Below are positions 1 to 64,000 of a stretch of DNA of 64,000 nt, in pieces; the stretch's first letter is position 1, and each line of letters opens with the position of its first letter. Below the pieces are notes generated by a model that did no database searches, was not told where the DNA came from, and was given only the letters and a program-made list of their open reading frames with translations. Source of the DNA: a virus; IMG/VR virus record IMGVR_UViG_3300030117_006323, positions 27,171 through 91,170 of that record. One strand, given 5' to 3'. A program made the translations under genes and the position numbers.

Positions 1-38
1 TCAATCAGTAATCTTTTGGCTCGATTTACGATGGGCAT
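1..38 (-). CDS. Start of an unidentified downstream tail gene (partial)
   Basis: Only the first 12 codons lie in the window; they read MPIVNRAKRLLI. The ATG overlaps the stop of the preceding hub-like gene as TAATG. A strong GGAGG Shine-Dalgarno sits 9 nt upstream, so the start is well supported. Position after the adhesin and hub genes suggests another tail-tip or baseplate component, but too little is present to name a function. Confidence 0.6.
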   Translation of the reverse strand, partial: MPIVNRAKRLLI

Positions 39-1756
39 TACGCAATACCTCCTTGTTTGACATTTATTGATTTAGATGACCCAATCTCTTCTGCTATTGT
101 GTTGAGGCCATGTGGCTTAGTTGGGATGGAGCATTGGAATCCTGAACCTCCAGAAGGGGATACAGCATGTTGAGTTAGATTGGCACCTAAAGTGTAGAGC
201 GTACCAGCGACAGTAATTACTGCTTTCTCAACTGCACCGGAGCCATCCACATCTTTCACTTTGACTTGCATTTTAGTGGAACTAGAGGCGGCGTTTGTCA
301 ATGTGATAACATCATTTACAGAATAACCAGACCCACCTGCTGTGATTGTAATTAAACCACAACCGCCTTCGGGTGGTGTTGCTATGTAGATATTTTTCCT
401 CCCGATAACTGACCTTGTGCCACTTCCAATCAATTTCTTCCGATTAGATACTAATCTCCCTGAAGCGAGGATATATACACCAGTAAATATGTTACCGTCG
501 AAAGATAAAACTTCTTGAGAAGTACCTGAAGTCACATCTTCAATTAACTTTTCATCATTAAATACACCATCTTCTATGAATTGATTATACATTTCATGTG
601 TTGAAAAACCATCTGTAATAACAAGGTCTGTTGTCCGGTTTTTTAACTTATGTGTCACTTTAGAGACCATTTTTGTTTGGTTGTTTATTTTAATTAAATC
701 ACCTGCGTTTAGCGATTGGTTGTCTATTGAATTCGTGACTATGACTGATGATTCACTCTTATTATTTTGCGATAAAATTTCTCTACCAATTCGTCGTGCT
801 GATGACATATTTTTGATGGTCGGGTCCACAATAATACCTCCATCTTTTGTCGAAGTAGAGCCATCTCTATTGTATTGATTAACCGGATTGCTAACTGTTG
901 ATTGTACATTGAAATTTAAACCCCTCTGTTTACCTACAATGGTCACACGGTCCATAGAAGGGGTTTTGTGAACTTGCTGTATTCTTGCATCCAAAATGTT
1001 CAAAGTTTTAGGCTCTTCTCCAGATTGAATTTTAGTATATGACAGATTACCAAATTTATCGTGTTTGACCATTCTCTTGTCATGCTTTCCGATAAAACGT
1101 AAAGCCGATATGAGATTGGTTTTGTAAAAATCATGGGCCAAGAAAGTTTGACTGTGGCTAATTTTCTCTTGGATTACAGCGTAAGGTGTTGTTTTACGTG
1201 AGAGATTGATTGAAGTTAAAACGTCATCAATAGCGGTGACTGCTAATTTCATAGCAAGGTCAGTAGTTCTGAGACCTACATCTATCTCATGCCCTAAACG
1301 GACAGAGCCTTCTTCAAAACCAATTGTCTGCAATGTCTGCCCTTTCATATTGGGTAGAGTCAATCGGCTCCCGAGGTTGGTGGATTCGACAGAATCAGCG
1401 ACGATTCTTTCGCTGTAATCTTCAGAACCATACATCACAACAGGCAAAGTGGCACCAGTGCTCAATTTCTCCCCTGCGAAATATACATCGCCTTCATAGA
1501 AATGACCGGGTTTTTGTGTGTGTACTAAGCGGACAGCGCTTTCCTCTTCGACGACTTGATAAGTGCGCTCTGAGGCTACTTGGAATGAATTCTTCGCAGC
1601 AGGTGTAACAGCCATCTTTTGGCTAGAATTACCAGTCGCGTAGATGGCGTGATGTACACAGTTATCTACGAACACGGGAGTGCGGGCTACCTTCATGATA
1701 GTAGGTTGGTCGGCATCCGACCTCCCAGTTCTCCCGTTTGACACTACGTTGCCCAT
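38..1756 (-). CDS. Baseplate/tail hub-like protein
   Basis: This 572-aa protein follows the giant adhesin gene. The frame is open further upstream to 1918, but that would overlap the adhesin by 158 nt. The ATG at 1756 has GGAG 9 nt before it and lies 4 nt after the adhesin stop, so I take it as the start. The middle (motifs such as DRVTIVGKQRG, ARRIGREILSQ, NAGDLIKINN, VSKVTHKL) resembles the layout of phage hub proteins of the gpD/gp27 type, in which a pair of beta domains forms the tail-tip ring. The C-terminal 110 residues hold a glycine-rich module (GGSGYSVNDVITLT) of a kind common in phage tail-tip proteins. The hub assignment is an inference from pattern and position; a second receptor-binding protein is possible. 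Confidence 0.45.
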   Translation of the reverse strand: MGNVVSNGRTGRSDADQPTIMKVARTPVFVDNCVHHAIYATGNSSQKMAVTPAAKNSFQVASERTYQVVEEESAVRLVHTQKPGHFYEGDVYFAGEKLSTGATLPVVMYGSEDYSERIVADSVESTNLGSRLTLPNMKGQTLQTIGFEEGSVRLGHEIDVGLRTTDLAMKLAVTAIDDVLTSINLSRKTTPYAVIQEKISHSQTFLAHDFYKTNLISALRFIGKHDKRMVKHDKFGNLSYTKIQSGEEPKTLNILDARIQQVHKTPSMDRVTIVGKQRGLNFNVQSTVSNPVNQYNRDGSTSTKDGGIIVDPTIKNMSSARRIGREILSQNNKSESSVIVTNSIDNQSLNAGDLIKINNQTKMVSKVTHKLKNRTTDLVITDGFSTHEMYNQFIEDGVFNDEKLIEDVTSGTSQEVLSFDGNIFTGVYILASGRLVSNRKKLIGSGTRSVIGRKNIYIATPPEGGCGLITITAGGSGYSVNDVITLTNAASSSTKMQVKVKDVDGSGAVEKAVITVAGTLYTLGANLTQHAVSPSGGSGFQCSIPTKPHGLNTIAEEIGSSKSINVKQGGIA

Positions 1757-1760
1757 TGTA

Positions 1761-4700
1761 TCACTCTCCGCTGTGGTCTCCTGTGTTATAAGATGCAGTC
1801 CCTTCTTCACCCTTAGCGTGTAGAGTTTGGCTGTGTCTAGGTTGAACACTGTAATCTCTACGTGTGATGCTAGAACCATCGGCATCTGTCGAGTAGAATC
1901 GTCGCCGTGGAGCGTCACTACGGAAATGCTCTAGTGTGTTTTCTGTGATAAGAATACGCGCTACTGTTTTGTCAAGAGCCACGCTGTAACCACTCACATC
2001 AGCACCGGGGATATTGGGGCCACTCGATAGACTGAGAGTTGGGGCAGCCGAATCAATTGTGTAAGATGGTGAATAGGGTGGGCTGACTGGTGTAACAGTA
2101 CCTGTGCGAGCATTCGGCATATCATAATTGAACAGACCGTATTTACCACCAGATGTTGAACGATAAGCATCATTCCCATCTTGGGGTGTGCTACTCTTTG
2201 TGACAGAATCAGCCCGGAATATTTCTACGTGTCTGTTGTCTAACACTCGGCTTGGCCTCAATAGGAATCTCACCGTCTTGTCAAAGTAATTCATCTGTGT
2301 CCCAGATACCGCATTGTGTGTACCTGCTGTGCTACTTACTACAGGTCCATCTTGATACGGGTTAGAAGGATTCCATGATTTGAATGTGGATGTGCTGCCA
2401 ATGCCGTATTTTGAAGCAAGATATGCTTCGACTTGTTCAATTTCAGTTGTGGATAGAGCGCGATTGTATTGAATGATTTCAGCCATATCGCCATTCAATT
2501 GATATGACGATGTAGCATTCGTTCCTAATTGCGATGCATCTGCTGTAGATTTGTAGAAGTTGGCGCTTTGTGTACCAACTTGTACGCCATCTACTCTGAA
2601 TAATTGTGTAGCAGATGCGCCAGCCCCATTTCCTCCACTCACTTGACCGACTAGTATGGAAGGTACTCCGCTAGTAGAAGCACTGTCACCACTTGCCGAC
2701 AATGCCTTCCAAGAAGAGTCAGCGCCCACCCAGAATTCCCAATTGTTATTGCCGCCAGTATTTCTCATATCAGCGTAGAAGTTGAAGCCAGAGCGAGTAA
2801 CTGGACTACTACTTCGGCTGTCAATAATTGCTTCAATGGCGTCAGTGTCGGAACTTACGGCTGTAACAATGAAAACAGTGAATTCGTTAGTATTCAAACC
2901 AGCGTCAAAGTTGAGTGCGAGTTTATCTGAACCGTCGAAATTGACTACAGGCTTGCTGTTGAAATCTGAATCAGATGCTACATACGAAGGTTGTAAACTG
3001 CTAGTTGATTGTGTGAAGTGTCTTGAATTGCCGGACAAATCGTCCCATTGTGTCACCGCTGCTCCGCCAGCCAAATCGAGAGAATCAGATTTTAGCCACA
3101 ATGCCAAGCCACTCAACGGCATTTGTTGCCCCCAACCTGAGTCATCGAATGGTTGAGCGTAGTTACGAACTTCCAACACATACGTTCCACCCAGTGGCCA
3201 CATAGCATGCGCGTTGGATAAACGGACAACCGCAGCATCTGGCTGTGTAGCCCATGTAGGAGTGGTGAGGTCGAAGTGAGTCAATGTTGTACTACCTGCA
3301 TTGAATGCTCCTCTTAGCGAGAGTCGTTGCCCGACCTCCTTGTCTGTGTGTAGGCTATGTGCTTGCGTGGACATGGCGATATGGTCAGTTTCTTGGCCAC
3401 CCGAAATCGCTTCAATAGTTTCAACATCCAAACCAATACGAGGGGCGCTTCTAGACATTGGGTCAGCCAATGTGACACCGCCAATAGTGAATGTACCTGA
3501 GACAGTTTCGACCTTTTCGCTAACGTTTGCTTCCGGCTTGAGTAAACCATCTTGGGCTACACCTAATCTAGCGCTGATACCTCTAGGTATTTCTGTTGAT
3601 GCAGGTGCCGAATTAGCAGGTCTGAGATAACCAGTAGTGAAGGGAGGTTCGGCTGTGCTATGTGATAGAACTAGACCTGCTGGTAGTAAATCTTCAGAGA
3701 TGTCATGCAACAAACTCTCATTGAATACAGTTGGCCAACGCATGCCCCGGCCATCACCACGGTCTCCAATACGTTGCGCTCTCTTTGGATTGAACCAATC
3801 AACCCGGGTCATATCTGAATTGTTAGTTGAATTGGTTGTTCCTTCTTGCTCTGTTTTGTAAGAAGCGCCGTCATCATGCCATAAGTCAGTTGCACTTGGT
3901 TTGAGATTAGCATAGGCGTCGTCGGTGTATGCTTCTTCTGGGTCCCAAGCCGGACGAATTCCGAACCCACGTGCAGGGAATCTACGGACATCTTCACCGC
4001 GAGTGTTACCCCACCAATCGACAAGATAGAATCTGTGGGCTTCTGCAATTTCATCAATGCCTAGTCCAGAATCATCGCCGGGATATTTTTTGCGGACAGT
4101 AGATGCATTTCTGACTGTTCTAGTAGGACAACCGAAAGGTCGTGTCATACGCCTACCGTGACTGTATCTCACTTGACGCATTGTCTGGTCATTACCAAGC
4201 ATAGCGGTGGCTTGTGTTTGCCTTTCTAAGATGCCAGCGTTAGTGGCATTCCAAACGATGTCCGCAGCCCCACTTAAGCCAGCGTCTGCGTTTTCTTTCC
4301 AACCACCCGAAGCCTGAGTCCGGCTGTCTTGAGCGACAAACGGGCCATGGGAGTATCCTGTCATATTGTACTCGGCTGAAGAACTGTGCCCGCCTGTGAA
4401 AGAGGTGTGTGTTGTGTTGTCCAATGTTGATACAATGACAGTATTACCCGCAGAACCAGCGACATTTTGAGTGAACGTCAGAGTGCCAGCCCCATCATCA
4501 GCGACTAAGATTTTGCCATTATGACCAGATGCATGTTCAACAGCGCCCTTCAGAGAAGTAGCATTTGCGGCAGCGCCTCCATTGGCGTCGAATTGATTTG
4601 AAGCAAACGCCGCTGTGTTTTTGGCTGTGTATGTTTTGGTCGTCCCGTCTGTTGAGATGAGGATGATTGTTCTGTCTGTAGTCGGGTCACCTGTGAATGT

Positions 4701-7700
4701 GATACTGGCTGTTGCCGCTGTCTCTTCTACTTCATCTATGCCACGAATACCGGGTGACCAACGAGGTCGATTAAAAGGCGGACGGACGGCGAATCTATAA
4801 CCAAAGCAATATTGACGGTCATGCTCTAAAGTGGATAGCAAAGTGTGTGTGCCTGAGAATTGTGTGACAGTAGTGTTGGCCAAGTTAGACACTATCAAAG
4901 ATTGATTCTTTACTTCTGAAGGAGTATCCGTCAAAGTCAATACACCCGAGGCTCTTGTTACATCAATCTCGCCGTTGTGCCCAGAAGCGTGCTTAATTGC
5001 CAATAACAATGATTCGGCGACATCAGCATTGGTGTTATCAACACTAAACTGATTCGATGTTATCGTGGCGCTACCTGATACCGCAGTGTATGTTTTGGTT
5101 GTTTTCGCTGCTGACGTAATTACAATTGTGTTACCAGCACTAGGTTTACTGGCTCCTATGTTAATCGAAGCGAGTAGCAACTGGTCAATACCTCCAGTCG
5201 ATGTATCATACGAATATGGAGTACATTCCATCCCGTAATCATTGTCACCCCAACCTGCCTTGATGTACCCATAGCCATCTAATCTGCTACCAGCAGGGCC
5301 ACCACGACTACCACCGGGCCAGAACCCAACGTATTGCCTTGAGCCATCTCCTTGGTGGTTAGTCAAATCACTAGCATTTTGTGCGGTACCATCGCTTGCA
5401 GGTGCTTGTCCTTTCATATCAAACGAGAATGGCCCCTTACTGATACTGTAAAGGAAATCGTGATAATGGATTGTCTCAAAATGTTCTGGGATGTGATTGA
5501 GCCCTTTCTTATCTTGCGGTGTATCAGCGGCCCCTGTGTTCGTGTAGAAGGTGCGTCCTGTGTCACTGTAGAAAGTGTAAGGACGGCCTAAATTTGGATG
5601 CCAGAGGCACAAGAAAGCATCTGCTTGATGCAAACTGTTAGTGTCTCTGCTACCGTGGTATGTTTGGGGTAGAACACGAGTAATAGCACTGGTTGTAGAT
5701 GCTTGGAAAATTGAACCTGCCGGAGTAGTATCGTAAGGCCGTGAAAGACGTAGGATTTCGGCTGCCGCCAATTTAGTCCAAAACGCAGGAGTCACAGCAA
5801 TGACATTCTCAAATTTAGTCGGACCTACTTCCAATGAATGGCTTTTCGTGCCAGTTCGATGTGTGTAAGTAGCCGTTTGTCGGGACCCTTCGTTGTCAAT
5901 GTATTCTAGAACTTCCCCATAGAAGGAATCTACTGGGAATAATTCGTTATTATCTACGGTGATAGTTCGGTTTGTCGAACTCAAAGACAGTACAACACAA
6001 TGTGGGTTTAGGCTACGGGCACGGAAATGGTTTTCGTAGATGTCAGGATAAATTGAGGGATAGCCCGCCAATGTAATTTGACATCCGACAGCCCCGTAAG
6101 TTGCTCTACAAAATTGATAATAGTCATCTGGCTTATGCCATTCATTGAACACATAACCAGACGCTATACTACTAGTCGGTTTGGAACGATGGAGAATAGC
6201 CCACCATGGCACAGTAAGAGTGTAACCGGGAGTTGCTCTTTCAAATGTTCCCGGTCGATAAGGCAAACTCCGCCTACTGAATGGTGGAGAAGTATTTTCG
6301 TTGACTCCAATTGGATTATACAGACCTAATGTAGGGATGTTTGTGAATTGACTGCCGGGGTCAGGGTCTAAATCTAGCATGACCTCATTGATGAAAATTT
6401 CACATCCTCGCGTATCTGCCATTGTTGCTTCTGCCAACAACAAACCAACAGCCCCTGTCGAACCCGCTGCATCATGCTCTAATCCGATGACCAAATTGAC
6501 TTGTTGCCCGGTCAACTCAACAGCCGAACCATCAGGTAAAGCAGTAGCCGCTCCATTTCGATGGAATCCGCTAAATTGTTGTTTGTGCAAATTAGGCTGT
6601 ATGATAATTTGGTAGGCTCCGACTTCAATGGGGTCAGGGAAATGTGGTTTGAGACTGTAAGTCCCAGCCGCTTCTAGATAGATAATGTGTTTACCAGCCG
6701 CATTGGCAGTACCTGCTGCTCCTTTAGAGGCAGCAATGCCGTATCCATCATAAGCAACTTTTGTCTCTGTGAGTAAGGTAAACGCACCACCGTGAATATC
6801 ACTTGGGCGCAAAGCACTGCTTGGAGTGGAGAACCAAACCAGTGGGTCTCTTACAGGTATGTTTGTAATGGCCAATGAAGTATCATCATCAATTGCTGTT
6901 TTGCTTGAAGAGCGGCAACCATAGTGGAGATTGAATGCTCTCTCATAAGCAGGGTGGGAGAAATGTCCGGGCATAACCATCATACTTGGAGTGACATAAT
7001 GATGGCCCATGCGGGGAATAGGCATTGGTGTAAGTTTTGGTTTAGTCAGAAGAGTCACTGGATTAGTCTCTGTCCAATCTAATCGTTTAGCGTCAGGGCT
7101 GTTTCCTGAAATTTCACTGTGGTCACGTAAACGTCGAGCAGCGAAAAACCGATTAGAGCCCGCTGGAATATACCACGAAGGTTTGATGACTAAGCCTGTT
7201 TTACCGCTGATGAAGGTACTGAAATCTGGGTCGAAAACTACACCTGTGAAATTAGCACTTGAAATATTGGTGTATGAAAATAAAGCACCTTGACCTGTAG
7301 CATCTTCTACTCTAGCGAACCATCTACCATCAGCCGTTTTCTCGCTGTCAATTTTCCAAACAGCCGCATTTGGAGATGAGCCCGCTGTAACCGTGTTAGT
7401 TCCACTGGAAGAGAAGGTTAGTGGGTCGGATACAATAGAGCCAGAAGAAATTGCAGTAGGATTTCTACTTGAGCCAGTATGCCCCATCTTGGTAACATGG
7501 AAGAACAAAGTGCGGTCATGTTGTTCATACGCAGTTTCTAATGGGTTACCATCAGTATGGTCATCCCAACCTTTGCTGTGTTGGTCAGGGAAAGCCAGTC
7601 TTGTTTCACCTGCTGTTAAAGAAGAGTCGTCAGCATCTTGGGAAATATGTTCCCAACCTTTGTTTTCCCAAGTAGGCCATCCTCTCGGTCCTTTAGCCGA

Positions 7701-10700
7701 ATCCGTGAAAGTATCTGTAATACCTTGGACGGGTTGAGCAGGATGCATCATGCCTCCACTGCCTAGAGTTTCATTTTGGTAAGACTGGATTCGGTCAAAC
7801 CCACTACGAACAATGATGTTACCCGGTATTGTATCGGGGTCAGGCAAACGAATTCGCATGTTGGGTGCTAAACCACTGTTAGCCAATGTCGGTGAAAGCC
7901 CTTCTGAAGAACGGTCGCTGACTAATTCAAAATCACGGATAATTGTACCAAACGGAGACCCTCCTTCAATCACATGAATTTGACCTGTGTCGTCCATTAC
8001 TTCTACACTTTCAAATTGAGTTTCTTCATTTGGAATAGTCAATACATTTTGCAACTCACTACCTACGGGTTGCTCTGCCAATTGAGGATGTGACAATTCT
8101 TGGGCTTGAATGATTGGGAACATGGCACTGTTAGTTGATTCAAAGGAGAAGCGGCAATTGCCGTAAATGGTTTCACCCATTGTGTAAGCATTGACACCCG
8201 ACACTCTCGTAGTGAAAGGTACTGCTCCAAGCCCACGAGCATTGCAAGCAGGCATAGTAAGATTTCCACCATCCATACGTTTCCATACAATGTGCTCAAT
8301 CGTGAAGTTACGGGCCGGAGAGCGAGCCGCCCAATAATTCCAAGGCTCCAAATCATCAGGCGGAGTGGCTGTTGTCCCTGATACATTACAATTTACAGAG
8401 AGGCTGTTTTTATCTGCATGTAAGCGATTACTGTAAACGCTGCTTTCATCCCAAAATAAATCGCCTGTCGGTACTGCACAAGATGTCAATAACGACATCT
8501 GGCTCGCTGCTGTGACACGACTGTGCCAATGTGATTCAGTACCTACGTTATTGTAACTAGCCGTGTTGGTGGGTTGTGTTTGCCCTGTGACAATTTGTGC
8601 CTCTACGTTAGGACCGGCGTTAGCAGGGGCCACATAACGGTCTAGGTTGAATACTTGGTCTGCCACTGCAATAGTACCACCAAACTCTTGAGTGTTCGAT
8701 ACACCACTCTTCACTTGTGCTGCATATAACCAATCGCCTACACCCTTGGTACCATCTCTATCTGCTTTAGCAATCAACGCCAACTCTGATTCATACGTGA
8801 CAGCCACTAAATGGCGAGGCGAAAGTCCTTGTGGGCAAACTGAATTGTATGTGTAATTCATAGTGCCTGATTCTCTGGATACAGGGATGACCGAACCTTG
8901 GCAAGTCGATGAAGCACCGTAAGGCGAGAAGCCCAAATATGGATGCCATGCACCCAAACCGGCTGCGTAAACCGCAGTAGATGCATCATCAGGATTTCTG
9001 AGGTCTAAACTGTTGAGGTAAGAATATCGTTCTCCGTGCCAACCGATTGCTCCGACCGCGCGAGTTCGGTCAATTGCATCCATCAATCCATTGAAATGAA
9101 CTTGGCACATGTGATTTTGACTATTTGCTCCACTATTGGTTCTACCATTGTTGAAAATATGGGCACCTGCTTTTGTCCAAATGTAAACAGTTGCCTCAGC
9201 CTTAACCGCATTTACAGTAGAAGCAGTTGCTGCTGTGGCAGTATCTACAACACTTTCCTCCAGTTGTTTTGTGCCACCACGATTAACATCCAATGTCACT
9301 TGGAGATGGCCGGGGTTAGGCACAGTCATAGTATGGTACGGGGCATAAACAGCAGTAGCGCCTACACTATACGAAGCGACTCTTGCGGCACCGGAGCCAT
9401 TGTCATTGCCACCTATTCCTACTCTCAACCAACCATAACGAGGTAATGGGGGTAAATCTGCTCCGTATGGATTCAGAAGGTTCAATCTGTAATTTGTCCC
9501 ACTACCTCCAATCTGTTCATAGAAATCTGGGTTCCCACCTTCGCCAGCCATTTCCATTGCTGTGAATGCCTGCCAACCATAACGGTCTTGTTTGTGCCCT
9601 GTTTGGAAAGATGGTAAAAACGTACCACCGATTGCTTTCAATGGGTCTCGGCCCGGCCATTCGTTGATTGAACAAGATAGAACAGCGGCCAACTCTTCTG
9701 CATTTTGTACTCTTGTGGCGTCTACAATGACGAACTCTTCGGTAGAGTATGCACTTGTTGCACCATAGGAAGCAGCCAACAAACCGCTTACACGGAATGC
9801 ACTAGGGTGTGATTTTGCAGTTCCATTGTGTGTCACTGTCCCGCTGTCTTTGTAATGAGGTGCATTGATGAGTACGTGTCTATCAAGGAAATGCCCACCG
9901 GGATGATACCCTCCATCCATGTGCCAGATAAAACCTGCATGCCGTAGTGAACTACCGATTAAAGAAGTGGGAGCGTAATCAAATGGGTGGGCGTATGGTG
10001 GCGGTGCATAACTGCCACTAGTGAAATGAGAACCGTAATACAATCCATCGTAAGGAGTTTGGTCGTATCCATGCACTGAAGCAGCAGACCGAACATTCGG
10101 TTTTCCTTGTGCAGGTTCCCAATTGTCAACATAATTCCAACCTTTTGCATTTCCAATTTGGAAATTAGCAGAAGGAGGTGTCAAAGTACCACCGCTGTGA
10201 CGCCCATTAACATCACCGCTGGTCAAAGTGTTTGGTGTGAATTCACCAGCAGCACCTGACAATGTCTTAACTGTGTCTTTGCCTAAATTTGGTTGAATTG
10301 CTGCATTGTTGTGAGGGAAGGCTTGACCGGGGCCGAACACAATGTAAGTTGTTTTTCCACTGCTAGATGCATCGTGGCTGTACCTAGAATGAGAATGTGC
10401 AAATCTTAGAATCACAGGGCTGGGTATTGTGACCTTTGTGATATTGGCTCCTGCCCCGTATCCGTAATCAGAGTCCGAAGCCATGCCTGTTGTACCTGTT
10501 CTTGAGTTGTTACCCGCATCTAAATCGGGAGACAGAATACCATCTTGATTGTAGAAAGGTGGATTGTTTTCACCCTTGTGGTTATCGAGATAAGGTGTCC
10601 CGGGGAACATAGCCAACATGGCCGCACAATCTACCAAACAATAGGAAGTAGATTTCTCCCCGATATTTTGTAGCCCCGCGCTACCTGTCGGCCCCTCTGA

Positions 10701-13700
10701 ATACGGATGAGTGTAGAAATCACTGTAATCATTCTGTGTGCCGTCATTGACATCCATAACTACACCACTGAATCCACCACCGAAATAGACAGGGACGCTG
10801 TGGTCAGGGCTATCTCGCCCGCCCCTGAAGTAAACTAGAGGTTCACCGTATGAATTACCGGACCTTCTTATCCCATCGAATGCAATTGTATCTGCAACAG
10901 AGCCGTAAGTCGAAATGACACAATCGTTGTTTGCGGTTTCAAAGGCTTCAATATTCGCCTCAAAGTTATCAGATACAGCACCACCTGTTGCGCGTGATTT
11001 CCACATTAGGAATAATTCCGGGTCTGTGGCATTTCGTGTACTTTCAGCAATAACCCAATCCTTATCGTTTAGCCAATATCTACGGCGCTCACCCCAAGAA
11101 TCAGCATTAGCGGAAGCAGGAATAGCCATGTGCCAAAGATAACCTGTGCCACTGGCTGCTCCAACTTTGATTGTCCGTGGATTAGAACTGGTATCAATTG
11201 TCGTAGAATCGCCGTCAATCAGTGCAGTTCGATTTTCAATCATAGGCAAGATGTAATCTCCGGGCTTGTCCACATAACGTGCTCCTCGTAGATTCTGCCT
11301 CCATGTGGTCACATCAACAGCATTGTTCATCGTATCGACTAAAATGGGTGTGGCTGTATTCGCGTTGGTTCCTCTCGATTTGGTACGGAGGTGTAATACT
11401 GTCTCAGGTAAATACCCACATGCAGTACGCTCACCGGCTGTCAATTGATTAACTGACATAATTGCAGCATTTGTGCTACCACTGATACCCCAGTCTTTGG
11501 ATAGTGAAGATTCAAACAAACAACGCAGTGGTGTAATATCGTGGTTTTGGCTATGTGCGCGCACACGGATGGCACCCGCATCCACGCCCCACTCACCGAG
11601 TGTGCGACCATCTGCTGCTCTCATATTGGTACAATCAAATGTTGTGGCACTATCAGAATTAGGGTCATCCATATTGATAGCGAAATTAACAGCCGCTGCT
11701 ATGACCTCATCTGTAAGTAATGTGGTCCACCCAATCCGAGGGCTGATAATCAAACCACTATCACCGTTCGGTAAAGCAGTATTCCCGGTTACACCGTAGA
11801 ACTTGTGTGTCCCACTTTTACTACTATGAGTACGACCTGTGTAAGAAAACGTCAATCCAGTTTCCGCTGCTGTTCCGGGTTTACTGGTTTGGAAAACACC
11901 GGCATCGGGGAATCCTAGATAGCCCAAAATATCATCGTGGCTGTGGGTGCCACCACTATGATATGGGTCTGGTAATTCGATTGTCACTGTTGTTCCGCTA
12001 ACACTGACGTTATCAATTTCAATTCCTACATTCGGGCAAGGGAATGGTTGCCATTTGTTCCCAACCCAAGTCGCAGTGCCTACCATAGACTCTGTTTCCA
12101 ACAATCGCCCTGTGGCTTCTCCAATGCCCCACATGTGTTTCCCGATTGTGAATCCACCTGACCCACAATCACGGTCATCGAACCAAATACACACTTCTTG
12201 GTCGATTGTAGGAGGTAGTGTACTGTTGTCGTAGGAGAAAGATTCGCCGAATTCAGAATAAATAAAGCGCAATGTGTGGGCTCGCCCAAGATGGTCAGTC
12301 AAACGAAGACCATACAATTGATTGCCAATAGCATCATCTTGTATTTCAGCAGAAGGAACATGTCCTTTCTCCACACCTGTATCATCAGGTGTAGTGTAAT
12401 CTACTTCTGTCAAAGTGCCATTTTTACCATAAGCATGTAAGTATCGAGTATTACCTTCTTTGCCCATGCCCCAAGGTCCTGCTCTAGGGCTAAACCCGGG
12501 CACACCAGAAGCAACTAAACCACCAAAATTGATGCGTGCTTGGGCTCTAGTTCCTAGCCGTAACCCTTGTGTCAACACAGAATCCGGGCTTTGGCTTTCA
12601 TAGGAATCTTGGTAAACAGTGTTCTTGGAATAACCACTAACACCCATGTTGTTCGCATTGGTGATAGCCGCATCTGTTTTTGAGCCATAATTCAGATTGT
12701 TCATGAATACATCTTCTGGCTCTTCTGGAGGTAGATATTCATTGAGAGTTGTAATCGGAGCAAAGGGCCTGCCATCTTTGTTGATAGGCATAGGTGCTGG
12801 ATGCATATTTTCCATTAACACTTCATCCGGTCGGCACCAGAAATTACGGAATCGGCCACCATGTCCAATCAAGAATTTCGGTCGATAGGTACTCTGACCT
12901 TTGGAATTGTCTAACCATAGGCAGAAATTGCGCCCACTAGCACCGGGGACTGTACTATGGATGACAATGCTGAACCCTTCGTTTCCGTTTCCTTCAGCAT
13001 CTTCTACTACACGGCCTAAGTGAGCACGCACATAACCCATGTGTGACCCTCTATCGTGACTAGCAAATGCTTTGTCGATGTCCCAAAATGGAGCAGGGTC
13101 GTGTGTGCTACCCGTAGGAGAGAAATCGGCAGACAAGTGGGGTGCACTTGCATCAATCAAAGAGGGCTTGATGTTATCTCTCGGACCTTGAAGCACTTTG
13201 GAATGGCCGCCATCTTGGAAGATGCCGACTTTTTCTAAGCCCAATCGAGCGCTTTCACTTGGGTATTGGTTGGCAGGTCGGCGTGCATGAGTCCTCCCTT
13301 TAGGTGCTCCCGCTTGATTGATTAGACGGACGACTTCTTGAGCCGCCGCTTGGATGTCCGTCACACCTTCCTTCACGCCAACTTCACCGAGGTCGATGGT
13401 CAGTCTTCGGACAAAATCCATTTGTGTCCAGTGGGATAGATGTTGCAAACGTGCCTCTTTGTGTGAGGTCAAATCTAGTGTTTCAGTTCTCTTGCCTTTG
13501 AGGCACAAGAATGCAGGTATAGCACGAGTCCCCTCCGGTGTATCAAAGAATGTGGCGTATTCTGCTTCGACTGCTTCACCAAGTGCTTGGAAGTGCCGAT
13601 GTTTGAGAACAGCACTAGATGGACAACATGTCTCTTCATGTGTCCTAGGGGGTGAGCCGTCACCTACACAACCCCCTGCTTGAGGATGGTGGCCGTGGTC

Positions 13701-16700
13701 ACCGTGTGCTTCAGTAGCAGCCCGATAATTCCATTCAGAATCATGGCTAAATGCTGCTTCCATAAATTCTGATGCTGCTGTAGGTGCCACGCTTTTATCT
13801 TCTGAAGGTTGGCCATTCTGTACATCTAATTGGGTAGAATGATTCGCACTTGTAGGAGAGCCGTTAAAAGCGGCTGGGCCACTGACAAGATAACTGGCTG
13901 GAGTCCCAAACTTAGGTGTAGCGGGAGAAGATTGTACTTGCATGTGAATATCATGCATAGCGATGAACTCTCTATCATGCGCAGTATCGTAGAGCAAAAC
14001 GCGGGCAAATCCCGCTGTGGCTTGGTACGGGTCAACAAATGCGACAACAGGGGCACTATCATCACGCCCTAATTCTGCCCAATTCAATTCAATTGTTTTG
14101 TTGATGTGTTGTACAAAGTTGGTAGCGGTTTCTAAACAATCATTGCCAATCAAGAAGTTCTCCATTGGGATACTGTCTCTTGGTCTGTTAGCCAACGCTC
14201 CTTCGCCACCATTGAAATGCCGAGCAACTAATGCTTCGTTGAATGTACCTCTGCTCTTGCAGAAGAGTCCTTCAACGGCATGAGGATTAGTGTAGTGCAT
14301 GTTCATCCAAACTGTGTCGCCATCACGCAAACCACCAGCCGCATACGGATGCAGCCAAGATGCATTTAGAGCGACATCTTCTTGCACTTGCGGATAAGCA
14401 CTTGCAGAAATATTCCGGTAATCTTTGATGAACACTTCATCTCCAGCAGCAGGTCCCCAACCGCCAGATTTGGATGAGGCTATAATTGTCAATGTGTTTC
14501 CGTTAATGGTTTCGTATTGAGCGGTTTGTTCAGTGCCTGAAGAATCAATATACGCAACACGATACCGATATTGATAGGTCCCGCCTACTTTGTACAAGTC
14601 ATCCATACCTGTCAGTGGGAAATCAGAAGCATCTGTAAGAAGTAATGATGTACCACTCCAACTAATTACAGTTGAACGTGCTCTTCTGTTCTTCGTGCGT
14701 GGAAGGTGTGGGTTCTCTCTTGGGCCTGCTTTGAATTCTACTGCACTAACGTACTGTCTGAGACCGTAGTCAATGTTACCACCTTGTGTTTGGACATTTG
14801 CCCGGTCATAGTAGTAAGGCCGCCGTCCTTCATAGGCTGCACTCAGAATAGTAGGATGATTGCGGATGGCAGGGAAATTTTCATCGAATACACCGGGCCC
14901 CGGATACAATGCCATACCAACTTCATGTGTAGCCAAGAAATTTTCAGACATGCATTGGTCTAACAAATCATCATCGACAATTAAATCGTTCCCGCTAATC
15001 GAAGAATAGAGAATCCACTCTCCGTTGGGTAAGAATGCCCGTTGGTAAATTACAGCACCCGGTCTAGCACTGGCGGTTGCCCCAGTGTCTGTGTAATTGT
15101 TGAGTGCTGCCGCAGTAGTAGTCGAAGTTTCAAACATCCCTCCTTCTTCTACAGCCAGATAACCATGTGTGTCAATTCTGAAAAGTTGCTTGATATGTGT
15201 TCCTTTTCTCAAAGCGTTTTGGCCCTTGTTATTTGCATGTGCACCGTAAATAGTACGGTCTGTCGGCGTATTGTCATCACAACGTCGCCCCACAGGATTT
15301 GGGGCCCATGTATGAGCAGTGTACGTACAATCAACGTGAATTTTGAGCGAATTGTCAGGACCGGGTGAAATACAGGCTTCTTTGTTTTCAAAGAACAAAT
15401 TTGGGAAAAGTGGTATTTCGACAAGAGCGCGAGTACCAGCATATTGAGTCCCTAATTGGTAATCGTGACTTACACTATCCATACGTTGGAACATACGGTC
15501 ATTGATAGTAGAGCCATCATTACAGACAGAACTCTCGCCAAACTCACCATCAACAAATAACAGAGTACCTGCGACAACACCGTTGTTAGCGACCCAATCG
15601 GCGAAGGTATCTGATTCAGTACCATTTCCATTTAAGAAAGCAGCCGTTCCACCAGCACTAGAGCCACTGAATGTGAATACTGTGCCGCTTTTTGACGCAT
15701 ACAGAGCACTAGCCCCGTTCTCTAGATACACTCGACCGACTTTCGGGAAGCAATACGTGCCCCAAGAAGCCAAATCACTTGAGTCGTTGTTGAGCGGTAT
15801 AACCGTCAGAGTAGTAGAAGCAGTTGCAGATATTTGCACCGCACAATCGCGCCGCGTATTCCATCCTAGGCGCGTGAATGGTGATGGGTCATAAGTCGGC
15901 TTTGTATTGATTGCACCTTGGCCGGGACCACCTAGAGTCACAGTAACAACAGGAGAGCCGGGCATGACCTCTTTGACAACGTGTGAATCAGGGGCCCCTG
16001 AGCCAATGAAATCTACAGTTTTAGAAGAGGCATCTTCTGTAAGACCGACACAAGTCATTACAAGTGAATCTTCTCCATCAGAATCAGAATATGATTGTAC
16101 GCGCATTTTAGAGACCAAATTACTGATACGGAATGTTGTCGATATATCCATTGTAGAGAGATTTTCTCCAACTGGCCATACTTTCAACAATTGCGTTGTT
16201 CTTGAACGGTCTGTTGGTTGGATGACTATTTTACTTGTTTCTTTCAATTTTCTATTCGCCAATGGACCTAATTCACCCGCAATGATGTCGAATGTTTCGT
16301 AAAGGTGGGATGAAATATCAGGGTCAGCAATATCAAAAACACCAGCCCCCGTGTTACTTACAAAGGGCTGAAGATTATACACACCATATTCAGTGCGTTC
16401 CCCATAATTGTTGCCCGAGATTGTATCTGGAGTCATTTCTAGTAAATGGAAAACTGATGTTTTGGTTGAATCAGTGTGTTGAGCGGCAATTACTTGTGGC
16501 CCTCTGTTTGGAGGGTCGGTGGAAGTAAGTGGTGTGTAATTAACAGGTGTACGGCTTTCATCCAATTCATCTTCAAAATCAGAGCCTTCGTGGCCACTTG
16601 ATTCAATGCTTTCTATCAAACCAGCAGGATGATTACCACTATGTATTTCTCTAAATTCTAAAACCCCACCGGGTGAATACAAGAATGTCTCTTTCGCAGC

Positions 16701-18806
16701 ATTGGCTAAATCAGAAGCAACCACATCATACAAACGATTACCAGAGACTGGGAGTGTAATATCAAGAGATGGGACTGTTTTTTCTACAATTAGACATGGG
16801 GCCGTTAAACCCATACTTGCGCCTGTAATATCAATTGCGTTGTAATACACATGAATAAAGGGAGCCATATTATCGTCGGCTAACGTAGGGACAGCCAAAA
16901 CAGCAATGCGGCTTTCGCTAATTGGGCGAAGATGGGACTTTCGGATTGCATCAGTAGTCCCTTTTAAATTTGAAGGATATGGGCCTTTGAGCAAAAATGG
17001 CAAACAATCAAATTCTCTTTCTGTAATGGGTTCGCCCAAAAGTACAGAAGTCAAAACTTTGTCACTAGTAGATAAGCCACCGATGGCTAACATCTCGCGT
17101 CCATTGCCTGCACTCAAACCGTTACTTACCATTTGGAAAGCAAAAGAGCCTGCTGTGAATTTAGCGACGGGAGCATTACATACATGCTGATACATATCAA
17201 CTCGTGATTGCAATGGGACCGATTGTACTTCGGTGCGACTAGAAAAATCATAATAGAATTCTGATAAATCAGCGGAACCATCTGTCGATTGATGGACTAT
17301 TTCTTCATTGGCAGGAGGCAATACAGATAATGCAGAATGCCCTTTCACGGCCATAACACAATGTCTTGCTGTATGACCAATTTGAAAACCTGTATCTAGT
17401 GAAGCAGGCCAAACAGCAGCGAAAGGATTCTTTGGGTCTGTTGCTGTTGTCGCCATGCGTTTTGAATAAACTAAACCGTGTGAACCAATGGCTTCGTTCA
17501 AAACCATTTGACCTGTTCTATCGACAACTTGAGAACCATAATGAGGAGGTTGGTAAGGTTTTCCAGTCCCGCTGTCTAACAGTATATCTCCGACAACCAA
17601 TACAAAATGGTCATCTGTATTTGCTGTCCGGCTGTGTAATACTCCTCTACGTGCGCCACCTATACCAAAATCCAAATGAATACTTTCGACACCAATGACT
17701 CCTGATGTCCCATTTACAGAAAGTAAGCGCAAACGCTCAGGTGGTTTGGCATTTGGTGTTTTGTTCAACGGATTTAGACCATCAGGGTTGAACAAAATAT
17801 TGTACGGAGTATGAGGGATGAGTAAAGTCCCTGCCGTTCCCGGTGTAGACACATAGTCTGCCACTTCATAATTGCCACTAGAGTAGGGACCAGATGTATC
17901 TATCAAATTGATTTGAGAATTCGTAGATGCATCGTATGCCTTCCCAGTAATGCTGGCTAAAATTGCTTGAGCACTAGCAGCAGGAATGGTAATTGTCTTA
18001 GTTGTTCCATCGCTAGCAGCCGAAAAAGCGCCACTTTGGTAAATTGTCTGATGGACATCTACGGGCTCTTCAAAACGATATTGAGCAATTAAATTAGTAG
18101 ATTCAGGCGGGCTGACGGGTGACAGAATGTTATCTGTAAAACGAGAATACAATCTGATTTGCTCAATGGTACCTCTAAATTCTCCTCCTTTACCGCCAAT
18201 ATGGAAATCACCTGCATTATCTCTTAACAACATTCTTGCATCAGCGGCGAATGTTTTTTTGGCGACAAGATTCCCATTGATGTAAATTGCCAACTGTTGA
18301 GATTGCATTACTGCTACAACATGTAATAATTCTCGATGATTGATATTTAGTCCCGTGGCATCGGTTGATGATGTGTATGTGTTGTATGAACCATGGATGT
18401 CAGCCCCATGTCGTGGGAATACAAGCCCCGACCATCGTGTAGGGCTTGCATCTGAGTCTTGAGATGCAGTCGTAAGATGCTCTAAAGTCCCATCAACGGT
18501 TTCGACAACTAATTTGGCAGGACCGGGTTGTTCAACAGAGCCTACTTTAAACTCAAAAACACCATCTTGCGAAAGAATAACACCACCACAATCTGGTCGT
18601 ATCCAAGCGCTAACAACCAATTGCCTGTGTCTTAATTCATGCTGAGATGTTTTGTAACCATGTGCACTTTCACCTACGACAGAAAGCGATGATTTTCCAC
18701 CGGGAACATCTACATAGGTTCGTGTGAAAGAAGCCTTTGGGATAACAATTGAGTCTGTAATTCCGTTAAAATACAACGCATGGTTTGTGTTTTTACGCAA
18801 AGACAA
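1761..18806 (-). CDS. Giant LamG-containing tail adhesin (5681 aa)
   Basis: This single uninterrupted frame covers 27% of the window and should encode a protein of roughly 600 kDa. It starts with TTG, five nt after a strong GAGGTG site inside the end of the upstream gene. Residues about 60-250 look like a LamG/concanavalin-type beta sandwich (LVVSAWIRPDC, LAIYINGNLVAKK, GTIEQIRLYSRF). A second LamG-like domain lies at about 5235-5470 (LSGLALWLKSDSLDL, AEIIQYNRALSTTEIEQVE). Two homologous modules of about 110 residues lie near 4545-4655 and 4700-4810, sharing TKTYTA, SNQF and HASGHNG. The long middle is rich in Gly, Ser, Asn, Tyr and Trp, has few Lys or Cys, and shows no enzyme motif that I recognise. 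Its place after the tape-measure and distal-tail genes suggests a tail-tip or fibre adhesin that binds host surface glycans. No signal peptide is seen, which argues against a cell-surface protein. Confidence 0.7.
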   Translation of the reverse strand: MSLRKNTNHALYFNGITDSIVIPKASFTRTYVDVPGGKSSLSVVGESAHGYKTSQHELRHRQLVVSAWIRPDCGGVILSQDGVFEFKVGSVEQPGPAKLVVETVDGTLEHLTTASQDSDASPTRWSGLVFPRHGADIHGSYNTYTSSTDATGLNINHRELLHVVAVMQSQQLAIYINGNLVAKKTFAADARMLLRDNAGDFHIGGKGGEFRGTIEQIRLYSRFTDNILSPVSPPESTNLIAQYRFEEPVDVHQTIYQSGAFSAASDGTTKTITIPAASAQAILASITGKAYDASTNSQINLIDTSGPYSSGNYEVADYVSTPGTAGTLLIPHTPYNILFNPDGLNPLNKTPNAKPPERLRLLSVNGTSGVIGVESIHLDFGIGGARRGVLHSRTANTDDHFVLVVGDILLDSGTGKPYQPPHYGSQVVDRTGQMVLNEAIGSHGLVYSKRMATTATDPKNPFAAVWPASLDTGFQIGHTARHCVMAVKGHSALSVLPPANEEIVHQSTDGSADLSEFYYDFSSRTEVQSVPLQSRVDMYQHVCNAPVAKFTAGSFAFQMVSNGLSAGNGREMLAIGGLSTSDKVLTSVLLGEPITEREFDCLPFLLKGPYPSNLKGTTDAIRKSHLRPISESRIAVLAVPTLADDNMAPFIHVYYNAIDITGASMGLTAPCLIVEKTVPSLDITLPVSGNRLYDVVASDLANAAKETFLYSPGGVLEFREIHSGNHPAGLIESIESSGHEGSDFEDELDESRTPVNYTPLTSTDPPNRGPQVIAAQHTDSTKTSVFHLLEMTPDTISGNNYGERTEYGVYNLQPFVSNTGAGVFDIADPDISSHLYETFDIIAGELGPLANRKLKETSKIVIQPTDRSRTTQLLKVWPVGENLSTMDISTTFRISNLVSKMRVQSYSDSDGEDSLVMTCVGLTEDASSKTVDFIGSGAPDSHVVKEVMPGSPVVTVTLGGPGQGAINTKPTYDPSPFTRLGWNTRRDCAVQISATASTTLTVIPLNNDSSDLASWGTYCFPKVGRVYLENGASALYASKSGTVFTFSGSSAGGTAAFLNGNGTESDTFADWVANNGVVAGTLLFVDGEFGESSVCNDGSTINDRMFQRMDSVSHDYQLGTQYAGTRALVEIPLFPNLFFENKEACISPGPDNSLKIHVDCTYTAHTWAPNPVGRRCDDNTPTDRTIYGAHANNKGQNALRKGTHIKQLFRIDTHGYLAVEEGGMFETSTTTAAALNNYTDTGATASARPGAVIYQRAFLPNGEWILYSSISGNDLIVDDDLLDQCMSENFLATHEVGMALYPGPGVFDENFPAIRNHPTILSAAYEGRRPYYYDRANVQTQGGNIDYGLRQYVSAVEFKAGPRENPHLPRTKNRRARSTVISWSGTSLLLTDASDFPLTGMDDLYKVGGTYQYRYRVAYIDSSGTEQTAQYETINGNTLTIIASSKSGGWGPAAGDEVFIKDYRNISASAYPQVQEDVALNASWLHPYAAGGLRDGDTVWMNMHYTNPHAVEGLFCKSRGTFNEALVARHFNGGEGALANRPRDSIPMENFLIGNDCLETATNFVQHINKTIELNWAELGRDDSAPVVAFVDPYQATAGFARVLLYDTAHDREFIAMHDIHMQVQSSPATPKFGTPASYLVSGPAAFNGSPTSANHSTQLDVQNGQPSEDKSVAPTAASEFMEAAFSHDSEWNYRAATEAHGDHGHHPQAGGCVGDGSPPRTHEETCCPSSAVLKHRHFQALGEAVEAEYATFFDTPEGTRAIPAFLCLKGKRTETLDLTSHKEARLQHLSHWTQMDFVRRLTIDLGEVGVKEGVTDIQAAAQEVVRLINQAGAPKGRTHARRPANQYPSESARLGLEKVGIFQDGGHSKVLQGPRDNIKPSLIDASAPHLSADFSPTGSTHDPAPFWDIDKAFASHDRGSHMGYVRAHLGRVVEDAEGNGNEGFSIVIHSTVPGASGRNFCLWLDNSKGQSTYRPKFLIGHGGRFRNFWCRPDEVLMENMHPAPMPINKDGRPFAPITTLNEYLPPEEPEDVFMNNLNYGSKTDAAITNANNMGVSGYSKNTVYQDSYESQSPDSVLTQGLRLGTRAQARINFGGLVASGVPGFSPRAGPWGMGKEGNTRYLHAYGKNGTLTEVDYTTPDDTGVEKGHVPSAEIQDDAIGNQLYGLRLTDHLGRAHTLRFIYSEFGESFSYDNSTLPPTIDQEVCIWFDDRDCGSGGFTIGKHMWGIGEATGRLLETESMVGTATWVGNKWQPFPCPNVGIEIDNVSVSGTTVTIELPDPYHSGGTHSHDDILGYLGFPDAGVFQTSKPGTAAETGLTFSYTGRTHSSKSGTHKFYGVTGNTALPNGDSGLIISPRIGWTTLLTDEVIAAAVNFAINMDDPNSDSATTFDCTNMRAADGRTLGEWGVDAGAIRVRAHSQNHDITPLRCLFESSLSKDWGISGSTNAAIMSVNQLTAGERTACGYLPETVLHLRTKSRGTNANTATPILVDTMNNAVDVTTWRQNLRGARYVDKPGDYILPMIENRTALIDGDSTTIDTSSNPRTIKVGAASGTGYLWHMAIPASANADSWGERRRYWLNDKDWVIAESTRNATDPELFLMWKSRATGGAVSDNFEANIEAFETANNDCVISTYGSVADTIAFDGIRRSGNSYGEPLVYFRGGRDSPDHSVPVYFGGGFSGVVMDVNDGTQNDYSDFYTHPYSEGPTGSAGLQNIGEKSTSYCLVDCAAMLAMFPGTPYLDNHKGENNPPFYNQDGILSPDLDAGNNSRTGTTGMASDSDYGYGAGANITKVTIPSPVILRFAHSHSRYSHDASSSGKTTYIVFGPGQAFPHNNAAIQPNLGKDTVKTLSGAAGEFTPNTLTSGDVNGRHSGGTLTPPSANFQIGNAKGWNYVDNWEPAQGKPNVRSAASVHGYDQTPYDGLYYGSHFTSGSYAPPPYAHPFDYAPTSLIGSSLRHAGFIWHMDGGYHPGGHFLDRHVLINAPHYKDSGTVTHNGTAKSHPSAFRVSGLLAASYGATSAYSTEEFVIVDATRVQNAEELAAVLSCSINEWPGRDPLKAIGGTFLPSFQTGHKQDRYGWQAFTAMEMAGEGGNPDFYEQIGGSGTNYRLNLLNPYGADLPPLPRYGWLRVGIGGNDNGSGAARVASYSVGATAVYAPYHTMTVPNPGHLQVTLDVNRGGTKQLEESVVDTATAATASTVNAVKAEATVYIWTKAGAHIFNNGRTNSGANSQNHMCQVHFNGLMDAIDRTRAVGAIGWHGERYSYLNSLDLRNPDDASTAVYAAGLGAWHPYLGFSPYGASSTCQGSVIPVSRESGTMNYTYNSVCPQGLSPRHLVAVTYESELALIAKADRDGTKGVGDWLYAAQVKSGVSNTQEFGGTIAVADQVFNLDRYVAPANAGPNVEAQIVTGQTQPTNTASYNNVGTESHWHSRVTAASQMSLLTSCAVPTGDLFWDESSVYSNRLHADKNSLSVNCNVSGTTATPPDDLEPWNYWAARSPARNFTIEHIVWKRMDGGNLTMPACNARGLGAVPFTTRVSGVNAYTMGETIYGNCRFSFESTNSAMFPIIQAQELSHPQLAEQPVGSELQNVLTIPNEETQFESVEVMDDTGQIHVIEGGSPFGTIIRDFELVSDRSSEGLSPTLANSGLAPNMRIRLPDPDTIPGNIIVRSGFDRIQSYQNETLGSGGMMHPAQPVQGITDTFTDSAKGPRGWPTWENKGWEHISQDADDSSLTAGETRLAFPDQHSKGWDDHTDGNPLETAYEQHDRTLFFHVTKMGHTGSSRNPTAISSGSIVSDPLTFSSSGTNTVTAGSSPNAAVWKIDSEKTADGRWFARVEDATGQGALFSYTNISSANFTGVVFDPDFSTFISGKTGLVIKPSWYIPAGSNRFFAARRLRDHSEISGNSPDAKRLDWTETNPVTLLTKPKLTPMPIPRMGHHYVTPSMMVMPGHFSHPAYERAFNLHYGCRSSSKTAIDDDTSLAITNIPVRDPLVWFSTPSSALRPSDIHGGAFTLLTETKVAYDGYGIAASKGAAGTANAAGKHIIYLEAAGTYSLKPHFPDPIEVGAYQIIIQPNLHKQQFSGFHRNGAATALPDGSAVELTGQQVNLVIGLEHDAAGSTGAVGLLLAEATMADTRGCEIFINEVMLDLDPDPGSQFTNIPTLGLYNPIGVNENTSPPFSRRSLPYRPGTFERATPGYTLTVPWWAILHRSKPTSSIASGYVFNEWHKPDDYYQFCRATYGAVGCQITLAGYPSIYPDIYENHFRARSLNPHCVVLSLSSTNRTITVDNNELFPVDSFYGEVLEYIDNEGSRQTATYTHRTGTKSHSLEVGPTKFENVIAVTPAFWTKLAAAEILRLSRPYDTTPAGSIFQASTTSAITRVLPQTYHGSRDTNSLHQADAFLCLWHPNLGRPYTFYSDTGRTFYTNTGAADTPQDKKGLNHIPEHFETIHYHDFLYSISKGPFSFDMKGQAPASDGTAQNASDLTNHQGDGSRQYVGFWPGGSRGGPAGSRLDGYGYIKAGWGDNDYGMECTPYSYDTSTGGIDQLLLASINIGASKPSAGNTIVITSAAKTTKTYTAVSGSATITSNQFSVDNTNADVAESLLLAIKHASGHNGEIDVTRASGVLTLTDTPSEVKNQSLIVSNLANTTVTQFSGTHTLLSTLEHDRQYCFGYRFAVRPPFNRPRWSPGIRGIDEVEETAATASITFTGDPTTDRTIILISTDGTTKTYTAKNTAAFASNQFDANGGAAANATSLKGAVEHASGHNGKILVADDGAGTLTFTQNVAGSAGNTVIVSTLDNTTHTSFTGGHSSSAEYNMTGYSHGPFVAQDSRTQASGGWKENADAGLSGAADIVWNATNAGILERQTQATAMLGNDQTMRQVRYSHGRRMTRPFGCPTRTVRNASTVRKKYPGDDSGLGIDEIAEAHRFYLVDWWGNTRGEDVRRFPARGFGIRPAWDPEEAYTDDAYANLKPSATDLWHDDGASYKTEQEGTTNSTNNSDMTRVDWFNPKRAQRIGDRGDGRGMRWPTVFNESLLHDISEDLLPAGLVLSHSTAEPPFTTGYLRPANSAPASTEIPRGISARLGVAQDGLLKPEANVSEKVETVSGTFTIGGVTLADPMSRSAPRIGLDVETIEAISGGQETDHIAMSTQAHSLHTDKEVGQRLSLRGAFNAGSTTLTHFDLTTPTWATQPDAAVVRLSNAHAMWPLGGTYVLEVRNYAQPFDDSGWGQQMPLSGLALWLKSDSLDLAGGAAVTQWDDLSGNSRHFTQSTSSLQPSYVASDSDFNSKPVVNFDGSDKLALNFDAGLNTNEFTVFIVTAVSSDTDAIEAIIDSRSSSPVTRSGFNFYADMRNTGGNNNWEFWVGADSSWKALSASGDSASTSGVPSILVGQVSGGNGAGASATQLFRVDGVQVGTQSANFYKSTADASQLGTNATSSYQLNGDMAEIIQYNRALSTTEIEQVEAYLASKYGIGSTSTFKSWNPSNPYQDGPVVSSTAGTHNAVSGTQMNYFDKTVRFLLRPSRVLDNRHVEIFRADSVTKSSTPQDGNDAYRSTSGGKYGLFNYDMPNARTGTVTPVSPPYSPSYTIDSAAPTLSLSSGPNIPGADVSGYSVALDKTVARILITENTLEHFRSDAPRRRFYSTDADGSSITRRDYSVQPRHSQTLHAKGEEGTASYNTGDHSGE
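4375..5170 (-). repeat. Two-copy protein-level repeat in the adhesin
   Basis: Two adjacent segments (about 4837-5170 and 4375-4710) encode homologous modules of about 110 residues. Both share the pattern TKTYTA, SNQF, HASGHNG, a Leu-Thr strand and a closing SxFxGxH. The copies have clearly diverged at the DNA level, so this is an old domain duplication rather than a recent tandem repeat. Confidence 0.65.
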
Positions 18807-18815
18807 AATAGCACC

Positions 18816-20369
18816 TCAGACGATAAAATTGATTGGCAAGAACGTAAGTTGGTATCTATACACACTTTCACCAGCATCGTAATTAACAACAAATTGTTTG
18901 ATAGTTCCTTTGATGAAATTAGTGGGCGTAAAGTCAGTAGCATCAATTTCTTTATCGTAAGCAGTGATGTTATTTTCAGGTCGCTTCAAACGGTGAATAT
19001 AGGATGATGCTGAGTTAAAAAACTGCGCAGGATTGCCTGTAGGGGCCAAGAAAGACCTTTGAGTATATTTTTGACCTGATGCTGCTGTTACCATGGATTG
19101 ATATGGAACTTGGATTCCAGTGATATACGAATCAGAATCTTGTCTACTCTGCATGTTATTCATTATGTTCTGAGTTAAAAGAGTCCCTCCTACGCCAGCG
19201 AGCATGCCCAAGCCCGCCATACCCAAACTCAGTGTGAGCATAATTGAGAATGCTGGAGTCGTCGCGAAACGCGCCATAATGTGATTTATAGCAGCCACTG
19301 CCGATGCCGTATCAGCATGACCATCGTTATTCATGTTGTTACACAAAGCCCAAATTTCATACACTTTGTCGCCAGCAGACAAGTCATTACCCCCAGCACC
19401 AGTCGCCGTAACTGGTCTAGGTCCTGAAATAGAAGAGCCGCCGCCAGTAAATGTTGTAATGTCAGGTTCTTGTAATGGGCCGAAAATGCCCGGGGGTCTA
19501 GGATTCAGAATATTTTGCCAAGTGGGTGAGCCTCTACCCCAAGCCCCTGTGTCCTTAAATTCGACATTTAGAATGCCACCGACACCATGGCTACCCTTTG
19601 AAGTTTCATTTGAAGTTGTAGCGACAAAATGACTCCCCGGCCTTTCTGCTTCACTTATTGTACTCGGATGTGTTGTCGAGTTGATAGCAGATGCAATTTT
19701 CGTTGTAATTTGCGCAACTGTTGTAGCACCTTTGATACCGACTAAAATCCACTTTTTACAAAGACCGCCCTGATAGGAAGCGCTGACTGGATAAGTTTTC
19801 ACCGCAGTGCCAATTAAATGGTCATCTGCATGCCCATTTCCATCAGCGTAAATGTAAGCACTTGAGGAAAAATCAACACCAGCCACTAGATGAATAAAAT
19901 GTGTGCCCCCGTTTTTGTCTATAAATCGGAGTCGTTGATGAAAAACATCTTGGCCATTTACCTGTCTCAACACATTGTTGGCAGGATTTGATGCCCCCCA
20001 ATTATTGCCAGTATCAGCCGCGAAATCAAGTGCCGCAGTCTCACCGTTATGCCGAGTGTAATTTGGACTACCAGTCCACCATTCGCCGCCTGATGCCCCA
20101 ATAGAGAAATTGATAGATGCTTTCGCTTTAGGTTCAGCAGCGGCTATAGTTGTAGTCGATGTAGTCGTATCATCGGCAAAAAATCCTTCTATTACCAGTG
20201 CGGCAGTAGCCATGTTCAAATCCATACCAACTCTTGTGTTTTCTGAAAATGGTAAAGGCACACCTCCAACTGTGCGGTCCACGCTCATGACCATTGATTC
20301 ACCCATCAACGGAATTTTATCACCGTTAGATTGTACCAAGTAAATTGGGAAGCCGCTGCCCTGTGTCAT
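18816..20369 (-). CDS. Distal tail / tail-tip structural protein candidate
   Basis: A 517-aa protein encoded between the tape-measure gene and the giant adhesin. Its ATG overlaps the upstream stop as ATGA and has GAGGT 8 nt upstream. The N-terminus (GDKIPLMGESMVMSVDRTVGG) and C-terminus (FIKGTIKQFVVNYDAGESVYRYQLTFLP) look like the two halves of a beta-rich ring-forming tail domain, with a large insertion between them. At about residues 375-400 there is an unusual hydrophobic stretch (FSIMLTLSLGMAGLGMLAG) that could be a membrane segment or fusion-like element. The family is not recognised with certainty; the distal-tail role is inferred mainly from gene order. Confidence 0.45.
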   Translation of the reverse strand: MTQGSGFPIYLVQSNGDKIPLMGESMVMSVDRTVGGVPLPFSENTRVGMDLNMATAALVIEGFFADDTTTSTTTIAAAEPKAKASINFSIGASGGEWWTGSPNYTRHNGETAALDFAADTGNNWGASNPANNVLRQVNGQDVFHQRLRFIDKNGGTHFIHLVAGVDFSSSAYIYADGNGHADDHLIGTAVKTYPVSASYQGGLCKKWILVGIKGATTVAQITTKIASAINSTTHPSTISEAERPGSHFVATTSNETSKGSHGVGGILNVEFKDTGAWGRGSPTWQNILNPRPPGIFGPLQEPDITTFTGGGSSISGPRPVTATGAGGNDLSAGDKVYEIWALCNNMNNDGHADTASAVAAINHIMARFATTPAFSIMLTLSLGMAGLGMLAGVGGTLLTQNIMNNMQSRQDSDSYITGIQVPYQSMVTAASGQKYTQRSFLAPTGNPAQFFNSASSYIHRLKRPENNITAYDKEIDATDFTPTNFIKGTIKQFVVNYDAGESVYRYQLTFLPINFIV

Positions 20370-20899
20370 ATATACCGACCTCGCGCTTTCCCTGTACCCA
20401 TATTCAAACGAGTCTCTTGCTGGATAAGTCCCGCAATTTCTTTCGCTAGGGCTCTCTTATCCGTTCTATCAGTCATACCGTTAAGATTGAATGTCATGTT
20501 AAACACGCTACCACCACCTCCCATTTTGTGGTTAGGAGTGATAGAACCACTACTACTAGGAGTAAACATTTCTGGTCCTTTTTCACCTACAATGTAAGGC
20601 GTATGAGCAGAAACTGGCCCACCAGCGGCGCGCTTTCCCGGGATTATGCTACTTACACCGCCGGTAAATGCATCCCATTTATCGCCTACTGCATCCTCAA
20701 ATTCTTGCCACTTCTCTTTGAGTGCATCAATTTCATTCCCAATAGAGATAAAAATGTTCTCAATTTCCGCTACAACATTCCCGACGAACGATGTAACCCC
20801 TTCAATTGCACTTTGGATACCTGAAACCATTCCAGCAGCAGCCTCAGCGGCTCCTTGGAAAAAACCAGCAATAGCCGATGCTGCGGCAACAGTGACCAT
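20366..20899 (-). CDS. Short tape-measure-like tail protein
   Basis: A 177-aa protein. The ATG overlaps the chaperone stop as TGATG, with GGAG 10 nt upstream. The N-terminal 50 residues are Ala/Gly-rich and hydrophobic and could form a membrane-active or core helix, followed by a short helical segment (EIDALKEKWQEFEDAV). The C-terminal half carries the hallmark of phage tape-measure C-termini: GGPVSAHTPYIVGEKGPEMF, a Ser-rich turn and SITPN. Most tape-measure proteins have many hundreds of residues. If length scales with tail length as in siphoviruses, this one would set a very short tail. It could instead be a detached C-terminal domain, with another protein serving as the ruler. Confidence 0.65.
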   Translation of the reverse strand: MVTVAAASAIAGFFQGAAEAAAGMVSGIQSAIEGVTSFVGNVVAEIENIFISIGNEIDALKEKWQEFEDAVGDKWDAFTGGVSSIIPGKRAAGGPVSAHTPYIVGEKGPEMFTPSSSGSITPNHKMGGGGSVFNMTFNLNGMTDRTDKRALAKEIAGLIQQETRLNMGTGKARGRYI

Positions 20900-21099
20900 C
20901 AAATATCCTCTCCTTCAAACCAAGCAGAATAGTCGAGGCTTACAGTCTCTCCGCTTTTCGATGGGGTTGCTTCATCGCGCACTCTTTTTCGTTCATCTTG
21001 GATGGCCGTTACCCATCCGTGTAATTTTTCTACAATATTCGGTGGCATGTTCCATACTTCCATTGGTGAGATGTGAAAATGTTGTGCTATGATAATCAC
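20899..21099 (-). CDS. Tail assembly chaperone, frameshifted C-terminal part (GT-type)
   Basis: A 66-codon frame (AQHFHISPMEVWNMPPNIVEKL and on) directly downstream of the G-like chaperone, in the -1 frame relative to it. The frame is open back through the slippery heptamer at 21135-21141, so it can be translated as the C-terminal extension of a fusion, as in lambda G-GT. The formal start at 21099 is a GTG without a clear ribosome site, which favours the frameshift route. Residues of the type HxHxxPxExxxMP are common in tail chaperone T domains. It should bind the tape-measure protein during tail assembly. The gene sits immediately before the tape-measure gene, the usual position. Confidence 0.7.
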   Translation of the reverse strand: MIIIAQHFHISPMEVWNMPPNIVEKLHGWVTAIQDERKRVRDEATPSKSGETVSLDYSAWFEGEDI

Positions 21100-21125
21100 T
21101 ATTGATTCAAAGTAAAGTTCAATAT

Positions 21126-21539
21126 TTATTTTGTCTTTTTTGGCTTTACCCGAGAGGAACCTTTTGACCCGGTTTTTGTAGTATCCCGAAACCCCAAGCC
21201 TTCTCCTACCATTTCATCTGGCCTAGGGAGAATATTTGCGATTTGGTCACCAATGTAAGAGTCTAAATTTAACAACTCTTCAATTGTGAGAGAAGGATTA
21301 GTATCGACAATCCAATGTGTAAAAGCGTGCTTCCAGTATGCTTCAAATTGGAAAACGGCTTCTCCTTTGACGAACTGTAGCATTTCTTGCATTGCTCTTT
21401 GAATGTCAAAAAATGTAAGACTCTTCACAGTAACTTCCATTACAACATCAGGGTCATCAGGATTCACCTGAATTTGATGCTTGGTCTTACTCTGTTGATT
21501 CATTATCTGGCTCTTGTCCACTATTCTCCTCTGACTCAC
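21126..21539 (-). CDS. Tail assembly chaperone (G-type)
   Basis: A 137-aa protein just upstream of the tape-measure region. GTG at 21539 has GGAGG 9 nt upstream. An internal ATG at 21503 is an alternative but lacks a close ribosome site. The protein has a short beta-type N-terminus (HQIQVNPDDPDVVMEVTVKSL), a helical middle (DIQRAMQEMLQFV) and a basic C-terminus (SRVKPKKTK). The stop follows a slippery A AAA AAG heptamer, so a fraction of ribosomes should continue into the 20899-21099 frame. The gene overlaps the end of the SAP-domain gene by 53 nt. Size, position and frameshift together support the chaperone role; sequence similarity alone would not. Confidence 0.7.
   Translation of the reverse strand: MSQRRIVDKSQIMNQQSKTKHQIQVNPDDPDVVMEVTVKSLTFFDIQRAMQEMLQFVKGEAVFQFEAYWKHAFTHWIVDTNPSLTIEELLNLDSYIGDQIANILPRPDEMVGEGLGFRDTTKTGSKGSSRVKPKKTK
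21135..21141 (-). other. Programmed -1 ribosomal frameshift site (A AAA AAG)
   Basis: On the coding strand the zero frame reads CCA AAA AAG ACA AAA TAA. The heptamer A AAA AAG is the classic -1 slippery sequence of dnaX and lambda G-GT. After slippage the next codons (GAC AAA ATA AAT ATT GAA) run without a stop into the downstream chaperone frame. I saw no obvious strong stimulatory hairpin right after it. Confidence 0.75.
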
Positions 21540-21894
21540 TTACTGCTGCCTCCTCTAGGGGCGTGTCGGTAACAGCCGCATCAGCGGGGGCTACCTCTTC
21601 TTCATCGGTAGCCGCATCAGCGGGGACCTCTTCAGAAGTTACTGGGTCTGCATCGTCTAAACGCAAACGCTGGATAAGTTCGGCTTTCTTGCCATTCGTA
21701 GATAGATTGCGGTGTTTTAGGGCCGCTTTGAGTTCTACTACAGTCATATCATCATAACCATCATGTTCTACTTGAAAAGGGTTTCTAGACAAAGGATTTT
21801 CAGGATTGAAAATTTCATCTTCAATGGCCTTAGATGCGTACACTCTAGTGTGCACTTCTTTGGCTGCTCCCGGATTCATGTAAGTTCTAGCCAT
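21487..21894 (-). CDS. SAP-domain acidic tail-region protein
   Basis: A 135-aa protein located between the tail tube and the chaperones. Residues about 50-78 (MTVVELKAALKHRNLSTNGK then KAELIQRL) match the SAP motif, a helix-turn-helix element usually linked to DNA or chromatin binding. The C-terminal third is highly acidic and Ala-rich and contains an internal duplication of a PADAA-type segment, visible also as a DNA direct repeat (GCCGCATCAGCGGGG) near 21577 and 21610. A second acidic protein with a similar domain is encoded at 28295-28735. In tailed phages, SAP/HeH elements also occur in small head and neck proteins, so a structural role is as likely as DNA binding. Confidence 0.6.
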   Translation of the reverse strand: MARTYMNPGAAKEVHTRVYASKAIEDEIFNPENPLSRNPFQVEHDGYDDMTVVELKAALKHRNLSTNGKKAELIQRLRLDDADPVTSEEVPADAATDEEEVAPADAAVTDTPLEEAAVSESEENSGQEPDNESTE

Positions 21895-21903
21895 AGTCTC
21901 ATC

Positions 21904-24189
21904 TCAATATGTAAACATGGCGTCACGGGCCAAAATACGTACATGTTTAGGCATAATTTTCAAAGAAGCACGCAAAACGCCTTTATCTTCAGGAATGGGC
22001 AATGGGGCTTCAGAGATGAAGAAATCATCTACTACAATAGTCATGGCTTCATAGTAAGGTGTACCAGTGAGACCAGTTTTACCTGAACCTTGTTTGACAA
22101 ATTTCAAGACAACGCCGTCAGCATTAGCCCCTGTGGTTGTGTTGAACTCTTCTGCTGTGCGCATGTAATGCCAAAAGATAGGGTCATCAATGAGGATTTC
22201 CATGTTCATATCAAAAGATTGTTTTCCTTCGACAGCGCATCTCGGGTTACGTGTTCCTGCAAAAGGTATCTGTTCTGTTGAAAATGTATGACCTGCTGCT
22301 CCAGACATACCTGTGCTCTGTGGAAGAGGAGCCCCATTGATGACATGGTAATACTCTACTCCAGTGGTTCCGCTCAAAGTAAAGTTTGTCACTTGAGCGA
22401 CTGTAGTCCCTCCGATTGTGATTGTTCCATTGTAGAAGAAATAGGGCTTTTCTCCATATTTGATGATGCCAGATTCTTTTCGCCCTAACTCAGTGTTAGC
22501 CGTGTTTTCAAACATACGGTGCGCTTTGAGCCGGTCACCTCTACTGGCCGCAGTAGCGTGTAAACGACCAGTATCTGTGTAACACATAGCCGCATTAAAA
22601 TTGACAGACAATTTGAGAGCAGCATCTGTATCAGCAGACATTGACCAATTGGTGACTTTACATCCTTTGAAAACTCGCGTCAAAACTTTGGAATCAGTAG
22701 CAGAGCCGGGGACAAAGGTCGCATCTTCTGAACTGTAAGAGCCTGCTTCACGTGTACGTATAGAAGTTTCAAGACAAAAAGAAGGGGTTGTATCTCGGCT
22801 GAAAATAACGTGGTCCACCGCATCTGCCACGTATCTATCGCTCGTAATGTGGGGGCTCATCATTGCGTACAAATCAGTAGGATTGGCTAAATCTACCAAA
22901 GTACCTCCGCCAATTGTGATTGTGTTTGGCCCCGCAGTCGTTGCTGTGACTTTACCAATTCTTGTGCCATCAGATTTGTACAATTCAGTGCCATCTGAAA
23001 TAATCGCAGTTGGGTCTGTGCTAACTGCTATTGTACCCGTGTGTCCCGCTGAAGGAGCGGCGGCTGTGTTAATCCCTGTGTCATAAACCGAATTACGATA
23101 TTCAAGGAAGTGCACTGCTCTACCTGAGTCGTGAGGGAAATCGAGAGGACCATCTAGCCACAATATGTCACTTGCTGTATCGACTGCTACAATACGTCTA
23201 ATTTCAGAACGGACTGTGGCATCAGCATGAGGAGTATCTATCGTGACATTCAATAGAGCACCGGCACTTTTCTTACCGAAATACAAATTGCTACTATCTG
23301 CTACACTCAAATCATCTTCTCTGTGCTGATGCAAAGGCACTAAATTGTCACCAGAAGAGCCCGCTGGCTCTTGGATATACACATAATGACCGGCGGCAAC
23401 TGCACCAGTGTCAAATGTCGTTTTTGAGCCCAATTCAACTAGAATATGTGATTGTCCTGCTGCGGTCTCTGATGATAGCGTACTTTTCATATTCGCGCCT
23501 TTGTGGTAAGATGTGGGTTCGCTTGCCATTTTACCCAAGCAATAGTACAACCAACGAGGACTATGCAGAATTAAATCTATTGACCCGCCTTCATTTGTTA
23601 TTCTACTAGGTGCTTGTACAACTGTATCGCGCCCAATGCCGACCACATGGTATCTTTTGATTTCCATTCTTGTTTCAGGTAAATTTACAGTCCCAGCGAT
23701 TCCTACAAATTGGTCTGTTAAAGTAGATTCTTGTGTGGTTTTAGGGGTAGTATTGAAAATTGTATTTGCGACATCGGCGGATGGTACTAAAAATGGCCCA
23801 ATCGTAATAGAATCACTTGCTCCAGAATTTGTAGAGGCTGCTGTTTTCAAACGAGGGGTTACTGTGATTGTATTCGATGTATTGCCTATAATAGAAAATT
23901 CTCTTTTCGTACTGATGCTATCATCGTCGCCATAATTAGTGCCACCATTGATACGCAATGTCGTTCCGACTAACATATTTTCAGGGACTTTGAGTCGATG
24001 CGATGAGTCAAACAACCAATGAGTCGTTGTGCCTGATACACCTGTGAATGTAAGAATGGATGTATCATCGGTGCTACCATTTGTTACTTGGAATTGCAAA
24101 CCACCAAATGTGCCATGGGGTAGGTATAATGCTGATTCACGGCCAAATGTGACTTCGGCTAAATCGCCCTTGTAAACTGTGGATGGCAT
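21904..24189 (-). CDS. Major tail tube protein (enlarged)
   Basis: A 761-aa protein with a clear AGGTGA ribosome site. The region near residues 480-540 (VLTRVFKGCKVTNWSMSAD, then ALKLSVNFNA) and the C-terminal part (GTRNPRCAVEGKQSFDMNME, MTIVVDDFFISEA) fit the strand pattern of siphoviral tail tube proteins. Those are typically much shorter, so this one must carry several inserted beta-sandwich domains (for example GTTTHWLFDSSHRLKVP, VTATTAGPNTITIGGG), probably displayed on the tube surface. It follows the tail completion protein gene, as expected. I assign the tube rather than a sheath because no second tube gene or contractile baseplate genes are visible. Confidence 0.65.
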   Translation of the reverse strand: MPSTVYKGDLAEVTFGRESALYLPHGTFGGLQFQVTNGSTDDTSILTFTGVSGTTTHWLFDSSHRLKVPENMLVGTTLRINGGTNYGDDDSISTKREFSIIGNTSNTITVTPRLKTAASTNSGASDSITIGPFLVPSADVANTIFNTTPKTTQESTLTDQFVGIAGTVNLPETRMEIKRYHVVGIGRDTVVQAPSRITNEGGSIDLILHSPRWLYYCLGKMASEPTSYHKGANMKSTLSSETAAGQSHILVELGSKTTFDTGAVAAGHYVYIQEPAGSSGDNLVPLHQHREDDLSVADSSNLYFGKKSAGALLNVTIDTPHADATVRSEIRRIVAVDTASDILWLDGPLDFPHDSGRAVHFLEYRNSVYDTGINTAAAPSAGHTGTIAVSTDPTAIISDGTELYKSDGTRIGKVTATTAGPNTITIGGGTLVDLANPTDLYAMMSPHITSDRYVADAVDHVIFSRDTTPSFCLETSIRTREAGSYSSEDATFVPGSATDSKVLTRVFKGCKVTNWSMSADTDAALKLSVNFNAAMCYTDTGRLHATAASRGDRLKAHRMFENTANTELGRKESGIIKYGEKPYFFYNGTITIGGTTVAQVTNFTLSGTTGVEYYHVINGAPLPQSTGMSGAAGHTFSTEQIPFAGTRNPRCAVEGKQSFDMNMEILIDDPIFWHYMRTAEEFNTTTGANADGVVLKFVKQGSGKTGLTGTPYYEAMTIVVDDFFISEAPLPIPEDKGVLRASLKIMPKHVRILARDAMFTY

Positions 24190-24199
24190 ATTTTTTCAC

Positions 24200-24649
24200 C
24201 TATGGGATTAATTCTGCGAATGTAATGATTTCGACTTGGAACGTGAAGCGCCACAAGAGTTTGGTCCGGTCACTCAAATCAGTCCGTACTTTGAAAAGTA
24301 ATCGGTCATAATTCACTCCGTCACCTTTGCGCTTCAGGTGGATGACTCTCCTCAATTCATTCTCCATTTTGTAAAGATGCTCACGACTTTTAACCGTGCG
24401 CATATCTACTGTTAGATTGACACGAGTAGTAACAAAATCATAGAATAATTCAGGGGCTTCTTCGTTGTGAGCAGTCTCATAGATAAGAACATAATCGTGC
24501 TTGTTCAAGTCAAGACGCTTACCTCTCTCGCCTGTAATAGATGAAATATCTTGGACAATGGGCTTAATGTTGTCAGTGTTGGCGCGATTCCAATTATCAC
24601 CTATGATGCTTTCCAGCAAGGGAATGGTTTCGGTCCACGTGGCTACCAT
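24200..24649 (-). CDS. Tail completion / tail terminator protein
   Basis: A protein of about 149 residues (WTETIPLLESIIGDNW, then KHDYVLIYE, RVNLTVDMRTVKSREHLYKM, LWRFTFQVEIITF). The N-terminal helix, central strands, a helix and two closing strands match the fold expected of the small tail terminator ring protein of siphoviruses. ATG at 24649 has GGAG 10 nt upstream; a GTG three codons earlier sits too close to that site. It lies directly before the tube gene, the usual order. Similarity is structural rather than by a diagnostic motif. Confidence 0.5.
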   Translation of the reverse strand: MVATWTETIPLLESIIGDNWNRANTDNIKPIVQDISSITGERGKRLDLNKHDYVLIYETAHNEEAPELFYDFVTTRVNLTVDMRTVKSREHLYKMENELRRVIHLKRKGDGVNYDRLLFKVRTDLSDRTKLLWRFTFQVEIITFAELIP

Positions 24650-24650
24650 A

Positions 24651-25067
24651 TTAAGCACGCTCCATTATTGCTTTTTTTGCGTATTCAGGGAATTGGTCTA
24701 ATTGTGGATTGCGGATAACCATCAATTTTCCCACTGTTTTCTCAAGTTGTTTTTTGACTGCGTCTGATGCTTCAGAGCCATCTGCATTTCGGATAGTGTC
24801 TGTCATGTCATCGTAAGACAAACCTGCGGCTTCTGCTTCTATTCTCATGAATCGTTCAAATAAATCATGGGGTTTAGTCCTCAATTCTTTCAAGACATCA
24901 TCCATCATTTCTGCGTTCATGCTAATATCGTATTCTTCACGCCACTCTCCAACAGCCATTTTTTGAGTAGCATCTTCTCTGAGCATTTCTTGTTCCCAAT
25001 CATCAGGGTCAAAATTAGGGTCTAAGCGTTGGCGCTTACCTTTGATGTTGATGTATCTTTTCGACAT
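24651..25067 (-). CDS. Small head-tail (neck) region protein
   Basis: A 138-aa protein whose ATG overlaps the stop of the adaptor gene as TAATG; this makes the longer in-frame extension to 25127 unlikely. The sequence is basic at the start (SKRYINIKGKRQRL) and then mostly helical and acidic, ending with a short segment (NPQLDQFPEYAKKAIMER). Its place between adaptor and tail terminator is that of the stopper or HK97 gp10-like protein, but I see no family motif, so the function is unassigned. Confidence 0.55.
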   Translation of the reverse strand: MSKRYINIKGKRQRLDPNFDPDDWEQEMLREDATQKMAVGEWREEYDISMNAEMMDDVLKELRTKPHDLFERFMRIEAEAAGLSYDDMTDTIRNADGSEASDAVKKQLEKTVGKLMVIRNPQLDQFPEYAKKAIMERA

Positions 25068-26896
25068 TAATCGAACACCACCATTTGTCGGTATCGGCCC
25101 AAGGTAGTGTCTATGTCGCGTTGCCACAATTGAATCTTAGAGGTTAAATCTACATTCTGTGTTCCTTCTGGAATGAGTACACTGCGGTCATCTGACATGA
25201 GAAGTTCAATGGCCACCATCTTGGTGCATACATCTTGAATTGCTTTTTCCAAATAACGCTCTCCATAGATGTAAGAGGCTTTGATTGCGTTCCACTCAAA
25301 GAACGGATAGGAATTGTTGAAGAAGATAATACCATCTTGGTGGTCTAACCAAAGGTCACGTAATCGAGCGTGGTCGCCTACACTAGAGCCACCTTGGTAA
25401 TCTATTCTGAGCAAATATTGATACAAAGCCGTGCCGCCTGTATTCAATGTCGTAAGAGGTGAACCAGATTTATTCAGACAACCTGTGAAAGATGTCGCAG
25501 TTTTTCCGGTGTATGACATAACTTCAATATTATTCCCTGTGCCAATCATAACAAGCCCATACGATGCAAATCCATCAGTGCTTGCGACGTTTACGGTATC
25601 ACTGGATACACTTGTGCTTGTTGTAGTTTCTTCTTTGATTTGGCTGATACTGAGATTGGTCAAATCAGTCGATGCAATAGAACAGGTTTCACCTGAATCT
25701 GCGTGTCTCATACTTGTAATTTTGACAATGCCGCCGCCATAATCAGCATTGGCTGTGGCTAAAAATTCGTCACTTACATTCATAGCACGTAACCCTGTAG
25801 ATGATGAAGAATCTTCTAAATCGTATGAAGTGTCTGCCGATTTAGCACTTTTTCCGCTTTGTGCATCTTTATTGATGAGATGGGCCAATTGATAGGCTGT
25901 TGCTACAGCATCGAATTGTGCTATCCAACTACTCATAGCATTTGCACTAGCATACGTAGCGGCTGGTAAAGAGAATATTCCTCCTCCTCCGGGACATAGG
26001 AATATCTGTGAACTACCCAATTGCGAATGGTCAATAATTTTTACACGTGCTTCTGCTGCTCCCACTTCTCTGTAATCGTCACCTTGCCATAATTCTACAC
26101 GGAGCAATTGCTGTGTGTTTTGGAACATCAAAGGTGCAGTCCCCACGTAATCTGTATAGTATCGTCGTCTATATGGCTTGTAGGTATCAAAATTGATGTA
26201 CTCTCCTACAACTAGATAAGGACGCCAAGCATTGTGTGTCTTGTTGTCAATGATGTCCTGAGCACGAAGAATCAATTCTTCGACCTTACCGCGTGTTACC
26301 CCGTGTCCTGTACGATTGGTGAAAGAAGATTGATTCTGAACATAAGTGTTTTTCGCAGTAGTGAGAAACGGAGTGTAAGAGAAAGTCAGTTCTTGGCTAC
26401 TCAAAGCGCCCCCAGTTGTAGATGCTGATAATTCAAATTCATGTTTGGTTGTAATACTCGCTATTGTCGCCCCATCAGGAATACCAGTACCAGAGACTGT
26501 CATACCTACTCTCAAATTTGACGTTTTATCAAATCCAGTTGAAGTGATAGTCGTACTATTGTTGTAAGAAGCAGTCGTAAAAGTGACTACATCGCTAGAA
26601 TGCTCTAATTTGACTCCACTTGAACCACCTTCTGAGATAGCAGTAATTGTATGGGTTCGGCCCATTGCGATGTCGTCACTATAAACGAGAATACTGTCAC
26701 CTGTAGAAAAACCAGAATTACGATAATCGCTACCTGTGACATATACTCCAGTAGATTCAGAGTTCGCAGACACTGCTACGGGCTCAGGATACCCAATTTC
26801 CAAAAGATTGGCTATTTTCTGCGCTGTTGTATATACAACTTCTTCAGGGCGAAGAGGGCGTACTTCGGTTTCACCGGGTGTAAATACTGCTGGCAT
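25067..26896 (-). CDS. Head-tail adaptor protein with inserted beta domains
   Basis: A 609-aa protein with a GAGGG ribosome site. The N-terminal helix (LRPEEVVYTTAQKIANLLEIGYPEPV) and the C-terminal helical part (KASYIYGERYLEKAIQDVCTKM, IQLWQRDIDTTLGRYRQM) look like the two ends of a head-tail connector, a family usually of 100-200 residues. Between them lie several Ser/Thr-rich beta modules (DKTSNLRVGMTVSGTGIPDG, TVNVASTDGFASYG) typical of inserted structural domains. Gene order (after the capsid protein, before the terminator) fits the adaptor. The enlargement by insertion parallels the tube protein. Confidence 0.5.
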   Translation of the reverse strand: MPAVFTPGETEVRPLRPEEVVYTTAQKIANLLEIGYPEPVAVSANSESTGVYVTGSDYRNSGFSTGDSILVYSDDIAMGRTHTITAISEGGSSGVKLEHSSDVVTFTTASYNNSTTITSTGFDKTSNLRVGMTVSGTGIPDGATIASITTKHEFELSASTTGGALSSQELTFSYTPFLTTAKNTYVQNQSSFTNRTGHGVTRGKVEELILRAQDIIDNKTHNAWRPYLVVGEYINFDTYKPYRRRYYTDYVGTAPLMFQNTQQLLRVELWQGDDYREVGAAEARVKIIDHSQLGSSQIFLCPGGGGIFSLPAATYASANAMSSWIAQFDAVATAYQLAHLINKDAQSGKSAKSADTSYDLEDSSSSTGLRAMNVSDEFLATANADYGGGIVKITSMRHADSGETCSIASTDLTNLSISQIKEETTTSTSVSSDTVNVASTDGFASYGLVMIGTGNNIEVMSYTGKTATSFTGCLNKSGSPLTTLNTGGTALYQYLLRIDYQGGSSVGDHARLRDLWLDHQDGIIFFNNSYPFFEWNAIKASYIYGERYLEKAIQDVCTKMVAIELLMSDDRSVLIPEGTQNVDLTSKIQLWQRDIDTTLGRYRQMVVFD

Positions 26897-26907
26897 GCTT
26901 CAAACCC

Positions 26908-27492
26908 TCACCAACCCAATTTGGCTCTGACTGCTTTCAGCATCATTTCGCCGGGTTGAGGGTCAAAAGAAGTCTTTTTCTCCGATGTGAAATCAAGCAA
27001 AGTTGTTTGCCCGGATGGGACTTCTGAAGTCTGAGCACTTTCAGGTGCCGCTTCAACTTCAGGCTCTTCTTCTACGGGTGTTGGGGCTCCCGGTTGTTTT
27101 AGATTACCTTGTGCATCAAAGAGTTCTGACCCCGGTGCCTCTTCCTCTTTAGGTGCAAACTCCCCTGATAATCCTCCACCTTTGATACGAGGCATTTGGG
27201 GGTCTGCCTCTGGTTCAGGGGCTTCTTCTTCAGGTCCACTGAGAGGAATGGGGTCATCCATGAATGTGATACCGTGACTCTTCCCGGCGTCTGCAATTGC
27301 TTCTTGCATAAGTTGGTCACGCATTGCCTCAAACTCTGGACCAGATGCCATTTTACCTTGTTCTCGTAGCATTGCGGCTGCTTTCTGGTTAGCCCACTTA
27401 TTCAGGCGTATCTCTTTTTCAGAGCCCTCTTCTCCAATGAGAACCTTTTGCCGGTGAGGCTTGACGGGCATTTTGATTAAAATCAAACTCAT
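26908..27492 (-). CDS. Acidic Pro/Glu-rich protein, unknown
   Basis: A 194-aa protein with a GGAGG site 7 nt before ATG. The first 75 residues are basic and helical (KVLIGEEGSEKEIRLNKWAN, AAAMLREQGKMA). The rest is a low-complexity Pro/Glu/Ala-rich segment, followed by a short basic tail (GEMMLKAVRAKLGW). I recognise no domain. The cluster position between capsid and adaptor suggests a minor virion or assembly protein. Confidence 0.55.
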   Translation of the reverse strand: MSLILIKMPVKPHRQKVLIGEEGSEKEIRLNKWANQKAAAMLREQGKMASGPEFEAMRDQLMQEAIADAGKSHGITFMDDPIPLSGPEEEAPEPEADPQMPRIKGGGLSGEFAPKEEEAPGSELFDAQGNLKQPGAPTPVEEEPEVEAAPESAQTSEVPSGQTTLLDFTSEKKTSFDPQPGEMMLKAVRAKLGW

Positions 27493-27782
27493 AGGCGCGC
27501 CTCCTCATTACGTGTGCCGAGGTTAAAGTTCATAGCCTTACCGCATGCACTGCAAGTTTCGGCCCAACAAAAGTAGAGTAAACCACAATGTGTGCACCGT
27601 GTCCCAGAGCCAATATTGAGAATGTCACGTGCTTCTGCGTTACGCTTTCTCTGACGATGTGTAACACCTTTCAGAGGGCGGTCTGTTTCTGTGACACTAC
27701 TAGCGCCAAGAGATTCAGCCGCACTGAAGCCACGCTTCGATAGACGGAGCATGTCAGTCATATCGAGTTGCATCTTCTCCAT
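27489..27782 (-). CDS. Small zinc-ribbon protein
   Basis: A 97-aa protein. The C-terminal half carries two Cys pairs (CTHCGLLYFCWAETCSACGK) that form a typical zinc ribbon. The N-terminal half is helical and ends in a basic stretch (HRQRKRNAEARDIL). It overlaps the next gene by four nt. It is encoded in the neck gene region; zinc-ribbon elements also appear in the portal, in the 61458-62882 protein and elsewhere in this genome. The specific role is unknown. Confidence 0.6.
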   Translation of the reverse strand: MEKMQLDMTDMLRLSKRGFSAAESLGASSVTETDRPLKGVTHRQRKRNAEARDILNIGSGTRCTHCGLLYFCWAETCSACGKAMNFNLGTRNEEARL

Positions 27783-27791
27783 AGTATCACA

Positions 27792-27989
27792 TCATGGTTT
27801 TTGATAAACGACTAAGTAGACGTTACCTAAAACAACAACTGGTTCTACTGACACAACTTTAGAACCATCGTAACTGTCTAATCCTTCAATATCAGCAGTC
27901 ATAGCGACACTTAGAGTGCCGTTATTGCCAGCACCACTGAAGGCTTGCGGTGAATAAGGACCGATGACTTGGATGTCTTTTGCTGCCAT
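27792..27989 (-). CDS. Small beta-rich structural protein
   Basis: A 65-aa protein with a GGGGTGA ribosome site. It consists of short strands (IQVIGPYSPQAFSG, NNGTLSVAMTADIEGL, VSVEPVVVLGNVYLVVYQKP). The pattern resembles the small beta-barrel proteins often found beside major capsid proteins, but it is too short to assign. It forms a pair with the next small protein upstream. Confidence 0.55.
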   Translation of the reverse strand: MAAKDIQVIGPYSPQAFSGAGNNGTLSVAMTADIEGLDSYDGSKVVSVEPVVVLGNVYLVVYQKP

Positions 27990-28004
27990 AGGGTTTCACC
28001 CCTA

Positions 28005-28292
28005 TCAGCGCTGTCCAATTGCGAAGAACTTACCCGCAGTACCTGCTACATCACCATTGCCGATTGTTTTGAACCGTAGGGTTGTTCCGTCAATTTCAAT
28101 GTTAGGGGTGTGCCTGAAAGCGGTCCCACCTACATCAATTCCTGTAAGGTCTGCGGTTGCATTACAACCTGCAAACATAACATTGCTTAGATGGTCACTC
28201 AAGTCAATGCTCGCATCACTTGCTGCAAATGTTCCTGTAACTACCATCATGTCGCCTGCAACGTGTACTCGTGTATCAAATGTAATTGCCAT
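28005..28292 (-). CDS. Small beta-rich structural protein
   Basis: A 95-aa protein (HVAGDMMVVTGTFAASDASI, DLSDHLSNVMFAGCNA, IEIDGTTLRFKTIGNG). It looks like a compact beta sandwich, as in minor capsid or decoration proteins, and is encoded three genes downstream of the capsid protein. No specific family is recognised. Confidence 0.55.
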   Translation of the reverse strand: MAITFDTRVHVAGDMMVVTGTFAASDASIDLSDHLSNVMFAGCNATADLTGIDVGGTAFRHTPNIEIDGTTLRFKTIGNGDVAGTAGKFFAIGQR

Positions 28293-28294
28293 TC

Positions 28295-28735
28295 TTAATC
28301 ACTCTCTTGTTCTACTTGAGCGGGGGCCGCCTCTTCAATGTTTTCCTCAATCATAGGTTCATCGGTCACATCTGCTACTTCTTCAATCAAATCTGGGTTC
28401 ATCAAAGTGTTGACGATTACCAATAATTGTGTCTTTGTAGCATACCGACTTGGATTCGCATCGTATTTAGTCAACCAGTTCATGATGTCTTTGCGTGTCC
28501 AACCTGAATCAGGGACACCATCGGCCCCTGCATCAACAGTTTCGACTTCAACGTGTTCATCGCCGTCAATTAACCAATGACTATCAGGTAGAGCCCTACG
28601 CCATTGGTCGAGCCAAGCCTGTGTGACCTCTCTGGGGATTCCACGAAAGAAATCCTCAGAGCGTCCACAAGGTGACCTACGGACGTTATAAGGTCCGAGG
28701 AACTTCACTGTAGGCAGATTAACCACCTCAAACAA
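28295..28735 (-). CDS. Neck-region protein with HeH/SAP-like element
   Basis: A frame of up to 146 residues. The start is uncertain: TTG at 28735 overlaps the upstream gene by 8 nt and has no clear ribosome site. The N-terminal 30 residues (TVKFLGPYNVRRSPCGRSED) precede a Trp-rich segment. Residues about 85-115 (WTRKDIMNWLTKYDANPSRY then ATKTQLL) resemble an HeH/SAP-like helix-turn-helix. The C-terminus is strongly acidic, like that of the SAP protein at 21487-21894. A minor head-tail joining or head protein is likely from position. Confidence 0.5.
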   Translation of the reverse strand: MFEVVNLPTVKFLGPYNVRRSPCGRSEDFFRGIPREVTQAWLDQWRRALPDSHWLIDGDEHVEVETVDAGADGVPDSGWTRKDIMNWLTKYDANPSRYATKTQLLVIVNTLMNPDLIEEVADVTDEPMIEENIEEAAPAQVEQESD

Positions 28736-29354
28736 TCAAAAGCATCAATACAACTGATTCTGTGCCGCCACTGACGTTCTTGAGAATTAGTGGTGTACGC
28801 TTGTATAGTTCTGTGTTGTCGTTGCTCTGAAGCGGTGTATTCGCTGTTGTTGTAATCAAGTTTGCTGCTACTGTCTCAACGGTTCCAAGATGGTGACCTT
28901 CAAGATTAGTGATTACATCACCAATGCTGAACTGTGTTGTCGCATCAACTGTATCTACTGCAACTGAACTCTCGCTCGTTAACCAGTGTGAACCATCATT
29001 CACCAATACGCCTGTTGCGACTGATTGCATGATTGTTGGGTCAAGACTACCTGTGTCTCCAAGCCACTGAGAACCAGTGAATAGAATATCAGAACAATCT
29101 CCTGAAAGTGTTAGTGTTGCGTTATCGGTTGAACCAGACCACTTTAGAACAACCAATCGTGGATTGAAAACGTTGCTACCATCGGTCTGTCGTGGTTGGA
29201 ATGCTGTCAAAGCACCGGGGTATCCAGATGCTGCACCAGCAAGCCATACTGTGCTGTCTTGGTCTACGCCACCCTGTAGAGGCAAATCCATCATCATGTG
29301 GACATGTCCTGCGGACGGTGTGTAAGTAATTCCTCTTTGTGTTACTGCTGCCAT
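28728..29354 (-). CDS. Putative capsid-associated (decoration-like) protein
   Basis: A 208-aa protein with an AAGGAG site, encoded immediately after the major capsid protein. It is almost entirely beta (LVVLKWSGSTDNATLTLSGD, FSIGDVITNLEGHHLGTVET, TPLILKNVSGGTESVVLMLL). Position and composition fit a head decoration or cement protein. I see no diagnostic motif, so this remains a context-based suggestion. Confidence 0.5.
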   Translation of the reverse strand: MAAVTQRGITYTPSAGHVHMMMDLPLQGGVDQDSTVWLAGAASGYPGALTAFQPRQTDGSNVFNPRLVVLKWSGSTDNATLTLSGDCSDILFTGSQWLGDTGSLDPTIMQSVATGVLVNDGSHWLTSESSVAVDTVDATTQFSIGDVITNLEGHHLGTVETVAANLITTTANTPLQSNDNTELYKRTPLILKNVSGGTESVVLMLLIV

Positions 29355-29391
29355 AATTTTTCACTCTCCTTGTATATTCCTACCCTAAGCC

Positions 29392-30531
29392 TCAACTGAG
29401 GTCACGAATGCTCCCTTGTGCTCCGAAGAAAGAGCACCACATTTCACCCATAGTTCGGTAAAGACCTTCCTGACCAAGTCGGTTGATACCGAATGGGTCA
29501 CCAGTCTCAATACCACTCTCAAAGTATTGGGTCGGAATTGCTGTGCTGAACCAGACATAGTCTGTGTCCAAGTAGTAGATACGGCTGATACCGTCAGTTG
29601 GCATATCCTTGGTTGGGATGATTGGCACACCGTTGTAGGTTGCGACAATAAATCCTGCCTCGATACCGGGTACGCCCTTTACACCGTTGAAGGTTGGGAC
29701 GACTCGCTTCTCTTCCATGAATCGCTGTTGGCTCTGGAGGAGTTGCTGGATACGCATTAGTGTGTCATAGCCAGTTAGCATAACCTTGGGGTTACCACCA
29801 CGAACCCAAATCTGTTGGAAGAGGGCGTCAAGGTGGTCAAGGCTAAGGGTTCGGTTGGTTCCCTTTGTGCCACTGCTGCTGGTCTCAGCACTGTGGAAGT
29901 CTGCACTACCATCGCGCGTAATGGAATACATATCGTTGTCCGTGGTTGCGCTACAGTAGGAATTACCACTGGTGTGAGTATCTGGGTTCGTAGTGATACG
30001 GTCCAGAGATTCGTAATCGTTGCCCGCAGTTGTGTCGAAGTCCGTTAGGAGCATTCGGTTTACGTGGTCTGCGTGGTGCTTACCCATTTCCTCCTTGAGG
30101 ATTTGGCGGATGTCACCAAGGCCATCGTCCTTGTCAGCAAGGAAAATTGCTGTCTCGGACATGTCAAAGGTGTGAGCCACCGTCTTGGGCTTTGCAGCCA
30201 CGTGTAGGAAGGTAGGCTTGGTGGTGTCTGGCAGGGTTGCGTTTTCAGCAACACCGCCGCCCTTGGTGAACGAAGGCTTGGCGGTAATGATTCTCCAACC
30301 GCTTCGGTCCCATGGCTTCTTGGGTAGAATGCTGAATGCGTTGAATTCTTGGTTCAACTGGCTCCAGACCTTGCGACCATAAATCGCTTGGTATGTGCCG
30401 GCAGTGGTGCTCATCAACGGAGCATCAGCCTTCAATAGTTCAGAGCCACTGTATGAGTAGCCCATTGCGTTACCAGCGCCATAGTAATAGCGCTCTAAAT
30501 CAGTTACTGTTCGGATATAATCTCGTGCCAT
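29392..30531 (-). CDS. Major capsid protein, HK97-type
   Basis: A 379-aa protein directly downstream of the protease-scaffold gene, with an AAGGAG ribosome site. After an N-terminal helix (RDYIRTVTDLERYYYGAGNA) come segments typical of the P-domain and spine helix of HK97-fold capsids: LPKKPWDRSGWRIITAKPSF, AAKPKTVAHTFDMSETAIFL, DIRQILKEEMGKHHADHVNR. They are followed by an A-domain-like part (VMLTGYDTLMRIQQLLQSQQ, YNGVPIIPTKDMPTDGISRI). Size and context agree. The gene has a somewhat higher GC and a stronger Shine-Dalgarno than many neighbours, as expected for a highly expressed product. It would form the icosahedral head shell. The residue at which the protease matures it cannot be read from sequence. 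Confidence 0.85.
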   Translation of the reverse strand: MARDYIRTVTDLERYYYGAGNAMGYSYSGSELLKADAPLMSTTAGTYQAIYGRKVWSQLNQEFNAFSILPKKPWDRSGWRIITAKPSFTKGGGVAENATLPDTTKPTFLHVAAKPKTVAHTFDMSETAIFLADKDDGLGDIRQILKEEMGKHHADHVNRMLLTDFDTTAGNDYESLDRITTNPDTHTSGNSYCSATTDNDMYSITRDGSADFHSAETSSSGTKGTNRTLSLDHLDALFQQIWVRGGNPKVMLTGYDTLMRIQQLLQSQQRFMEEKRVVPTFNGVKGVPGIEAGFIVATYNGVPIIPTKDMPTDGISRIYYLDTDYVWFSTAIPTQYFESGIETGDPFGINRLGQEGLYRTMGEMWCSFFGAQGSIRDLS

Positions 30532-30536
30532 TTATT

Positions 30537-31904
30537 TCACTCTCCTTGGTGCCAAACTGTTCCGGCGAGGTTGTGCACCTCATTCCAATCCATGTTGGCT
30601 AGTTCTTCAGTTGTTGGGATTGCCACGCTGCTAGATGCAGGCGCGGACTTCTGAAGTGTGGTTCCGGTTTGTCCACCGGATAGGGTGTCAATGCGCTCAT
30701 TGAGTTGCTCGATAGCCTTCATGACTTCTGTCATAGGTCCGCGTGCATCGTATGCATGCTTCTCGGCTTCTGCCTTCTCAACTGCTTGCTCTTGACCCAA
30801 GCGGGCCTCAAAGACATCACCAAGGCTTTCCTTGAACTGCTGCTCAAGTGCTGCTGCCTTGTAAACTTGGTATGCTGCTTCTACATCAGCAGGGTTCACA
30901 GAGTCAGGGTGTAGGAACTCTGACTTGTTCATGGTAGAGGCTTTGCCCTTTCCACCAGTGCCGTAATTGGCCTTGGGTACTTCTGGCTTTCCTTCAACCT
31001 GTGTGTGCCCCTTGGCTTGACCTGTGCGCTGGGTTTCATTACCAGCCAACTGCTCAGGTGTTGAGCCAAGGTTTGCCTTGTTCATCTGGTCGAAGTGGTT
31101 ACGTGCTGCCGCTGTGTCCACACCAGCGCTCTTGACTGTGCTTTCTAGCCAATCAAGATATTCACTGGTGATAACATCTGAATACTGCGATTTCTCCATG
31201 TCATCATCTTCCTTTTCGTCTTTCTTTTCGTCTTTCTTTTCGTCTGAATCTTTGGATTCTTTCTTATCTTCCATGAAAGGAGGCATTTCTCCCTTTTCCA
31301 TGGAATCAATTCTAGTTTCCAAACGGTTCAAAACACTCGATAGTTGGTCGAGTGTATCCATATTACTGCTTTCACTTGTCATTGTTGTGTCCTCCTTTAG
31401 GATTCTGAATTGAGCCTCTGGGTTTATTCCTTTTTCACAAATGGTTACTTCGTGGAGTTCAAGTTTACTGATTTCGGTGTAATCTCCGTGTTCTTTGTCG
31501 CTTTTGTTCATTCTTTTGAATGCTTGACCACCGATACTAAATCCACGTAAATTGCCTTTTCTAATTTCGGCTGCGACTTCACGTGCTTTTTCGATGTCAC
31601 TTCGGAGTTTGACTACTACAAACATCCCGACATCATCAACTTCGCTTTTCCAGACCCTCCCATTGCTATCTGTGTGTTTGCTAACTACTTCTCCAACTTG
31701 TATATTTGAGTGAGCCAATTGAACATTCTGAAATCCGGGGTTTTCCATAAATTTCCCGAATGCGTCTTTCAATGCCTCCTTTGTAATTAAGTCACCTTGT
31801 TTATCGACTAATTCGACGCTAGCATACCCAGCGACGACCAGTTCACTACCCTTGAGGATAGAGATACCCCCACGGGGCAACCGGAGTCTTGGTTCAGCCA
31901 ACAC
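30537..31904 (-). CDS. Prohead protease (XkdF-like) fused to scaffold
   Basis: A 455-aa protein just upstream of the capsid gene. Residues about 20-170 match the XkdF-type phage prohead protease: LVVAGYASVELVDKQGDLIT, QLAHSNIQVGEVV (probable catalytic His), LRGFSIGGQAF (probable catalytic Ser) and LELHEVTICEKGINPEAQF. The rest is a highly charged coiled-coil region (residues about 175-245, with KKDEKKDEK repeats) and an Ala/Glu/Lys helical C-terminus, as in scaffolding proteins. No separate scaffold gene is seen, so the fusion probably does both jobs. The start is GTG 31904 or the adjacent TTG 31901; GGTGAT precedes both. A TATA-like box lies 26 nt upstream. Confidence 0.8.
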   Translation of the reverse strand: MLAEPRLRLPRGGISILKGSELVVAGYASVELVDKQGDLITKEALKDAFGKFMENPGFQNVQLAHSNIQVGEVVSKHTDSNGRVWKSEVDDVGMFVVVKLRSDIEKAREVAAEIRKGNLRGFSIGGQAFKRMNKSDKEHGDYTEISKLELHEVTICEKGINPEAQFRILKEDTTMTSESSNMDTLDQLSSVLNRLETRIDSMEKGEMPPFMEDKKESKDSDEKKDEKKDEKEDDDMEKSQYSDVITSEYLDWLESTVKSAGVDTAAARNHFDQMNKANLGSTPEQLAGNETQRTGQAKGHTQVEGKPEVPKANYGTGGKGKASTMNKSEFLHPDSVNPADVEAAYQVYKAAALEQQFKESLGDVFEARLGQEQAVEKAEAEKHAYDARGPMTEVMKAIEQLNERIDTLSGGQTGTTLQKSAPASSSVAIPTTEELANMDWNEVHNLAGTVWHQGE

Positions 31905-31929
31905 ACAATCACCATCACATTTGTAGACC

Positions 31930-31936
31930 TATATAA
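31930..31936 (-). promoter_or_regulatory. TATA-box promoter of the capsid operon
   Basis: The coding strand reads TTATATA 26 nt before the start of the protease-scaffold gene, in a 43-nt gap after the 1949-aa gene. This is the best match in the window to an archaeal TATA box, and the spacing places initiation at or next to the start codon. It would give the protease and capsid genes extra transcription. Confidence 0.5.
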
Positions 31937-31947
31937 TACCAATAGTT

Positions 31948-34900
31948 TCAGATAACAAGTGAAGCCTCGTCGCTATCGACAGTCAATTGGCCTTCTTCTC
32001 CTTCTTCTGTTTCCAATTTTTCTTCGATTTTATTCTTATCTTTACTGTTTTTGGATTGTTGTTGCCAAGTTTTCTCTGGGTCAGTCATTGGTCGTTCACG
32101 CATATCCCAATCAGGAATAGTAGATTCACTTACCAAATCAGTCGGACCTCGTGGTGAAGAGCCCGGTGTCCCATAATCCATACCCATGCCTCTAGCGCCA
32201 GTCCAAGTTGTACGTTCTTTGCTAATGACTTCTAAAGCACGCAATGCGACTTCTAATGCCTTGGTTACAGTAGGTTTGTGAAATGTATCTTTGATTTTCT
32301 TGGGTTCAATCAAAGGCTCTGCATCCTCACTACTTTCGTGTACCTCTTCTTTTTTCTCGGTATCTTCGTATTCTAATCCTTTCAGCAAGGCTGCTGCTAC
32401 AGGAGACCAAAACGGCCTCACACTTTCTGACAAACGAATAGAATAGGAATTGTCACTCATATCGCCCATGAGCGCTTGAGGTGAATGAATAAGCCATCCT
32501 TCAGGCCACTCATCAATTTTGTAAAGCACTTCATCATTGAGGGCAGGAAGAGTTACAGCAACTTGGTTGCCACGAATAGTAACACCGTGTGGCCATTGGA
32601 TTGGAGCGTAAGATTTTGTCAATAGAGACAGAGTTTCAAGACTCGCTGGGCCTTCACCGAATCCTTCTCCTTCAATATCTTGGGCTTGGATTGTATATAC
32701 ATCGCGCCCGTTACGTGTAGATTGTGTCACACTGTCAATTCCGACATTGACAATATCTCCAATATTGAACGGCTTTTGGCTACGTACAATTGTACCAATA
32801 TCCATGTACGGTTTCTCATCATGGCTCTTGGCTCTGTTCCCTAATCCTTCATTATCAATCAAAGGACCTGCACCTAACCTGTAGGAATAAGGACCCTTGC
32901 CCTTTCTATCCAATACAATAAAGTTCAATTCTTTAGGTGAGCGCAATAGAATCCACTTTGGATGTCTGCGTTCTCCTTTCATGTAGGTAGATTGCGCGTC
33001 ACGTAGCAGATACATAGAATCATTTTCTTGTAAATTCTCTAACGCTTTGGCTAAATTTTCTTCATCTGCTGTGCGTGTATTGTGAGGTGCTGGCAGTTCT
33101 ACATGTTCGTTGCTTGAATAATGAGCGCGCAACAATTTGACTCTTTCATGTGAATTCAAATCACTCACATCATCCTTTTGATGTTTGAGAATATCAAGAA
33201 TTTGGAAATTATCACCAGACAAAATACCGTCGATGACGTAATCATCGTCAGAAATACTCTTGAGAGAACCGGGAAGTCCTGTGTCTAAAGATTTGGTTTT
33301 CCCGTTTTCATCATACACTGTGACTTTACCATCTTCTTTGGAGACAATCAAACGCTCTCCTTGAGGGATTCTTGAAATGACCCAATCACCACTAAAGCCC
33401 TTGAGAGCAGCCAAATCATCTTGGTCAAAGATACGATGCATAGGTCGTATCGGTGGAGCCCAATTTTCTGATGCTTCTTTGAGTAAAATATCAGGATTCA
33501 TCAGACTAGTAATGGGCAAATCTTCTGATGCTGTGAAAATATTCGGGTCATCTAAGGGGTCGCTACCCATTGGAGACATTGTCATGAAATTAGGAGCAGC
33601 CAAATGTAATTCAGAGCCCATGTGTGGTTCCAATTGTGGGAATGCACTCAACAAATATGGCGCAGGGACGCTGTGTAAACGAGTAGGAACAGGTACTGAA
33701 GAACGAGCAATTTGGCTACTACCATCTGTCGCATTAAATCTTGGCCAGAAATCAGGAGCCATCAACCAACCTGATTCTAAACGGCCAGCCTCTAACAAAT
33801 CTAACACTGAATTATGATTAGGTCCAACTGGACCAAGTGGCATTTGAATCCATTGTGCTTTTTGCTGTTCAGGAGGTTGATATTCTGAAGGAGATTCTAC
33901 TTCAGGGTCATGGAGAACAAAAGAGTTCAATCTTTCCATTGCGTCAAGGCGATTGTTGTGTCTTTTGATTGGAGCGCGACCGCTTCCGCCCGTGTTAGGC
34001 ATATCTTTTCTGTCACCATAAGAAGCACCGGGCACCCATGTGAGCCCATGAGCAGAGGCTTCATCGCCTGTGAATCTGAATAAATTATTCAATTGACGCA
34101 AACCACCATGTACGTAAGGGTCATGAGAATTTACCAATTCTTCCATATCCCCGGAAATAGGCTCTACATTGGGTATCATACCTGCATTGTAAATTTCAGA
34201 TGCACGCAAAGCAACTTGTGGTTTCCCGCCCAGTGCATTCAAAATTTCTTGAGCATGTTTTTTCTGCATAGAATCAGAGGAATCCAGTCCTAATTTTTCC
34301 ATAACTTGTTCAGGTGTGTCATCAGGTTGTATAGTCCTACCAGAGGCTAGGCCCTTCGCTCCTCCTGCCATTTGCGCGAAAGGATTGTTTTGGATACGAG
34401 GCATATCTTTGGTCGCTACTTGTTCAACTGGTGCTACATCATAACCTAAACCAGTTTGCCCATGATGCTCATGAGGCATTTCCATCATGTAACGCTGAGC
34501 GAATCTAAACGCTTGCAGAGCATTTGAAAGTAGTCTTTGTGGGTCATCGTCAGGGAATAAATCTGGGTGTTCTTTTGTCCATTGAGGTATGAGTTGTTTG
34601 ACTACATTAGTGATAGCGTCAAAATGACTGCCCATCATTTCATTGTGTTTGTCAGAAAACCAAGTGGCTCTGTCATCTTGTGCAACTCCTGCTCGTGTAG
34701 GCATTGCGTCGAGACTTACTTCTAAATCACGCAAATCTTCATTCATAGCCCTGAAGTGCTCAATTTTATTCTGTGCGCGCTGGCGCATATCATCATCGAC
34801 CCAATTGCCATTTTCATCCGTACCTCTTTGATGAAGATGGGCAATCTCTTCTTCCATGACATTCAATCTGTGTAAAATTTCATCTGCTCGACCGTGCAAA

Positions 34901-37797
34901 GCCTGTTCTTCAGGAGTAGGAACCATTTCAGGCAATTGTTTCATTTGTGCTCTTGTGTTTTGTGTGATTTCTTCTACCTGCGCGACCCAATTTTCGTGTT
35001 GTTCTGTGTATGCATCTTCGGCAACCTTTCTCTCTTCTGCACTTAATTCTTCTAATTGTTTAGGCGTATATTGCATCACAGGTTCTGGTGGGATTAAGCC
35101 CATTTTGTCGGCTACTTTGTGTGGGTCTTGACCATCTAATTGACCAAGTTCTCTCATTGTTCTAACCATGTCAAGAGTTTGGGCATCCATTACCTGCATT
35201 CCTTCCATAGGATAATTGGTCAAACCTTGGTGGTCTGAAAACGCACGAGTGCTCGCGTAAGGAATTTTACTTACATCGACTAAATCTTTCGTGATGTCAC
35301 TAAATTTCAATACCTTGGAACCCATAGGTGAACCCGGAGGGTGCATTCTACCCAGAAGTGCAATCATGCGCTTTTTGAGAACATCGCCCATTCTCGGATT
35401 GATATGTCCTTCTGTTGAAGATTCCATTCTTGTAAATGGGTCGTATGTGTGTAATTGACGGCCACCCATGTAACGATTTGTAGTAACACCCAATTCTTTT
35501 TTCCGTTGCGTGTCATGAATACGCATGGCTTTGTCTGTAAAAACTGGATGACTAGAAGATGCTGTTAGAGTGAAATTGTTTTTGGAAGTTCTAGGCTCTT
35601 CGTGTGGTGTATGGTCCTCTGCGACAGTTGTACCTGATTTGTCCCACATATTGAGAATAGAGGCAAGTCGAGATTCACTACGCGACAAATCATCAGAAGT
35701 GTGAACTCCACTAGGGGGCATAACAGATGCAAAAACACCTAGCATGTCTGGACGAATTTCCAATGATTCTAACTCTCCAGTTACAGGATTGTGTTTCCCA
35801 GTACCGAGGAATGAATGAGACAAGTGGTCCGTCGAACTACCTGTTTTGATTTTTTGGCCATCAACATCTACACCCCCGCTATCTTTAGTGATTCCTGTAG
35901 TAAGGAAATTGTGCATCTTTTCTAGATAAGACATCAAAGAACGATTGGCCCCTCCTTTGGAAAATGCTCTGTGCCAATGAGAAGCAAAAGTATCACTGTG
36001 CCCACCTGTTGTGTCTGTATGGTAAATATCAGGTATGCCCAGTTTTTCAATATCTGCTTTACTAGGCCCACGTGCTCCTCTTTGGGCTAGTGCTGCATTT
36101 CTGATGCTTTTTTCACGATTGTCTAAATCTTCCAATTTCAACGATTCTTTGATTACACCCATGTATTGGTCAGGAGTGAGTAAAGGACCTTCCCAATCTG
36201 GGAACAAAGGATGTTCACCTGCTTCAATGGGGTCACCATCTTCATCGTAACCGGCTAGAAGATTGAATACATGTGCACTCAAAGAAGGAGGAGTGCCCTC
36301 TTTCGTTCTTTGGCGTTTGATTTTGTGTGGTTCGCCATCTTTCCGAGGAATAAGGAAAGGCATTTCTGTGTGTTCTTTGTCATCCTCATAATCCATGTAA
36401 TCGTTAAAACTTTCAAGCAAAAAATCATGTGCGTTTCTGCCATCTAAATCTAAATTTTTCAAAGCCTTGTTCAAATTCCGTTGCCCTCTATATTCTCCTT
36501 TGTACGGTTTCTCAAGAATTTGGTTTTTATTGGGCCCAACCATGTGTGGATAACGATAGTACCACAAATATTCTGGGAACATACGACGCATCATATTCCG
36601 CTTAAAACGACCTATTGACATGTGAGGGCTGTTTTGATTGTAATCTGAGCCATTTTCCATGACATGTGTGAGAAATTCAGTTCGCTGTTGAGGTGTTAAA
36701 AATTCTAAACCACCCATATAACCTAGCCATCCTAATTTAGAAGAATGAGATTTACCCTCGCTATCAATAAAATCCTCACCACTTGTCCATTCTTTGGCCA
36801 TTTCTCTGAAATGCTGCTGCCTAGCATTCCACTCTTCTTCGGCTGTTTTTGCTTTAACATCTGGATTTTCAGACAACCAATTTTGGAAATGGAGATTGTA
36901 AATATCATGTTTATGGGCCCCATGAGCCGCTTCACCTGCACCAAGAAGAGGACCTAAGAACGGTTGTCTTGCACTATCTCTAGTAGGTTCATTTTGGGGA
37001 GTTGCGTCTGCGTGCCAATTTCTATCGGCTACTTCTAAGTCTCTAAAAATTTCGTCATATTCAGAAGCCCCGTCTGCTTGCACAGCATCTGGCTCTTCTG
37101 GTTCTTCTTCCATACCTGTAGCCAATTCTCTTTCTTCTTGGGTGATGTAGCGACCAACTTCAGTTTTTTTTAACGGTTGAGTAATCGGATGGCCACCATG
37201 CATTGTTTCGTATTTTCTTTCCAAAGGCTTTTCTTTTTCCGCTAAGGAAGGAGTATGAGGGTCAGGGCGCAAATAGAAAGCGGCTAATTCTTCTACGAAT
37301 TGAGGCGTACCATATTCTAGCCCTTGTAACAATGGATGAATGTCAGAACTATGAGTATGTTCATTTACAAAATGGTTGTCATCACCGGGTTTTTCTAGAT
37401 GTAACTGGGGCCATTCACCATGAATATGACCTAAGTGTTGTTCTCCACCACCTGTTTGTTTCCCATTTTCATATACGACAGGAGGGCGGAAGGCTCGTAT
37501 TCTACCTTTCCACGGACCACGTGAAAGATTTCCTTCTGTTTCACGAATGCCTTCAAATCCACCGCCACGTGTACTTGTGGATTGACTTGCATCTTCTTTC
37601 AAAATAACATCAGACATTTTTTGGAGCATCCAATCATGTTCGCCCCATGGGGCAATAGCATCATGATGATACAAATTTAGGAGTGAAAAATGGAACTCGG
37701 CGGCAGCATTTTTGAGGTCAATACCATCCATCAAAGATTTTGCGAATTCAAAACGAGCACGCTCGTAAATTTGAATTGGCCCCTCTCTTAGAAGCAT
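31948..37797 (-). CDS. Giant head-module protein (1949 aa) with degenerate ligase-like domain
   Basis: The ATG has GAGGGAT just upstream. The N-terminus (YERARFEFAKSLMDGIDLKN) is helical; most of residues 70-1450 is charged, His/Gly/Pro-rich and without a recognised domain. At about 1455-1735 the order of elements resembles the nucleotidyltransferase and OB domains of ATP-dependent DNA ligases: WVISRIPQGERLIVSKEDGK at the motif I position, YVIDGILSGDNFQILDIL at motif III, and STYMKGERRHPKWILLR at motifs IV-V. The motif I lysine of a K-x-DG-x-R ligase is replaced, so catalysis is doubtful. The C-terminus is Glu/Lys-rich. It is encoded between portal-associated genes and the protease, so it is likely an internal or minor head protein. 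The ligase relation is an inference by eye. Confidence 0.55.
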   Translation of the reverse strand: MLLREGPIQIYERARFEFAKSLMDGIDLKNAAAEFHFSLLNLYHHDAIAPWGEHDWMLQKMSDVILKEDASQSTSTRGGGFEGIRETEGNLSRGPWKGRIRAFRPPVVYENGKQTGGGEQHLGHIHGEWPQLHLEKPGDDNHFVNEHTHSSDIHPLLQGLEYGTPQFVEELAAFYLRPDPHTPSLAEKEKPLERKYETMHGGHPITQPLKKTEVGRYITQEERELATGMEEEPEEPDAVQADGASEYDEIFRDLEVADRNWHADATPQNEPTRDSARQPFLGPLLGAGEAAHGAHKHDIYNLHFQNWLSENPDVKAKTAEEEWNARQQHFREMAKEWTSGEDFIDSEGKSHSSKLGWLGYMGGLEFLTPQQRTEFLTHVMENGSDYNQNSPHMSIGRFKRNMMRRMFPEYLWYYRYPHMVGPNKNQILEKPYKGEYRGQRNLNKALKNLDLDGRNAHDFLLESFNDYMDYEDDKEHTEMPFLIPRKDGEPHKIKRQRTKEGTPPSLSAHVFNLLAGYDEDGDPIEAGEHPLFPDWEGPLLTPDQYMGVIKESLKLEDLDNREKSIRNAALAQRGARGPSKADIEKLGIPDIYHTDTTGGHSDTFASHWHRAFSKGGANRSLMSYLEKMHNFLTTGITKDSGGVDVDGQKIKTGSSTDHLSHSFLGTGKHNPVTGELESLEIRPDMLGVFASVMPPSGVHTSDDLSRSESRLASILNMWDKSGTTVAEDHTPHEEPRTSKNNFTLTASSSHPVFTDKAMRIHDTQRKKELGVTTNRYMGGRQLHTYDPFTRMESSTEGHINPRMGDVLKKRMIALLGRMHPPGSPMGSKVLKFSDITKDLVDVSKIPYASTRAFSDHQGLTNYPMEGMQVMDAQTLDMVRTMRELGQLDGQDPHKVADKMGLIPPEPVMQYTPKQLEELSAEERKVAEDAYTEQHENWVAQVEEITQNTRAQMKQLPEMVPTPEEQALHGRADEILHRLNVMEEEIAHLHQRGTDENGNWVDDDMRQRAQNKIEHFRAMNEDLRDLEVSLDAMPTRAGVAQDDRATWFSDKHNEMMGSHFDAITNVVKQLIPQWTKEHPDLFPDDDPQRLLSNALQAFRFAQRYMMEMPHEHHGQTGLGYDVAPVEQVATKDMPRIQNNPFAQMAGGAKGLASGRTIQPDDTPEQVMEKLGLDSSDSMQKKHAQEILNALGGKPQVALRASEIYNAGMIPNVEPISGDMEELVNSHDPYVHGGLRQLNNLFRFTGDEASAHGLTWVPGASYGDRKDMPNTGGSGRAPIKRHNNRLDAMERLNSFVLHDPEVESPSEYQPPEQQKAQWIQMPLGPVGPNHNSVLDLLEAGRLESGWLMAPDFWPRFNATDGSSQIARSSVPVPTRLHSVPAPYLLSAFPQLEPHMGSELHLAAPNFMTMSPMGSDPLDDPNIFTASEDLPITSLMNPDILLKEASENWAPPIRPMHRIFDQDDLAALKGFSGDWVISRIPQGERLIVSKEDGKVTVYDENGKTKSLDTGLPGSLKSISDDDYVIDGILSGDNFQILDILKHQKDDVSDLNSHERVKLLRAHYSSNEHVELPAPHNTRTADEENLAKALENLQENDSMYLLRDAQSTYMKGERRHPKWILLRSPKELNFIVLDRKGKGPYSYRLGAGPLIDNEGLGNRAKSHDEKPYMDIGTIVRSQKPFNIGDIVNVGIDSVTQSTRNGRDVYTIQAQDIEGEGFGEGPASLETLSLLTKSYAPIQWPHGVTIRGNQVAVTLPALNDEVLYKIDEWPEGWLIHSPQALMGDMSDNSYSIRLSESVRPFWSPVAAALLKGLEYEDTEKKEEVHESSEDAEPLIEPKKIKDTFHKPTVTKALEVALRALEVISKERTTWTGARGMGMDYGTPGSSPRGPTDLVSESTIPDWDMRERPMTDPEKTWQQQSKNSKDKNKIEEKLETEEGEEGQLTVDSDEASLVI

Positions 37798-37813
37798 GCA
37801 TATCCCTCGCCCT

Positions 37814-38341
37814 TCAACTCAATCGTCGGGCGAGTTCCTCAGTTGCTTCTGTGAGTTCACGCAATCGCAAAGAGTGTCCATCTTGCAATGAGCCAAGGAC
37901 AACATCTTGTGATTTCTTCAAATCAACTGCACCTTCGCCGCCAACTTCATGAGCATACAAAGTAGAGCCACCGGGCCCATAATTTTGAGGAGGAGCCTGC
38001 ATCATCTTGGCCGGGTCCGCCACTGGTGCTATCGCTCCCTTATTGGTAATATCATCAACTTGGATAGTTTGTTGGTTAGTCCAATATTGTGGTCGGTGAG
38101 CAATACGTCCACCAGTTTCAATTTCTAAATGACTAGGTCCGACTTGTGAACCTTCGACAGGAGCGCTATCATAAGGCTGTGCTTTTTGCATACCGTATTT
38201 ACCGATAGCGCAGCATTCTGCTTTTGGCTTTCCACTACCGCAAGGGCACTCGGTGGCTTTACCAATGCGCTCTTCTAGTTCCTTGGCTTTTGCCAACATA
38301 TCTTGTGTTTTAGGATGACACTCTGACCAACGTGGTTTCAT
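37814..38341 (-). CDS. SEC-C zinc-motif protein
   Basis: A 175-aa protein. Residues about 36-48 (CPCGSGKPKAECC) are a full SEC-C zinc-binding motif, as in the SecA C-terminus and many small proteins. A helical N-terminus (TQDMLAKAKELEERIGKA) precedes it. The rest is Gly/Pro-rich and ends in a helix (LRELTEATEELARRL). The ATG overlaps the upstream stop as ATGA. It is encoded in the portal-capsid interval, so a minor head or assembly protein is likely. The partner bound through the zinc motif is unknown. Confidence 0.65.
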   Translation of the reverse strand: MKPRWSECHPKTQDMLAKAKELEERIGKATECPCGSGKPKAECCAIGKYGMQKAQPYDSAPVEGSQVGPSHLEIETGGRIAHRPQYWTNQQTIQVDDITNKGAIAPVADPAKMMQAPPQNYGPGGSTLYAHEVGGEGAVDLKKSQDVVLGSLQDGHSLRLRELTEATEELARRLS

Positions 38342-38718
38342 TCTACATCTCTCCCTGTAATAATTTTGAATGGCTCTTCTACATTACCTGCTGCTTTGGC
38401 TTCATCGGCCATAGCATGGATGTCATCCCAAGAGGTATTGTGGAATTCTGCATTGCTAGTTGGTAGCCCGATTTCATCAGGTCCTTTGAGGATTGCATCT
38501 CCTTCAGTAGGCCGGAAGCCATCTCCCATTACATCGCGTGCCAATGGAGTCATTGTAGATACAAGTCCCATTTTTCTCATCAAAGAAGATGGGTCAGAGA
38601 CCAATTGCTTAAGACGCATATTTTCGGCTTTCAACATGTGAATATCGCTATCCATTGATTCCATTTTAGAAATCAAGACATTCATTAATGTCTCTGCTGA
38701 ATTCTGGTCACCGCTCAT
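38338..38718 (-). CDS. Small coiled-coil head-module protein
   Basis: A 126-aa protein. Residues 8-45 form a heptad-like helix (LMNVLISKMESMDSDIHMLK). The middle has a Pro/Gly turn region, and the C-terminus is helical (NTSWDDIHAMADEAKAAGNV). The last part resembles the C-terminal end of the protease-scaffold protein (MDWNEVHNLA) in its Trp-Asp/Asn-x-x-H pattern, which may be a shared docking helix. No family is recognised. Confidence 0.55.
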   Translation of the reverse strand: MSGDQNSAETLMNVLISKMESMDSDIHMLKAENMRLKQLVSDPSSLMRKMGLVSTMTPLARDVMGDGFRPTEGDAILKGPDEIGLPTSNAEFHNTSWDDIHAMADEAKAAGNVEEPFKIITGRDVE

Positions 38719-38724
38719 CTGGTA

Positions 38725-39063
38725 TCACACCTTACGCCAAGGTCTCATAATATTGCCTGAGCGAGCAGGCATAATTACACCGGGAAGAACCGAATCTCGA
38801 TTTGCTACATCAAATACACTTTGTGTTTCATTGAATCGCATAATAGGCACTCCGCCAGCGAATGTATTGTTTGGCCCTCCAATCTTTTCAGCCTTAGTCA
38901 CAACTGTGTGAATATCATTAGCCAAGAAATCCGCAACTTTCTGAATTTGAGTAATTCTTGAGCGGGCTTCATTGATATTCCCAGTCTCTACAGCCTTGTG
39001 GAAAGCATCCATTTCTACTTGCAATTTTCGTGCCATTGGGTCCATTTTTGAAAGGTCTACCAT
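38725..39063 (-). CDS. Small helical head-module protein
   Basis: A 112-aa protein, or 119 residues if the upstream ATG at 39084 is used. ATG 39063 has AGGTGA at close spacing and is preferred. The first 70 residues are helical (ARKLQVEMDAFHKAVETGNI, ITQIQKVADFLANDIHTVVT). The remainder is Pro/Gly/Asn-rich (GGVPIMRFNE, VLPGVIMPARSGNIMRPW). It follows the portal gene. No function is assigned. Confidence 0.55.
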   Translation of the reverse strand: MVDLSKMDPMARKLQVEMDAFHKAVETGNINEARSRITQIQKVADFLANDIHTVVTKAEKIGGPNNTFAGGVPIMRFNETQSVFDVANRDSVLPGVIMPARSGNIMRPWRKV

Positions 39064-39107
39064 TGGTTCACCTACCTTGCGCATACATATCCACCCCTTG
39101 AACCTTC

Positions 39108-40892
39108 TTATCGACCACGCGGTCTCCTTGCGTTCATTAACGCATTAGAGGCTTGCCCGGCAGGCCCGGGTTGAGGTCCTCTTTGTTGCATAGTCTGGAC
39201 GGGTGCTCCTGATGTCATGGTGCCTCGCGGTGGAGCGGCTGGACCACGCGGTGTGCGCATGCCGACACCTTCACCGCCGGGTTGCGAAGGAGGCATAGCA
39301 CCGGGCATCATACCGGGCATAGCACCTCTACCGGGCGGGGCACCTCTGACAGGCATTCCACCAGCAGGTCCCATTGGAGGCATTCCTCCTGCCATTGGCA
39401 TACCGGGCATCATACCGGGCATCATACCGGGCATCATACCGGGCATCATACCGGGCATCATACCCGGTTGAGCGGGTGGAGGTTGTTTGTACGTGAAGCG
39501 AATGTCTTTCTCATTCTCATCAATCAATTGTGGTTGGAAGCCAAGCATCAACATACGTTGTGCAATATTGACTTCCATCTCATCGCGTCGGAGGCGAGTA
39601 ACTTCATCCTCTTCCTCAGATGGACGCAAAGTGAGTTTCCAATCTGTAACATCCATGGAGGCTAGCAGTTTGGGGAACAAAAGGTCAGAGTAAATTTTTT
39701 GACCAAATTCAACAGCACGATTGGTAACAACCATTTGCATACCTTCGTTGTTGAGACCTCCTGATTTTCCTGTATCCATCATGAATACATTGGACACACC
39801 ATAGAAAGAAGCGATACGCATACGGATTTCATCGCGAACTGCAATGTATTGCATCTCTTCTAGAGTATCCATGAATTTGACCCAATTCACACCGCCTCGA
39901 CCTGTAGAAGATTCGATGCCAACTCTTGGAACGTAGTGCGGGTCTCTTTCCATTTTTTCATCGACAGACTTCCAGAAAGACTTCATAGATTCCAGATTGT
40001 CTGTTGTCACAGAGATGATACCTTTGGGTGTCCTTCGTTTCTGATATGCTGTGTAGATATAATTGTCCATAGCCGTGAGTGTCATGGCTTGTCTCCACAA
40101 TGTATTCACAGGTGGGCGACCATACAGTTTGGACGGGTGGTATTTTGATACGTGCATGACTTCGCCTTCGATGTAATATTGCGTTTTACCAGAACCTGCT
40201 GTATTGATATGATGTACATCATGCATTTCATTACCGCATACACTACACTTGTCATCTTGACCCGGATAAGCGACTTGGTCTCTATGCAACAAACAAACTT
40301 TGTAACGACCGCCACGTACACCACGCTTATCGGCGACAATACGCATGAATACAGGGTCTCCACGAATAATTTCTTTGATACGGTAAAAAGCAGGCTCGCT
40401 TGTTTCAGGGTCTACGAAGTATTCTTTGACAAGAATCAAGAATGCATCATCGACAATATTGAGGTCTGTTTCAATTTCACCAAGAATCTGCAAAAAATTC
40501 TGTTCCATTGAGTTGTCTTGGTTGAACAACCATTTGGGGTAAAGCAGTTGTTCTGTATCTGGGGTTCGCATGTTGGAACTCTGACAATCAGGGCATACCT
40601 CAACTTCGTGTTGAAATTCAGTACCACAATCGACGCATTTGTGATGGAACTTCTTTTCCCAAAACCAACCTCGACGGAACATTTCTTGCCGAATAGTATT
40701 CAACACTGTCCGCAAAATCAAATTTTCATTGCTTACAGCGTAAAGAGCAGGAATGGTAATACCTTGTGATAGAACAGGCTCTTGAATACCACTTGTCCAA
40801 AGTGGCATTTGTGGCGCAGGTGTCTCTCTACGTTTGAATGGCTTCGCCAATGTCGATAAAAATCGACTAATCCGACTTTCTCCTTCAGCCAT
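39108..40892 (-). CDS. Portal protein with zinc ribbons and PGMM tail
   Basis: A 594-aa protein. The ATG at 40892 overlaps the upstream stop as TAATG and has GGAGG upstream; an in-frame extension to 40913 lacks support. Portal-like features are the N-terminal clip and wing segments (GITIPALYAVSNENLILRTV), DLNIVDDAFLILVKEYF, GEVMHVSKYHPSKLYGRPPV and the long stem helix (DEIRMRIASFYGVSNVFM). Two Cys clusters are inserted: CVDCGTEFQHEVEVCPDCQ at about residues 85-105, and CSVCGNEMHDVH with a preceding Cys-x3-His near 200-225. From about 485 on, the tail is Pro-Gly-Met repeats followed by Gly/Pro/Arg-rich sequence. It would form the dodecameric DNA channel at the head vertex, next to TerL. Confidence 0.8.
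   Translation of the reverse strand: MAEGESRISRFLSTLAKPFKRRETPAPQMPLWTSGIQEPVLSQGITIPALYAVSNENLILRTVLNTIRQEMFRRGWFWEKKFHHKCVDCGTEFQHEVEVCPDCQSSNMRTPDTEQLLYPKWLFNQDNSMEQNFLQILGEIETDLNIVDDAFLILVKEYFVDPETSEPAFYRIKEIIRGDPVFMRIVADKRGVRGGRYKVCLLHRDQVAYPGQDDKCSVCGNEMHDVHHINTAGSGKTQYYIEGEVMHVSKYHPSKLYGRPPVNTLWRQAMTLTAMDNYIYTAYQKRRTPKGIISVTTDNLESMKSFWKSVDEKMERDPHYVPRVGIESSTGRGGVNWVKFMDTLEEMQYIAVRDEIRMRIASFYGVSNVFMMDTGKSGGLNNEGMQMVVTNRAVEFGQKIYSDLLFPKLLASMDVTDWKLTLRPSEEEDEVTRLRRDEMEVNIAQRMLMLGFQPQLIDENEKDIRFTYKQPPPAQPGMMPGMMPGMMPGMMPGMMPGMPMAGGMPPMGPAGGMPVRGAPPGRGAMPGMMPGAMPPSQPGGEGVGMRTPRGPAAPPRGTMTSGAPVQTMQQRGPQPGPAGQASNALMNARRPRGR
39403..39472 (-). repeat. 12-bp tandem repeat encoding PGMM
   Basis: About six near-identical tandem units of GGGCATCATACC (plus strand) lie within the portal gene and encode repeated Pro-Gly-Met-Met. 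A further partial unit occurs near 39301-39316. The unit length is a multiple of three, so copy-number change keeps the reading frame. It is a coding minisatellite, not a CRISPR array, since there are no spacers. Confidence 0.85.
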
Positions 40893-42250
40893 TAACAAAT
40901 CGCCTCCGACCACTTGTTGATTGACTCTTGGTCAACCCCCCACTCTTGCAGTAGTTCTTGACCTTTTGCAGTATCACGCCAATTTTCGTATTGGACTACG
41001 CGCCTTAATTGGGATTTGCGCTCTATATCAGCATCTAAAAATTCTAGTACGGCTTTCGCCTGTAGATTTTTCATCTGCAAATGTGGTGTGATACCAGTAA
41101 GGAGTTTTCTCATATCATCCTTAGAATAAAATTGTAGGCGATGTTGGCTTCTTTGGCCGTCTTTGTACACTTTTTGGTCTAATTGCAGTACACCACAGCC
41201 CAATGTTTTGTGGAGTTGCTCACAGTGAATCCGCCCGCGTTCTCCTGTTGCGATAAATCCGGCTCTTGGTTCACCACGTTTTGTAATCGTAATGTAACCA
41301 TCAGCATCAAGGAATCCAGCAGCATAAGGCCAAACCTGTGATTCTTTGAGGACAAGAGCATCTTGTTTCAAAAGAATGTATTCTCCTCTTCGACCACCTT
41401 TCATGATGTCAACTTCTTCTCCATAAGTATTGAGAACGCTAGCAAGGCGTCGAGAACTTAGACTCTTTAGGTGATTTTCATGCATTCCTTTCTCAAGCAT
41501 ATTATGTAGAATGTCACTTGCAGTCATAGGGCCTTTTTCACCCAATTCATCAACACTGCATTGTAACCATTCTTTTTCAATTTGGGACAAAGCGTCAGTT
41601 TGGTGTAATGTATTCCTCCACATTTTTTTGGCTTCTTTACGCATTTCCATAGCAGTTAGCCACTCTTCTTTTTGCCCAGAGTCCCATGCATCTTCTACAC
41701 TCTCCAATGTTTTGATGACGCCTGTTGCGTTTTCCCATTGCTCACATGCGCGTAATAGAGAAGAAGAACGCACTTCTCCAAAACGCCGGAAGGCCTTGAG
41801 GTTCCTATCTGACAAACCTAGATTACGCAGAGTTTCAGAGCGGTCGTGTGCCCAACCGTGCATTTTGAGAGTCTCTTCGACTTCTAACGCTTTCAACATC
41901 TGGATATTCCCAATAATTTCATCAATGTCAGTTTTCAATCCTTTGTGGTGACGCCGTGCCTTTCGTAAATCTTTGACAATATCAGCGGCACTTTTGCCTA
42001 ATTTGTGTTCAAACCACCCATCACCATTAGATGGAAAACCATGTCCCTTCTTTTTCATGGGGGCTTCTTCCTTCTTTTTTGGTTTTGAAGATTCAATTTG
42101 AATCACGATACTCATCAATCCTTTCGGCTTATCCTTGAATTTTGGGTGCTCGGCCAAGGCTTTAGTGATTGCCCTCACCATAGGGCTTTCGATGTTTTCA
42201 ATTTCTTCTGGGATGTCGTAATCATCTCCAATTAAACCCGAGCCCCACAT
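40892..42250 (-). CDS. LAGLIDADG-domain protein between TerL and portal
   Basis: A 452-aa protein. The N-terminal 280 residues are mostly helical and charged (VKDLRKARRHHKGLKTDIDE, a winged-helix-like part near MTASDILHNMLEKGMHENHL). At about 303-325 the sequence WPYAAGFLDADGYITITKRG matches the LAGLIDADG catalytic helix including the acidic residue, and the following residues (IHCEQLHKTLGCGVLQL, SQHRLQFYSKDDMRKLL) fit the rest of a single LAGLIDADG fold. It may be a domesticated homing endonuclease used in genome packaging or nicking, or a parasitic gene. It is tightly coupled to its neighbours: five nt after TerL and TAATG with the portal. Confidence 0.7.
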   Translation of the reverse strand: MWGSGLIGDDYDIPEEIENIESPMVRAITKALAEHPKFKDKPKGLMSIVIQIESSKPKKKEEAPMKKKGHGFPSNGDGWFEHKLGKSAADIVKDLRKARRHHKGLKTDIDEIIGNIQMLKALEVEETLKMHGWAHDRSETLRNLGLSDRNLKAFRRFGEVRSSSLLRACEQWENATGVIKTLESVEDAWDSGQKEEWLTAMEMRKEAKKMWRNTLHQTDALSQIEKEWLQCSVDELGEKGPMTASDILHNMLEKGMHENHLKSLSSRRLASVLNTYGEEVDIMKGGRRGEYILLKQDALVLKESQVWPYAAGFLDADGYITITKRGEPRAGFIATGERGRIHCEQLHKTLGCGVLQLDQKVYKDGQRSQHRLQFYSKDDMRKLLTGITPHLQMKNLQAKAVLEFLDADIERKSQLRRVVQYENWRDTAKGQELLQEWGVDQESINKWSEAIC

Positions 42251-42254
42251 AATA

Positions 42255-43721
42255 TCACATCACAAACCAATCAGACTTGTTGCCTGTTAATTCACCTTGG
42301 ACCCAATCGCCAAAGCCCGGGAGGAAATCATCCAATAAAACAACACTGCCCTTGAATTCTTTCGTTCCCCAATTTGCCAGAGCCAGTCCCATAGCCAAGT
42401 CATCGTGAACACCTACACTTTCAAGACGGCCTTGTTTGGTCATCCCAAATCGGTTCAACTCAGTCTCTAATTTATGAGTGAACTCTTTGCTCTTTTCATC
42501 ACCGTAAGGTGTACGAATATGACCTTGTTCAAACGCCAACAGTAAAGACATGAACAAACTTTCCTTACGCGCGCGCGTAGTCATGAATGTACGCACAGGA
42601 ATGTCCATATCGCGCAATTCAGTCTCAAACATACGCTGGAAGTTGTTACCTTCAAGTTCAATCAAATCAGGCTGAAAGCGACTATTGAGTAAGATAATGT
42701 GTCTTTTTTGTGCTTCTGAATTCAAACCTTTTTCGTGCACAGAATGAATGACTTGTTTGACGCCAGCCTCTGTGGTACGCATAATGACCATGGCTGTGTA
42801 GTCAGCGTTTTTATCGGAAGCAATCGCAGGGTCCCATCCGATGAAATGTTGCCCGAATACACCAGCACGTTCTCCTTCTTCATCGTACTCGTATTCGGCC
42901 CGTTCCAATAGCCGAAGTTCAGGGTCACGAGCGGCTTCCAGAATATCCATTGGGAACATACTCGCTACGTCATGAATCGGCTCACAGAGATATTCACGAG
43001 CGAACTGAATAGCAGGCATAGACATACGCCGTTGCATCAAAGACTCTTCATCCCAACGACCGGGCCATAAAGCGACACCTTCAGAATCCATAGCAGGGAA
43101 AGTCTCAACAATGAAAGCATCTTTGCTTTCTAACTCAGTGTACAAGTCATTGTAACTGAAAGGTGTTCCGACCATCATCAAACGACCTGTGTGGTGCAGA
43201 ACTGGGAGAAGAACTGAATAAAACCAATCAGCAGTACGTGCCAACTCTGTCGCTGTTGACCCCCATAGAATGTCATCACAGACTACAACATCAGGGTGGA
43301 AACCACGAGTTGCACCACCAACCGACTTTGCCATCAAACGACTGCCGTTGGTGAATTCAAAATACGATTTAGCCCAAGGCATACCTGTAGGCTTGAGATG
43401 ATTCAAGACTGGGTTTGTATCTACGTGACTTCGTATCATACGCATGTGTTCCAAAGTCTGTTCTAGAGAGTGTGAGAAAATCATGATGTGCGTGTTAGGA
43501 GTAAATGCGGCTAGCCACAAAGCATAGGACATAAACAAAGTTGACTTGCCGTGGTCACGAGCCGCTTTTACAACGTAGTATCGGTGATTGGTTAGGCGGT
43601 CAGTCCACTGTTCGTGGTGATGGTTGAAATCATATCCTAGAATATCTGTGAAAAAAAACTCAAATGACTTTGCCGCCATTTCGCGGTCCATCTCAATAAT
43701 GAGTTCATTGACATCGCTCAT
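42255..43721 (-). CDS. terL: Terminase large subunit
   Basis: A 488-aa protein, a normal length for TerL. The ATPase domain has Walker A ARDHGKS at residues 54-60 and Walker B VVVCDD at 145-150, followed by the coupling segment VGTPFSYND. The nuclease domain has GWDPA at 295-299, LIELEGNN near 353-360 and HDDLAMGLALA from 439, which together give the three acidic metal-binding positions of the RNase H-like fold. It drives DNA packaging through the portal and cuts the concatemer. All catalytic residues that I can identify are intact. Confidence 0.93.
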   Translation of the reverse strand: MSDVNELIIEMDREMAAKSFEFFFTDILGYDFNHHHEQWTDRLTNHRYYVVKAARDHGKSTLFMSYALWLAAFTPNTHIMIFSHSLEQTLEHMRMIRSHVDTNPVLNHLKPTGMPWAKSYFEFTNGSRLMAKSVGGATRGFHPDVVVCDDILWGSTATELARTADWFYSVLLPVLHHTGRLMMVGTPFSYNDLYTELESKDAFIVETFPAMDSEGVALWPGRWDEESLMQRRMSMPAIQFAREYLCEPIHDVASMFPMDILEAARDPELRLLERAEYEYDEEGERAGVFGQHFIGWDPAIASDKNADYTAMVIMRTTEAGVKQVIHSVHEKGLNSEAQKRHIILLNSRFQPDLIELEGNNFQRMFETELRDMDIPVRTFMTTRARKESLFMSLLLAFEQGHIRTPYGDEKSKEFTHKLETELNRFGMTKQGRLESVGVHDDLAMGLALANWGTKEFKGSVVLLDDFLPGFGDWVQGELTGNKSDWFVM

Positions 43722-43725
43722 GTCA

Positions 43726-44799
43726 TCAAACCCCTTGCAGCATGCGCCATGCGAGGTCCATCGGTTCTGCTTTTATGTCGTACTCCTCGACCATGTTACC
43801 AAATCCTGCTGGCGTGAGTGGGCCTTGGTCACCACCTAACGTGCTGCCGGATGCAATACCTCCTGATTGTGGGTCTAAGGTATTCATGGGGTGTTCCACC
43901 TCGTCTGGTAAAGAATTTAGTTTTTGTTCATTTTGTGCCGCATCTGTGACAGCAGTAGCCGTTGGGTCTGTTCCGTGGCTAGCATCCACATTTGTTGGTG
44001 GATTTATCATTTGCTGATTCATCAACAGTTGCTGTACAATTGCCGCCTGCATGTCGCGATTTTGCGCTAGATGAGAGTCGTACCCACTGGCAGTCAACAT
44101 ATCTCCTATCTGTGATGTGTTTTGCTCTGCTTCTGGTGGTGCTGCTGCTGCCTCTTGTTGTGCTTTTTCATGCTCGGCCATTGATTGGTCATAACCACGC
44201 TGTGCATCTTGGATTCTATCAGCATAACCATGCGCAACTCTTGAGCCTAAATTAGTCAAGGCTCTACCTTTCCCATAACCTGCCAAAGTGGCATCCATGG
44301 CACCACCGAAAGACCCACTTTGCTGTCCTTCATTAAATCCTAAAGCGGCCAATGGCAGAGATGCTACCATGCTACCTACATTGGCTGCGTGCCCAACTCC
44401 TCTAGCGGCCAATCCAGCCAAAGAAGCAGGAGTAGCGTCTACTTTACTTTGCAAACCCTGAATGGCATGATTCCAGCCTCTACCTAATGTTCCTTTTGGA
44501 TTCCGAATATGAAGACTTTGGGGTTGAAACATAGCACCCATGCCTCGTGACCATGTGGAATCACCACCTTGTTGTACTTGGTTAGCAGCAAAGCGCCCAA
44601 GTTTAGAACCAAAAGAATCCGTGCGATTTTGTGGTTTTTGCCGATTTCCTCCCATAGCCACTTGATATTGGTCTCCAAAAAATATCTGACCACCGGGACC
44701 AACTACAGCGCCACTGCCGGGTGTTAAAGAAGATTGGTGTTCAGACCCAACAACTGGCTCTTTCAAAATGCGCCAAGCAGTATCTAATGGGTCACTCAT
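43726..44799 (-). CDS. Internal virion protein candidate with LLK motif at both ends
   Basis: A 357-aa protein starting with ATGA overlap and GGTGGT upstream. It begins MSDPLDTAWRILKEP and ends with AEPMDLAWRMLQGV, so the recurring motif sits at both termini. Between them is a Gly/Ala-rich stretch with moderate hydrophobicity (ASLAGLAARGVGHAANVGSM, VASLPLAALGFNEG) that could interact with membranes, then a Gln/Ala-rich part. The gene lies directly before TerL. I propose an internal head protein, possibly membrane-active on ejection. No known family is recognised. Confidence 0.55.
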   Translation of the reverse strand: MSDPLDTAWRILKEPVVGSEHQSSLTPGSGAVVGPGGQIFFGDQYQVAMGGNRQKPQNRTDSFGSKLGRFAANQVQQGGDSTWSRGMGAMFQPQSLHIRNPKGTLGRGWNHAIQGLQSKVDATPASLAGLAARGVGHAANVGSMVASLPLAALGFNEGQQSGSFGGAMDATLAGYGKGRALTNLGSRVAHGYADRIQDAQRGYDQSMAEHEKAQQEAAAAPPEAEQNTSQIGDMLTASGYDSHLAQNRDMQAAIVQQLLMNQQMINPPTNVDASHGTDPTATAVTDAAQNEQKLNSLPDEVEHPMNTLDPQSGGIASGSTLGGDQGPLTPAGFGNMVEEYDIKAEPMDLAWRMLQGV

Positions 44800-46961
44800 G
44801 AAAACACCACCTTTACTGCGCCGACAACTGGCGGAGGCACATTAAATACTTCAGCCACACGGTGCCAATCACCTTTCGATACTGCTAAACTACGGATGTC
44901 ATGTTTGGTCAAACCAGTTTTACTCGCCATCAAGGCTACATCTGATTCAACATTTAGATTCAAGTTGGTTTTTCTTGGGACATACTTGAGCACATTGACA
45001 TCTGTTTTTGCATCTTGCAACTGCATTTCTTCCATCGCTTTTTCAATACGGTCAAGCATGTCATGTTGGTCTAAAGAAGTACGAACCCATTGGTCTAAAC
45101 GTGTTTGGGCAGGGTCAGTGAAAAGGCCCATCGCTCTTGGGTCTTGTCGAATTTGCTGCGGAACTCGTAATTCTTCTGCCATTTGTGTTTGTTCACGACC
45201 GGGAGGCAGAGCGCTAAGTTGTTCACGGGCTTCTTGAATAACAGGGTGTAAAGGGCGAGGAGTTGTTATAGGGCGCTCAACAGCAAGACGACTTGCAGCG
45301 GGAGCGGCTCGTGCAGCAGGTTGTTGAATAGGTGCAGGAGGAGGGGCGGGCGCAGGAGGAGGAAGAGGTTCTGGGTCACGTATAGCAGGACCGGGACCGC
45401 CGGGTGGAGTAGGCATTTCTTCTGTAGTCATTGGGGCCATAGTCAATTCTGTGTGGAACCTGTTTTTCCAGTGAGGAGTAACTTCAGTGTTTATGATTTG
45501 GTCCACAAGTTGTGAGCCAACATGGGCTGAAGTTGGTAGATTATCCCAATCAGGCACCCAATCTGGATTATGACCATATCCTACTGCCATCATACTTGCA
45601 ATAGATTCAAACACCGTTCTGTTGTTGGCAATTTTCATCCGGTCCTCGTCAGAAAGATTTGCGACAAAATCTGATTCAACATCGGCCATAGCAGACCGCG
45701 TTGGGTCTTTTTCAGAAGGACCATAGGCCCCTGCGGCTTCAGCGACTTTAGCCGCAAAAGAATGAGGACTTCTTCCTTTTTTTCTTGTTCCTGTGCGCGC
45801 ATGTCCTGCGTGTAAGTCAATACCTTCAACATCCATAATTGGATGCATAATTTTTCGTGTTTTTGTTGCGGTCGCAGGACTACCTGCTCCTGCAAACATA
45901 TACTGCATAACTGGTGCTTTGGCTAATTCATGGATAACAGCCGCCCGCAATTCAGGATTAGGCATTGCTTGTCTCAATGAGATTTGTCTGCCATCAGCAA
46001 GGGAAATAGGTGTGTCAGGAATTTGGTCAAGCATTCCTGCTTGTTCCATTTGCATCATGACTTGATTGATTTCAGCCTCTGCGGCTTCTTTGTTTTTTCT
46101 AGCAGAATACTGTGTCGCAGGGATATGGAACATATCATCAGGTAAATGTTTCACAGTTTCCCAAGTATGTATGTTGCCGTATGCTTGGTCAGCCATAAGA
46201 CCTTTAGGACCATGTCTTTCAAGCACATGACTCGGGACAATCCCATGGGCTTGTAATTCTCCGGCTTTTGTCCGGTAAGTGTGCGGTGAAAGAAGTTCAG
46301 GGCTAATATTTGGGTATTTGACAAACTCTAACTCACCCGCAGCCATGTCTCCTAATCCGGGTGCGATTGCATTCAATTCAGATTGAATTTGTTTATTCAT
46401 TGGTATTGCACCAGATTCAGGGAATAAACCTGCTTCGTGTCCGGGCTTGCTGGAATAATACGTAAATTTCAATCCATCGTTACCTCTAGTACCAATTGCG
46501 TTTTGGCTCCCTTGGTTAATTGGATGAGGGCCTACTACGGCTTTGCGCCATTCTGGAGAATCAAAATCAGCCAAACCATGATTTTTAGTGTGAACGTGGT
46601 CTAAATTAAATCTGTCAATTGCTCTCTGCAATATTTCTGACGCATCCATCGGTTCACCATTTTCGTTTTTGATATTGTTTTTATCCAAAAACGCTTGAAG
46701 ATGCGTAGCCGCACCATCAATAGGATGCATACCACCGTCTAGCAAAGCACCTGTATGTGGGTCCCAAGAGAACAAAGGATGGTCGGGCTTATCGGGATGA
46801 GGATTCAAAGCGTGTTCAGGAGGCCAATACATCTTTTTGTGGCCCTGCGGGCTCATGAAAATAACACCGTCACCTTTTCGCAGTAAAATAGGTTCCACAA
46901 TATTTTCAGTGAAAGATTTCATAATCCGGTCTTGCGGACTAAGAACTCGGATTTGTACCAT
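44796..46961 (-). CDS. Large protein of unknown function (721 aa)
   Basis: The ATG has GGAG 9 nt upstream. The N-terminal 450 residues are mixed, with several His and Trp (MYWPPEHALNPHPDKPDHPL, GLADFDSPEWRKAVVGPHPI). A proline-rich linker at about 520-570 (PLPPPAPAPPPAP) leads to a helical C-terminal part (QTRLDQWVRTSLDQHDMLDR, DVALMASKTGLTKHDIRSLA). A full LLK motif is absent, although GEPMDASEILQRA near residue 103 has a similar beginning. It is co-directional and overlaps the next gene by four nt. Probably virion-associated by context; no enzymatic motif is seen. Confidence 0.5.
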   Translation of the reverse strand: MVQIRVLSPQDRIMKSFTENIVEPILLRKGDGVIFMSPQGHKKMYWPPEHALNPHPDKPDHPLFSWDPHTGALLDGGMHPIDGAATHLQAFLDKNNIKNENGEPMDASEILQRAIDRFNLDHVHTKNHGLADFDSPEWRKAVVGPHPINQGSQNAIGTRGNDGLKFTYYSSKPGHEAGLFPESGAIPMNKQIQSELNAIAPGLGDMAAGELEFVKYPNISPELLSPHTYRTKAGELQAHGIVPSHVLERHGPKGLMADQAYGNIHTWETVKHLPDDMFHIPATQYSARKNKEAAEAEINQVMMQMEQAGMLDQIPDTPISLADGRQISLRQAMPNPELRAAVIHELAKAPVMQYMFAGAGSPATATKTRKIMHPIMDVEGIDLHAGHARTGTRKKGRSPHSFAAKVAEAAGAYGPSEKDPTRSAMADVESDFVANLSDEDRMKIANNRTVFESIASMMAVGYGHNPDWVPDWDNLPTSAHVGSQLVDQIINTEVTPHWKNRFHTELTMAPMTTEEMPTPPGGPGPAIRDPEPLPPPAPAPPPAPIQQPAARAAPAASRLAVERPITTPRPLHPVIQEAREQLSALPPGREQTQMAEELRVPQQIRQDPRAMGLFTDPAQTRLDQWVRTSLDQHDMLDRIEKAMEEMQLQDAKTDVNVLKYVPRKTNLNLNVESDVALMASKTGLTKHDIRSLAVSKGDWHRVAEVFNVPPPVVGAVKVVFS

Positions 46962-46962
46962 T

Positions 46963-49206
46963 TCAATGCGCTCCTACATGAGCAGAAGGCTCCATACCCC
47001 ATGTTCTAGCGTCATCATGGGGCGGTGTTTCAGTACCTCCTTCATTTTTTGTCGTTTTCCTCGGGCTGTTGGCTGGATAATCTGGCTTATCTTCTCCTGC
47101 CCCAGCCGTGTCTTTGGCCTTTTTCATTCGACCACGCTTGTCTAAAGCCTCTCGGAGTTCTCGTAGCAAGCGTTTGATGTCTTGAGCATGGGCAAAACCA
47201 TACGAGCCGGGGCCCATGATATTCTTCTGAATATCACTTCCTTCAGAAGAATCCTCTGACATCTGAATTGAAGAAGAGGGGAGCCCCACCTGCGCAGGCT
47301 GGGGGAGAGGCGGCGCAGATGGGACTGTTGGGGGTGTCATAGGACTGAAGCCTGTGGGTGGTTTCAGTCTTGGCATTCTAGGTCTAGCCAGTCGGCGTAG
47401 AGATGGAATATTTGCAGCAGCGGCTTGTCCGGGTAATGTTCCACCAAGACGCCCGCCACCAGTAGGACCGGGGTATTGAGTGCGTTCACCAAACAAAGCG
47501 TGAGGCGAATAAGGTAAAGGCACGTTACCCTGAAGTCGTCGTCGCAATTGTTGACCGTAGTATTGTCTGTATGATGCAGGGAATTGTCTCATTGGTTGCT
47601 TAGTTTGCACACCAAGGTGAGACATGTGCACTGCCAGAGGCGCACCCATCAGACCACCTTTGATACTGTGGACTCGATGACGAGGTGACAAAGTCCGGCT
47701 ACGAGCCTTGGCTCTTCGGGATGTACCAGTCCATGGACGGCGTCCACCGGGTGGCCCATGGAACTTTGGTTGGGCCCACTTTTTTGCGTGTTCTTTTCGG
47801 CGTTGAGTAGTTGTTCCGGCTGAACCAATTTCACCAGCGGCCATTGCTCCTTCGCCTTTATCCTTTTTCTTAGACTTCAACAATGACCAAGCAAGGTCCA
47901 TTGGTTCACTTAATTTCAAATTCCCTTCTTCGTCAAACATCTCTTCTTGGAATGCTTGCTGTTCATGGAGATTCGCATCAATAGGTGGCATCTCATATTC
48001 GCCTTTTGGATTCTTTAATCCGTGCTGTGTGTAGTAAGTATCAGAAATTTCTTCTACTCGGTTATCCCAAGTCCCTTGTTCTTTTAGTGCTGCATAAATA
48101 GATTCGCTGGTATAAGGACCATGACCATTAACCCACGCCATTGATTTATCAGGCGTGAGCCAAGTGATGATTGGTTGTTCTGGATTATCATATTTTAACA
48201 ATTCAGACCAAGCGTAATCCATTGGCTCGCCTGTCTGAATATTGTCATCACCAGCATTATCCCATTCGTGAACAGGGACACCTTGTTGCCACAGGTCGTA
48301 ATGTTTTCTGTATGATGGCGGTGCCCACATACCGTCTTGGTGGTATGTATGAATACCTTGTTCTTCAAGTAAGTCTTCATATTTATCTCGTTGTTCATCG
48401 GTTATGTAATTCCAAAAATCAGGGTTATCCCAATCAGTAATTGCCATAGTATCCTCATACCAATGATTATGCAACATTTCAGGTGACATTTCATTCATTA
48501 TGGAAGCATAGTATTCATCATTCTTTTCATTTGCATATTGGATTTGTTCTACTGCTTGTTCCAGCGTTGGGTTGAATAATTCAGGGTGAGATTCCGGTGT
48601 TATTGGTACGAAATCATCATCTTCTTCATCATCCCAATATGGTGATTCACCCGGCCCACCGGGTTGATACATGAACCAATCAGAACTTCCCGGCGTCACA
48701 TCGGCAGGTGCTTTCAGTAATTCCGACCAAGCCTCTTCTAAGAATTGAGAACGATACACACCCTGCGGTCCAAGTAGAGGGGGAATACCACCCATTGCAG
48801 AACCAGTTCCAGTCTTAGCGCCAACCGCTTGGTCAAGTTCAGCACCACGAGAACCACTTGCTCCTGTCAATTGTGACAGTTCTGCCTGCATTTCATCTTT
48901 AGGAGGAGCCTCGCCATCTCCTTCTTGCGTTACTTCTTGACCGGGGGCTAATTCTTCGCCGGGTAAAACAGATTGCATGACATCCTTGTTCTTAATTTTG
49001 ATATGATGGAGGCGTTGGCGATTTTTTGTTTCCTCTTTCTCGCGCTTATCTTTTTCATTCTTAGCAGCGGCAATTTCGGGGTCACCGTAGCCATGAGCAT
49101 AACCAGTCTCATCATCCTCATAACCGAACAGGCGTGTGGATTCTGAACGAGGGTTGTACATACGGGTATCAGACCCGCGACCCATACCACCTGTCCCGCT
49201 AGGCAT
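46963..49206 (-). CDS. Large modular protein with three LLK motifs (747 aa)
   Basis: The ATG follows the upstream stop directly, with GGAG close by. Three motif copies divide the protein: FLEEAWSELLK near residue 155, GEPMDYAWSELLK near 326 and SEPMDLAWSLLKSKKK near 433. The middle segments are Trp/Asp/Tyr-rich (DWDNPDFWNYITDEQRDKYE). The part after the third motif is basic and Pro/Gly/Arg-rich (RRPWTGTSRRAKARSRTL), suggesting nucleic-acid contact. The last 110 residues include RLLRELREALDKRGRMKKAK. It may be an internal head protein or polyprotein; no known domain is recognised. Confidence 0.55.
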   Translation of the reverse strand: MPSGTGGMGRGSDTRMYNPRSESTRLFGYEDDETGYAHGYGDPEIAAAKNEKDKREKEETKNRQRLHHIKIKNKDVMQSVLPGEELAPGQEVTQEGDGEAPPKDEMQAELSQLTGASGSRGAELDQAVGAKTGTGSAMGGIPPLLGPQGVYRSQFLEEAWSELLKAPADVTPGSSDWFMYQPGGPGESPYWDDEEDDDFVPITPESHPELFNPTLEQAVEQIQYANEKNDEYYASIMNEMSPEMLHNHWYEDTMAITDWDNPDFWNYITDEQRDKYEDLLEEQGIHTYHQDGMWAPPSYRKHYDLWQQGVPVHEWDNAGDDNIQTGEPMDYAWSELLKYDNPEQPIITWLTPDKSMAWVNGHGPYTSESIYAALKEQGTWDNRVEEISDTYYTQHGLKNPKGEYEMPPIDANLHEQQAFQEEMFDEEGNLKLSEPMDLAWSLLKSKKKDKGEGAMAAGEIGSAGTTTQRRKEHAKKWAQPKFHGPPGGRRPWTGTSRRAKARSRTLSPRHRVHSIKGGLMGAPLAVHMSHLGVQTKQPMRQFPASYRQYYGQQLRRRLQGNVPLPYSPHALFGERTQYPGPTGGGRLGGTLPGQAAAANIPSLRRLARPRMPRLKPPTGFSPMTPPTVPSAPPLPQPAQVGLPSSSIQMSEDSSEGSDIQKNIMGPGSYGFAHAQDIKRLLRELREALDKRGRMKKAKDTAGAGEDKPDYPANSPRKTTKNEGGTETPPHDDARTWGMEPSAHVGAH

Positions 49207-49623
49207 TTACTCCTCTCCTGTCAAATACTCAAAAGTCGCCCGAGCACGGCTAGCCAAGTTATGGTAAAAATTCTTGATACGAGGGGGATGCGAAAAACAA
49301 CGAGCCATATCTGAGCATAGATGCTCAAAATCAATCAAGGCGTGATACGTTACATTCCTCAATGCAAAAACATCAGGGCCATCTTCTTCCAACAACTCTA
49401 CAAAGCAGTCATACAAATTTTCGACTGACATGCTGTAACTTTCAATTTCTGGATTTCTGATTTGTTGCTGCAAATAATGTATCCAACGAGATACACATTC
49501 GTGCACGCCATCAAAAAAAGGCTCAATTTCATCATCTTCTAATGGGCCTTCTCCGTGCAAAAGATGCGTGTAAGGAGTACCGTAAGCAAGCAAAATATTC
49601 ATGGGGATGCGTAAACCTCTCAA
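49207..49623 (-). CDS. Small helical protein of unknown function
   Basis: A 138-aa protein. TTG at 49623 overlaps the upstream stop as TTGA and lies 5 nt after a full GGAGGTG site, so the TTG start is convincing; an internal ATG at residue 8 lacks such a site. The sequence is alpha-helical with many acidic and aromatic residues (CVSRWIHYLQQQIRNPE, ENLYDCFVELLEEDG, FEHLCSDMARCFSH). Four Cys are scattered and do not form a ribbon. It lies between the zinc-HTH gene and the large motif protein. Function unknown. Confidence 0.55.
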   Translation of the reverse strand: MRGLRIPMNILLAYGTPYTHLLHGEGPLEDDEIEPFFDGVHECVSRWIHYLQQQIRNPEIESYSMSVENLYDCFVELLEEDGPDVFALRNVTYHALIDFEHLCSDMARCFSHPPRIKNFYHNLASRARATFEYLTGEE

Positions 49624-50306
49624 TCTAACACCTCCACATCTTCATTTTCCAAAAGCCTCTTTTTGACACGCCGCCATACTTCTGGGCTTTCTTGCGCCAA
49701 TTCAACTTTCATGATATTGATTGTTTGATTGACAGTCTGTGCTTCGGGTTCAGTCCACTTCTCTTCAATTTTGAGTAAATCCTTGATACTCTCTCTGACT
49801 TCTTTGTGAAGTGTCACAGCATCGCGAACAAACCCTTCTTCGTGGACACTGCCTTCCGCCATTAATTGCTGAAGTTTATGATTTAGGCCTTCTACATTTT
49901 GTCTCAATGTTTTGACTTCTGTCCCAGCAGACAGTGCGACCTCTAACGCAGCACTCTGGCGAACAAGAGGTTGGAAATGTTCTCTCATGTGGTGGTAAAC
50001 TGTAGATTCTGGAATTTCTGTTTCGTTGGCAATTTCTTCGCTAGAAGTGGTGCCTTCGTAGTATGCCTTCTCAATTTCTGCTCTTTGCGGATGAGAACAA
50101 ACAGGGCAAGATGGATTGGCTCCGTGGATGTAATCGCCCATGTGATTTCGGAAGTGACGGTCTGCTGTATTTGCTCTCCAACCCATTTCTTTGTCAAGGT
50201 CTTTACAAGTTCTCACACCTTGCAAAAGAGATTCTTCTAATTCATCTCTATCGCTGTGTTGACAAAACGCGCAGGAGCGCTTTGTAACTCGCTCTCGCTC
50301 AGCCAT
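49620..50306 (-). CDS. Duplicated zinc-HTH protein (TerS or regulator candidate)
   Basis: A 228-aa protein. Two homologous modules of about 45 residues each combine a Cys-x2-Cys pair, a helix-turn-helix and an His-x3-His end: CAFCQHSDRDELEESLLQGV ending RHFRNHMGD, and CPVCSHPQRAEIEKAYYEGT ending YHHMREHF. A coiled coil follows (TEVKTLRQNVEGLNHKLQQL), then a C-terminal helical part. Single modules of this kind are common in phage DNA-binding proteins. N-terminal DNA binding plus oligomerising coil plus C-terminal tail is the layout of a small terminase subunit, which is otherwise missing. A regulator is the alternative, supported by the palindrome next to its start. ATG 50306 follows a TATA-like CTTATC by 26 nt. 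Confidence 0.55.
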   Translation of the reverse strand: MAERERVTKRSCAFCQHSDRDELEESLLQGVRTCKDLDKEMGWRANTADRHFRNHMGDYIHGANPSCPVCSHPQRAEIEKAYYEGTTSSEEIANETEIPESTVYHHMREHFQPLVRQSAALEVALSAGTEVKTLRQNVEGLNHKLQQLMAEGSVHEEGFVRDAVTLHKEVRESIKDLLKIEEKWTEPEAQTVNQTINIMKVELAQESPEVWRRVKKRLLENEDVEVLD

Positions 50307-50323
50307 CACTCTCTATGAGAGTG
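50307..50323. promoter_or_regulatory. Perfect palindrome CACTCTC-TAT-GAGAGTG (operator candidate)
   Basis: A 7-bp perfect inverted repeat with a 3-nt spacer lies between the TATA-like box and the start codon of the zinc-HTH gene, in the divergent interval with the plus-strand gene at 50370. Such a site would overlap the transcription start of the leftward gene. An autoregulatory operator is an inference. Confidence 0.45.
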
Positions 50324-50331
50324 GTACAGTG

Positions 50332-50337
50332 GATAAG
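50332..50337 (-). promoter_or_regulatory. TATA-like box upstream of the zinc-HTH gene
   Basis: The coding strand reads CTTATC 26 nt before ATG 50306. It matches the spacing and CTTxATC-like form of the other minus-strand boxes in the window. Confidence 0.35.
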
Positions 50338-50353
50338 CCTTTAGGCGAAAGGC
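50337..50353. other. Hairpin GCCTTT-AGGCG-AAAGGC
   Basis: A perfect 6-bp stem with a 5-nt loop in the divergent intergenic region, just before the AGGAGG ribosome site of the plus-strand gene. It could affect translation of that gene or serve as a protein-binding site. Confidence 0.45.
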
Positions 50354-50369
50354 GGCCTAGGAGGGGGTG

Positions 50370-50648
50370 ATGAGGAGATTATCGAGAGCGCCGAAAATTC
50401 TGGGAGTGCCCATCCGGGCAAAAACTGCAATCGACCTTGCAAAGGCAGCAAAAGACATCACTGCAAGGCGTTTTGTCCCTGAAGAAATCAAGCAACAAAG
50501 AATAGAAATTTGTCGTGGTTGTGACCGTTGGCACGAAAACTCACATCGGTGCCTTGAATGCGGCTGCCAAATGAGAGTCAAAACAGGACTTCAAAGTAGC
50601 AGTTGCCCATTAGGAAAATGGGATTCTTATCGGGCAATCCGAGAATAG
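50370..50648 (+). CDS. Small zinc-binding protein on the opposite strand
   Basis: A 92-aa protein on the plus strand. The ATG at 50370 has AGGAGG 5 nt upstream; GTG at 50367 is too close. The N-terminal half is basic and helical (AKTAIDLAKAAKDITARRFV). The C-terminal half has CRGCDRWHENSHRCLECGCQ followed by SSSCPLGKW, a Cys pattern I know from small proteins of many tailed phages. It probably binds zinc. Its role is unknown. It converges on, and overlaps by 22 nt, the small membrane-protein gene at 50627. Being one of only two clear plus-strand genes, it is likely under separate control. Confidence 0.7.
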   Translation: MRRLSRAPKILGVPIRAKTAIDLAKAAKDITARRFVPEEIKQQRIEICRGCDRWHENSHRCLECGCQMRVKTGLQSSSCPLGKWDSYRAIRE

Positions 50649-50881
50649 ACATTTGTGAGCATAAGCATGCTCAAAAACAAACCACCCATTACGAATGTCA
50701 AATCATTTTGACTCAATTTACCGTGGGCAAACGCTAAGACAAAAGCAAACAAAATAATGAGACTCAAAAGTTGCACCATAATCATGTCAATGATTACTTT
50801 TTTCTGTGGATTCAAGACATCCATTGCTGAGCGTTCTAAGCCAAACGGCATAATTGTTCCTTTGTTTTTCATCCTAATCAC
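50627..50881 (-). CDS. Small membrane protein, two TM helices
   Basis: An 84-aa protein (81 if ATG 50872 is used instead of GTG 50881, which overlaps the upstream stop). Two hydrophobic helices are clear: VIIDMIMVQLLSLIILFAFV at about residues 29-50, and FVMGGLFLSMLMLTNVY at about 63-79, separated by a short polar loop. Size and topology are compatible with a holin or a virion membrane component, but nothing specific shows this. Confidence 0.55.
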   Translation of the reverse strand: MIRMKNKGTIMPFGLERSAMDVLNPQKKVIIDMIMVQLLSLIILFAFVLAFAHGKLSQNDLTFVMGGLFLSMLMLTNVYSRIAR

Positions 50882-51495
50882 TTCATCCCAATAAGTCCTC
50901 TACCGAGCGCTCCTACACCTTGTCCTGCTCTTTGGAGGAAGCCGGGGTCAGCGAGCGCTGAATCTAATGCTGTCCCTAGCATAGATTGCTTGGTAAAATT
51001 GATGATTTGGTCTTGAAGAGCAGAAGCGTCAGTCTTGACCTTTTCAGCATCTGCTCTTACTTTTGCGAATTCGCTCACAATATTTTCACTAGAAATAGTC
51101 TGGAGATTATTGGGAAGAGATGAAGTGTCCAAACTCATGGTTCCTGTATCTTCATCAACAGCGAACTTTGCGTTTTTGAAAAATTCAACTATGACCAATT
51201 CCATCATGCTTGACATCATTTCTACATAGGCTTGGAATCCATGGCCAGAAACCCATCTTTCCATGGGATATGTCGCATTCAACAAAGCGACCATCAATTC
51301 CATTTCAGAAGGAGGAGCAACTGGCTGTTGCACTAAATGCTGCTGCCCAAAAGATGCAGCCAAACCTTGAGTAAACGCACCGCCGACAGGGGCTTGTTGT
51401 GCCCAAGGATTGGTCACTGAAGGTCCAGAAGATACAGTAGTTCCGAGATTCAAAGTAGGCCCAGCGGTGGCAGGTTTAGAGTTGAATAGACCCAT
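50878..51495 (-). CDS. Unknown virion/assembly protein (205 aa)
   Basis: ATG at 51495 has GGAGG 9 nt upstream, better than the longer frame from 51528. The first 70 residues are Pro/Gln/Thr-rich and probably disordered. A Trp/Met-rich helical section (YPMERWVSGHGFQAYVEMMS, MMELVIVEFFKNAKF) and a coiled segment (SEFAKVRADAEKVKTDASAL) follow, then a Gly-rich tail. No known domain is recognised. It is translated with the neighbouring small membrane protein. Confidence 0.5.
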   Translation of the reverse strand: MGLFNSKPATAGPTLNLGTTVSSGPSVTNPWAQQAPVGGAFTQGLAASFGQQHLVQQPVAPPSEMELMVALLNATYPMERWVSGHGFQAYVEMMSSMMELVIVEFFKNAKFAVDEDTGTMSLDTSSLPNNLQTISSENIVSEFAKVRADAEKVKTDASALQDQIINFTKQSMLGTALDSALADPGFLQRAGQGVGALGRGLIGMK

Positions 51496-51499
51496 GCTA

Positions 51500-52459
51500 T
51501 CATACCTCCTGTGGGGCCACAGGTTCATTTACCTGTTGGACTTGAGCGGGCACTACCATGCTATTTTGCTGTAACATGCTGTTAAAAGCCTCTTGTGCTT
51601 GTTGCTCCATGGCTTCTAATTCATGTTGAAAAATCCGCAAATCAAAGATTATCATCGTGACATCATTCAATTTAGTTACTGGGTTTTGATAATGCAAGAT
51701 GTCAATACCATTTGTGTTCTTGCTGTCTCTTTCCAATTGAGTGAAGAACTCTGCGTATTTTTGCAACATTGGAGGGGTATTGTCTTTTTTCTTGATAGAA
51801 GAAATAGGTACAGCAACTGTAGAGACTCCTTTTTTGACTCTTTCTCGGATTGATTTAGGATTTTCAAGACGTTCTTTTTCTTCTTCTGCTTCCCATTTGG
51901 TGAGTAAATGGTATAGGTGCAAATGTTCAGGACAATAAGTGCCTCGCATTTTGCGACCGCTAGTTACACCTTCTCTAGCGATAAACGCTTCCGCTTCGCC
52001 AGTAACTGGATTAGTCCAATACATATCCCAAAGACTGCGCCCAGTTTCTTCATCTGTAATACGCATGTAAAGATTATCGTATTGAATCAATTTTTTGACA
52101 TCACAACCATCGACAACACATGTGCCTGTATCTTTACTATGACGATATTTTCCACCAAACCACCAACGACGGGGGGACCACCAAGCGCGCTTAGTAGGCC
52201 TCAAAAGACGATAGGCTTGTTTGATGTCCTGCTTTCTGGCTTTGATTGGGTTGGGGTGTCTACTTGGGTAAAAATTTACCTTGGGTACTTCGATATTCTG
52301 TTCTTTAGATGCGCGTTGCATTTCTGATTGCGCAACTTGTTGTTCCAATAATTCACCGTAAGTCAAATTTTTATTGCCTTGCTGTGATAATGCTAGCAAA
52401 TGTTCTTGGTTCGCAGCAGAAAGAGGCGCTCCTGCCGCTGTTGTTCCTAACAAATTCAT
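51500..52459 (-). CDS. Unknown protein with possible Cys/His zinc site (319 aa)
   Basis: The gene abuts the AbrB-like gene. The N-terminus is Ala/Gln-rich. A basic Trp-rich patch (LRPTKRAWWSPRRWWFGGKY) precedes CVVDGC and, about 60 residues later, GTYCPEHLHLYH, which together could hold a zinc ion. The C-terminal part is helical (LRIFQHELEAMEQQAQEAFN) and Gln-rich. The basic patch suggests contact with nucleic acid or membrane. No family is recognised. Confidence 0.5.
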   Translation of the reverse strand: MNLLGTTAAGAPLSAANQEHLLALSQQGNKNLTYGELLEQQVAQSEMQRASKEQNIEVPKVNFYPSRHPNPIKARKQDIKQAYRLLRPTKRAWWSPRRWWFGGKYRHSKDTGTCVVDGCDVKKLIQYDNLYMRITDEETGRSLWDMYWTNPVTGEAEAFIAREGVTSGRKMRGTYCPEHLHLYHLLTKWEAEEEKERLENPKSIRERVKKGVSTVAVPISSIKKKDNTPPMLQKYAEFFTQLERDSKNTNGIDILHYQNPVTKLNDVTMIIFDLRIFQHELEAMEQQAQEAFNSMLQQNSMVVPAQVQQVNEPVAPQEV

Positions 52460-52644
52460 TAATCTCCCTCCACAGGGTAAGCGACTAGTTTGAAAGAGTC
52501 ACCATTTGGCTTCAATTCCCAGCGAATTTTCTGACCTGCGACCAAGCCTAGTTGCCTGACTGCCCAACGAGGGATTGTGGTTCTCAATGAATCACTTTTG
52601 GCCGAAGTTTTTACAACCAAAGTAGTGTCAATGGGGTAAGCCAT
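52459..52644 (-). CDS. AbrB/SpoVT-like DNA-binding protein
   Basis: A 61-aa protein. The core (VVKTSAKSDSLRTTIPRWAV, RQLGLVAGQKIRWEL) matches the swapped-hairpin AbrB/MazE fold: strand, the TIP turn, helix, then L-x-x-G-x-x-I. The fold dimerises and binds DNA. The start is ATG 52644, 24 nt downstream of a TATA-like box; a longer frame from 52683 would contain that box and has no ribosome site. It may regulate viral transcription units in this region. Archaea and their viruses commonly use this fold. Confidence 0.75.
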   Translation of the reverse strand: MAYPIDTTLVVKTSAKSDSLRTTIPRWAVRQLGLVAGQKIRWELKPNGDSFKLVAYPVEGD

Positions 52645-52667
52645 GAACCTCCCACAAGGAAGGACAG

Positions 52668-52679
52668 GATAAAGGTTGC
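52668..52679 (-). promoter_or_regulatory. Promoter box GCAACCTTTATC of the AbrB-like gene
   Basis: The coding strand reads GCAACCTTTATC, with the TATA-like CTTTATC 24 nt upstream of ATG 52644. The identical 12-mer occurs at 55052-55063 at almost the same distance from another start codon. Confidence 0.55.
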
Positions 52680-52698
52680 TCATGGAGGCAATTCAGTC

Positions 52699-53184
52699 TT
52701 ACATCTGCGGGAGTTGAGGTATGCCCATTCCTTGAAGTGATTCAAGAGTGACAGGTGGAGCGCCTCTTACACTTGGGTCCATCGCCGCCGGGCCCCAATG
52801 GGGTTGTGTTGCCCCCGGTTCTCCAAAATAACTTTGTTCTGCACCGTGAAAAACCGGGCCGGTGTGTGTTTCTGCTTGATTATACTTTGGGTTTTCAGGT
52901 TTCAGCCTTCCAGTTAAATCATAATCTTGCGGCATACGTTGGACAGGATTTTCTGTAGGGTGTTGTGCATAAGTCCCTTGTTCGTATTGCATAATTCTAG
53001 GCTGTTTAATTCCTTGCCTTTCCATCATTCCTGTAATGGCAGGATGTAATGCTCCTTCAGGCATAAATCGGCTTGACCTTTCCACCCAATTCGGTCCCCG
53101 AGTCTCGACTAGTCTTGGCCTAACCAATTGCTGCTGTGGGTCTGCTTTTAGTAGTGCCCAAGCGTATTCAAAAGCGCTATTCAT
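52699..53184 (-). CDS. Small LLK-motif protein (161 aa)
   Basis: ATG 53184 puts the motif at the extreme N-terminus (MNSAFEYAWALLKADPQQQ); a GTG three codons earlier is possible. The remainder is Pro/Gln/Gly-rich with no predicted fold (GALHPAITGMMERQGIKQPR, GEPGATQPHWGPAAMDPS). This looks like a cargo-type tag followed by a disordered body. It overlaps the preceding unit by a few nt. I propose an internal virion protein. Confidence 0.55.
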   Translation of the reverse strand: MNSAFEYAWALLKADPQQQLVRPRLVETRGPNWVERSSRFMPEGALHPAITGMMERQGIKQPRIMQYEQGTYAQHPTENPVQRMPQDYDLTGRLKPENPKYNQAETHTGPVFHGAEQSYFGEPGATQPHWGPAAMDPSVRGAPPVTLESLQGMGIPQLPQM

Positions 53185-53185
53185 A

Positions 53186-53512
53186 TTACTCACTGTCCAT
53201 CATCTCTGGTCGCTTAACACCAATTTTACCTGCGGGCACTCCTTGTGCCATAATATCTGTAGGAGCAGCCTCGGCTTCTGGGCCAGCGGGAGGCATCGGA
53301 GGCATAGCCTCCATACCACGACTTCCAGACATAGCAGCCGTCAATTCTTGCAAAAGACCTTCTGCTTGCTCCCGAAGTGCGGGGTCAGGGCTCTCAATAT
53401 TGGCATTTACGAAAGAGCGCAAACTCTGTAATTCAGCCGGAGTGTACTCTTTTCCAGCAGGAGAAACAGGTCGTGCTTTGAGCAAAGACCACGCCAAATC
53501 GAATGGGCCCAT
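53186..53512 (-). CDS. Small LLK-motif protein (108 aa)
   Basis: Begins MGPFDLAWSLLKARPVSP, a clean N-terminal copy of the motif. A helical segment follows (YTPAELQSLRSFVNANIESP, LREQAEGLLQELTAAM), then a Pro/Met/Ala-rich tail. It lies just after the GTPase gene, so the motif block and the membrane cassette are translated from the same unit. No further domain is recognised. Confidence 0.6.
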   Translation of the reverse strand: MGPFDLAWSLLKARPVSPAGKEYTPAELQSLRSFVNANIESPDPALREQAEGLLQELTAAMSGSRGMEAMPPMPPAGPEAEAAPTDIMAQGVPAGKIGVKRPEMMDSE

Positions 53513-53515
53513 GCC

Positions 53516-54232
53516 CTACCCAGACAATAGGTCTATCATAGTATTTTCTACTTGCCAACCTATCCGAGTAGCCATAAAAGCCCTGCGTGTAGGGATGCCA
53601 TGTTTTTGCAAACGAATTAAATCTGGGCGAAAAGCATCGAACACTTTGTGTTCACCAATTCTGTCCTGCCCCCACAAAACTGTAGCATTGTCATCCCACC
53701 ATTTATCGGCTTTATTGGCCACAAGAACAATCAATTTTGGAGCATAATTTTTTCCTCTCCACCAAGTAGATAATTTTCGATAGCGGTATTGTCTATTGAC
53801 AAGACAATCGACTAGATATTTGAATCCACCAACGGCTTGGATAGCATCATCGCCGCCTTTCATCGCTCTATCGTCAAACATGAAAACAACTGCTTCCACT
53901 TTACGATTCACCATATCATCAATCCAAAGATTCCAAAATCGCTCTTCTCCCCCTAAATCGGCAGAATATACAACACGCTTCTCGCCCTTCCAACTCAGTC
54001 TTTTCCGAGTAGGTCGGGGTAAAATGTAATGACCCATGATTTTGAAATGGTCGGTTCTATCTTCTTCTGCTATGGGTTCCATTTCACCCGGAGTTGTCAT
54101 GTATCTATCTAGAGTTGTTTTACCCACCATAGATGGACCGTAAATACCCACACGCCTCGGCTTCCAATAATTCCACAACTCTTTAGCCCAAACCATACCG
54201 CCGACAAGGGCAGAACCCGCAATAGCAGACAT
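53516..54232 (-). CDS. Ras/Arf-like small GTPase with N-terminal hydrophobic segment
   Basis: A 238-aa protein. The G motifs are complete: G1 GPSMVGKT at 32-39, G3 DLGGEE at 91-96 and G4 NKAD at 172-175 within VLVANKADKW. A Thr in RYMTTPGE could be G2. DLGGEERFWNLW resembles the DxGGQ/E segment of Arf/Sar and Rag-type GTPases. Residues 1-23 (SAIAGSALVGGMVWAKELW) are hydrophobic and could anchor the protein to a membrane. Its gene is next to two membrane-protein genes, forming a cassette. It should bind and probably hydrolyse GTP; the target is unknown. A membrane-remodelling, entry or egress switch is speculation. Confidence 0.75.
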   Translation of the reverse strand: MSAIAGSALVGGMVWAKELWNYWKPRRVGIYGPSMVGKTTLDRYMTTPGEMEPIAEEDRTDHFKIMGHYILPRPTRKRLSWKGEKRVVYSADLGGEERFWNLWIDDMVNRKVEAVVFMFDDRAMKGGDDAIQAVGGFKYLVDCLVNRQYRYRKLSTWWRGKNYAPKLIVLVANKADKWWDDNATVLWGQDRIGEHKVFDAFRPDLIRLQKHGIPTRRAFMATRIGWQVENTMIDLLSG

Positions 54233-54478
54233 CTAGACCAACTTTTCCAATTGCCTAATTGCCCAATCACTCAGCCAATCTCCAGTGCTCTCCCAAAGAT
54301 TCCAATCAGTATAATGTTCAAAAGCAGACACAACGAATACGGCTATTGTCCCGAAAACTAAAACTTTAACCCAGCCCAATACACGTTCATACGCATTGTC
54401 TAATTCGTTGGCAATATGCATAGCCCGTAAAGTGGCTTCCGTAGCATCGTCACTCGGCGTCTTAAACAGCCAACCCAT
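54233..54478 (-). CDS. Single-pass membrane protein
   Basis: An 81-aa protein with GAGGT upstream. An amphipathic N-terminus (EATLRAMHIANELDNAYERV) is followed by one TM helix (WVKVLVFGTIAVFVVSAF) at about residues 36-53 and a short Trp-rich C-terminal helix (LWESTGDWLSDWAIRQLEKL). It overlaps no neighbour but abuts the GTPase gene directly, suggesting joint expression and perhaps interaction with it. Confidence 0.6.
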   Translation of the reverse strand: MGWLFKTPSDDATEATLRAMHIANELDNAYERVLGWVKVLVFGTIAVFVVSAFEHYTDWNLWESTGDWLSDWAIRQLEKLV

Positions 54479-54487
54479 GAGAATACC

Positions 54488-55027
54488 TCACGACTCTTTC
54501 TTTTTGAATTTACCATCAGCGCCTCTGTTAGGTTCATCATCATCATCGAAAGAAACACCTAATGACATTGCTTCTTGAGCAGAGGCTCTGTGGTCTGGGG
54601 GTGATGGATTGAAAATCTTATCTTCATTTTCTAGTGCCCCCCATGTTGGCGAGCGTCCGGGGTTTTGTTCCATGTATCGTAATTCAGACTCTAATTGTGC
54701 TTCTTGCATTCTCAATTCAAGGTCCTCACGACGCGAATCAAAACCACGCTGCAATTCTCGATAACGATTTTGCCTGCGCCTTTCTGCTTCTTGCAAATGC
54801 ATACGTTCATCCATGTTTTGTTGGAAAAACATCTTAAATACATAATACCCAAGACCTTGCATTGCAAAACCGCCCATTGCGTAGGTGACACCATTCATAA
54901 CTGCGCCATCTAGACGAAGCCATAATTCTGCATCAAAAATTCCTACAGCCACGCCGACAAAAATAGACTGCGCTAAAATTAGACCCATCAAACGAATCTC
55001 GGCTTGTTGTTCAGCATCAGTTGCCAT
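54488..55027 (-). CDS. Two-TM membrane protein with coiled-coil tail
   Basis: A 179-aa protein. ATG 55027 lacks a ribosome site but lies 25 nt after a TATA-like box, indicating a leaderless start; a TTG at 55051 is an alternative. Two TM helices (LMGLILAQSIFVGVAVGIF and VTYAMGGFAMQGLGYYVF) are followed by a long, highly charged helix (MHLQEAERRRQNRYRELQRG, LELRMQEAQLESELRYMEQ) and a disordered acidic-then-basic tail ending in KKKES. It is first in the operon that encodes the GTPase. The coil may hold partners at the membrane. Confidence 0.6.
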   Translation of the reverse strand: MATDAEQQAEIRLMGLILAQSIFVGVAVGIFDAELWLRLDGAVMNGVTYAMGGFAMQGLGYYVFKMFFQQNMDERMHLQEAERRRQNRYRELQRGFDSRREDLELRMQEAQLESELRYMEQNPGRSPTWGALENEDKIFNPSPPDHRASAQEAMSLGVSFDDDDEPNRGADGKFKKKES

Positions 55028-55051
55028 ATTTGAGGCCACACGAGGAGGCAA

Positions 55052-55063
55052 GATAAAGGTTGC
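55052..55063 (-). promoter_or_regulatory. Promoter box GCAACCTTTATC of the membrane-GTPase operon
   Basis: Identical to the 12-mer at 52668-52679. The CTTTATC part lies 25 nt upstream of ATG 55027 in the 41-nt gap after the 946-aa gene. Sequence identity and equal spacing in two unrelated contexts support a real promoter element. Confidence 0.55.
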
Positions 55064-55068
55064 CTATC

Positions 55069-57909
55069 TCACTGAAGGATGTTTAAAGCCTCGTCTAAGG
55101 GCATTTCTGTCGGCGGTAGAACGCCTACTTGGCTACCGGCCATCCATTGCCAATCAGAACCATGGTCTTTCTCTGCTCTTTCCCTACCTTGCTTTTCGGC
55201 TGTTCTTGCTTGTGAGGCTGTGGGCTGAAATGCACTATGCATTACAGCCACTGGGGCACCATAAGCCCATGCAGCCGCTGTGCTTTTTTCTGGATTTGCT
55301 GTCGCATGCCCTAACCTTTCTTCTGCTGTTTGGCGAATTCGTTCATTGAAAGCATCGTTCAAAAGTTCAATTCTTTGTGCCTCTTGTTCTTGGTGTTCTT
55401 CTTGTTCTTTTTCCCGGCCACTTTGACGCATTGCCATTAATTTTTCTGATAAAGATGGGCCCATACCCAAATCCATCATTTGGTGGTCTGTTTGGGTTAA
55501 GTATGGAATAGCGAGACCAGATGCTCTGTCAAAATGATATTCATCTAAATTAGCCGCTTTATCTCGTTCAGCGAACCATTGTGGTGTAAATCTTTGTCGA
55601 GCGGCCAGTTCATACGCTATACTATTTTCACCACCATATTTTTCTGGGTCAATAAGAGGCTTTTGGGGATATTTACGTCTGAAGCGTTGTCTCAATTGGT
55701 CCAATATCGTGCCAGCAGGAAGAATAATACTGCCACCAAGACCCAATTGTTCAAGCAAACTCACAGGGTCTATTTTCAATAATTCCCAAGCATGGTCAAT
55801 TGGTGTTTCAGATTTACCTACTTGAGTAACTTCATCCCCGGGATACAAAGGTGGTCTGCCTTGTGCCATTCTTTGTTGTTCTTGATGAGCAAGTAAATCC
55901 CAGCCTGTTAAATTAGCAATACGCTCTTCTTCTTTCAATCTTGCTTGCATCGCCGCTTGCTGTTGGTCGTTGTGCACATCCCACGGCTCCATGGCCAATT
56001 CAGGGAATCTTTGTCTTTCTTCTTCCCACAATTTCATCTGCCTGTCTCTGAAAAATTGTGTCGGGTCCTCTTGCATCAAATCCAAAAATCCTTGATTGCT
56101 AATTTCTCGGGCTTGCTGTTCTCTGCCTGCTCCTTGCTCTAATCTTCGCAATAATGAAAATACTTTGGCTCTTGTTTCTGGGTCCAAATCTTCTCGGTGA
56201 CCACCTTCTTCACCGGGAACTCTCAAAATGCGTCTTTGTTCAGCAGGGTCCTCATAGAGTTCTTCAGGCCCACCCATCGCTAAAGTGTGGCCTAACATAT
56301 CCATCAAAGGTTGTGCATAATGACGAATATAGCGATTTCTGATTTCATCAGGTTTTTCCATTGCATTGGCCATATTTCTAAATCTTCTCGCAGCAGCAGT
56401 GTGACCAGAGTCTTGTAATAATTCTGCTTCTGCTCTCAAATCTTCTACACTCACTGACTCTTGATGTGTGTAAGGACGATGTGGCTCTTCGTCTTCTTCA
56501 TCTTCTTTAAGCAAACGGAAAGCAAGGTCCATTGGTTCACCTGTTTGCAGCCATCCTTCCCCAGATGTTAATGGTATGGGGTTTTCTCCCATCCGACTGT
56601 CAGCCATTGCGTCAGTCCAATTAGTCACATAGTTTATTGCAGGTTGAGGGGCTGTCAGATATTGCCTTGGTATATCCCCGTAATGCGCAAATGTATGTGC
56701 ATTCATGACTGGGTCCCATAGCGGTTCAACTGGGTTACCTTGTTCAGCCATATCTCGGAAGAATTGTTCTCTGATGCCAACCATTAGTGGTTTTCTTTGT
56801 GTCCCTTGGTTTGGATTTTCAAAACCTGCTTCTTCTTGCTTTTTACGTTGGGCCATCGCGGCTTCTCGGGCCCCATAATTTGCATAACGCTCGGCTGTCG
56901 AGAGGTCCCCTGTCCCAAACACAGCAGGTGGAATATCTTCATTAACGGTCTCCACAATATCTCCGGGCCTAACCTTTTGCCGTCCTGTTGCGATTTGAAA
57001 TTCACCGGGTGTCAGTCCTTCTGCTTCAATTTGTGGAGCACGAGTATGCCTTGTTCCGTGATAAGCAACGACATCACCTTGTGAAGATGGCCAAAATGGC
57101 ATAAACTCGCCAAGTTCTTGCTGATTCCTCAGCGGCCCTGTTGTATGAGTGCCTGTATAATCCAAGTCTACTTTGAGCAACCGCATGGCGATGTCCATAG
57201 GTTCGCTTGCACGAAAATCAGAAGATGACATTTCTTCATCGAGATTCTGTGGCTCTAGATTACCCGGATTCATATCCGACATGAGTTCATACAGTCGATT
57301 CATGATTTCCTCTTCTGACATTTGTTTGATACGCGCCTCAAGAGTATCTACATCTGGATGTGGACCTACATCTGCTTTAGGATTAGGGACACTGGTTGGT
57401 GCACCGGGGGCCCCTTCAAAGAGAGACCAATCTGGATTCTGTGTATCCTCGTGATAAGCCTCTCTTAATGCTGGGGCCTCATTTTCTTGCAACTTTTGCC
57501 TTCGCTCTAATTCGTGTTGCAGCATAATTACTTCCGCTGTTTCGGGTTGAATGCCAGAAGGAGTCCTTTCGTATAAATCAGCATCAGGGCTGAAAGGATG
57601 GTCATGTCCAAAAGGATGCATGGCATATTCTGGTGATGGCCCAGTAGAGACTCCTTCTGTGACTCTTCTGTTTCTTTCTATGATGAAGGGATTAGCGTCT
57701 TGGGGGAATAGGTTAGCGAACAGATTGGCGTGCTGAATAAGTTCTGCTTCCGTCATGTGCGGAATTTCATCAATCGCCGGAAGTCCAAGGTTTGTAAAAT
57801 GGTCTTGAAGTTCTTGAGGGTCGCTAAAATCAACAGGAGGTGGTACATCTATAGTCGGTGGGCCTTGATATTCATCATCATCTTGTTTGATGATTCTGAC
57901 GATGCCCAT
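55069..57909 (-). CDS. Modular LLK-motif protein with ADP-ribosyltransferase-like domain (946 aa)
   Basis: The ATG has GAGG 7 nt upstream. Motif copies at residues 235-246 (SEPMDIAMRLLK), 457-468 (GEPMDLAFRLLK), 700-712 (SETPIDHAWELLK) and a weak one at the C-terminus (MPLDEALNILQ) divide it into four modules. The second module has the layout of a PARP-like ADP-ribosyltransferase fold: VVAYHGTRHTRAPQIEAEGL from residue 281, then FGTGDLSTAERYANYG near 330, and YGDIPRQYLTAPQ near 420. His of YHGT and Tyr of ERYA fit the first two positions of an H-Y-[EDQ] triad; the third is unclear. The other modules are helical and Glu/Gln-rich. By analogy with T4 Alt, it may be packaged and injected to modify host proteins. 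Confidence 0.65.
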   Translation of the reverse strand: MGIVRIIKQDDDEYQGPPTIDVPPPVDFSDPQELQDHFTNLGLPAIDEIPHMTEAELIQHANLFANLFPQDANPFIIERNRRVTEGVSTGPSPEYAMHPFGHDHPFSPDADLYERTPSGIQPETAEVIMLQHELERRQKLQENEAPALREAYHEDTQNPDWSLFEGAPGAPTSVPNPKADVGPHPDVDTLEARIKQMSEEEIMNRLYELMSDMNPGNLEPQNLDEEMSSSDFRASEPMDIAMRLLKVDLDYTGTHTTGPLRNQQELGEFMPFWPSSQGDVVAYHGTRHTRAPQIEAEGLTPGEFQIATGRQKVRPGDIVETVNEDIPPAVFGTGDLSTAERYANYGAREAAMAQRKKQEEAGFENPNQGTQRKPLMVGIREQFFRDMAEQGNPVEPLWDPVMNAHTFAHYGDIPRQYLTAPQPAINYVTNWTDAMADSRMGENPIPLTSGEGWLQTGEPMDLAFRLLKEDEEDEEPHRPYTHQESVSVEDLRAEAELLQDSGHTAAARRFRNMANAMEKPDEIRNRYIRHYAQPLMDMLGHTLAMGGPEELYEDPAEQRRILRVPGEEGGHREDLDPETRAKVFSLLRRLEQGAGREQQAREISNQGFLDLMQEDPTQFFRDRQMKLWEEERQRFPELAMEPWDVHNDQQQAAMQARLKEEERIANLTGWDLLAHQEQQRMAQGRPPLYPGDEVTQVGKSETPIDHAWELLKIDPVSLLEQLGLGGSIILPAGTILDQLRQRFRRKYPQKPLIDPEKYGGENSIAYELAARQRFTPQWFAERDKAANLDEYHFDRASGLAIPYLTQTDHQMMDLGMGPSLSEKLMAMRQSGREKEQEEHQEQEAQRIELLNDAFNERIRQTAEERLGHATANPEKSTAAAWAYGAPVAVMHSAFQPTASQARTAEKQGRERAEKDHGSDWQWMAGSQVGVLPPTEMPLDEALNILQ

Positions 57910-57996
57910 GGCTATGCCTCATCCGTTGGGACAAAGAGGTAACAAATAGGTTTTCGGTCGTAAACCTGAATACCTTGCTACTTATGCCAGAGGGTA
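57910..57996. promoter_or_regulatory. Divergent intergenic region
   Basis: An 87-nt gap between the leftward 946-aa gene and the rightward gene at 57997. It must contain promoters for both directions. A weak TATA-like segment (CCTATTTG on the minus strand, near 57943-57950) would suit a short-leader transcript for the leftward gene. I see no clear box for the rightward gene. Confidence 0.3.
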
Positions 57997-58575
57997 ATGA
58001 GCGTCCAGCATGGAAGCATTCTTGTTGTTCCTTCAAAGGAACATATCAGGAAAAACCCTGCATTCAAGAAAGCGCACCCTGCATTACTCGCTGTTTTACC
58101 TATGCTAATATCAGCAGCGGGTAAAGTAGTGGGCGGAGCCATCGGTTCGCCTATGAAAATGGGCAAAAAAATCATGGGAATGAATCAACAATCTGCAAGT
58201 GGAACACAGAACGTATCACAAATGGCAAATGCAGCGGCTGATGCAGATGACCAAATAGTACAACAAACACGACAAGCAGCAACACAACACGCACAAGTCC
58301 AAACAGGTGAATCAATGGATTTGGCTTGGCGTTTATTGAAACGCGCTACTTCTCCTGAAGCATTGCGACACAAAAGAGAATACGATACACAGTACGAATC
58401 TACACCTGAACGTGTAAATTATCGTGAAGAACTCAATGCTGAACGAAGAAAAAGAGGTATCATGGGTCAAGGGGGACCTGATATGAGTCACACTAAGCGA
58501 GGAGTTCTTGTCGCAGAAAGCCCACACGCAAATCGTGCTCGTCATTTCAAAGAGCGTGGGACTCTAAAACCGTAA
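57997..58575 (+). CDS. Plus-strand LLK-motif protein (192 aa)
   Basis: This plus-strand gene is read divergently from the 946-aa gene. The N-terminal half has a hydrophobic helix (ALLAVLPMLISAAGKVVGGA) with a Gly/Lys/Met-rich continuation, so it may be membrane-active. It is followed by an Ala/Gln-rich stretch and the motif GESMDLAWRLLKRATSP at about residues 105-121. The C-terminus is basic (NYREELNAERRKRGIMG, ANRARHFKERG). A GAGGGT site lies close before the ATG. The motif in a gene with opposite orientation shows that it is not merely the product of a local tandem duplication. Confidence 0.65.
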   Translation: MSVQHGSILVVPSKEHIRKNPAFKKAHPALLAVLPMLISAAGKVVGGAIGSPMKMGKKIMGMNQQSASGTQNVSQMANAAADADDQIVQQTRQAATQHAQVQTGESMDLAWRLLKRATSPEALRHKREYDTQYESTPERVNYREELNAERRKRGIMGQGGPDMSHTKRGVLVAESPHANRARHFKERGTLKP

Positions 58576-58583
58576 AGAAAAGT

Positions 58584-58670
58584 TCAAGGAGTGAACGTGC
58601 TTCGGCTAATCCGGCTCCCATCGGGTTTTCCGTATTTCTCACCTTCGGTAATCACGGCTTCGGCATCCAT
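58584..58670 (-). CDS. Possible 28-aa peptide
   Basis: A short minus-strand frame with GGGTGAGG directly upstream of ATG. It begins MDAEAVITEGEKYGKPDGSR. It is the last minus-strand frame before the convergent plus-strand gene. Short length makes this uncertain; the interval may simply be a terminator or untranslated region. Confidence 0.2.
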   Translation of the reverse strand: MDAEAVITEGEKYGKPDGSRISRSTFTP

Positions 58671-58688
58671 CCTCACCCGGTGGGGCCA

Positions 58689-58811
58689 CTACTTTTTCTG
58701 GTGGATGACAAATGCCTTTGATTCTGTGAATAAAGAACGATATTTTCCTAAAAATACTCCTAGAAAAAAACCAAACGCCCAAAGGGAGAAAATAAATGTC
58801 CAATTATCCAT
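58689..58811 (-). CDS. Tiny membrane protein (40 aa)
   Basis: Begins MDNWTFIFSLWAFGFFLGVF, followed by a short basic C-terminus ending in HQKK. One hydrophobic helix is present. GGTGG lies 8 nt upstream of the ATG. The gene is spaced by one nt from the stop of another tiny membrane-protein frame. Overlapping or abutting spacing of three such frames supports real translation. Confidence 0.45.
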   Translation of the reverse strand: MDNWTFIFSLWAFGFFLGVFLGKYRSLFTESKAFVIHQKK

Positions 58812-58812
58812 T

Positions 58813-58908
58813 TTATTCGCCACCAAACATCAATTCAGCAAAAATAATTCCTGCTGTATAGCAAAGAAACCACAAAGCAAGAAAAATTGCTATGTGTTCT
58901 GCGTACAA
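58813..58908 (-). CDS. Tiny membrane protein (31 aa, TTG start)
   Basis: The TTG follows directly on the upstream TAA. The product has a single hydrophobic helix (HIAIFLALWFLCYTAGIIFA) and a short polar end. The start is supported by tiling and the TTG usage seen elsewhere, but the ribosome site (GGGATGA) is poor. Confidence 0.35.
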   Translation of the reverse strand: MYAEHIAIFLALWFLCYTAGIIFAELMFGGE

Positions 58909-59070
58909 TTAGTCATCCCGCCCATAGCGATGACCTTCGTACATATCGTTCACAAAGTCCTCAACCGAAAATTCCAATTCGATTTCGCCGAAACTTCGGA
59001 GAGCAATCCAAGTGTTCAAGCAAAAAATTCCTATCAAACATACAAGCGCAGCAAATACAACCCACATCAT
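58909..59070 (-). CDS. Small single-pass membrane protein (53 aa)
   Basis: The ATG overlaps the stop of the HMG-CoA lyase-like gene as ATGA, so the two are translationally coupled. One N-terminal TM helix (WVVFAALVCLIGIFCLNTW) is followed by an acidic cytoplasmic or exterior part (FGEIELEFSVEDFVNDMYEG) and a basic-acidic end. It is shorter than usual gene-calling cut-offs. Function unknown; it may be a small regulator, lysis or virion membrane protein. Confidence 0.55.
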   Translation of the reverse strand: MMWVVFAALVCLIGIFCLNTWIALRSFGEIELEFSVEDFVNDMYEGHRYGRDD

Positions 59071-59930
59071 ACCAATAATCCCCCAATAATACCATTAAGG
59101 AAATTAAGAGGGGCTTCTAAATCTGTCAATTTGATATTACAGTCAATATTATTGCTTTCAGCCCATTCAACCAAATCTTCAGTAGCCAAATTACCACCTG
59201 TGTTAGGCATAAACGGGCAGCCACCAAGCCCGCCAATACTAGAATCAAACTCACAAATACCAAAATCATACGCGATTTTTACATTTTCAAACAAACCTGT
59301 GCGCCCTTTGGGGCCTTCATGCAAATGAAGGGCCAAATTTTCAGGAATATAACCACAAATATTCAGAACGTGACGCAAAAGAGCAGGATAAACGCTACCA
59401 ACTGTATCACAAAGAACTACTGTGTTCCCAATAGATGCTGCCTCTTGGACACAAGTAATCAATTTATCATCAGATATAGGGCCTTCAAAGGGACAACCAA
59501 AGGCACAAGACACGTAAACACGGATATTTTCCTTTGGAATGCCCGAAAAAGCAGTTTGTAACATTTCAACGGCTTCAATTCGGCTTTTTCCGAGATTTCT
59601 TCGGTTAAATTCGTCTGAAGGTGAGAAAAAGGCGTTAAAATGGGTCGCACCTGCCGAAATAGCGCGTTTTAGACCCTTTTCATTAGGAATTAAGGCCCCA
59701 AACTCCATTTTTTTGTCAAAAAAAGGTAAAACTTCACGAAAAACGGCTTCAGAGTCTGCCATAGTGGGCACAAAACGTGGATTCACAAAAGAGCCGATTT
59801 CAATTGAATTTAAGCCACTTTTCGCCAATAAACCGATAAAATGGACTTTTTCGGAGGTCGAAAACCGCTTTTTGAGGTTTTGCAGACCGTCACGGGGGCC
59901 CACTTCGTAGATTTTAATGTCCGAAAGCAC
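59067..59930 (-). CDS. HMG-CoA lyase-like enzyme
   Basis: A 287-aa TIM-barrel protein of the DRE-TIM metallolyase family, about the length of bacterial HMG-CoA lyase. Diagnostic segments are YEVGPRDGLQN at the N-terminus (catalytic Arg and metal-binding Asp), LALHLHEGPKGR near residue 200 (metal-binding His pair), SSIGGLGGCPFMPNTGGN near 230-245 (catalytic Cys and metal-binding Asn) and ATEDLVEW. HMG-CoA lyase splits HMG-CoA into acetoacetate and acetyl-CoA. The residue after the His pair is Glu instead of the usual Asp, so a related substrate is possible. It starts with GTG and has no ribosome site, but a TATA-like box lies 25 nt upstream. The gene looks AT-richer than its neighbours, consistent with transfer. 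It is an auxiliary metabolic gene candidate. Confidence 0.8.
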   Translation of the reverse strand: MLSDIKIYEVGPRDGLQNLKKRFSTSEKVHFIGLLAKSGLNSIEIGSFVNPRFVPTMADSEAVFREVLPFFDKKMEFGALIPNEKGLKRAISAGATHFNAFFSPSDEFNRRNLGKSRIEAVEMLQTAFSGIPKENIRVYVSCAFGCPFEGPISDDKLITCVQEAASIGNTVVLCDTVGSVYPALLRHVLNICGYIPENLALHLHEGPKGRTGLFENVKIAYDFGICEFDSSIGGLGGCPFMPNTGGNLATEDLVEWAESNNIDCNIKLTDLEAPLNFLNGIIGGLLV

Positions 59931-59954
59931 GATTTAAGGGAGATTGAAGCAGTC

Positions 59955-59960
59955 CATAAG
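59955..59960 (-). promoter_or_regulatory. TATA-like box of the HMG-CoA lyase-like gene
   Basis: The coding strand reads CTTATG 25 nt before the GTG start, in the 77-nt gap after the 482-aa gene. Together with the missing Shine-Dalgarno this suggests a leaderless transcript. Confidence 0.4.
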
Positions 59961-59969
59961 TGTAGAAGT

Positions 59970-59986
59970 TACATTAACTACATTAA
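59970..59986. repeat. Tandem TACATTAA repeat upstream of the HMG-CoA lyase-like promoter
   Basis: TACATTAA occurs at 59970-59977 and again at 59979-59986, a 9-bp period just upstream of the TATA-like box. It could be a regulator-binding site. Confidence 0.4.
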
Positions 59987-60007
59987 GTGCACTCAGGTAA
60001 ACTAATG

Positions 60008-61456
60008 TCAGAGTCGCCATTCTGTCGCAGAAGGATTAGGGTCGGTGGACGTACCCATGACAGCGTTATAGGCCGGTTGTGCCGTCGGCGGCGTTGGTAG
60101 AGCGTTGGCCTCGGCGTAGGCTGCACGAATGGCATCGGCTTCGGCTTGAGCAGCGGCACGAGTGCGCTCCATTTGGAGAGCGACATCGTAAGCGTTACGA
60201 TAATCTGCTGGACGTTGTATTGGATTAGTTGTCATATCATGACCTGTTAAATCACCTACATTAAATGCACTTTGCCGTAATTTCATGTCAGCAAAGGCGC
60301 TCAAAGGTGCCGGGCGTGTTACACCCGGCATATTTTGTGGTATTTTAACAGCGACATCGCCCCATGGCATAGGTAAAAATCGACCGTACTTGCTTTCATA
60401 GCCTTTAGCCTGACCTGTTTTTGTGTCAAATTGGGTTTGCTTTGATTTTGGTTCCCAACCCGGTCTAACATTTGGTGACAACCGCCCGGGAGCCACATTA
60501 GGTGGCATCCAAGCAGCACCCTCGACCATAGGCCGCAAACTACCAAACTCTGGTTGTGAAAGGTCTCTTGTGTAAGCAAGCGGTGCGAATCTCATGGTTC
60601 TGTGAGAATCAGACATCTCGCCGATACCCTCATGGTCATCAGCCAATTCATCCATTCTGTTTGCCCACAAGTCGCGACCTCGCTTATCCTTTGGCTCAGA
60701 CATAGTTACACCGCGTGGTAAATTTTTACTGTATTTCATGTGAAATGGCCCAGACATTTCATTTCGGGCATGTGACATTAATGAAGTATTTTCTGGCAAT
60801 GCATTTATCACCGAATTCAATAATTTTTCATACATACCTTGTCTTTGGAATTGAGGGTAAGTTGTACCTTGTTCAATATACACTGTGCTCGGTTTTTTGT
60901 CGCTACCGAGCCTTCTTCGTCCGGGTTGGGGTGGCACCACATCAAAATCAGGGTCTGAACTTCCACTAGTCATGACAGAAGATACAGGGCCGTGTTCCGG
61001 GTGCACTAATCTATACAAGCCCTTATCATGCGTCAAATACAGATTATGTGGGTCAGTGATTTTAATTGGCAGTTTTGTGGTTCCACCTCTTTTTGCCCAT
61101 TTACGATGTCGCGGATTTTCTGGCGTTGTCTGCATTAAACCAGATGAAGTATCGAAATCACCTAACGACATTTGCCTCTTGAGCAATCGCCAAGCGAGGT
61201 TCATTGGTTCACTACGAGTAAAGCCTGTTTCTTCGTTGAAAGGTGTGTCCTTGAATGATGGCTTCCCCAGAAGGGTCTGTGTGGCTACTCCTGTCAAAGG
61301 TCGCTTTAATCTCAATGGATGCACCGCACCTGCTATGCCATGTTCAATGGCCTCTTTCCACTCCGGTGAAAGTTCATCTTCATCTATGTCTTGACCGGGA
61401 TGGAGCATTCTATCTTCATCCTTGAGCAATCGCATAGCGAGGTCCATTGGTTCCAT
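60008..61456 (-). CDS. LLK-motif protein with GNAT-like domain (482 aa)
   Basis: It begins MEPMDLAMRLLKDED and has a second copy, SEPMNLAWRLLKRQ, at residues 82-93. Between about 140 and 260 the sequence resembles a GNAT acyltransferase: a strand pair (GLYRLVHPEHGPVSSVMTSG), then TVYIEQGTTYPQFQRQGMYEKLL. In the last of these, F-Q-R-Q-G-M-Y fits the acetyl-CoA-binding R/Q-x-x-G-x-G/A loop and following helix. SLMSHARNEMSGPFHMKYSK fits the late GNAT part. The second Gly of the loop is replaced by Tyr. The C-terminus is Ala/Pro-rich. I propose a packaged effector that acetylates a host target; the enzyme call is by eye only. Confidence 0.55.
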   Translation of the reverse strand: MEPMDLAMRLLKDEDRMLHPGQDIDEDELSPEWKEAIEHGIAGAVHPLRLKRPLTGVATQTLLGKPSFKDTPFNEETGFTRSEPMNLAWRLLKRQMSLGDFDTSSGLMQTTPENPRHRKWAKRGGTTKLPIKITDPHNLYLTHDKGLYRLVHPEHGPVSSVMTSGSSDPDFDVVPPQPGRRRLGSDKKPSTVYIEQGTTYPQFQRQGMYEKLLNSVINALPENTSLMSHARNEMSGPFHMKYSKNLPRGVTMSEPKDKRGRDLWANRMDELADDHEGIGEMSDSHRTMRFAPLAYTRDLSQPEFGSLRPMVEGAAWMPPNVAPGRLSPNVRPGWEPKSKQTQFDTKTGQAKGYESKYGRFLPMPWGDVAVKIPQNMPGVTRPAPLSAFADMKLRQSAFNVGDLTGHDMTTNPIQRPADYRNAYDVALQMERTRAAAQAEADAIRAAYAEANALPTPPTAQPAYNAVMGTSTDPNPSATEWRL

Positions 61457-61457
61457 A

Positions 61458-62882
61458 TTACCACTTGACCTTGTCGGCCCAATATGCAGCGCTCATTGGT
61501 CCTCGTTTGATATTTTTCTGATGTCGGGCTTTGAACGATGCACGCTTTTTTGCTCTCTTACCTTTTGGATTATCTTCTGTAACGGTGTCTGCACCTTGTT
61601 CACCGAACCGAATTGTTTTGACCTTACCGCCTGACCTTGCTACAACCACATGTGATTTCTTTGGATGATTTGGTGTGCGCTTTGGTTTGTTGTAACCACT
61701 TACTCCCGCTGCCTTTAGGCGCGGGTCAGGTTTCTTCTCCTTGAGTAACCCCCAAGCAAGGTCCATGGGTTCGCTTTTCATCTGGTATCCACAAGAAGGA
61801 CAAGTTGATAAATTTGTATCTACAGCAGAGCCGCAACCCATGCACATAGTTTGAGTCGGTTGAGTTGTTTGCTGTTTAGGTGCCCCAATAATCCCTAAAG
61901 CAGCAAGTTGGTCAATTTGGGCTTGCACTTCTGGGCTGACTTGAGCAGCCATAAGAGAACGCTGTCTTTCTTCTTCCTCTTGTTGTAAGCGCTGTCTTTC
62001 TTCTGCGTCTTTTGCTTCTTGCTCTAATCGTAGTTTTCTTTCAGGGCTTGTTTCGACAGTTGAAAAACTCCCTAAAGATTCAAGCAATTTCCGCGCAAGT
62101 TGTTCGTAACGAGGCATTCCGCGCTGTGGCCAATTTTTTTTGGGTACTTTAATTCCCAATGATGCCATCGTATCAGGTGTAATAGTGGCTATATCTGCTT
62201 CGTCAATTATTTGGTCTCGGTAAGCGCGTGTTGATATGTCGGGAATATCTGTGGCTTCTTCTGCTGCAAATTGATTACCCATGTCAAATAATCCGGGTAA
62301 CTCATGATGAATACCTCGATTCTCTAACGCTTGAGGCTTTAGGCTATTCTGTGGCATTACTTTGATAGTAGGCCGAGTCCCCTGACCTTTACCTGTCGTA
62401 CTATCCATTCCGCCAACTACACTTTTGACACCAATTTTACCAGTTTCATCTCTTACTAGAACTGGAGTGTATGTGTGCGCTGTTCTTGTTTGCCCACTGT
62501 CATCTTTGTATTCTTGAGGCTCATCTGTGTGTAAAGCCTCCATAATCATGGAAGGATATTCATTAGGGTTTTCTCCCATAGACAAAGCATCGGATAATTC
62601 AGGATGATTACGTAAAGTCAATTCAGCCATAGCCAAAGCCAATTCTTCAGGGGTATTGTTTTCAAACCCTTTAGGCATATCTTGTTTAGGCGCAAATCTT
62701 TCTTCCAGCCGTTTTTCATAATGCCCTCTGTCTGTGGCTTTTGGGTCAACGAATTCAGTGTGCCCCCATCTCATTTCGTCTAGAATATTTTTCAGAGCAT
62801 CATGATATTTCGGGTCACGAAATTGTGCCGGAAAATGATACGCTTTGAGAAGTAAGTCCCAACTTACTTGCAAAGGACTCAA
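61458..62882 (-). CDS. LLK-motif protein with zinc ribbon (474 aa)
   Basis: It starts with TTG right after the upstream stop, with GGTGGTGA before it. The N-terminus is a divergent motif (MSPLQVSWDLLLKAYHF). The middle contains a charged coiled coil (LRLEQEAKDAEERQRLQQEE). A zinc ribbon (CMGCGSAVDTNLSTCPSCGY) at about 350-370 is immediately followed by KSEPMDLAWGLLKEKKPDPR. The C-terminal 70 residues (KVKTIRFGEQGAD, RASFKARHQKN, YWADKVKW) resemble a small protein family I recall from marine phages. It is likely an internal or minor virion protein that combines several small modules. Confidence 0.6.
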   Translation of the reverse strand: MSPLQVSWDLLLKAYHFPAQFRDPKYHDALKNILDEMRWGHTEFVDPKATDRGHYEKRLEERFAPKQDMPKGFENNTPEELALAMAELTLRNHPELSDALSMGENPNEYPSMIMEALHTDEPQEYKDDSGQTRTAHTYTPVLVRDETGKIGVKSVVGGMDSTTGKGQGTRPTIKVMPQNSLKPQALENRGIHHELPGLFDMGNQFAAEEATDIPDISTRAYRDQIIDEADIATITPDTMASLGIKVPKKNWPQRGMPRYEQLARKLLESLGSFSTVETSPERKLRLEQEAKDAEERQRLQQEEEERQRSLMAAQVSPEVQAQIDQLAALGIIGAPKQQTTQPTQTMCMGCGSAVDTNLSTCPSCGYQMKSEPMDLAWGLLKEKKPDPRLKAAGVSGYNKPKRTPNHPKKSHVVVARSGGKVKTIRFGEQGADTVTEDNPKGKRAKKRASFKARHQKNIKRGPMSAAYWADKVKW

Positions 62883-63194
62883 TTACTCACCACCGGCTGG
62901 GGCCCGTGGTGCTACAACTGGTACTGGATTGTAAAGCGCATGTGTCAATGTGTTTGGTCCACCCGGTGCATCTTCAGCCCGTGGAGCAATAAATGGCTTC
63001 TTTACATCTGGTAATTTTGGCTTTTGGTTTTGGGGTGGGGGCATTTCAGTTGGCTCATCTGGAACTACTGGCCCTAGCCCTCTTTCAGCAGGTGACATTT
63101 GAGCGCCACTCTGAAGATATGAAAAAGCATCCAATTCAGGTCGGTAACGAGCAGAGTCTTTCAAAATCGTCCAAGCGATGTCAAAAGGCTGCAA
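62883..63194 (-). CDS. Small LLK-motif protein (103 aa)
   Basis: TTG at 63194 lies 5 nt after GAGGTG, the same arrangement as at the giant adhesin gene. It begins MQPFDIAWTILKDSARYR. The rest is Pro/Ala/Gly-rich and probably disordered (TEMPPPQNQKPKLPDVKKPF). Only the motif is conserved with other proteins here. Confidence 0.6.
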   Translation of the reverse strand: MQPFDIAWTILKDSARYRPELDAFSYLQSGAQMSPAERGLGPVVPDEPTEMPPPQNQKPKLPDVKKPFIAPRAEDAPGGPNTLTHALYNPVPVVAPRAPAGGE

Positions 63195-63203
63195 AATTAC
63201 ACC

Positions 63204-63542
63204 TCAAACTGGGGGGCGACCTTTCGCTGCTCTCCGAGCCATGAATTCATCTAGTTTCCTTTGATTCCTTACATCTTGAGCCATACGGTTCTCTTGAGTG
63301 TCCATGGCTTGCTCAGAGCGTGCTCTGTCTTTTTGCGAAGTACGTACATCCGGGCTTCCACGTTGCCTTTCACCTATGTCTTCGTAAGGCAGAGGAGGCT
63401 GAGGCTCATCTTCCACAGGCATGAAAACCGACGCATCAGGGTCCATTCCCAATTGCCGACCAGCCTCCATTTCGGCTATTTCTGCTGGGGTTGGTTGCCA
63501 ATTTTTCAATAGCGTCCAAGCAACGTCGATTGGAGCGCGCAT
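63204..63542 (-). CDS. Small LLK-motif protein, first gene of the block (112 aa)
   Basis: It begins MRAPIDVAWTLLKNWQPTPA. The ATG has no ribosome site but lies 24 nt after a TATA-like box, so it is probably leaderless and first in the operon. An acidic Pro-rich middle is followed by a charged, Arg/Gln-rich helix (TQENRMAQDVRNQRKLDEFM). No other domain is recognised. Confidence 0.6.
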   Translation of the reverse strand: MRAPIDVAWTLLKNWQPTPAEIAEMEAGRQLGMDPDASVFMPVEDEPQPPLPYEDIGERQRGSPDVRTSQKDRARSEQAMDTQENRMAQDVRNQRKLDEFMARRAAKGRPPV

Positions 63543-63565
63543 GATGGGGCGATAAAACGTAGAAC

Positions 63566-63573
63566 CATAAATG
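63566..63573 (-). promoter_or_regulatory. TATA-like box of the rightmost operon
   Basis: The coding strand reads CATTTATG 24 nt upstream of ATG 63542. Spacing matches the other minus-strand boxes in this window. It would drive the whole accessory block. Confidence 0.45.
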
Positions 63574-63659
63574 TGCCGACAACGGGGTTATTTTTTTGCA
63601 AAATTTTGTAACAGCCTTCCAGTCAAAAATTGTCACAGCGCTGTATGTGGCCAAAAGGA

Positions 63660-63735
63660 GCACAAATGTTAGCACAAATGTGTGCCTCCGGCTAAGGGCC
63701 AGCACAAATGTTGGGCACAAATGTCTGGCACAAGT
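63660..63735 (+). repeat. Iteron-like GCACAAATGT repeats
   Basis: Perfect GCACAAATGT copies at 63660-63669, 63672-63681, 63702-63711 and 63715-63724, plus a degenerate GCACAAGT at 63728-63735. The copies form two pairs with spacings of 12-13 nt around a GC-rich centre, and TGTGC/GCACA arms allow a hairpin. Direct repeats of this size and spacing resemble replication-initiator or regulator-binding sites. Confidence 0.7.
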
Positions 63736-63799
63736 CCGCAGTCCATCGTTCTATAACCAAAGGGGCGTTTCCATATAGACCGAGGGTCTTGCGCATGTG

Positions 63800-63834
63800 A
63801 TGAGCGTGACGCTACGTAGTAGCGGCACTCTCAT
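63800..63834. repeat. Imperfect hairpin near the right end
   Basis: Arms ATGAG-GTG-CGCTA and TAGCG-CAC-CTCAT pair through 13 bp with two single mismatches around a CGTAG loop. It contains the sequence CGTGACGCTACG that recurs, almost unchanged, at 63911-63922. Confidence 0.6.
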
Positions 63835-63847
63835 GTGCGTGTACAAG

Positions 63848-63938
63848 CGGGCTGGCTTCAATCACAAACGGTAGCGTGCGTGCAAGTAAGTCGCCACTTG
63901 CATAGGTCAGCGTCACGCTACTGGCTTACTCAAGCCCG
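63848..63938. repeat. Nested three-tier inverted repeat
   Basis: Outer arms CGGGCT (63848-63853) and AGCCCG (63933-63938); middle arms GTAGCGTG (63871-63878) and CACGCTAC (63914-63921); inner arms TGCAAGT (63881-63887) and ACTTGCA (63896-63902) with an 8-nt loop. All arms are perfect. The nesting suggests a folded RNA or a cruciform-forming DNA site. Confidence 0.65.
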
Positions 63939-64000
63939 GGTGCGACCAGCACAGCACCATGCTACCCGCCTTGATTTTCCGGGTCGGACAGGCCCACCCA

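What the first reader, a model, noticed from the sequence alone, without database searches (positions are those of the whole stretch)
56540..57210. ADP-ribosyltransferase-like effector flanked by targeting tags
One module of the 946-aa protein has YHGT, an Ala-Glu-Arg-Tyr-Ala segment and a C-terminal IPRQYLT strand in the order seen in PARP-like/Alt-like ADP-ribosyltransferases. It is bounded by tag copies on both sides. T4 Alt is a head-packaged, injected ADP-ribosyltransferase acting on RNA polymerase; this would be an independent archaeal-virus counterpart.
Basis: partly seen in the sequence, partly recalled or inferred. Interest (0 to 1): 0.78.

Follow-up and report, generated by a model that had tools for sequence, protein, structure and literature searches.

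The report
Tagged ADP-ribosyltransferase-fold effector in magrovirus
A virus of ocean archaea carries, inside a long protein built of modules separated by copies of one short peptide tag, a domain with the fold of enzymes that use NAD to modify other molecules; the tag marks proteins made with the virus head and may load them into the particle, but neither packaging nor activity has been shown.

Summary
The 946-aa ORF (55069-57909, -) has a module bounded by tags at 57172-57201 and 56506-56535, and the YHGT, AERYA and IPRQYLT strings are all present. Alone the module matches nothing in Pfam or the PDB. With 19 relatives recovered from other viral contigs it is clearly ART superfamily: AlphaFold2 pLDDT 78.5, pTM 0.75; the first 41 PDB fold matches are ART-superfamily enzymes or toxins, led by RNA 2'-phosphotransferase Tpt1/KptA; a KptA profile comparison scores 36-40 against at most 17 for shuffles. 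The His of YHGT is invariant. 'Alt-like' is wrong at family level: T4 Alt is R-S-E, AERYA lies in a helix, the strand-2 aromatic is Phe, and strand 5 has no acid. HVTV-1, a relative, already has a different-class ART in its head block. The tag is the newer element: 14 clear copies in 10 window proteins (N-terminal, internal or C-terminal), 66 copies in five related records, all beside the terminase/head genes and none near the DNA polymerase. Best model: a magrovirus (Poseidoniales) effector loaded by the tag into the head and delivered to modify a host target. Fold about 0.9; delivery and activity about 0.5 each; target unknown.

The parts
55069..57909 (-). 946-aa multi-module protein carrying the ART-like module
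   Evidence: no PDB, PHROG or significant Pfam match as a whole
57172..57201 (-). tag copy 1, (SE)PMDIAMRLLK, upstream of the ART-like module
   Evidence: PWM score 32.8
57076..57117 (-). shared prelude ELGEFMPFWPSSQG, conserved in relatives as (RQT)ELGEFHPDFPSSYGPV
56626..57117 (-). ART-superfamily-like domain (residues 265-428), with prelude
   Evidence: AlphaFold2 pLDDT 78.5, pTM 0.75; fold search; profile comparison
57052..57063 (-). YHGT, strand 1; His invariant in 20 relatives
56911..56922 (-). VFGT, strand 2; Phe where H-Y-[E/D/Q] enzymes have Tyr (Y/F/H/W/S in relatives)
56881..56895 (-). AERYA, in a predicted helix (module residues 72-96), not a catalytic strand
56770..56778 (-). GIR at the end of strand 3; Gly and Arg invariant in the 20 relatives
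56653..56673 (-). IPRQYLT, last conserved segment
56506..56535 (-). tag copy 2, (GE)PMDLAFRLLK, downstream of the module
   Evidence: 31.8
55774..55803 (-). tag copy 3, PIDHAWELLK
   Evidence: 28.2
55072..55101 (-). weak C-terminal tag, PLDEALNILQ-stop
   Evidence: 12.3
60008..61456 (-). 482-aa protein with N-terminal and internal tags
   Evidence: no Pfam match
61458..62882 (-). 474-aa protein with an internal tag at 61740-61769 followed by a basic DUF5754-like C-terminus
   Evidence: (PF19058 E 0.21, below cut-off)
62883..63194 (-). 103-aa protein, N-terminal tag
63204..63542 (-). 112-aa protein, N-terminal tag
57997..58575 (+). 192-aa protein with internal tag ESMDLAWRLLK, the only one on the + strand
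53186..53512 (-). 108-aa protein, N-terminal tag
52699..53193 (-). 164-aa protein, N-terminal tag AFEYAWALLK
46963..49206 (-). 747-aa protein, internal tag at 47875-47904 and a weak one at 48196-48225
43726..44799 (-). 357-aa protein beside TerL, tagged at both the N- and the C-terminus
   Evidence: 44761-44790 and 43735-43764
42255..43721 (-). terminase large subunit (context)
   Evidence: phrog_38 E 4e-65
39108..40913 (-). portal (context)
   Evidence: phrog_18178 E 4.4e-60
30537..31904 (-). head maturation protease (context; candidate processing enzyme)
   Evidence: phrog_23555 E 1e-14
29392..30531 (-). major capsid protein (context)

Best explanation
The segment is an effector module with the ADP-ribosyltransferase (ART) fold, carried in a late multi-module protein of a Poseidoniales-type magrovirus. 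The repeated amphipathic peptide (consensus [GS]E-P-M-D-L-A-W-R-L-L-K) is most likely a virion-loading tag: it recruits otherwise unrelated proteins made with the head genes into the prohead, perhaps with cleavage by the maturation protease releasing single modules, so that they enter the new host with the DNA. There the ART-like module would bind NAD through its strand-1 His and modify, or hydrolyse NAD to disturb, a host component early in infection. Shown: the tag's distribution, the conserved core, the predicted fold, the late-gene context. Inferred: tag function, packaging, cleavage, injection, catalysis. Unknown: the target.
For: Fold: AlphaFold2 pLDDT 78.5, pTM 0.75; the first 18 PDB fold matches are all Tpt1/KptA (Foldseek prob 0.99-1.00) and the first 41 are all ART superfamily by their descriptions and my knowledge; an earlier model gave ART matches in its first 22 rows. 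Sequence: of the 12 PDB profile matches 9 are RNA 2'-phosphotransferases, including the best (E 0.005); hhalign against KptA E 1e-5 to 4e-5, score 36-40, against at most 17.2 for 60 column-shuffled KptA alignments and 15.5 reversed. Invariant His, Gly, Gly, Arg in 20 relatives. Tag: 66 copies in five 91-110 kb records, 63 on the TerL strand, all in the block flanking TerL/portal/MCP, none near PolB; at the N-terminus, inside, or at the C-terminus of unrelated proteins. By regex 30 of 42 ART-prelude modules directly follow a tag, about 34 by eye. Tagged or adjoining modules include HD (PF13328 1.8e-5) and GNAT-like (PF00583 0.008) domains. Host: an MCP 64% identical lies in a single-cell assembly of Ca. 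Poseidoniales.
Against: Model TM-scores are only about 0.40 and no PDB match reaches E 1e-3. Strand 2 has Phe and strand 5 no acidic residue, so catalysis may be lost or different. No virion proteomics exists for this virus. No tag of this form is found in the 41-kb head region of HVTV-1, so no studied virion supports the tag's role. T4's targeting sequence is N-terminal, whereas this tag can be anywhere.
Confidence: 0.5

Rival explanations
1. The module has the ART fold but is catalytically dead, acting as a binding domain (NAD, ADP-ribose or nucleic acid) or decoy.
For: Phe at the strand-2 position and no acid in strand 5 of the window copy; a sister group with the same prelude has lost the strand-1 His in several members (QPT for HPT).
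Against: The His is invariant in all 20 members of the window's own group, with Tyr, Gly and Thr beside it at least 90% conserved. Tpt1/KptA and some PARPs work without the third-motif acid (general knowledge).
Confidence: 0.25
2. A Tpt1/KptA-type RNA-end repair enzyme that removes 2'-phosphates or ADP-ribosylates nucleic-acid ends.
For: KptA is the closest solved fold and the best profile match.
Against: The whole N-terminal KptA lobe (RHxP, KxRF, QGHS) is missing and the HVHLS strand is absent; only the first ART motif aligns well. KptA is called absent or rare in archaeal viruses (PMC9503650).
Confidence: 0.1
3. Tagged proteins are internal scaffold or core structural proteins that stay in the capsid; the tag is an assembly contact and nothing is injected.
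For: Tags are in the late head block only; many tagged proteins are small, low-complexity and without enzyme signatures.
Against: Some modules between tags are of enzyme type (ART, HD, GNAT) and strongly divergent, which fits effectors better than scaffold.
Confidence: 0.2
4. The tag is a cleavage signal for the head maturation protease that splits polyproteins, not a targeting signal.
For: Internal tags have E at -1 in 60 of 82 and G or S at -2 in 67 of 82; N-terminal ones do not. A protease gene lies in the head block.
Against: Most tagged proteins carry a single tag at the extreme N-terminus, where cleavage would release nothing useful unless the tag first does something else; Pro follows the Glu.
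Confidence: 0.2

Closest known systems
Tpt1/KptA RNA 2'-phosphotransferase (PF01885)
   Same: strand-1 YHGT, following helix and G-L/I-x-P turn; best fold and profile match
   Different: no N-terminal lobe, no HVHLS strand, below the Pfam cut-off; set in a tagged viral multi-module protein
T4 Alt
   Same: ART fold; Alt is head-packaged and injected (PMC5512222), which the tag suggests but does not show here
   Different: Alt is R-S-E clade; here strand 1 has His, with neither the R, the S nor the E motif. T4's targeting sequence is N-terminal
Polyvalent proteins with H-Y-D ART domains (Iyer et al. 2017, PMC5512222)
   Same: long multi-domain proteins of portal/terminase viruses combining ART and other enzyme modules, His in strand 1
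   Different: no strand-5 Asp, no match to a Pfam ART model; modules are separated by one repeated tag, in an archaeal virus
HVTV-1 gp115 (Zeta toxin + PF03496 ART)
   Same: related archaeal tailed virus (MCP 34% identical), ART domain in a giant head-block protein
   Different: different ART class (ADPrib_exo_Tox), no tag of this form in the fetched 41 kb
T4 capsid targeting sequence (CTS) of internal proteins
   Same: one short sequence shared by otherwise diverse, conflict-related proteins (PMC3012670)
   Different: different sequence, not restricted to the N-terminus, tandem copies between modules; function here inferred only

Membership tests
ART superfamily | split-sheet ART fold | tested here: met
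   predicted model, first 41 PDB fold matches ART; TM only about 0.4
ART superfamily | motif I His (or Arg) in strand 1 | tested here: met
   His284, invariant in 20 relatives
ART superfamily | motif II Tyr/Ser/His in strand 2 | tested here: inconclusive
   Phe331 in the window; Tyr, Phe, His, Trp or Ser in relatives
ART superfamily | motif III E/D/Q in strand 5 (absent in some active members) | tested here: not met
   strand 140-145 reads AHTFAH
ART superfamily | NAD binding or turnover | not testable with these tools
   needs protein
Tpt1/KptA | N-terminal RNA-binding lobe with RH and R residues | tested here: not met
   absent from the module
Tpt1/KptA | PF01885 above cut-off | tested here: not met
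   only 2 of 20 members match, best E 0.068
T4 Alt/ModA/ModB (R-S-E) | R, S and E active site | tested here: not met
   strand 1 His, no S or E motif (clade definition PMC5512222)
T4 Alt | present in virion and injected | not testable with these tools
   no proteomics
Polyvalent proteins / Tox-ART-HYD2 | multi-domain protein of a portal/terminase virus | tested here: met
   tag-separated modules; portal, terminase
Polyvalent proteins / Tox-ART-HYD2 | H-Y-D active site | tested here: not met
   H-F-none in the window copy
Capsid targeting sequence-like tag | shared by diverse proteins of the head/late block | tested here: met
   66 copies in five records, none near PolB
Capsid targeting sequence-like tag | directs proteins into the head, removed by the head protease | not testable with these tools
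   needs virions
Magrovirales | MCP, TerL, portal, PolB of the magrovirus/Druskaviridae lineage, Poseidoniales host | tested here: inconclusive
   MCP 64% to a contig in a Poseidoniales single-cell assembly, 34% to HVTV-1, PolB present, HMGL gene; no reference magrovirus was aligned

The most novel reading that the evidence does not exclude
Magroviruses use a position-independent peptide tag to load strings of effector modules, including a divergent ART, a SpoT-like HD and GNAT domains, into the virion: a general protein-delivery system of abundant marine archaeal viruses, analogous to but not derived from T4's targeting sequence, with an atypical (His, aromatic, no acid) ART chemistry.
Probability: 0.4. 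Interest if true: 0.82.

Novelty: new variant of a known kind. Interest (0 to 1): 0.62.

Why it matters
Head-packaged effectors are known from T4 and inferred for polyvalent-protein phages, but for the uncultured viruses of Poseidoniales, among the most abundant ocean archaea, no delivered effector has been described in the papers searched. A tag readable by eye would let any magrovirus genome be scanned for its candidate virion cargo, and gives a direct test (virion proteomics, tag fusion) of how archaeal viruses act on a cell at entry.

Tried and rejected
Single-sequence searches of Pfam, PHROGs, PDB, IMG/VR and annotated phages with the module or its protein found nothing, so only the family profile is informative. 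Search of the cellular genome collection (84,980 species) with the family: none. A7, a sister group with the same prelude, does not match KptA (score 15); its ART nature stays open, and its link to A5 is mostly the prelude (core-to-core E 0.003). Tag-like motifs in HVTV-1: none of the same form. The MCP N-terminus SELLKADAP was considered as a cleavage-site parallel to the tag's LLKA; suggestive only. Third-position variability of tag DNA was partly circular because the search pattern fixed residues; not used. Literature searches found no report of this tag or of an ART in Poseidoniales viruses.

Full report
OBSERVATION. The 946-aa ORF at 55069-57909 (-) exists. Four tag copies are found in it: 57172-57201, 56506-56535, 55774-55803 and a weak C-terminal one at 55072-55101. 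YHGT, AERYA and IPRQYLT are all in the module between the first two. Module numbering below starts at E1 = 57117 (residue 265 of the protein).

WHAT THE VIRUS IS. The window is bases 27171-91170 of a 91,170-base virus record with terminase, portal, head maturation protease and MCP and a family B DNA polymerase outside the window. At least 598 related MCPs are in IMG/VR. The closest annotated relatives are HVTV-1 and HCTV-5 (Druskaviridae, 33-34%), and an MCP 64% identical lies on a 106-kb contig, with terminase, portal and protease beside it, in a single-cell assembly titled Candidatus Poseidoniales. An HMGL-like gene at 59067-59930 matches what is reported for Aoguangviridae, order Magrovirales (PMC10768690). 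I take it to be a magrovirus; no reference magrovirus was aligned.

THE MODULE. Alone it matches nothing. Searching the related records and IMG/VR with a two-sequence and then a six-sequence alignment gave a family that shares the prelude (RQT)ELGEFHPDFPSSYGPV and then diverges; 42 distinct modules were read, 30 of them directly after a tag by regex and about 34 by eye. Twenty sequences, the window's included, form the YHGT group (alignment A5). In A5 the His of YHGT, a Gly after the first helix, and the G and R of GVR/GIR are invariant.

FOLD. AlphaFold2 with A5 gives pLDDT 78.5 and pTM 0.75: strand 16-22 with His20, helix 24-33, strand 66-69, helix 72-96, strand 111-116, helix 117-125, strands 131-135 and 140-145. 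The first 18 PDB fold matches are Tpt1/KptA (prob 0.99-1.00, E 0.0023-0.04, TM about 0.4) and the first 41 are ART superfamily. Profile search of the PDB: 9 of 12 matches are RNA 2'-phosphotransferases, best E 0.005; the other three are ribosomal protein eL13 at E 0.6 or worse. Against an alignment of seven KptA proteins, hhalign gives E 1e-5 and, rerun locally, 4e-5, score 36.4; 60 column-shuffled KptA alignments reach at most 17.2. Fold rows of bacterial toxins are mentioned only as members of the superfamily.

ACTIVE SITE. The strand-2 position is Phe67 (Tyr, Phe, His, Trp or Ser in relatives), followed two residues later by Thr; strand 140-145 reads AHTFAH, without an acid. So this is a His-type domain lacking the third-motif acid, as KptA and some PARPs also do (general knowledge). 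T4 Alt has R, S and E (PMC5512222), so it is not Alt-like in family terms.

THE TAG. A matrix built from 188 tags finds 14 copies above 20 bits in the record, all inside the window, in 10 proteins (the matrix includes the window's own copies). Five records of 91-110 kb hold 66 copies, 63 on the TerL strand and all in the block next to TerL, portal and MCP; none near PolB. Tags occur at the N-terminus of small proteins, between modules, and at the C-terminus; the 357-aa protein next to TerL has one at each end. Internal copies are preceded by [GS]E, N-terminal ones are not. In the Poseidoniales single-cell contig one weak N-terminal copy was found (AFNRAWDVIK). HVTV-1's 41-kb head region and a 10-kb E. 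coli stretch gave none above 20 bits.

HOW IT MOST LIKELY WORKS. Late genes, a shared tag on unrelated proteins, and enzyme-type modules (ART here; HD after two ART-prelude modules in L013; GNAT in L015) point to virion cargo delivered at entry. T4 offers the model: its internal proteins are a diverse set with only a conserved targeting sequence (PMC3012670), and head-packaged ARTs are inferred to be widespread in phages (PMC9503650). Packaging, cleavage, injection, NAD use and target are all inferences. RNA polymerase as target has no support here.

NOVELTY. Archaeal-virus ARTs are not new: HVTV-1 gp115 has Zeta toxin plus PF03496 (PMC8651126). What appears new, within the papers searched, is this ART family and above all the position-independent tag.

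Noticed in passing
L013:10954-12891 (-): 646-aa tagged protein with two ART-prelude modules followed by an HD domain (PF13328, E 1.8e-5), SpoT/Mesh1-like: a possible nucleotide-signal hydrolase as virion cargo.
   Followed up: partly
window 59067-59930 (-): HMGL-like gene (PF00682, E 3.5e-26) inside the block of tagged genes; itself untagged. Reported as an auxiliary gene of Aoguangviridae (PMC10768690).
   Followed up: no
window 61458-62882; L105 and L107 C-termini: Basic C-terminal domain (EKKPDPRLKAAGVSGYNKPKRTPNHPKKSH...AAYWADKVKW) weakly like DUF5754 (E 0.21), nearly identical behind tags in different viruses.
   Followed up: no
window 1761-18806 (-): A single 5681-aa ORF; probable tail or fibre protein, not examined.
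   Followed up: no
window 31948-37797 (-): 1949-aa protein between portal and head protease, where HVTV-1 has gp113-gp115 including the Zeta-ART protein; only a weak Pfam match (PF21974, 8.6e-5, below cut-off).
   Followed up: partly
L144, L126, L148, L165, L169, L185 and others (alignment A7): Sister group with the same tag and prelude but a different core (GNWFxP, GVRMP, EAxVxQxIPPERLV); the prelude stays almost fixed while the domain behind it changes.
   Followed up: partly
L215: 106-kb viral contig in a Ca. Poseidoniales single-cell assembly (AG-422-I20), host evidence for this MCP lineage.
   Followed up: partly
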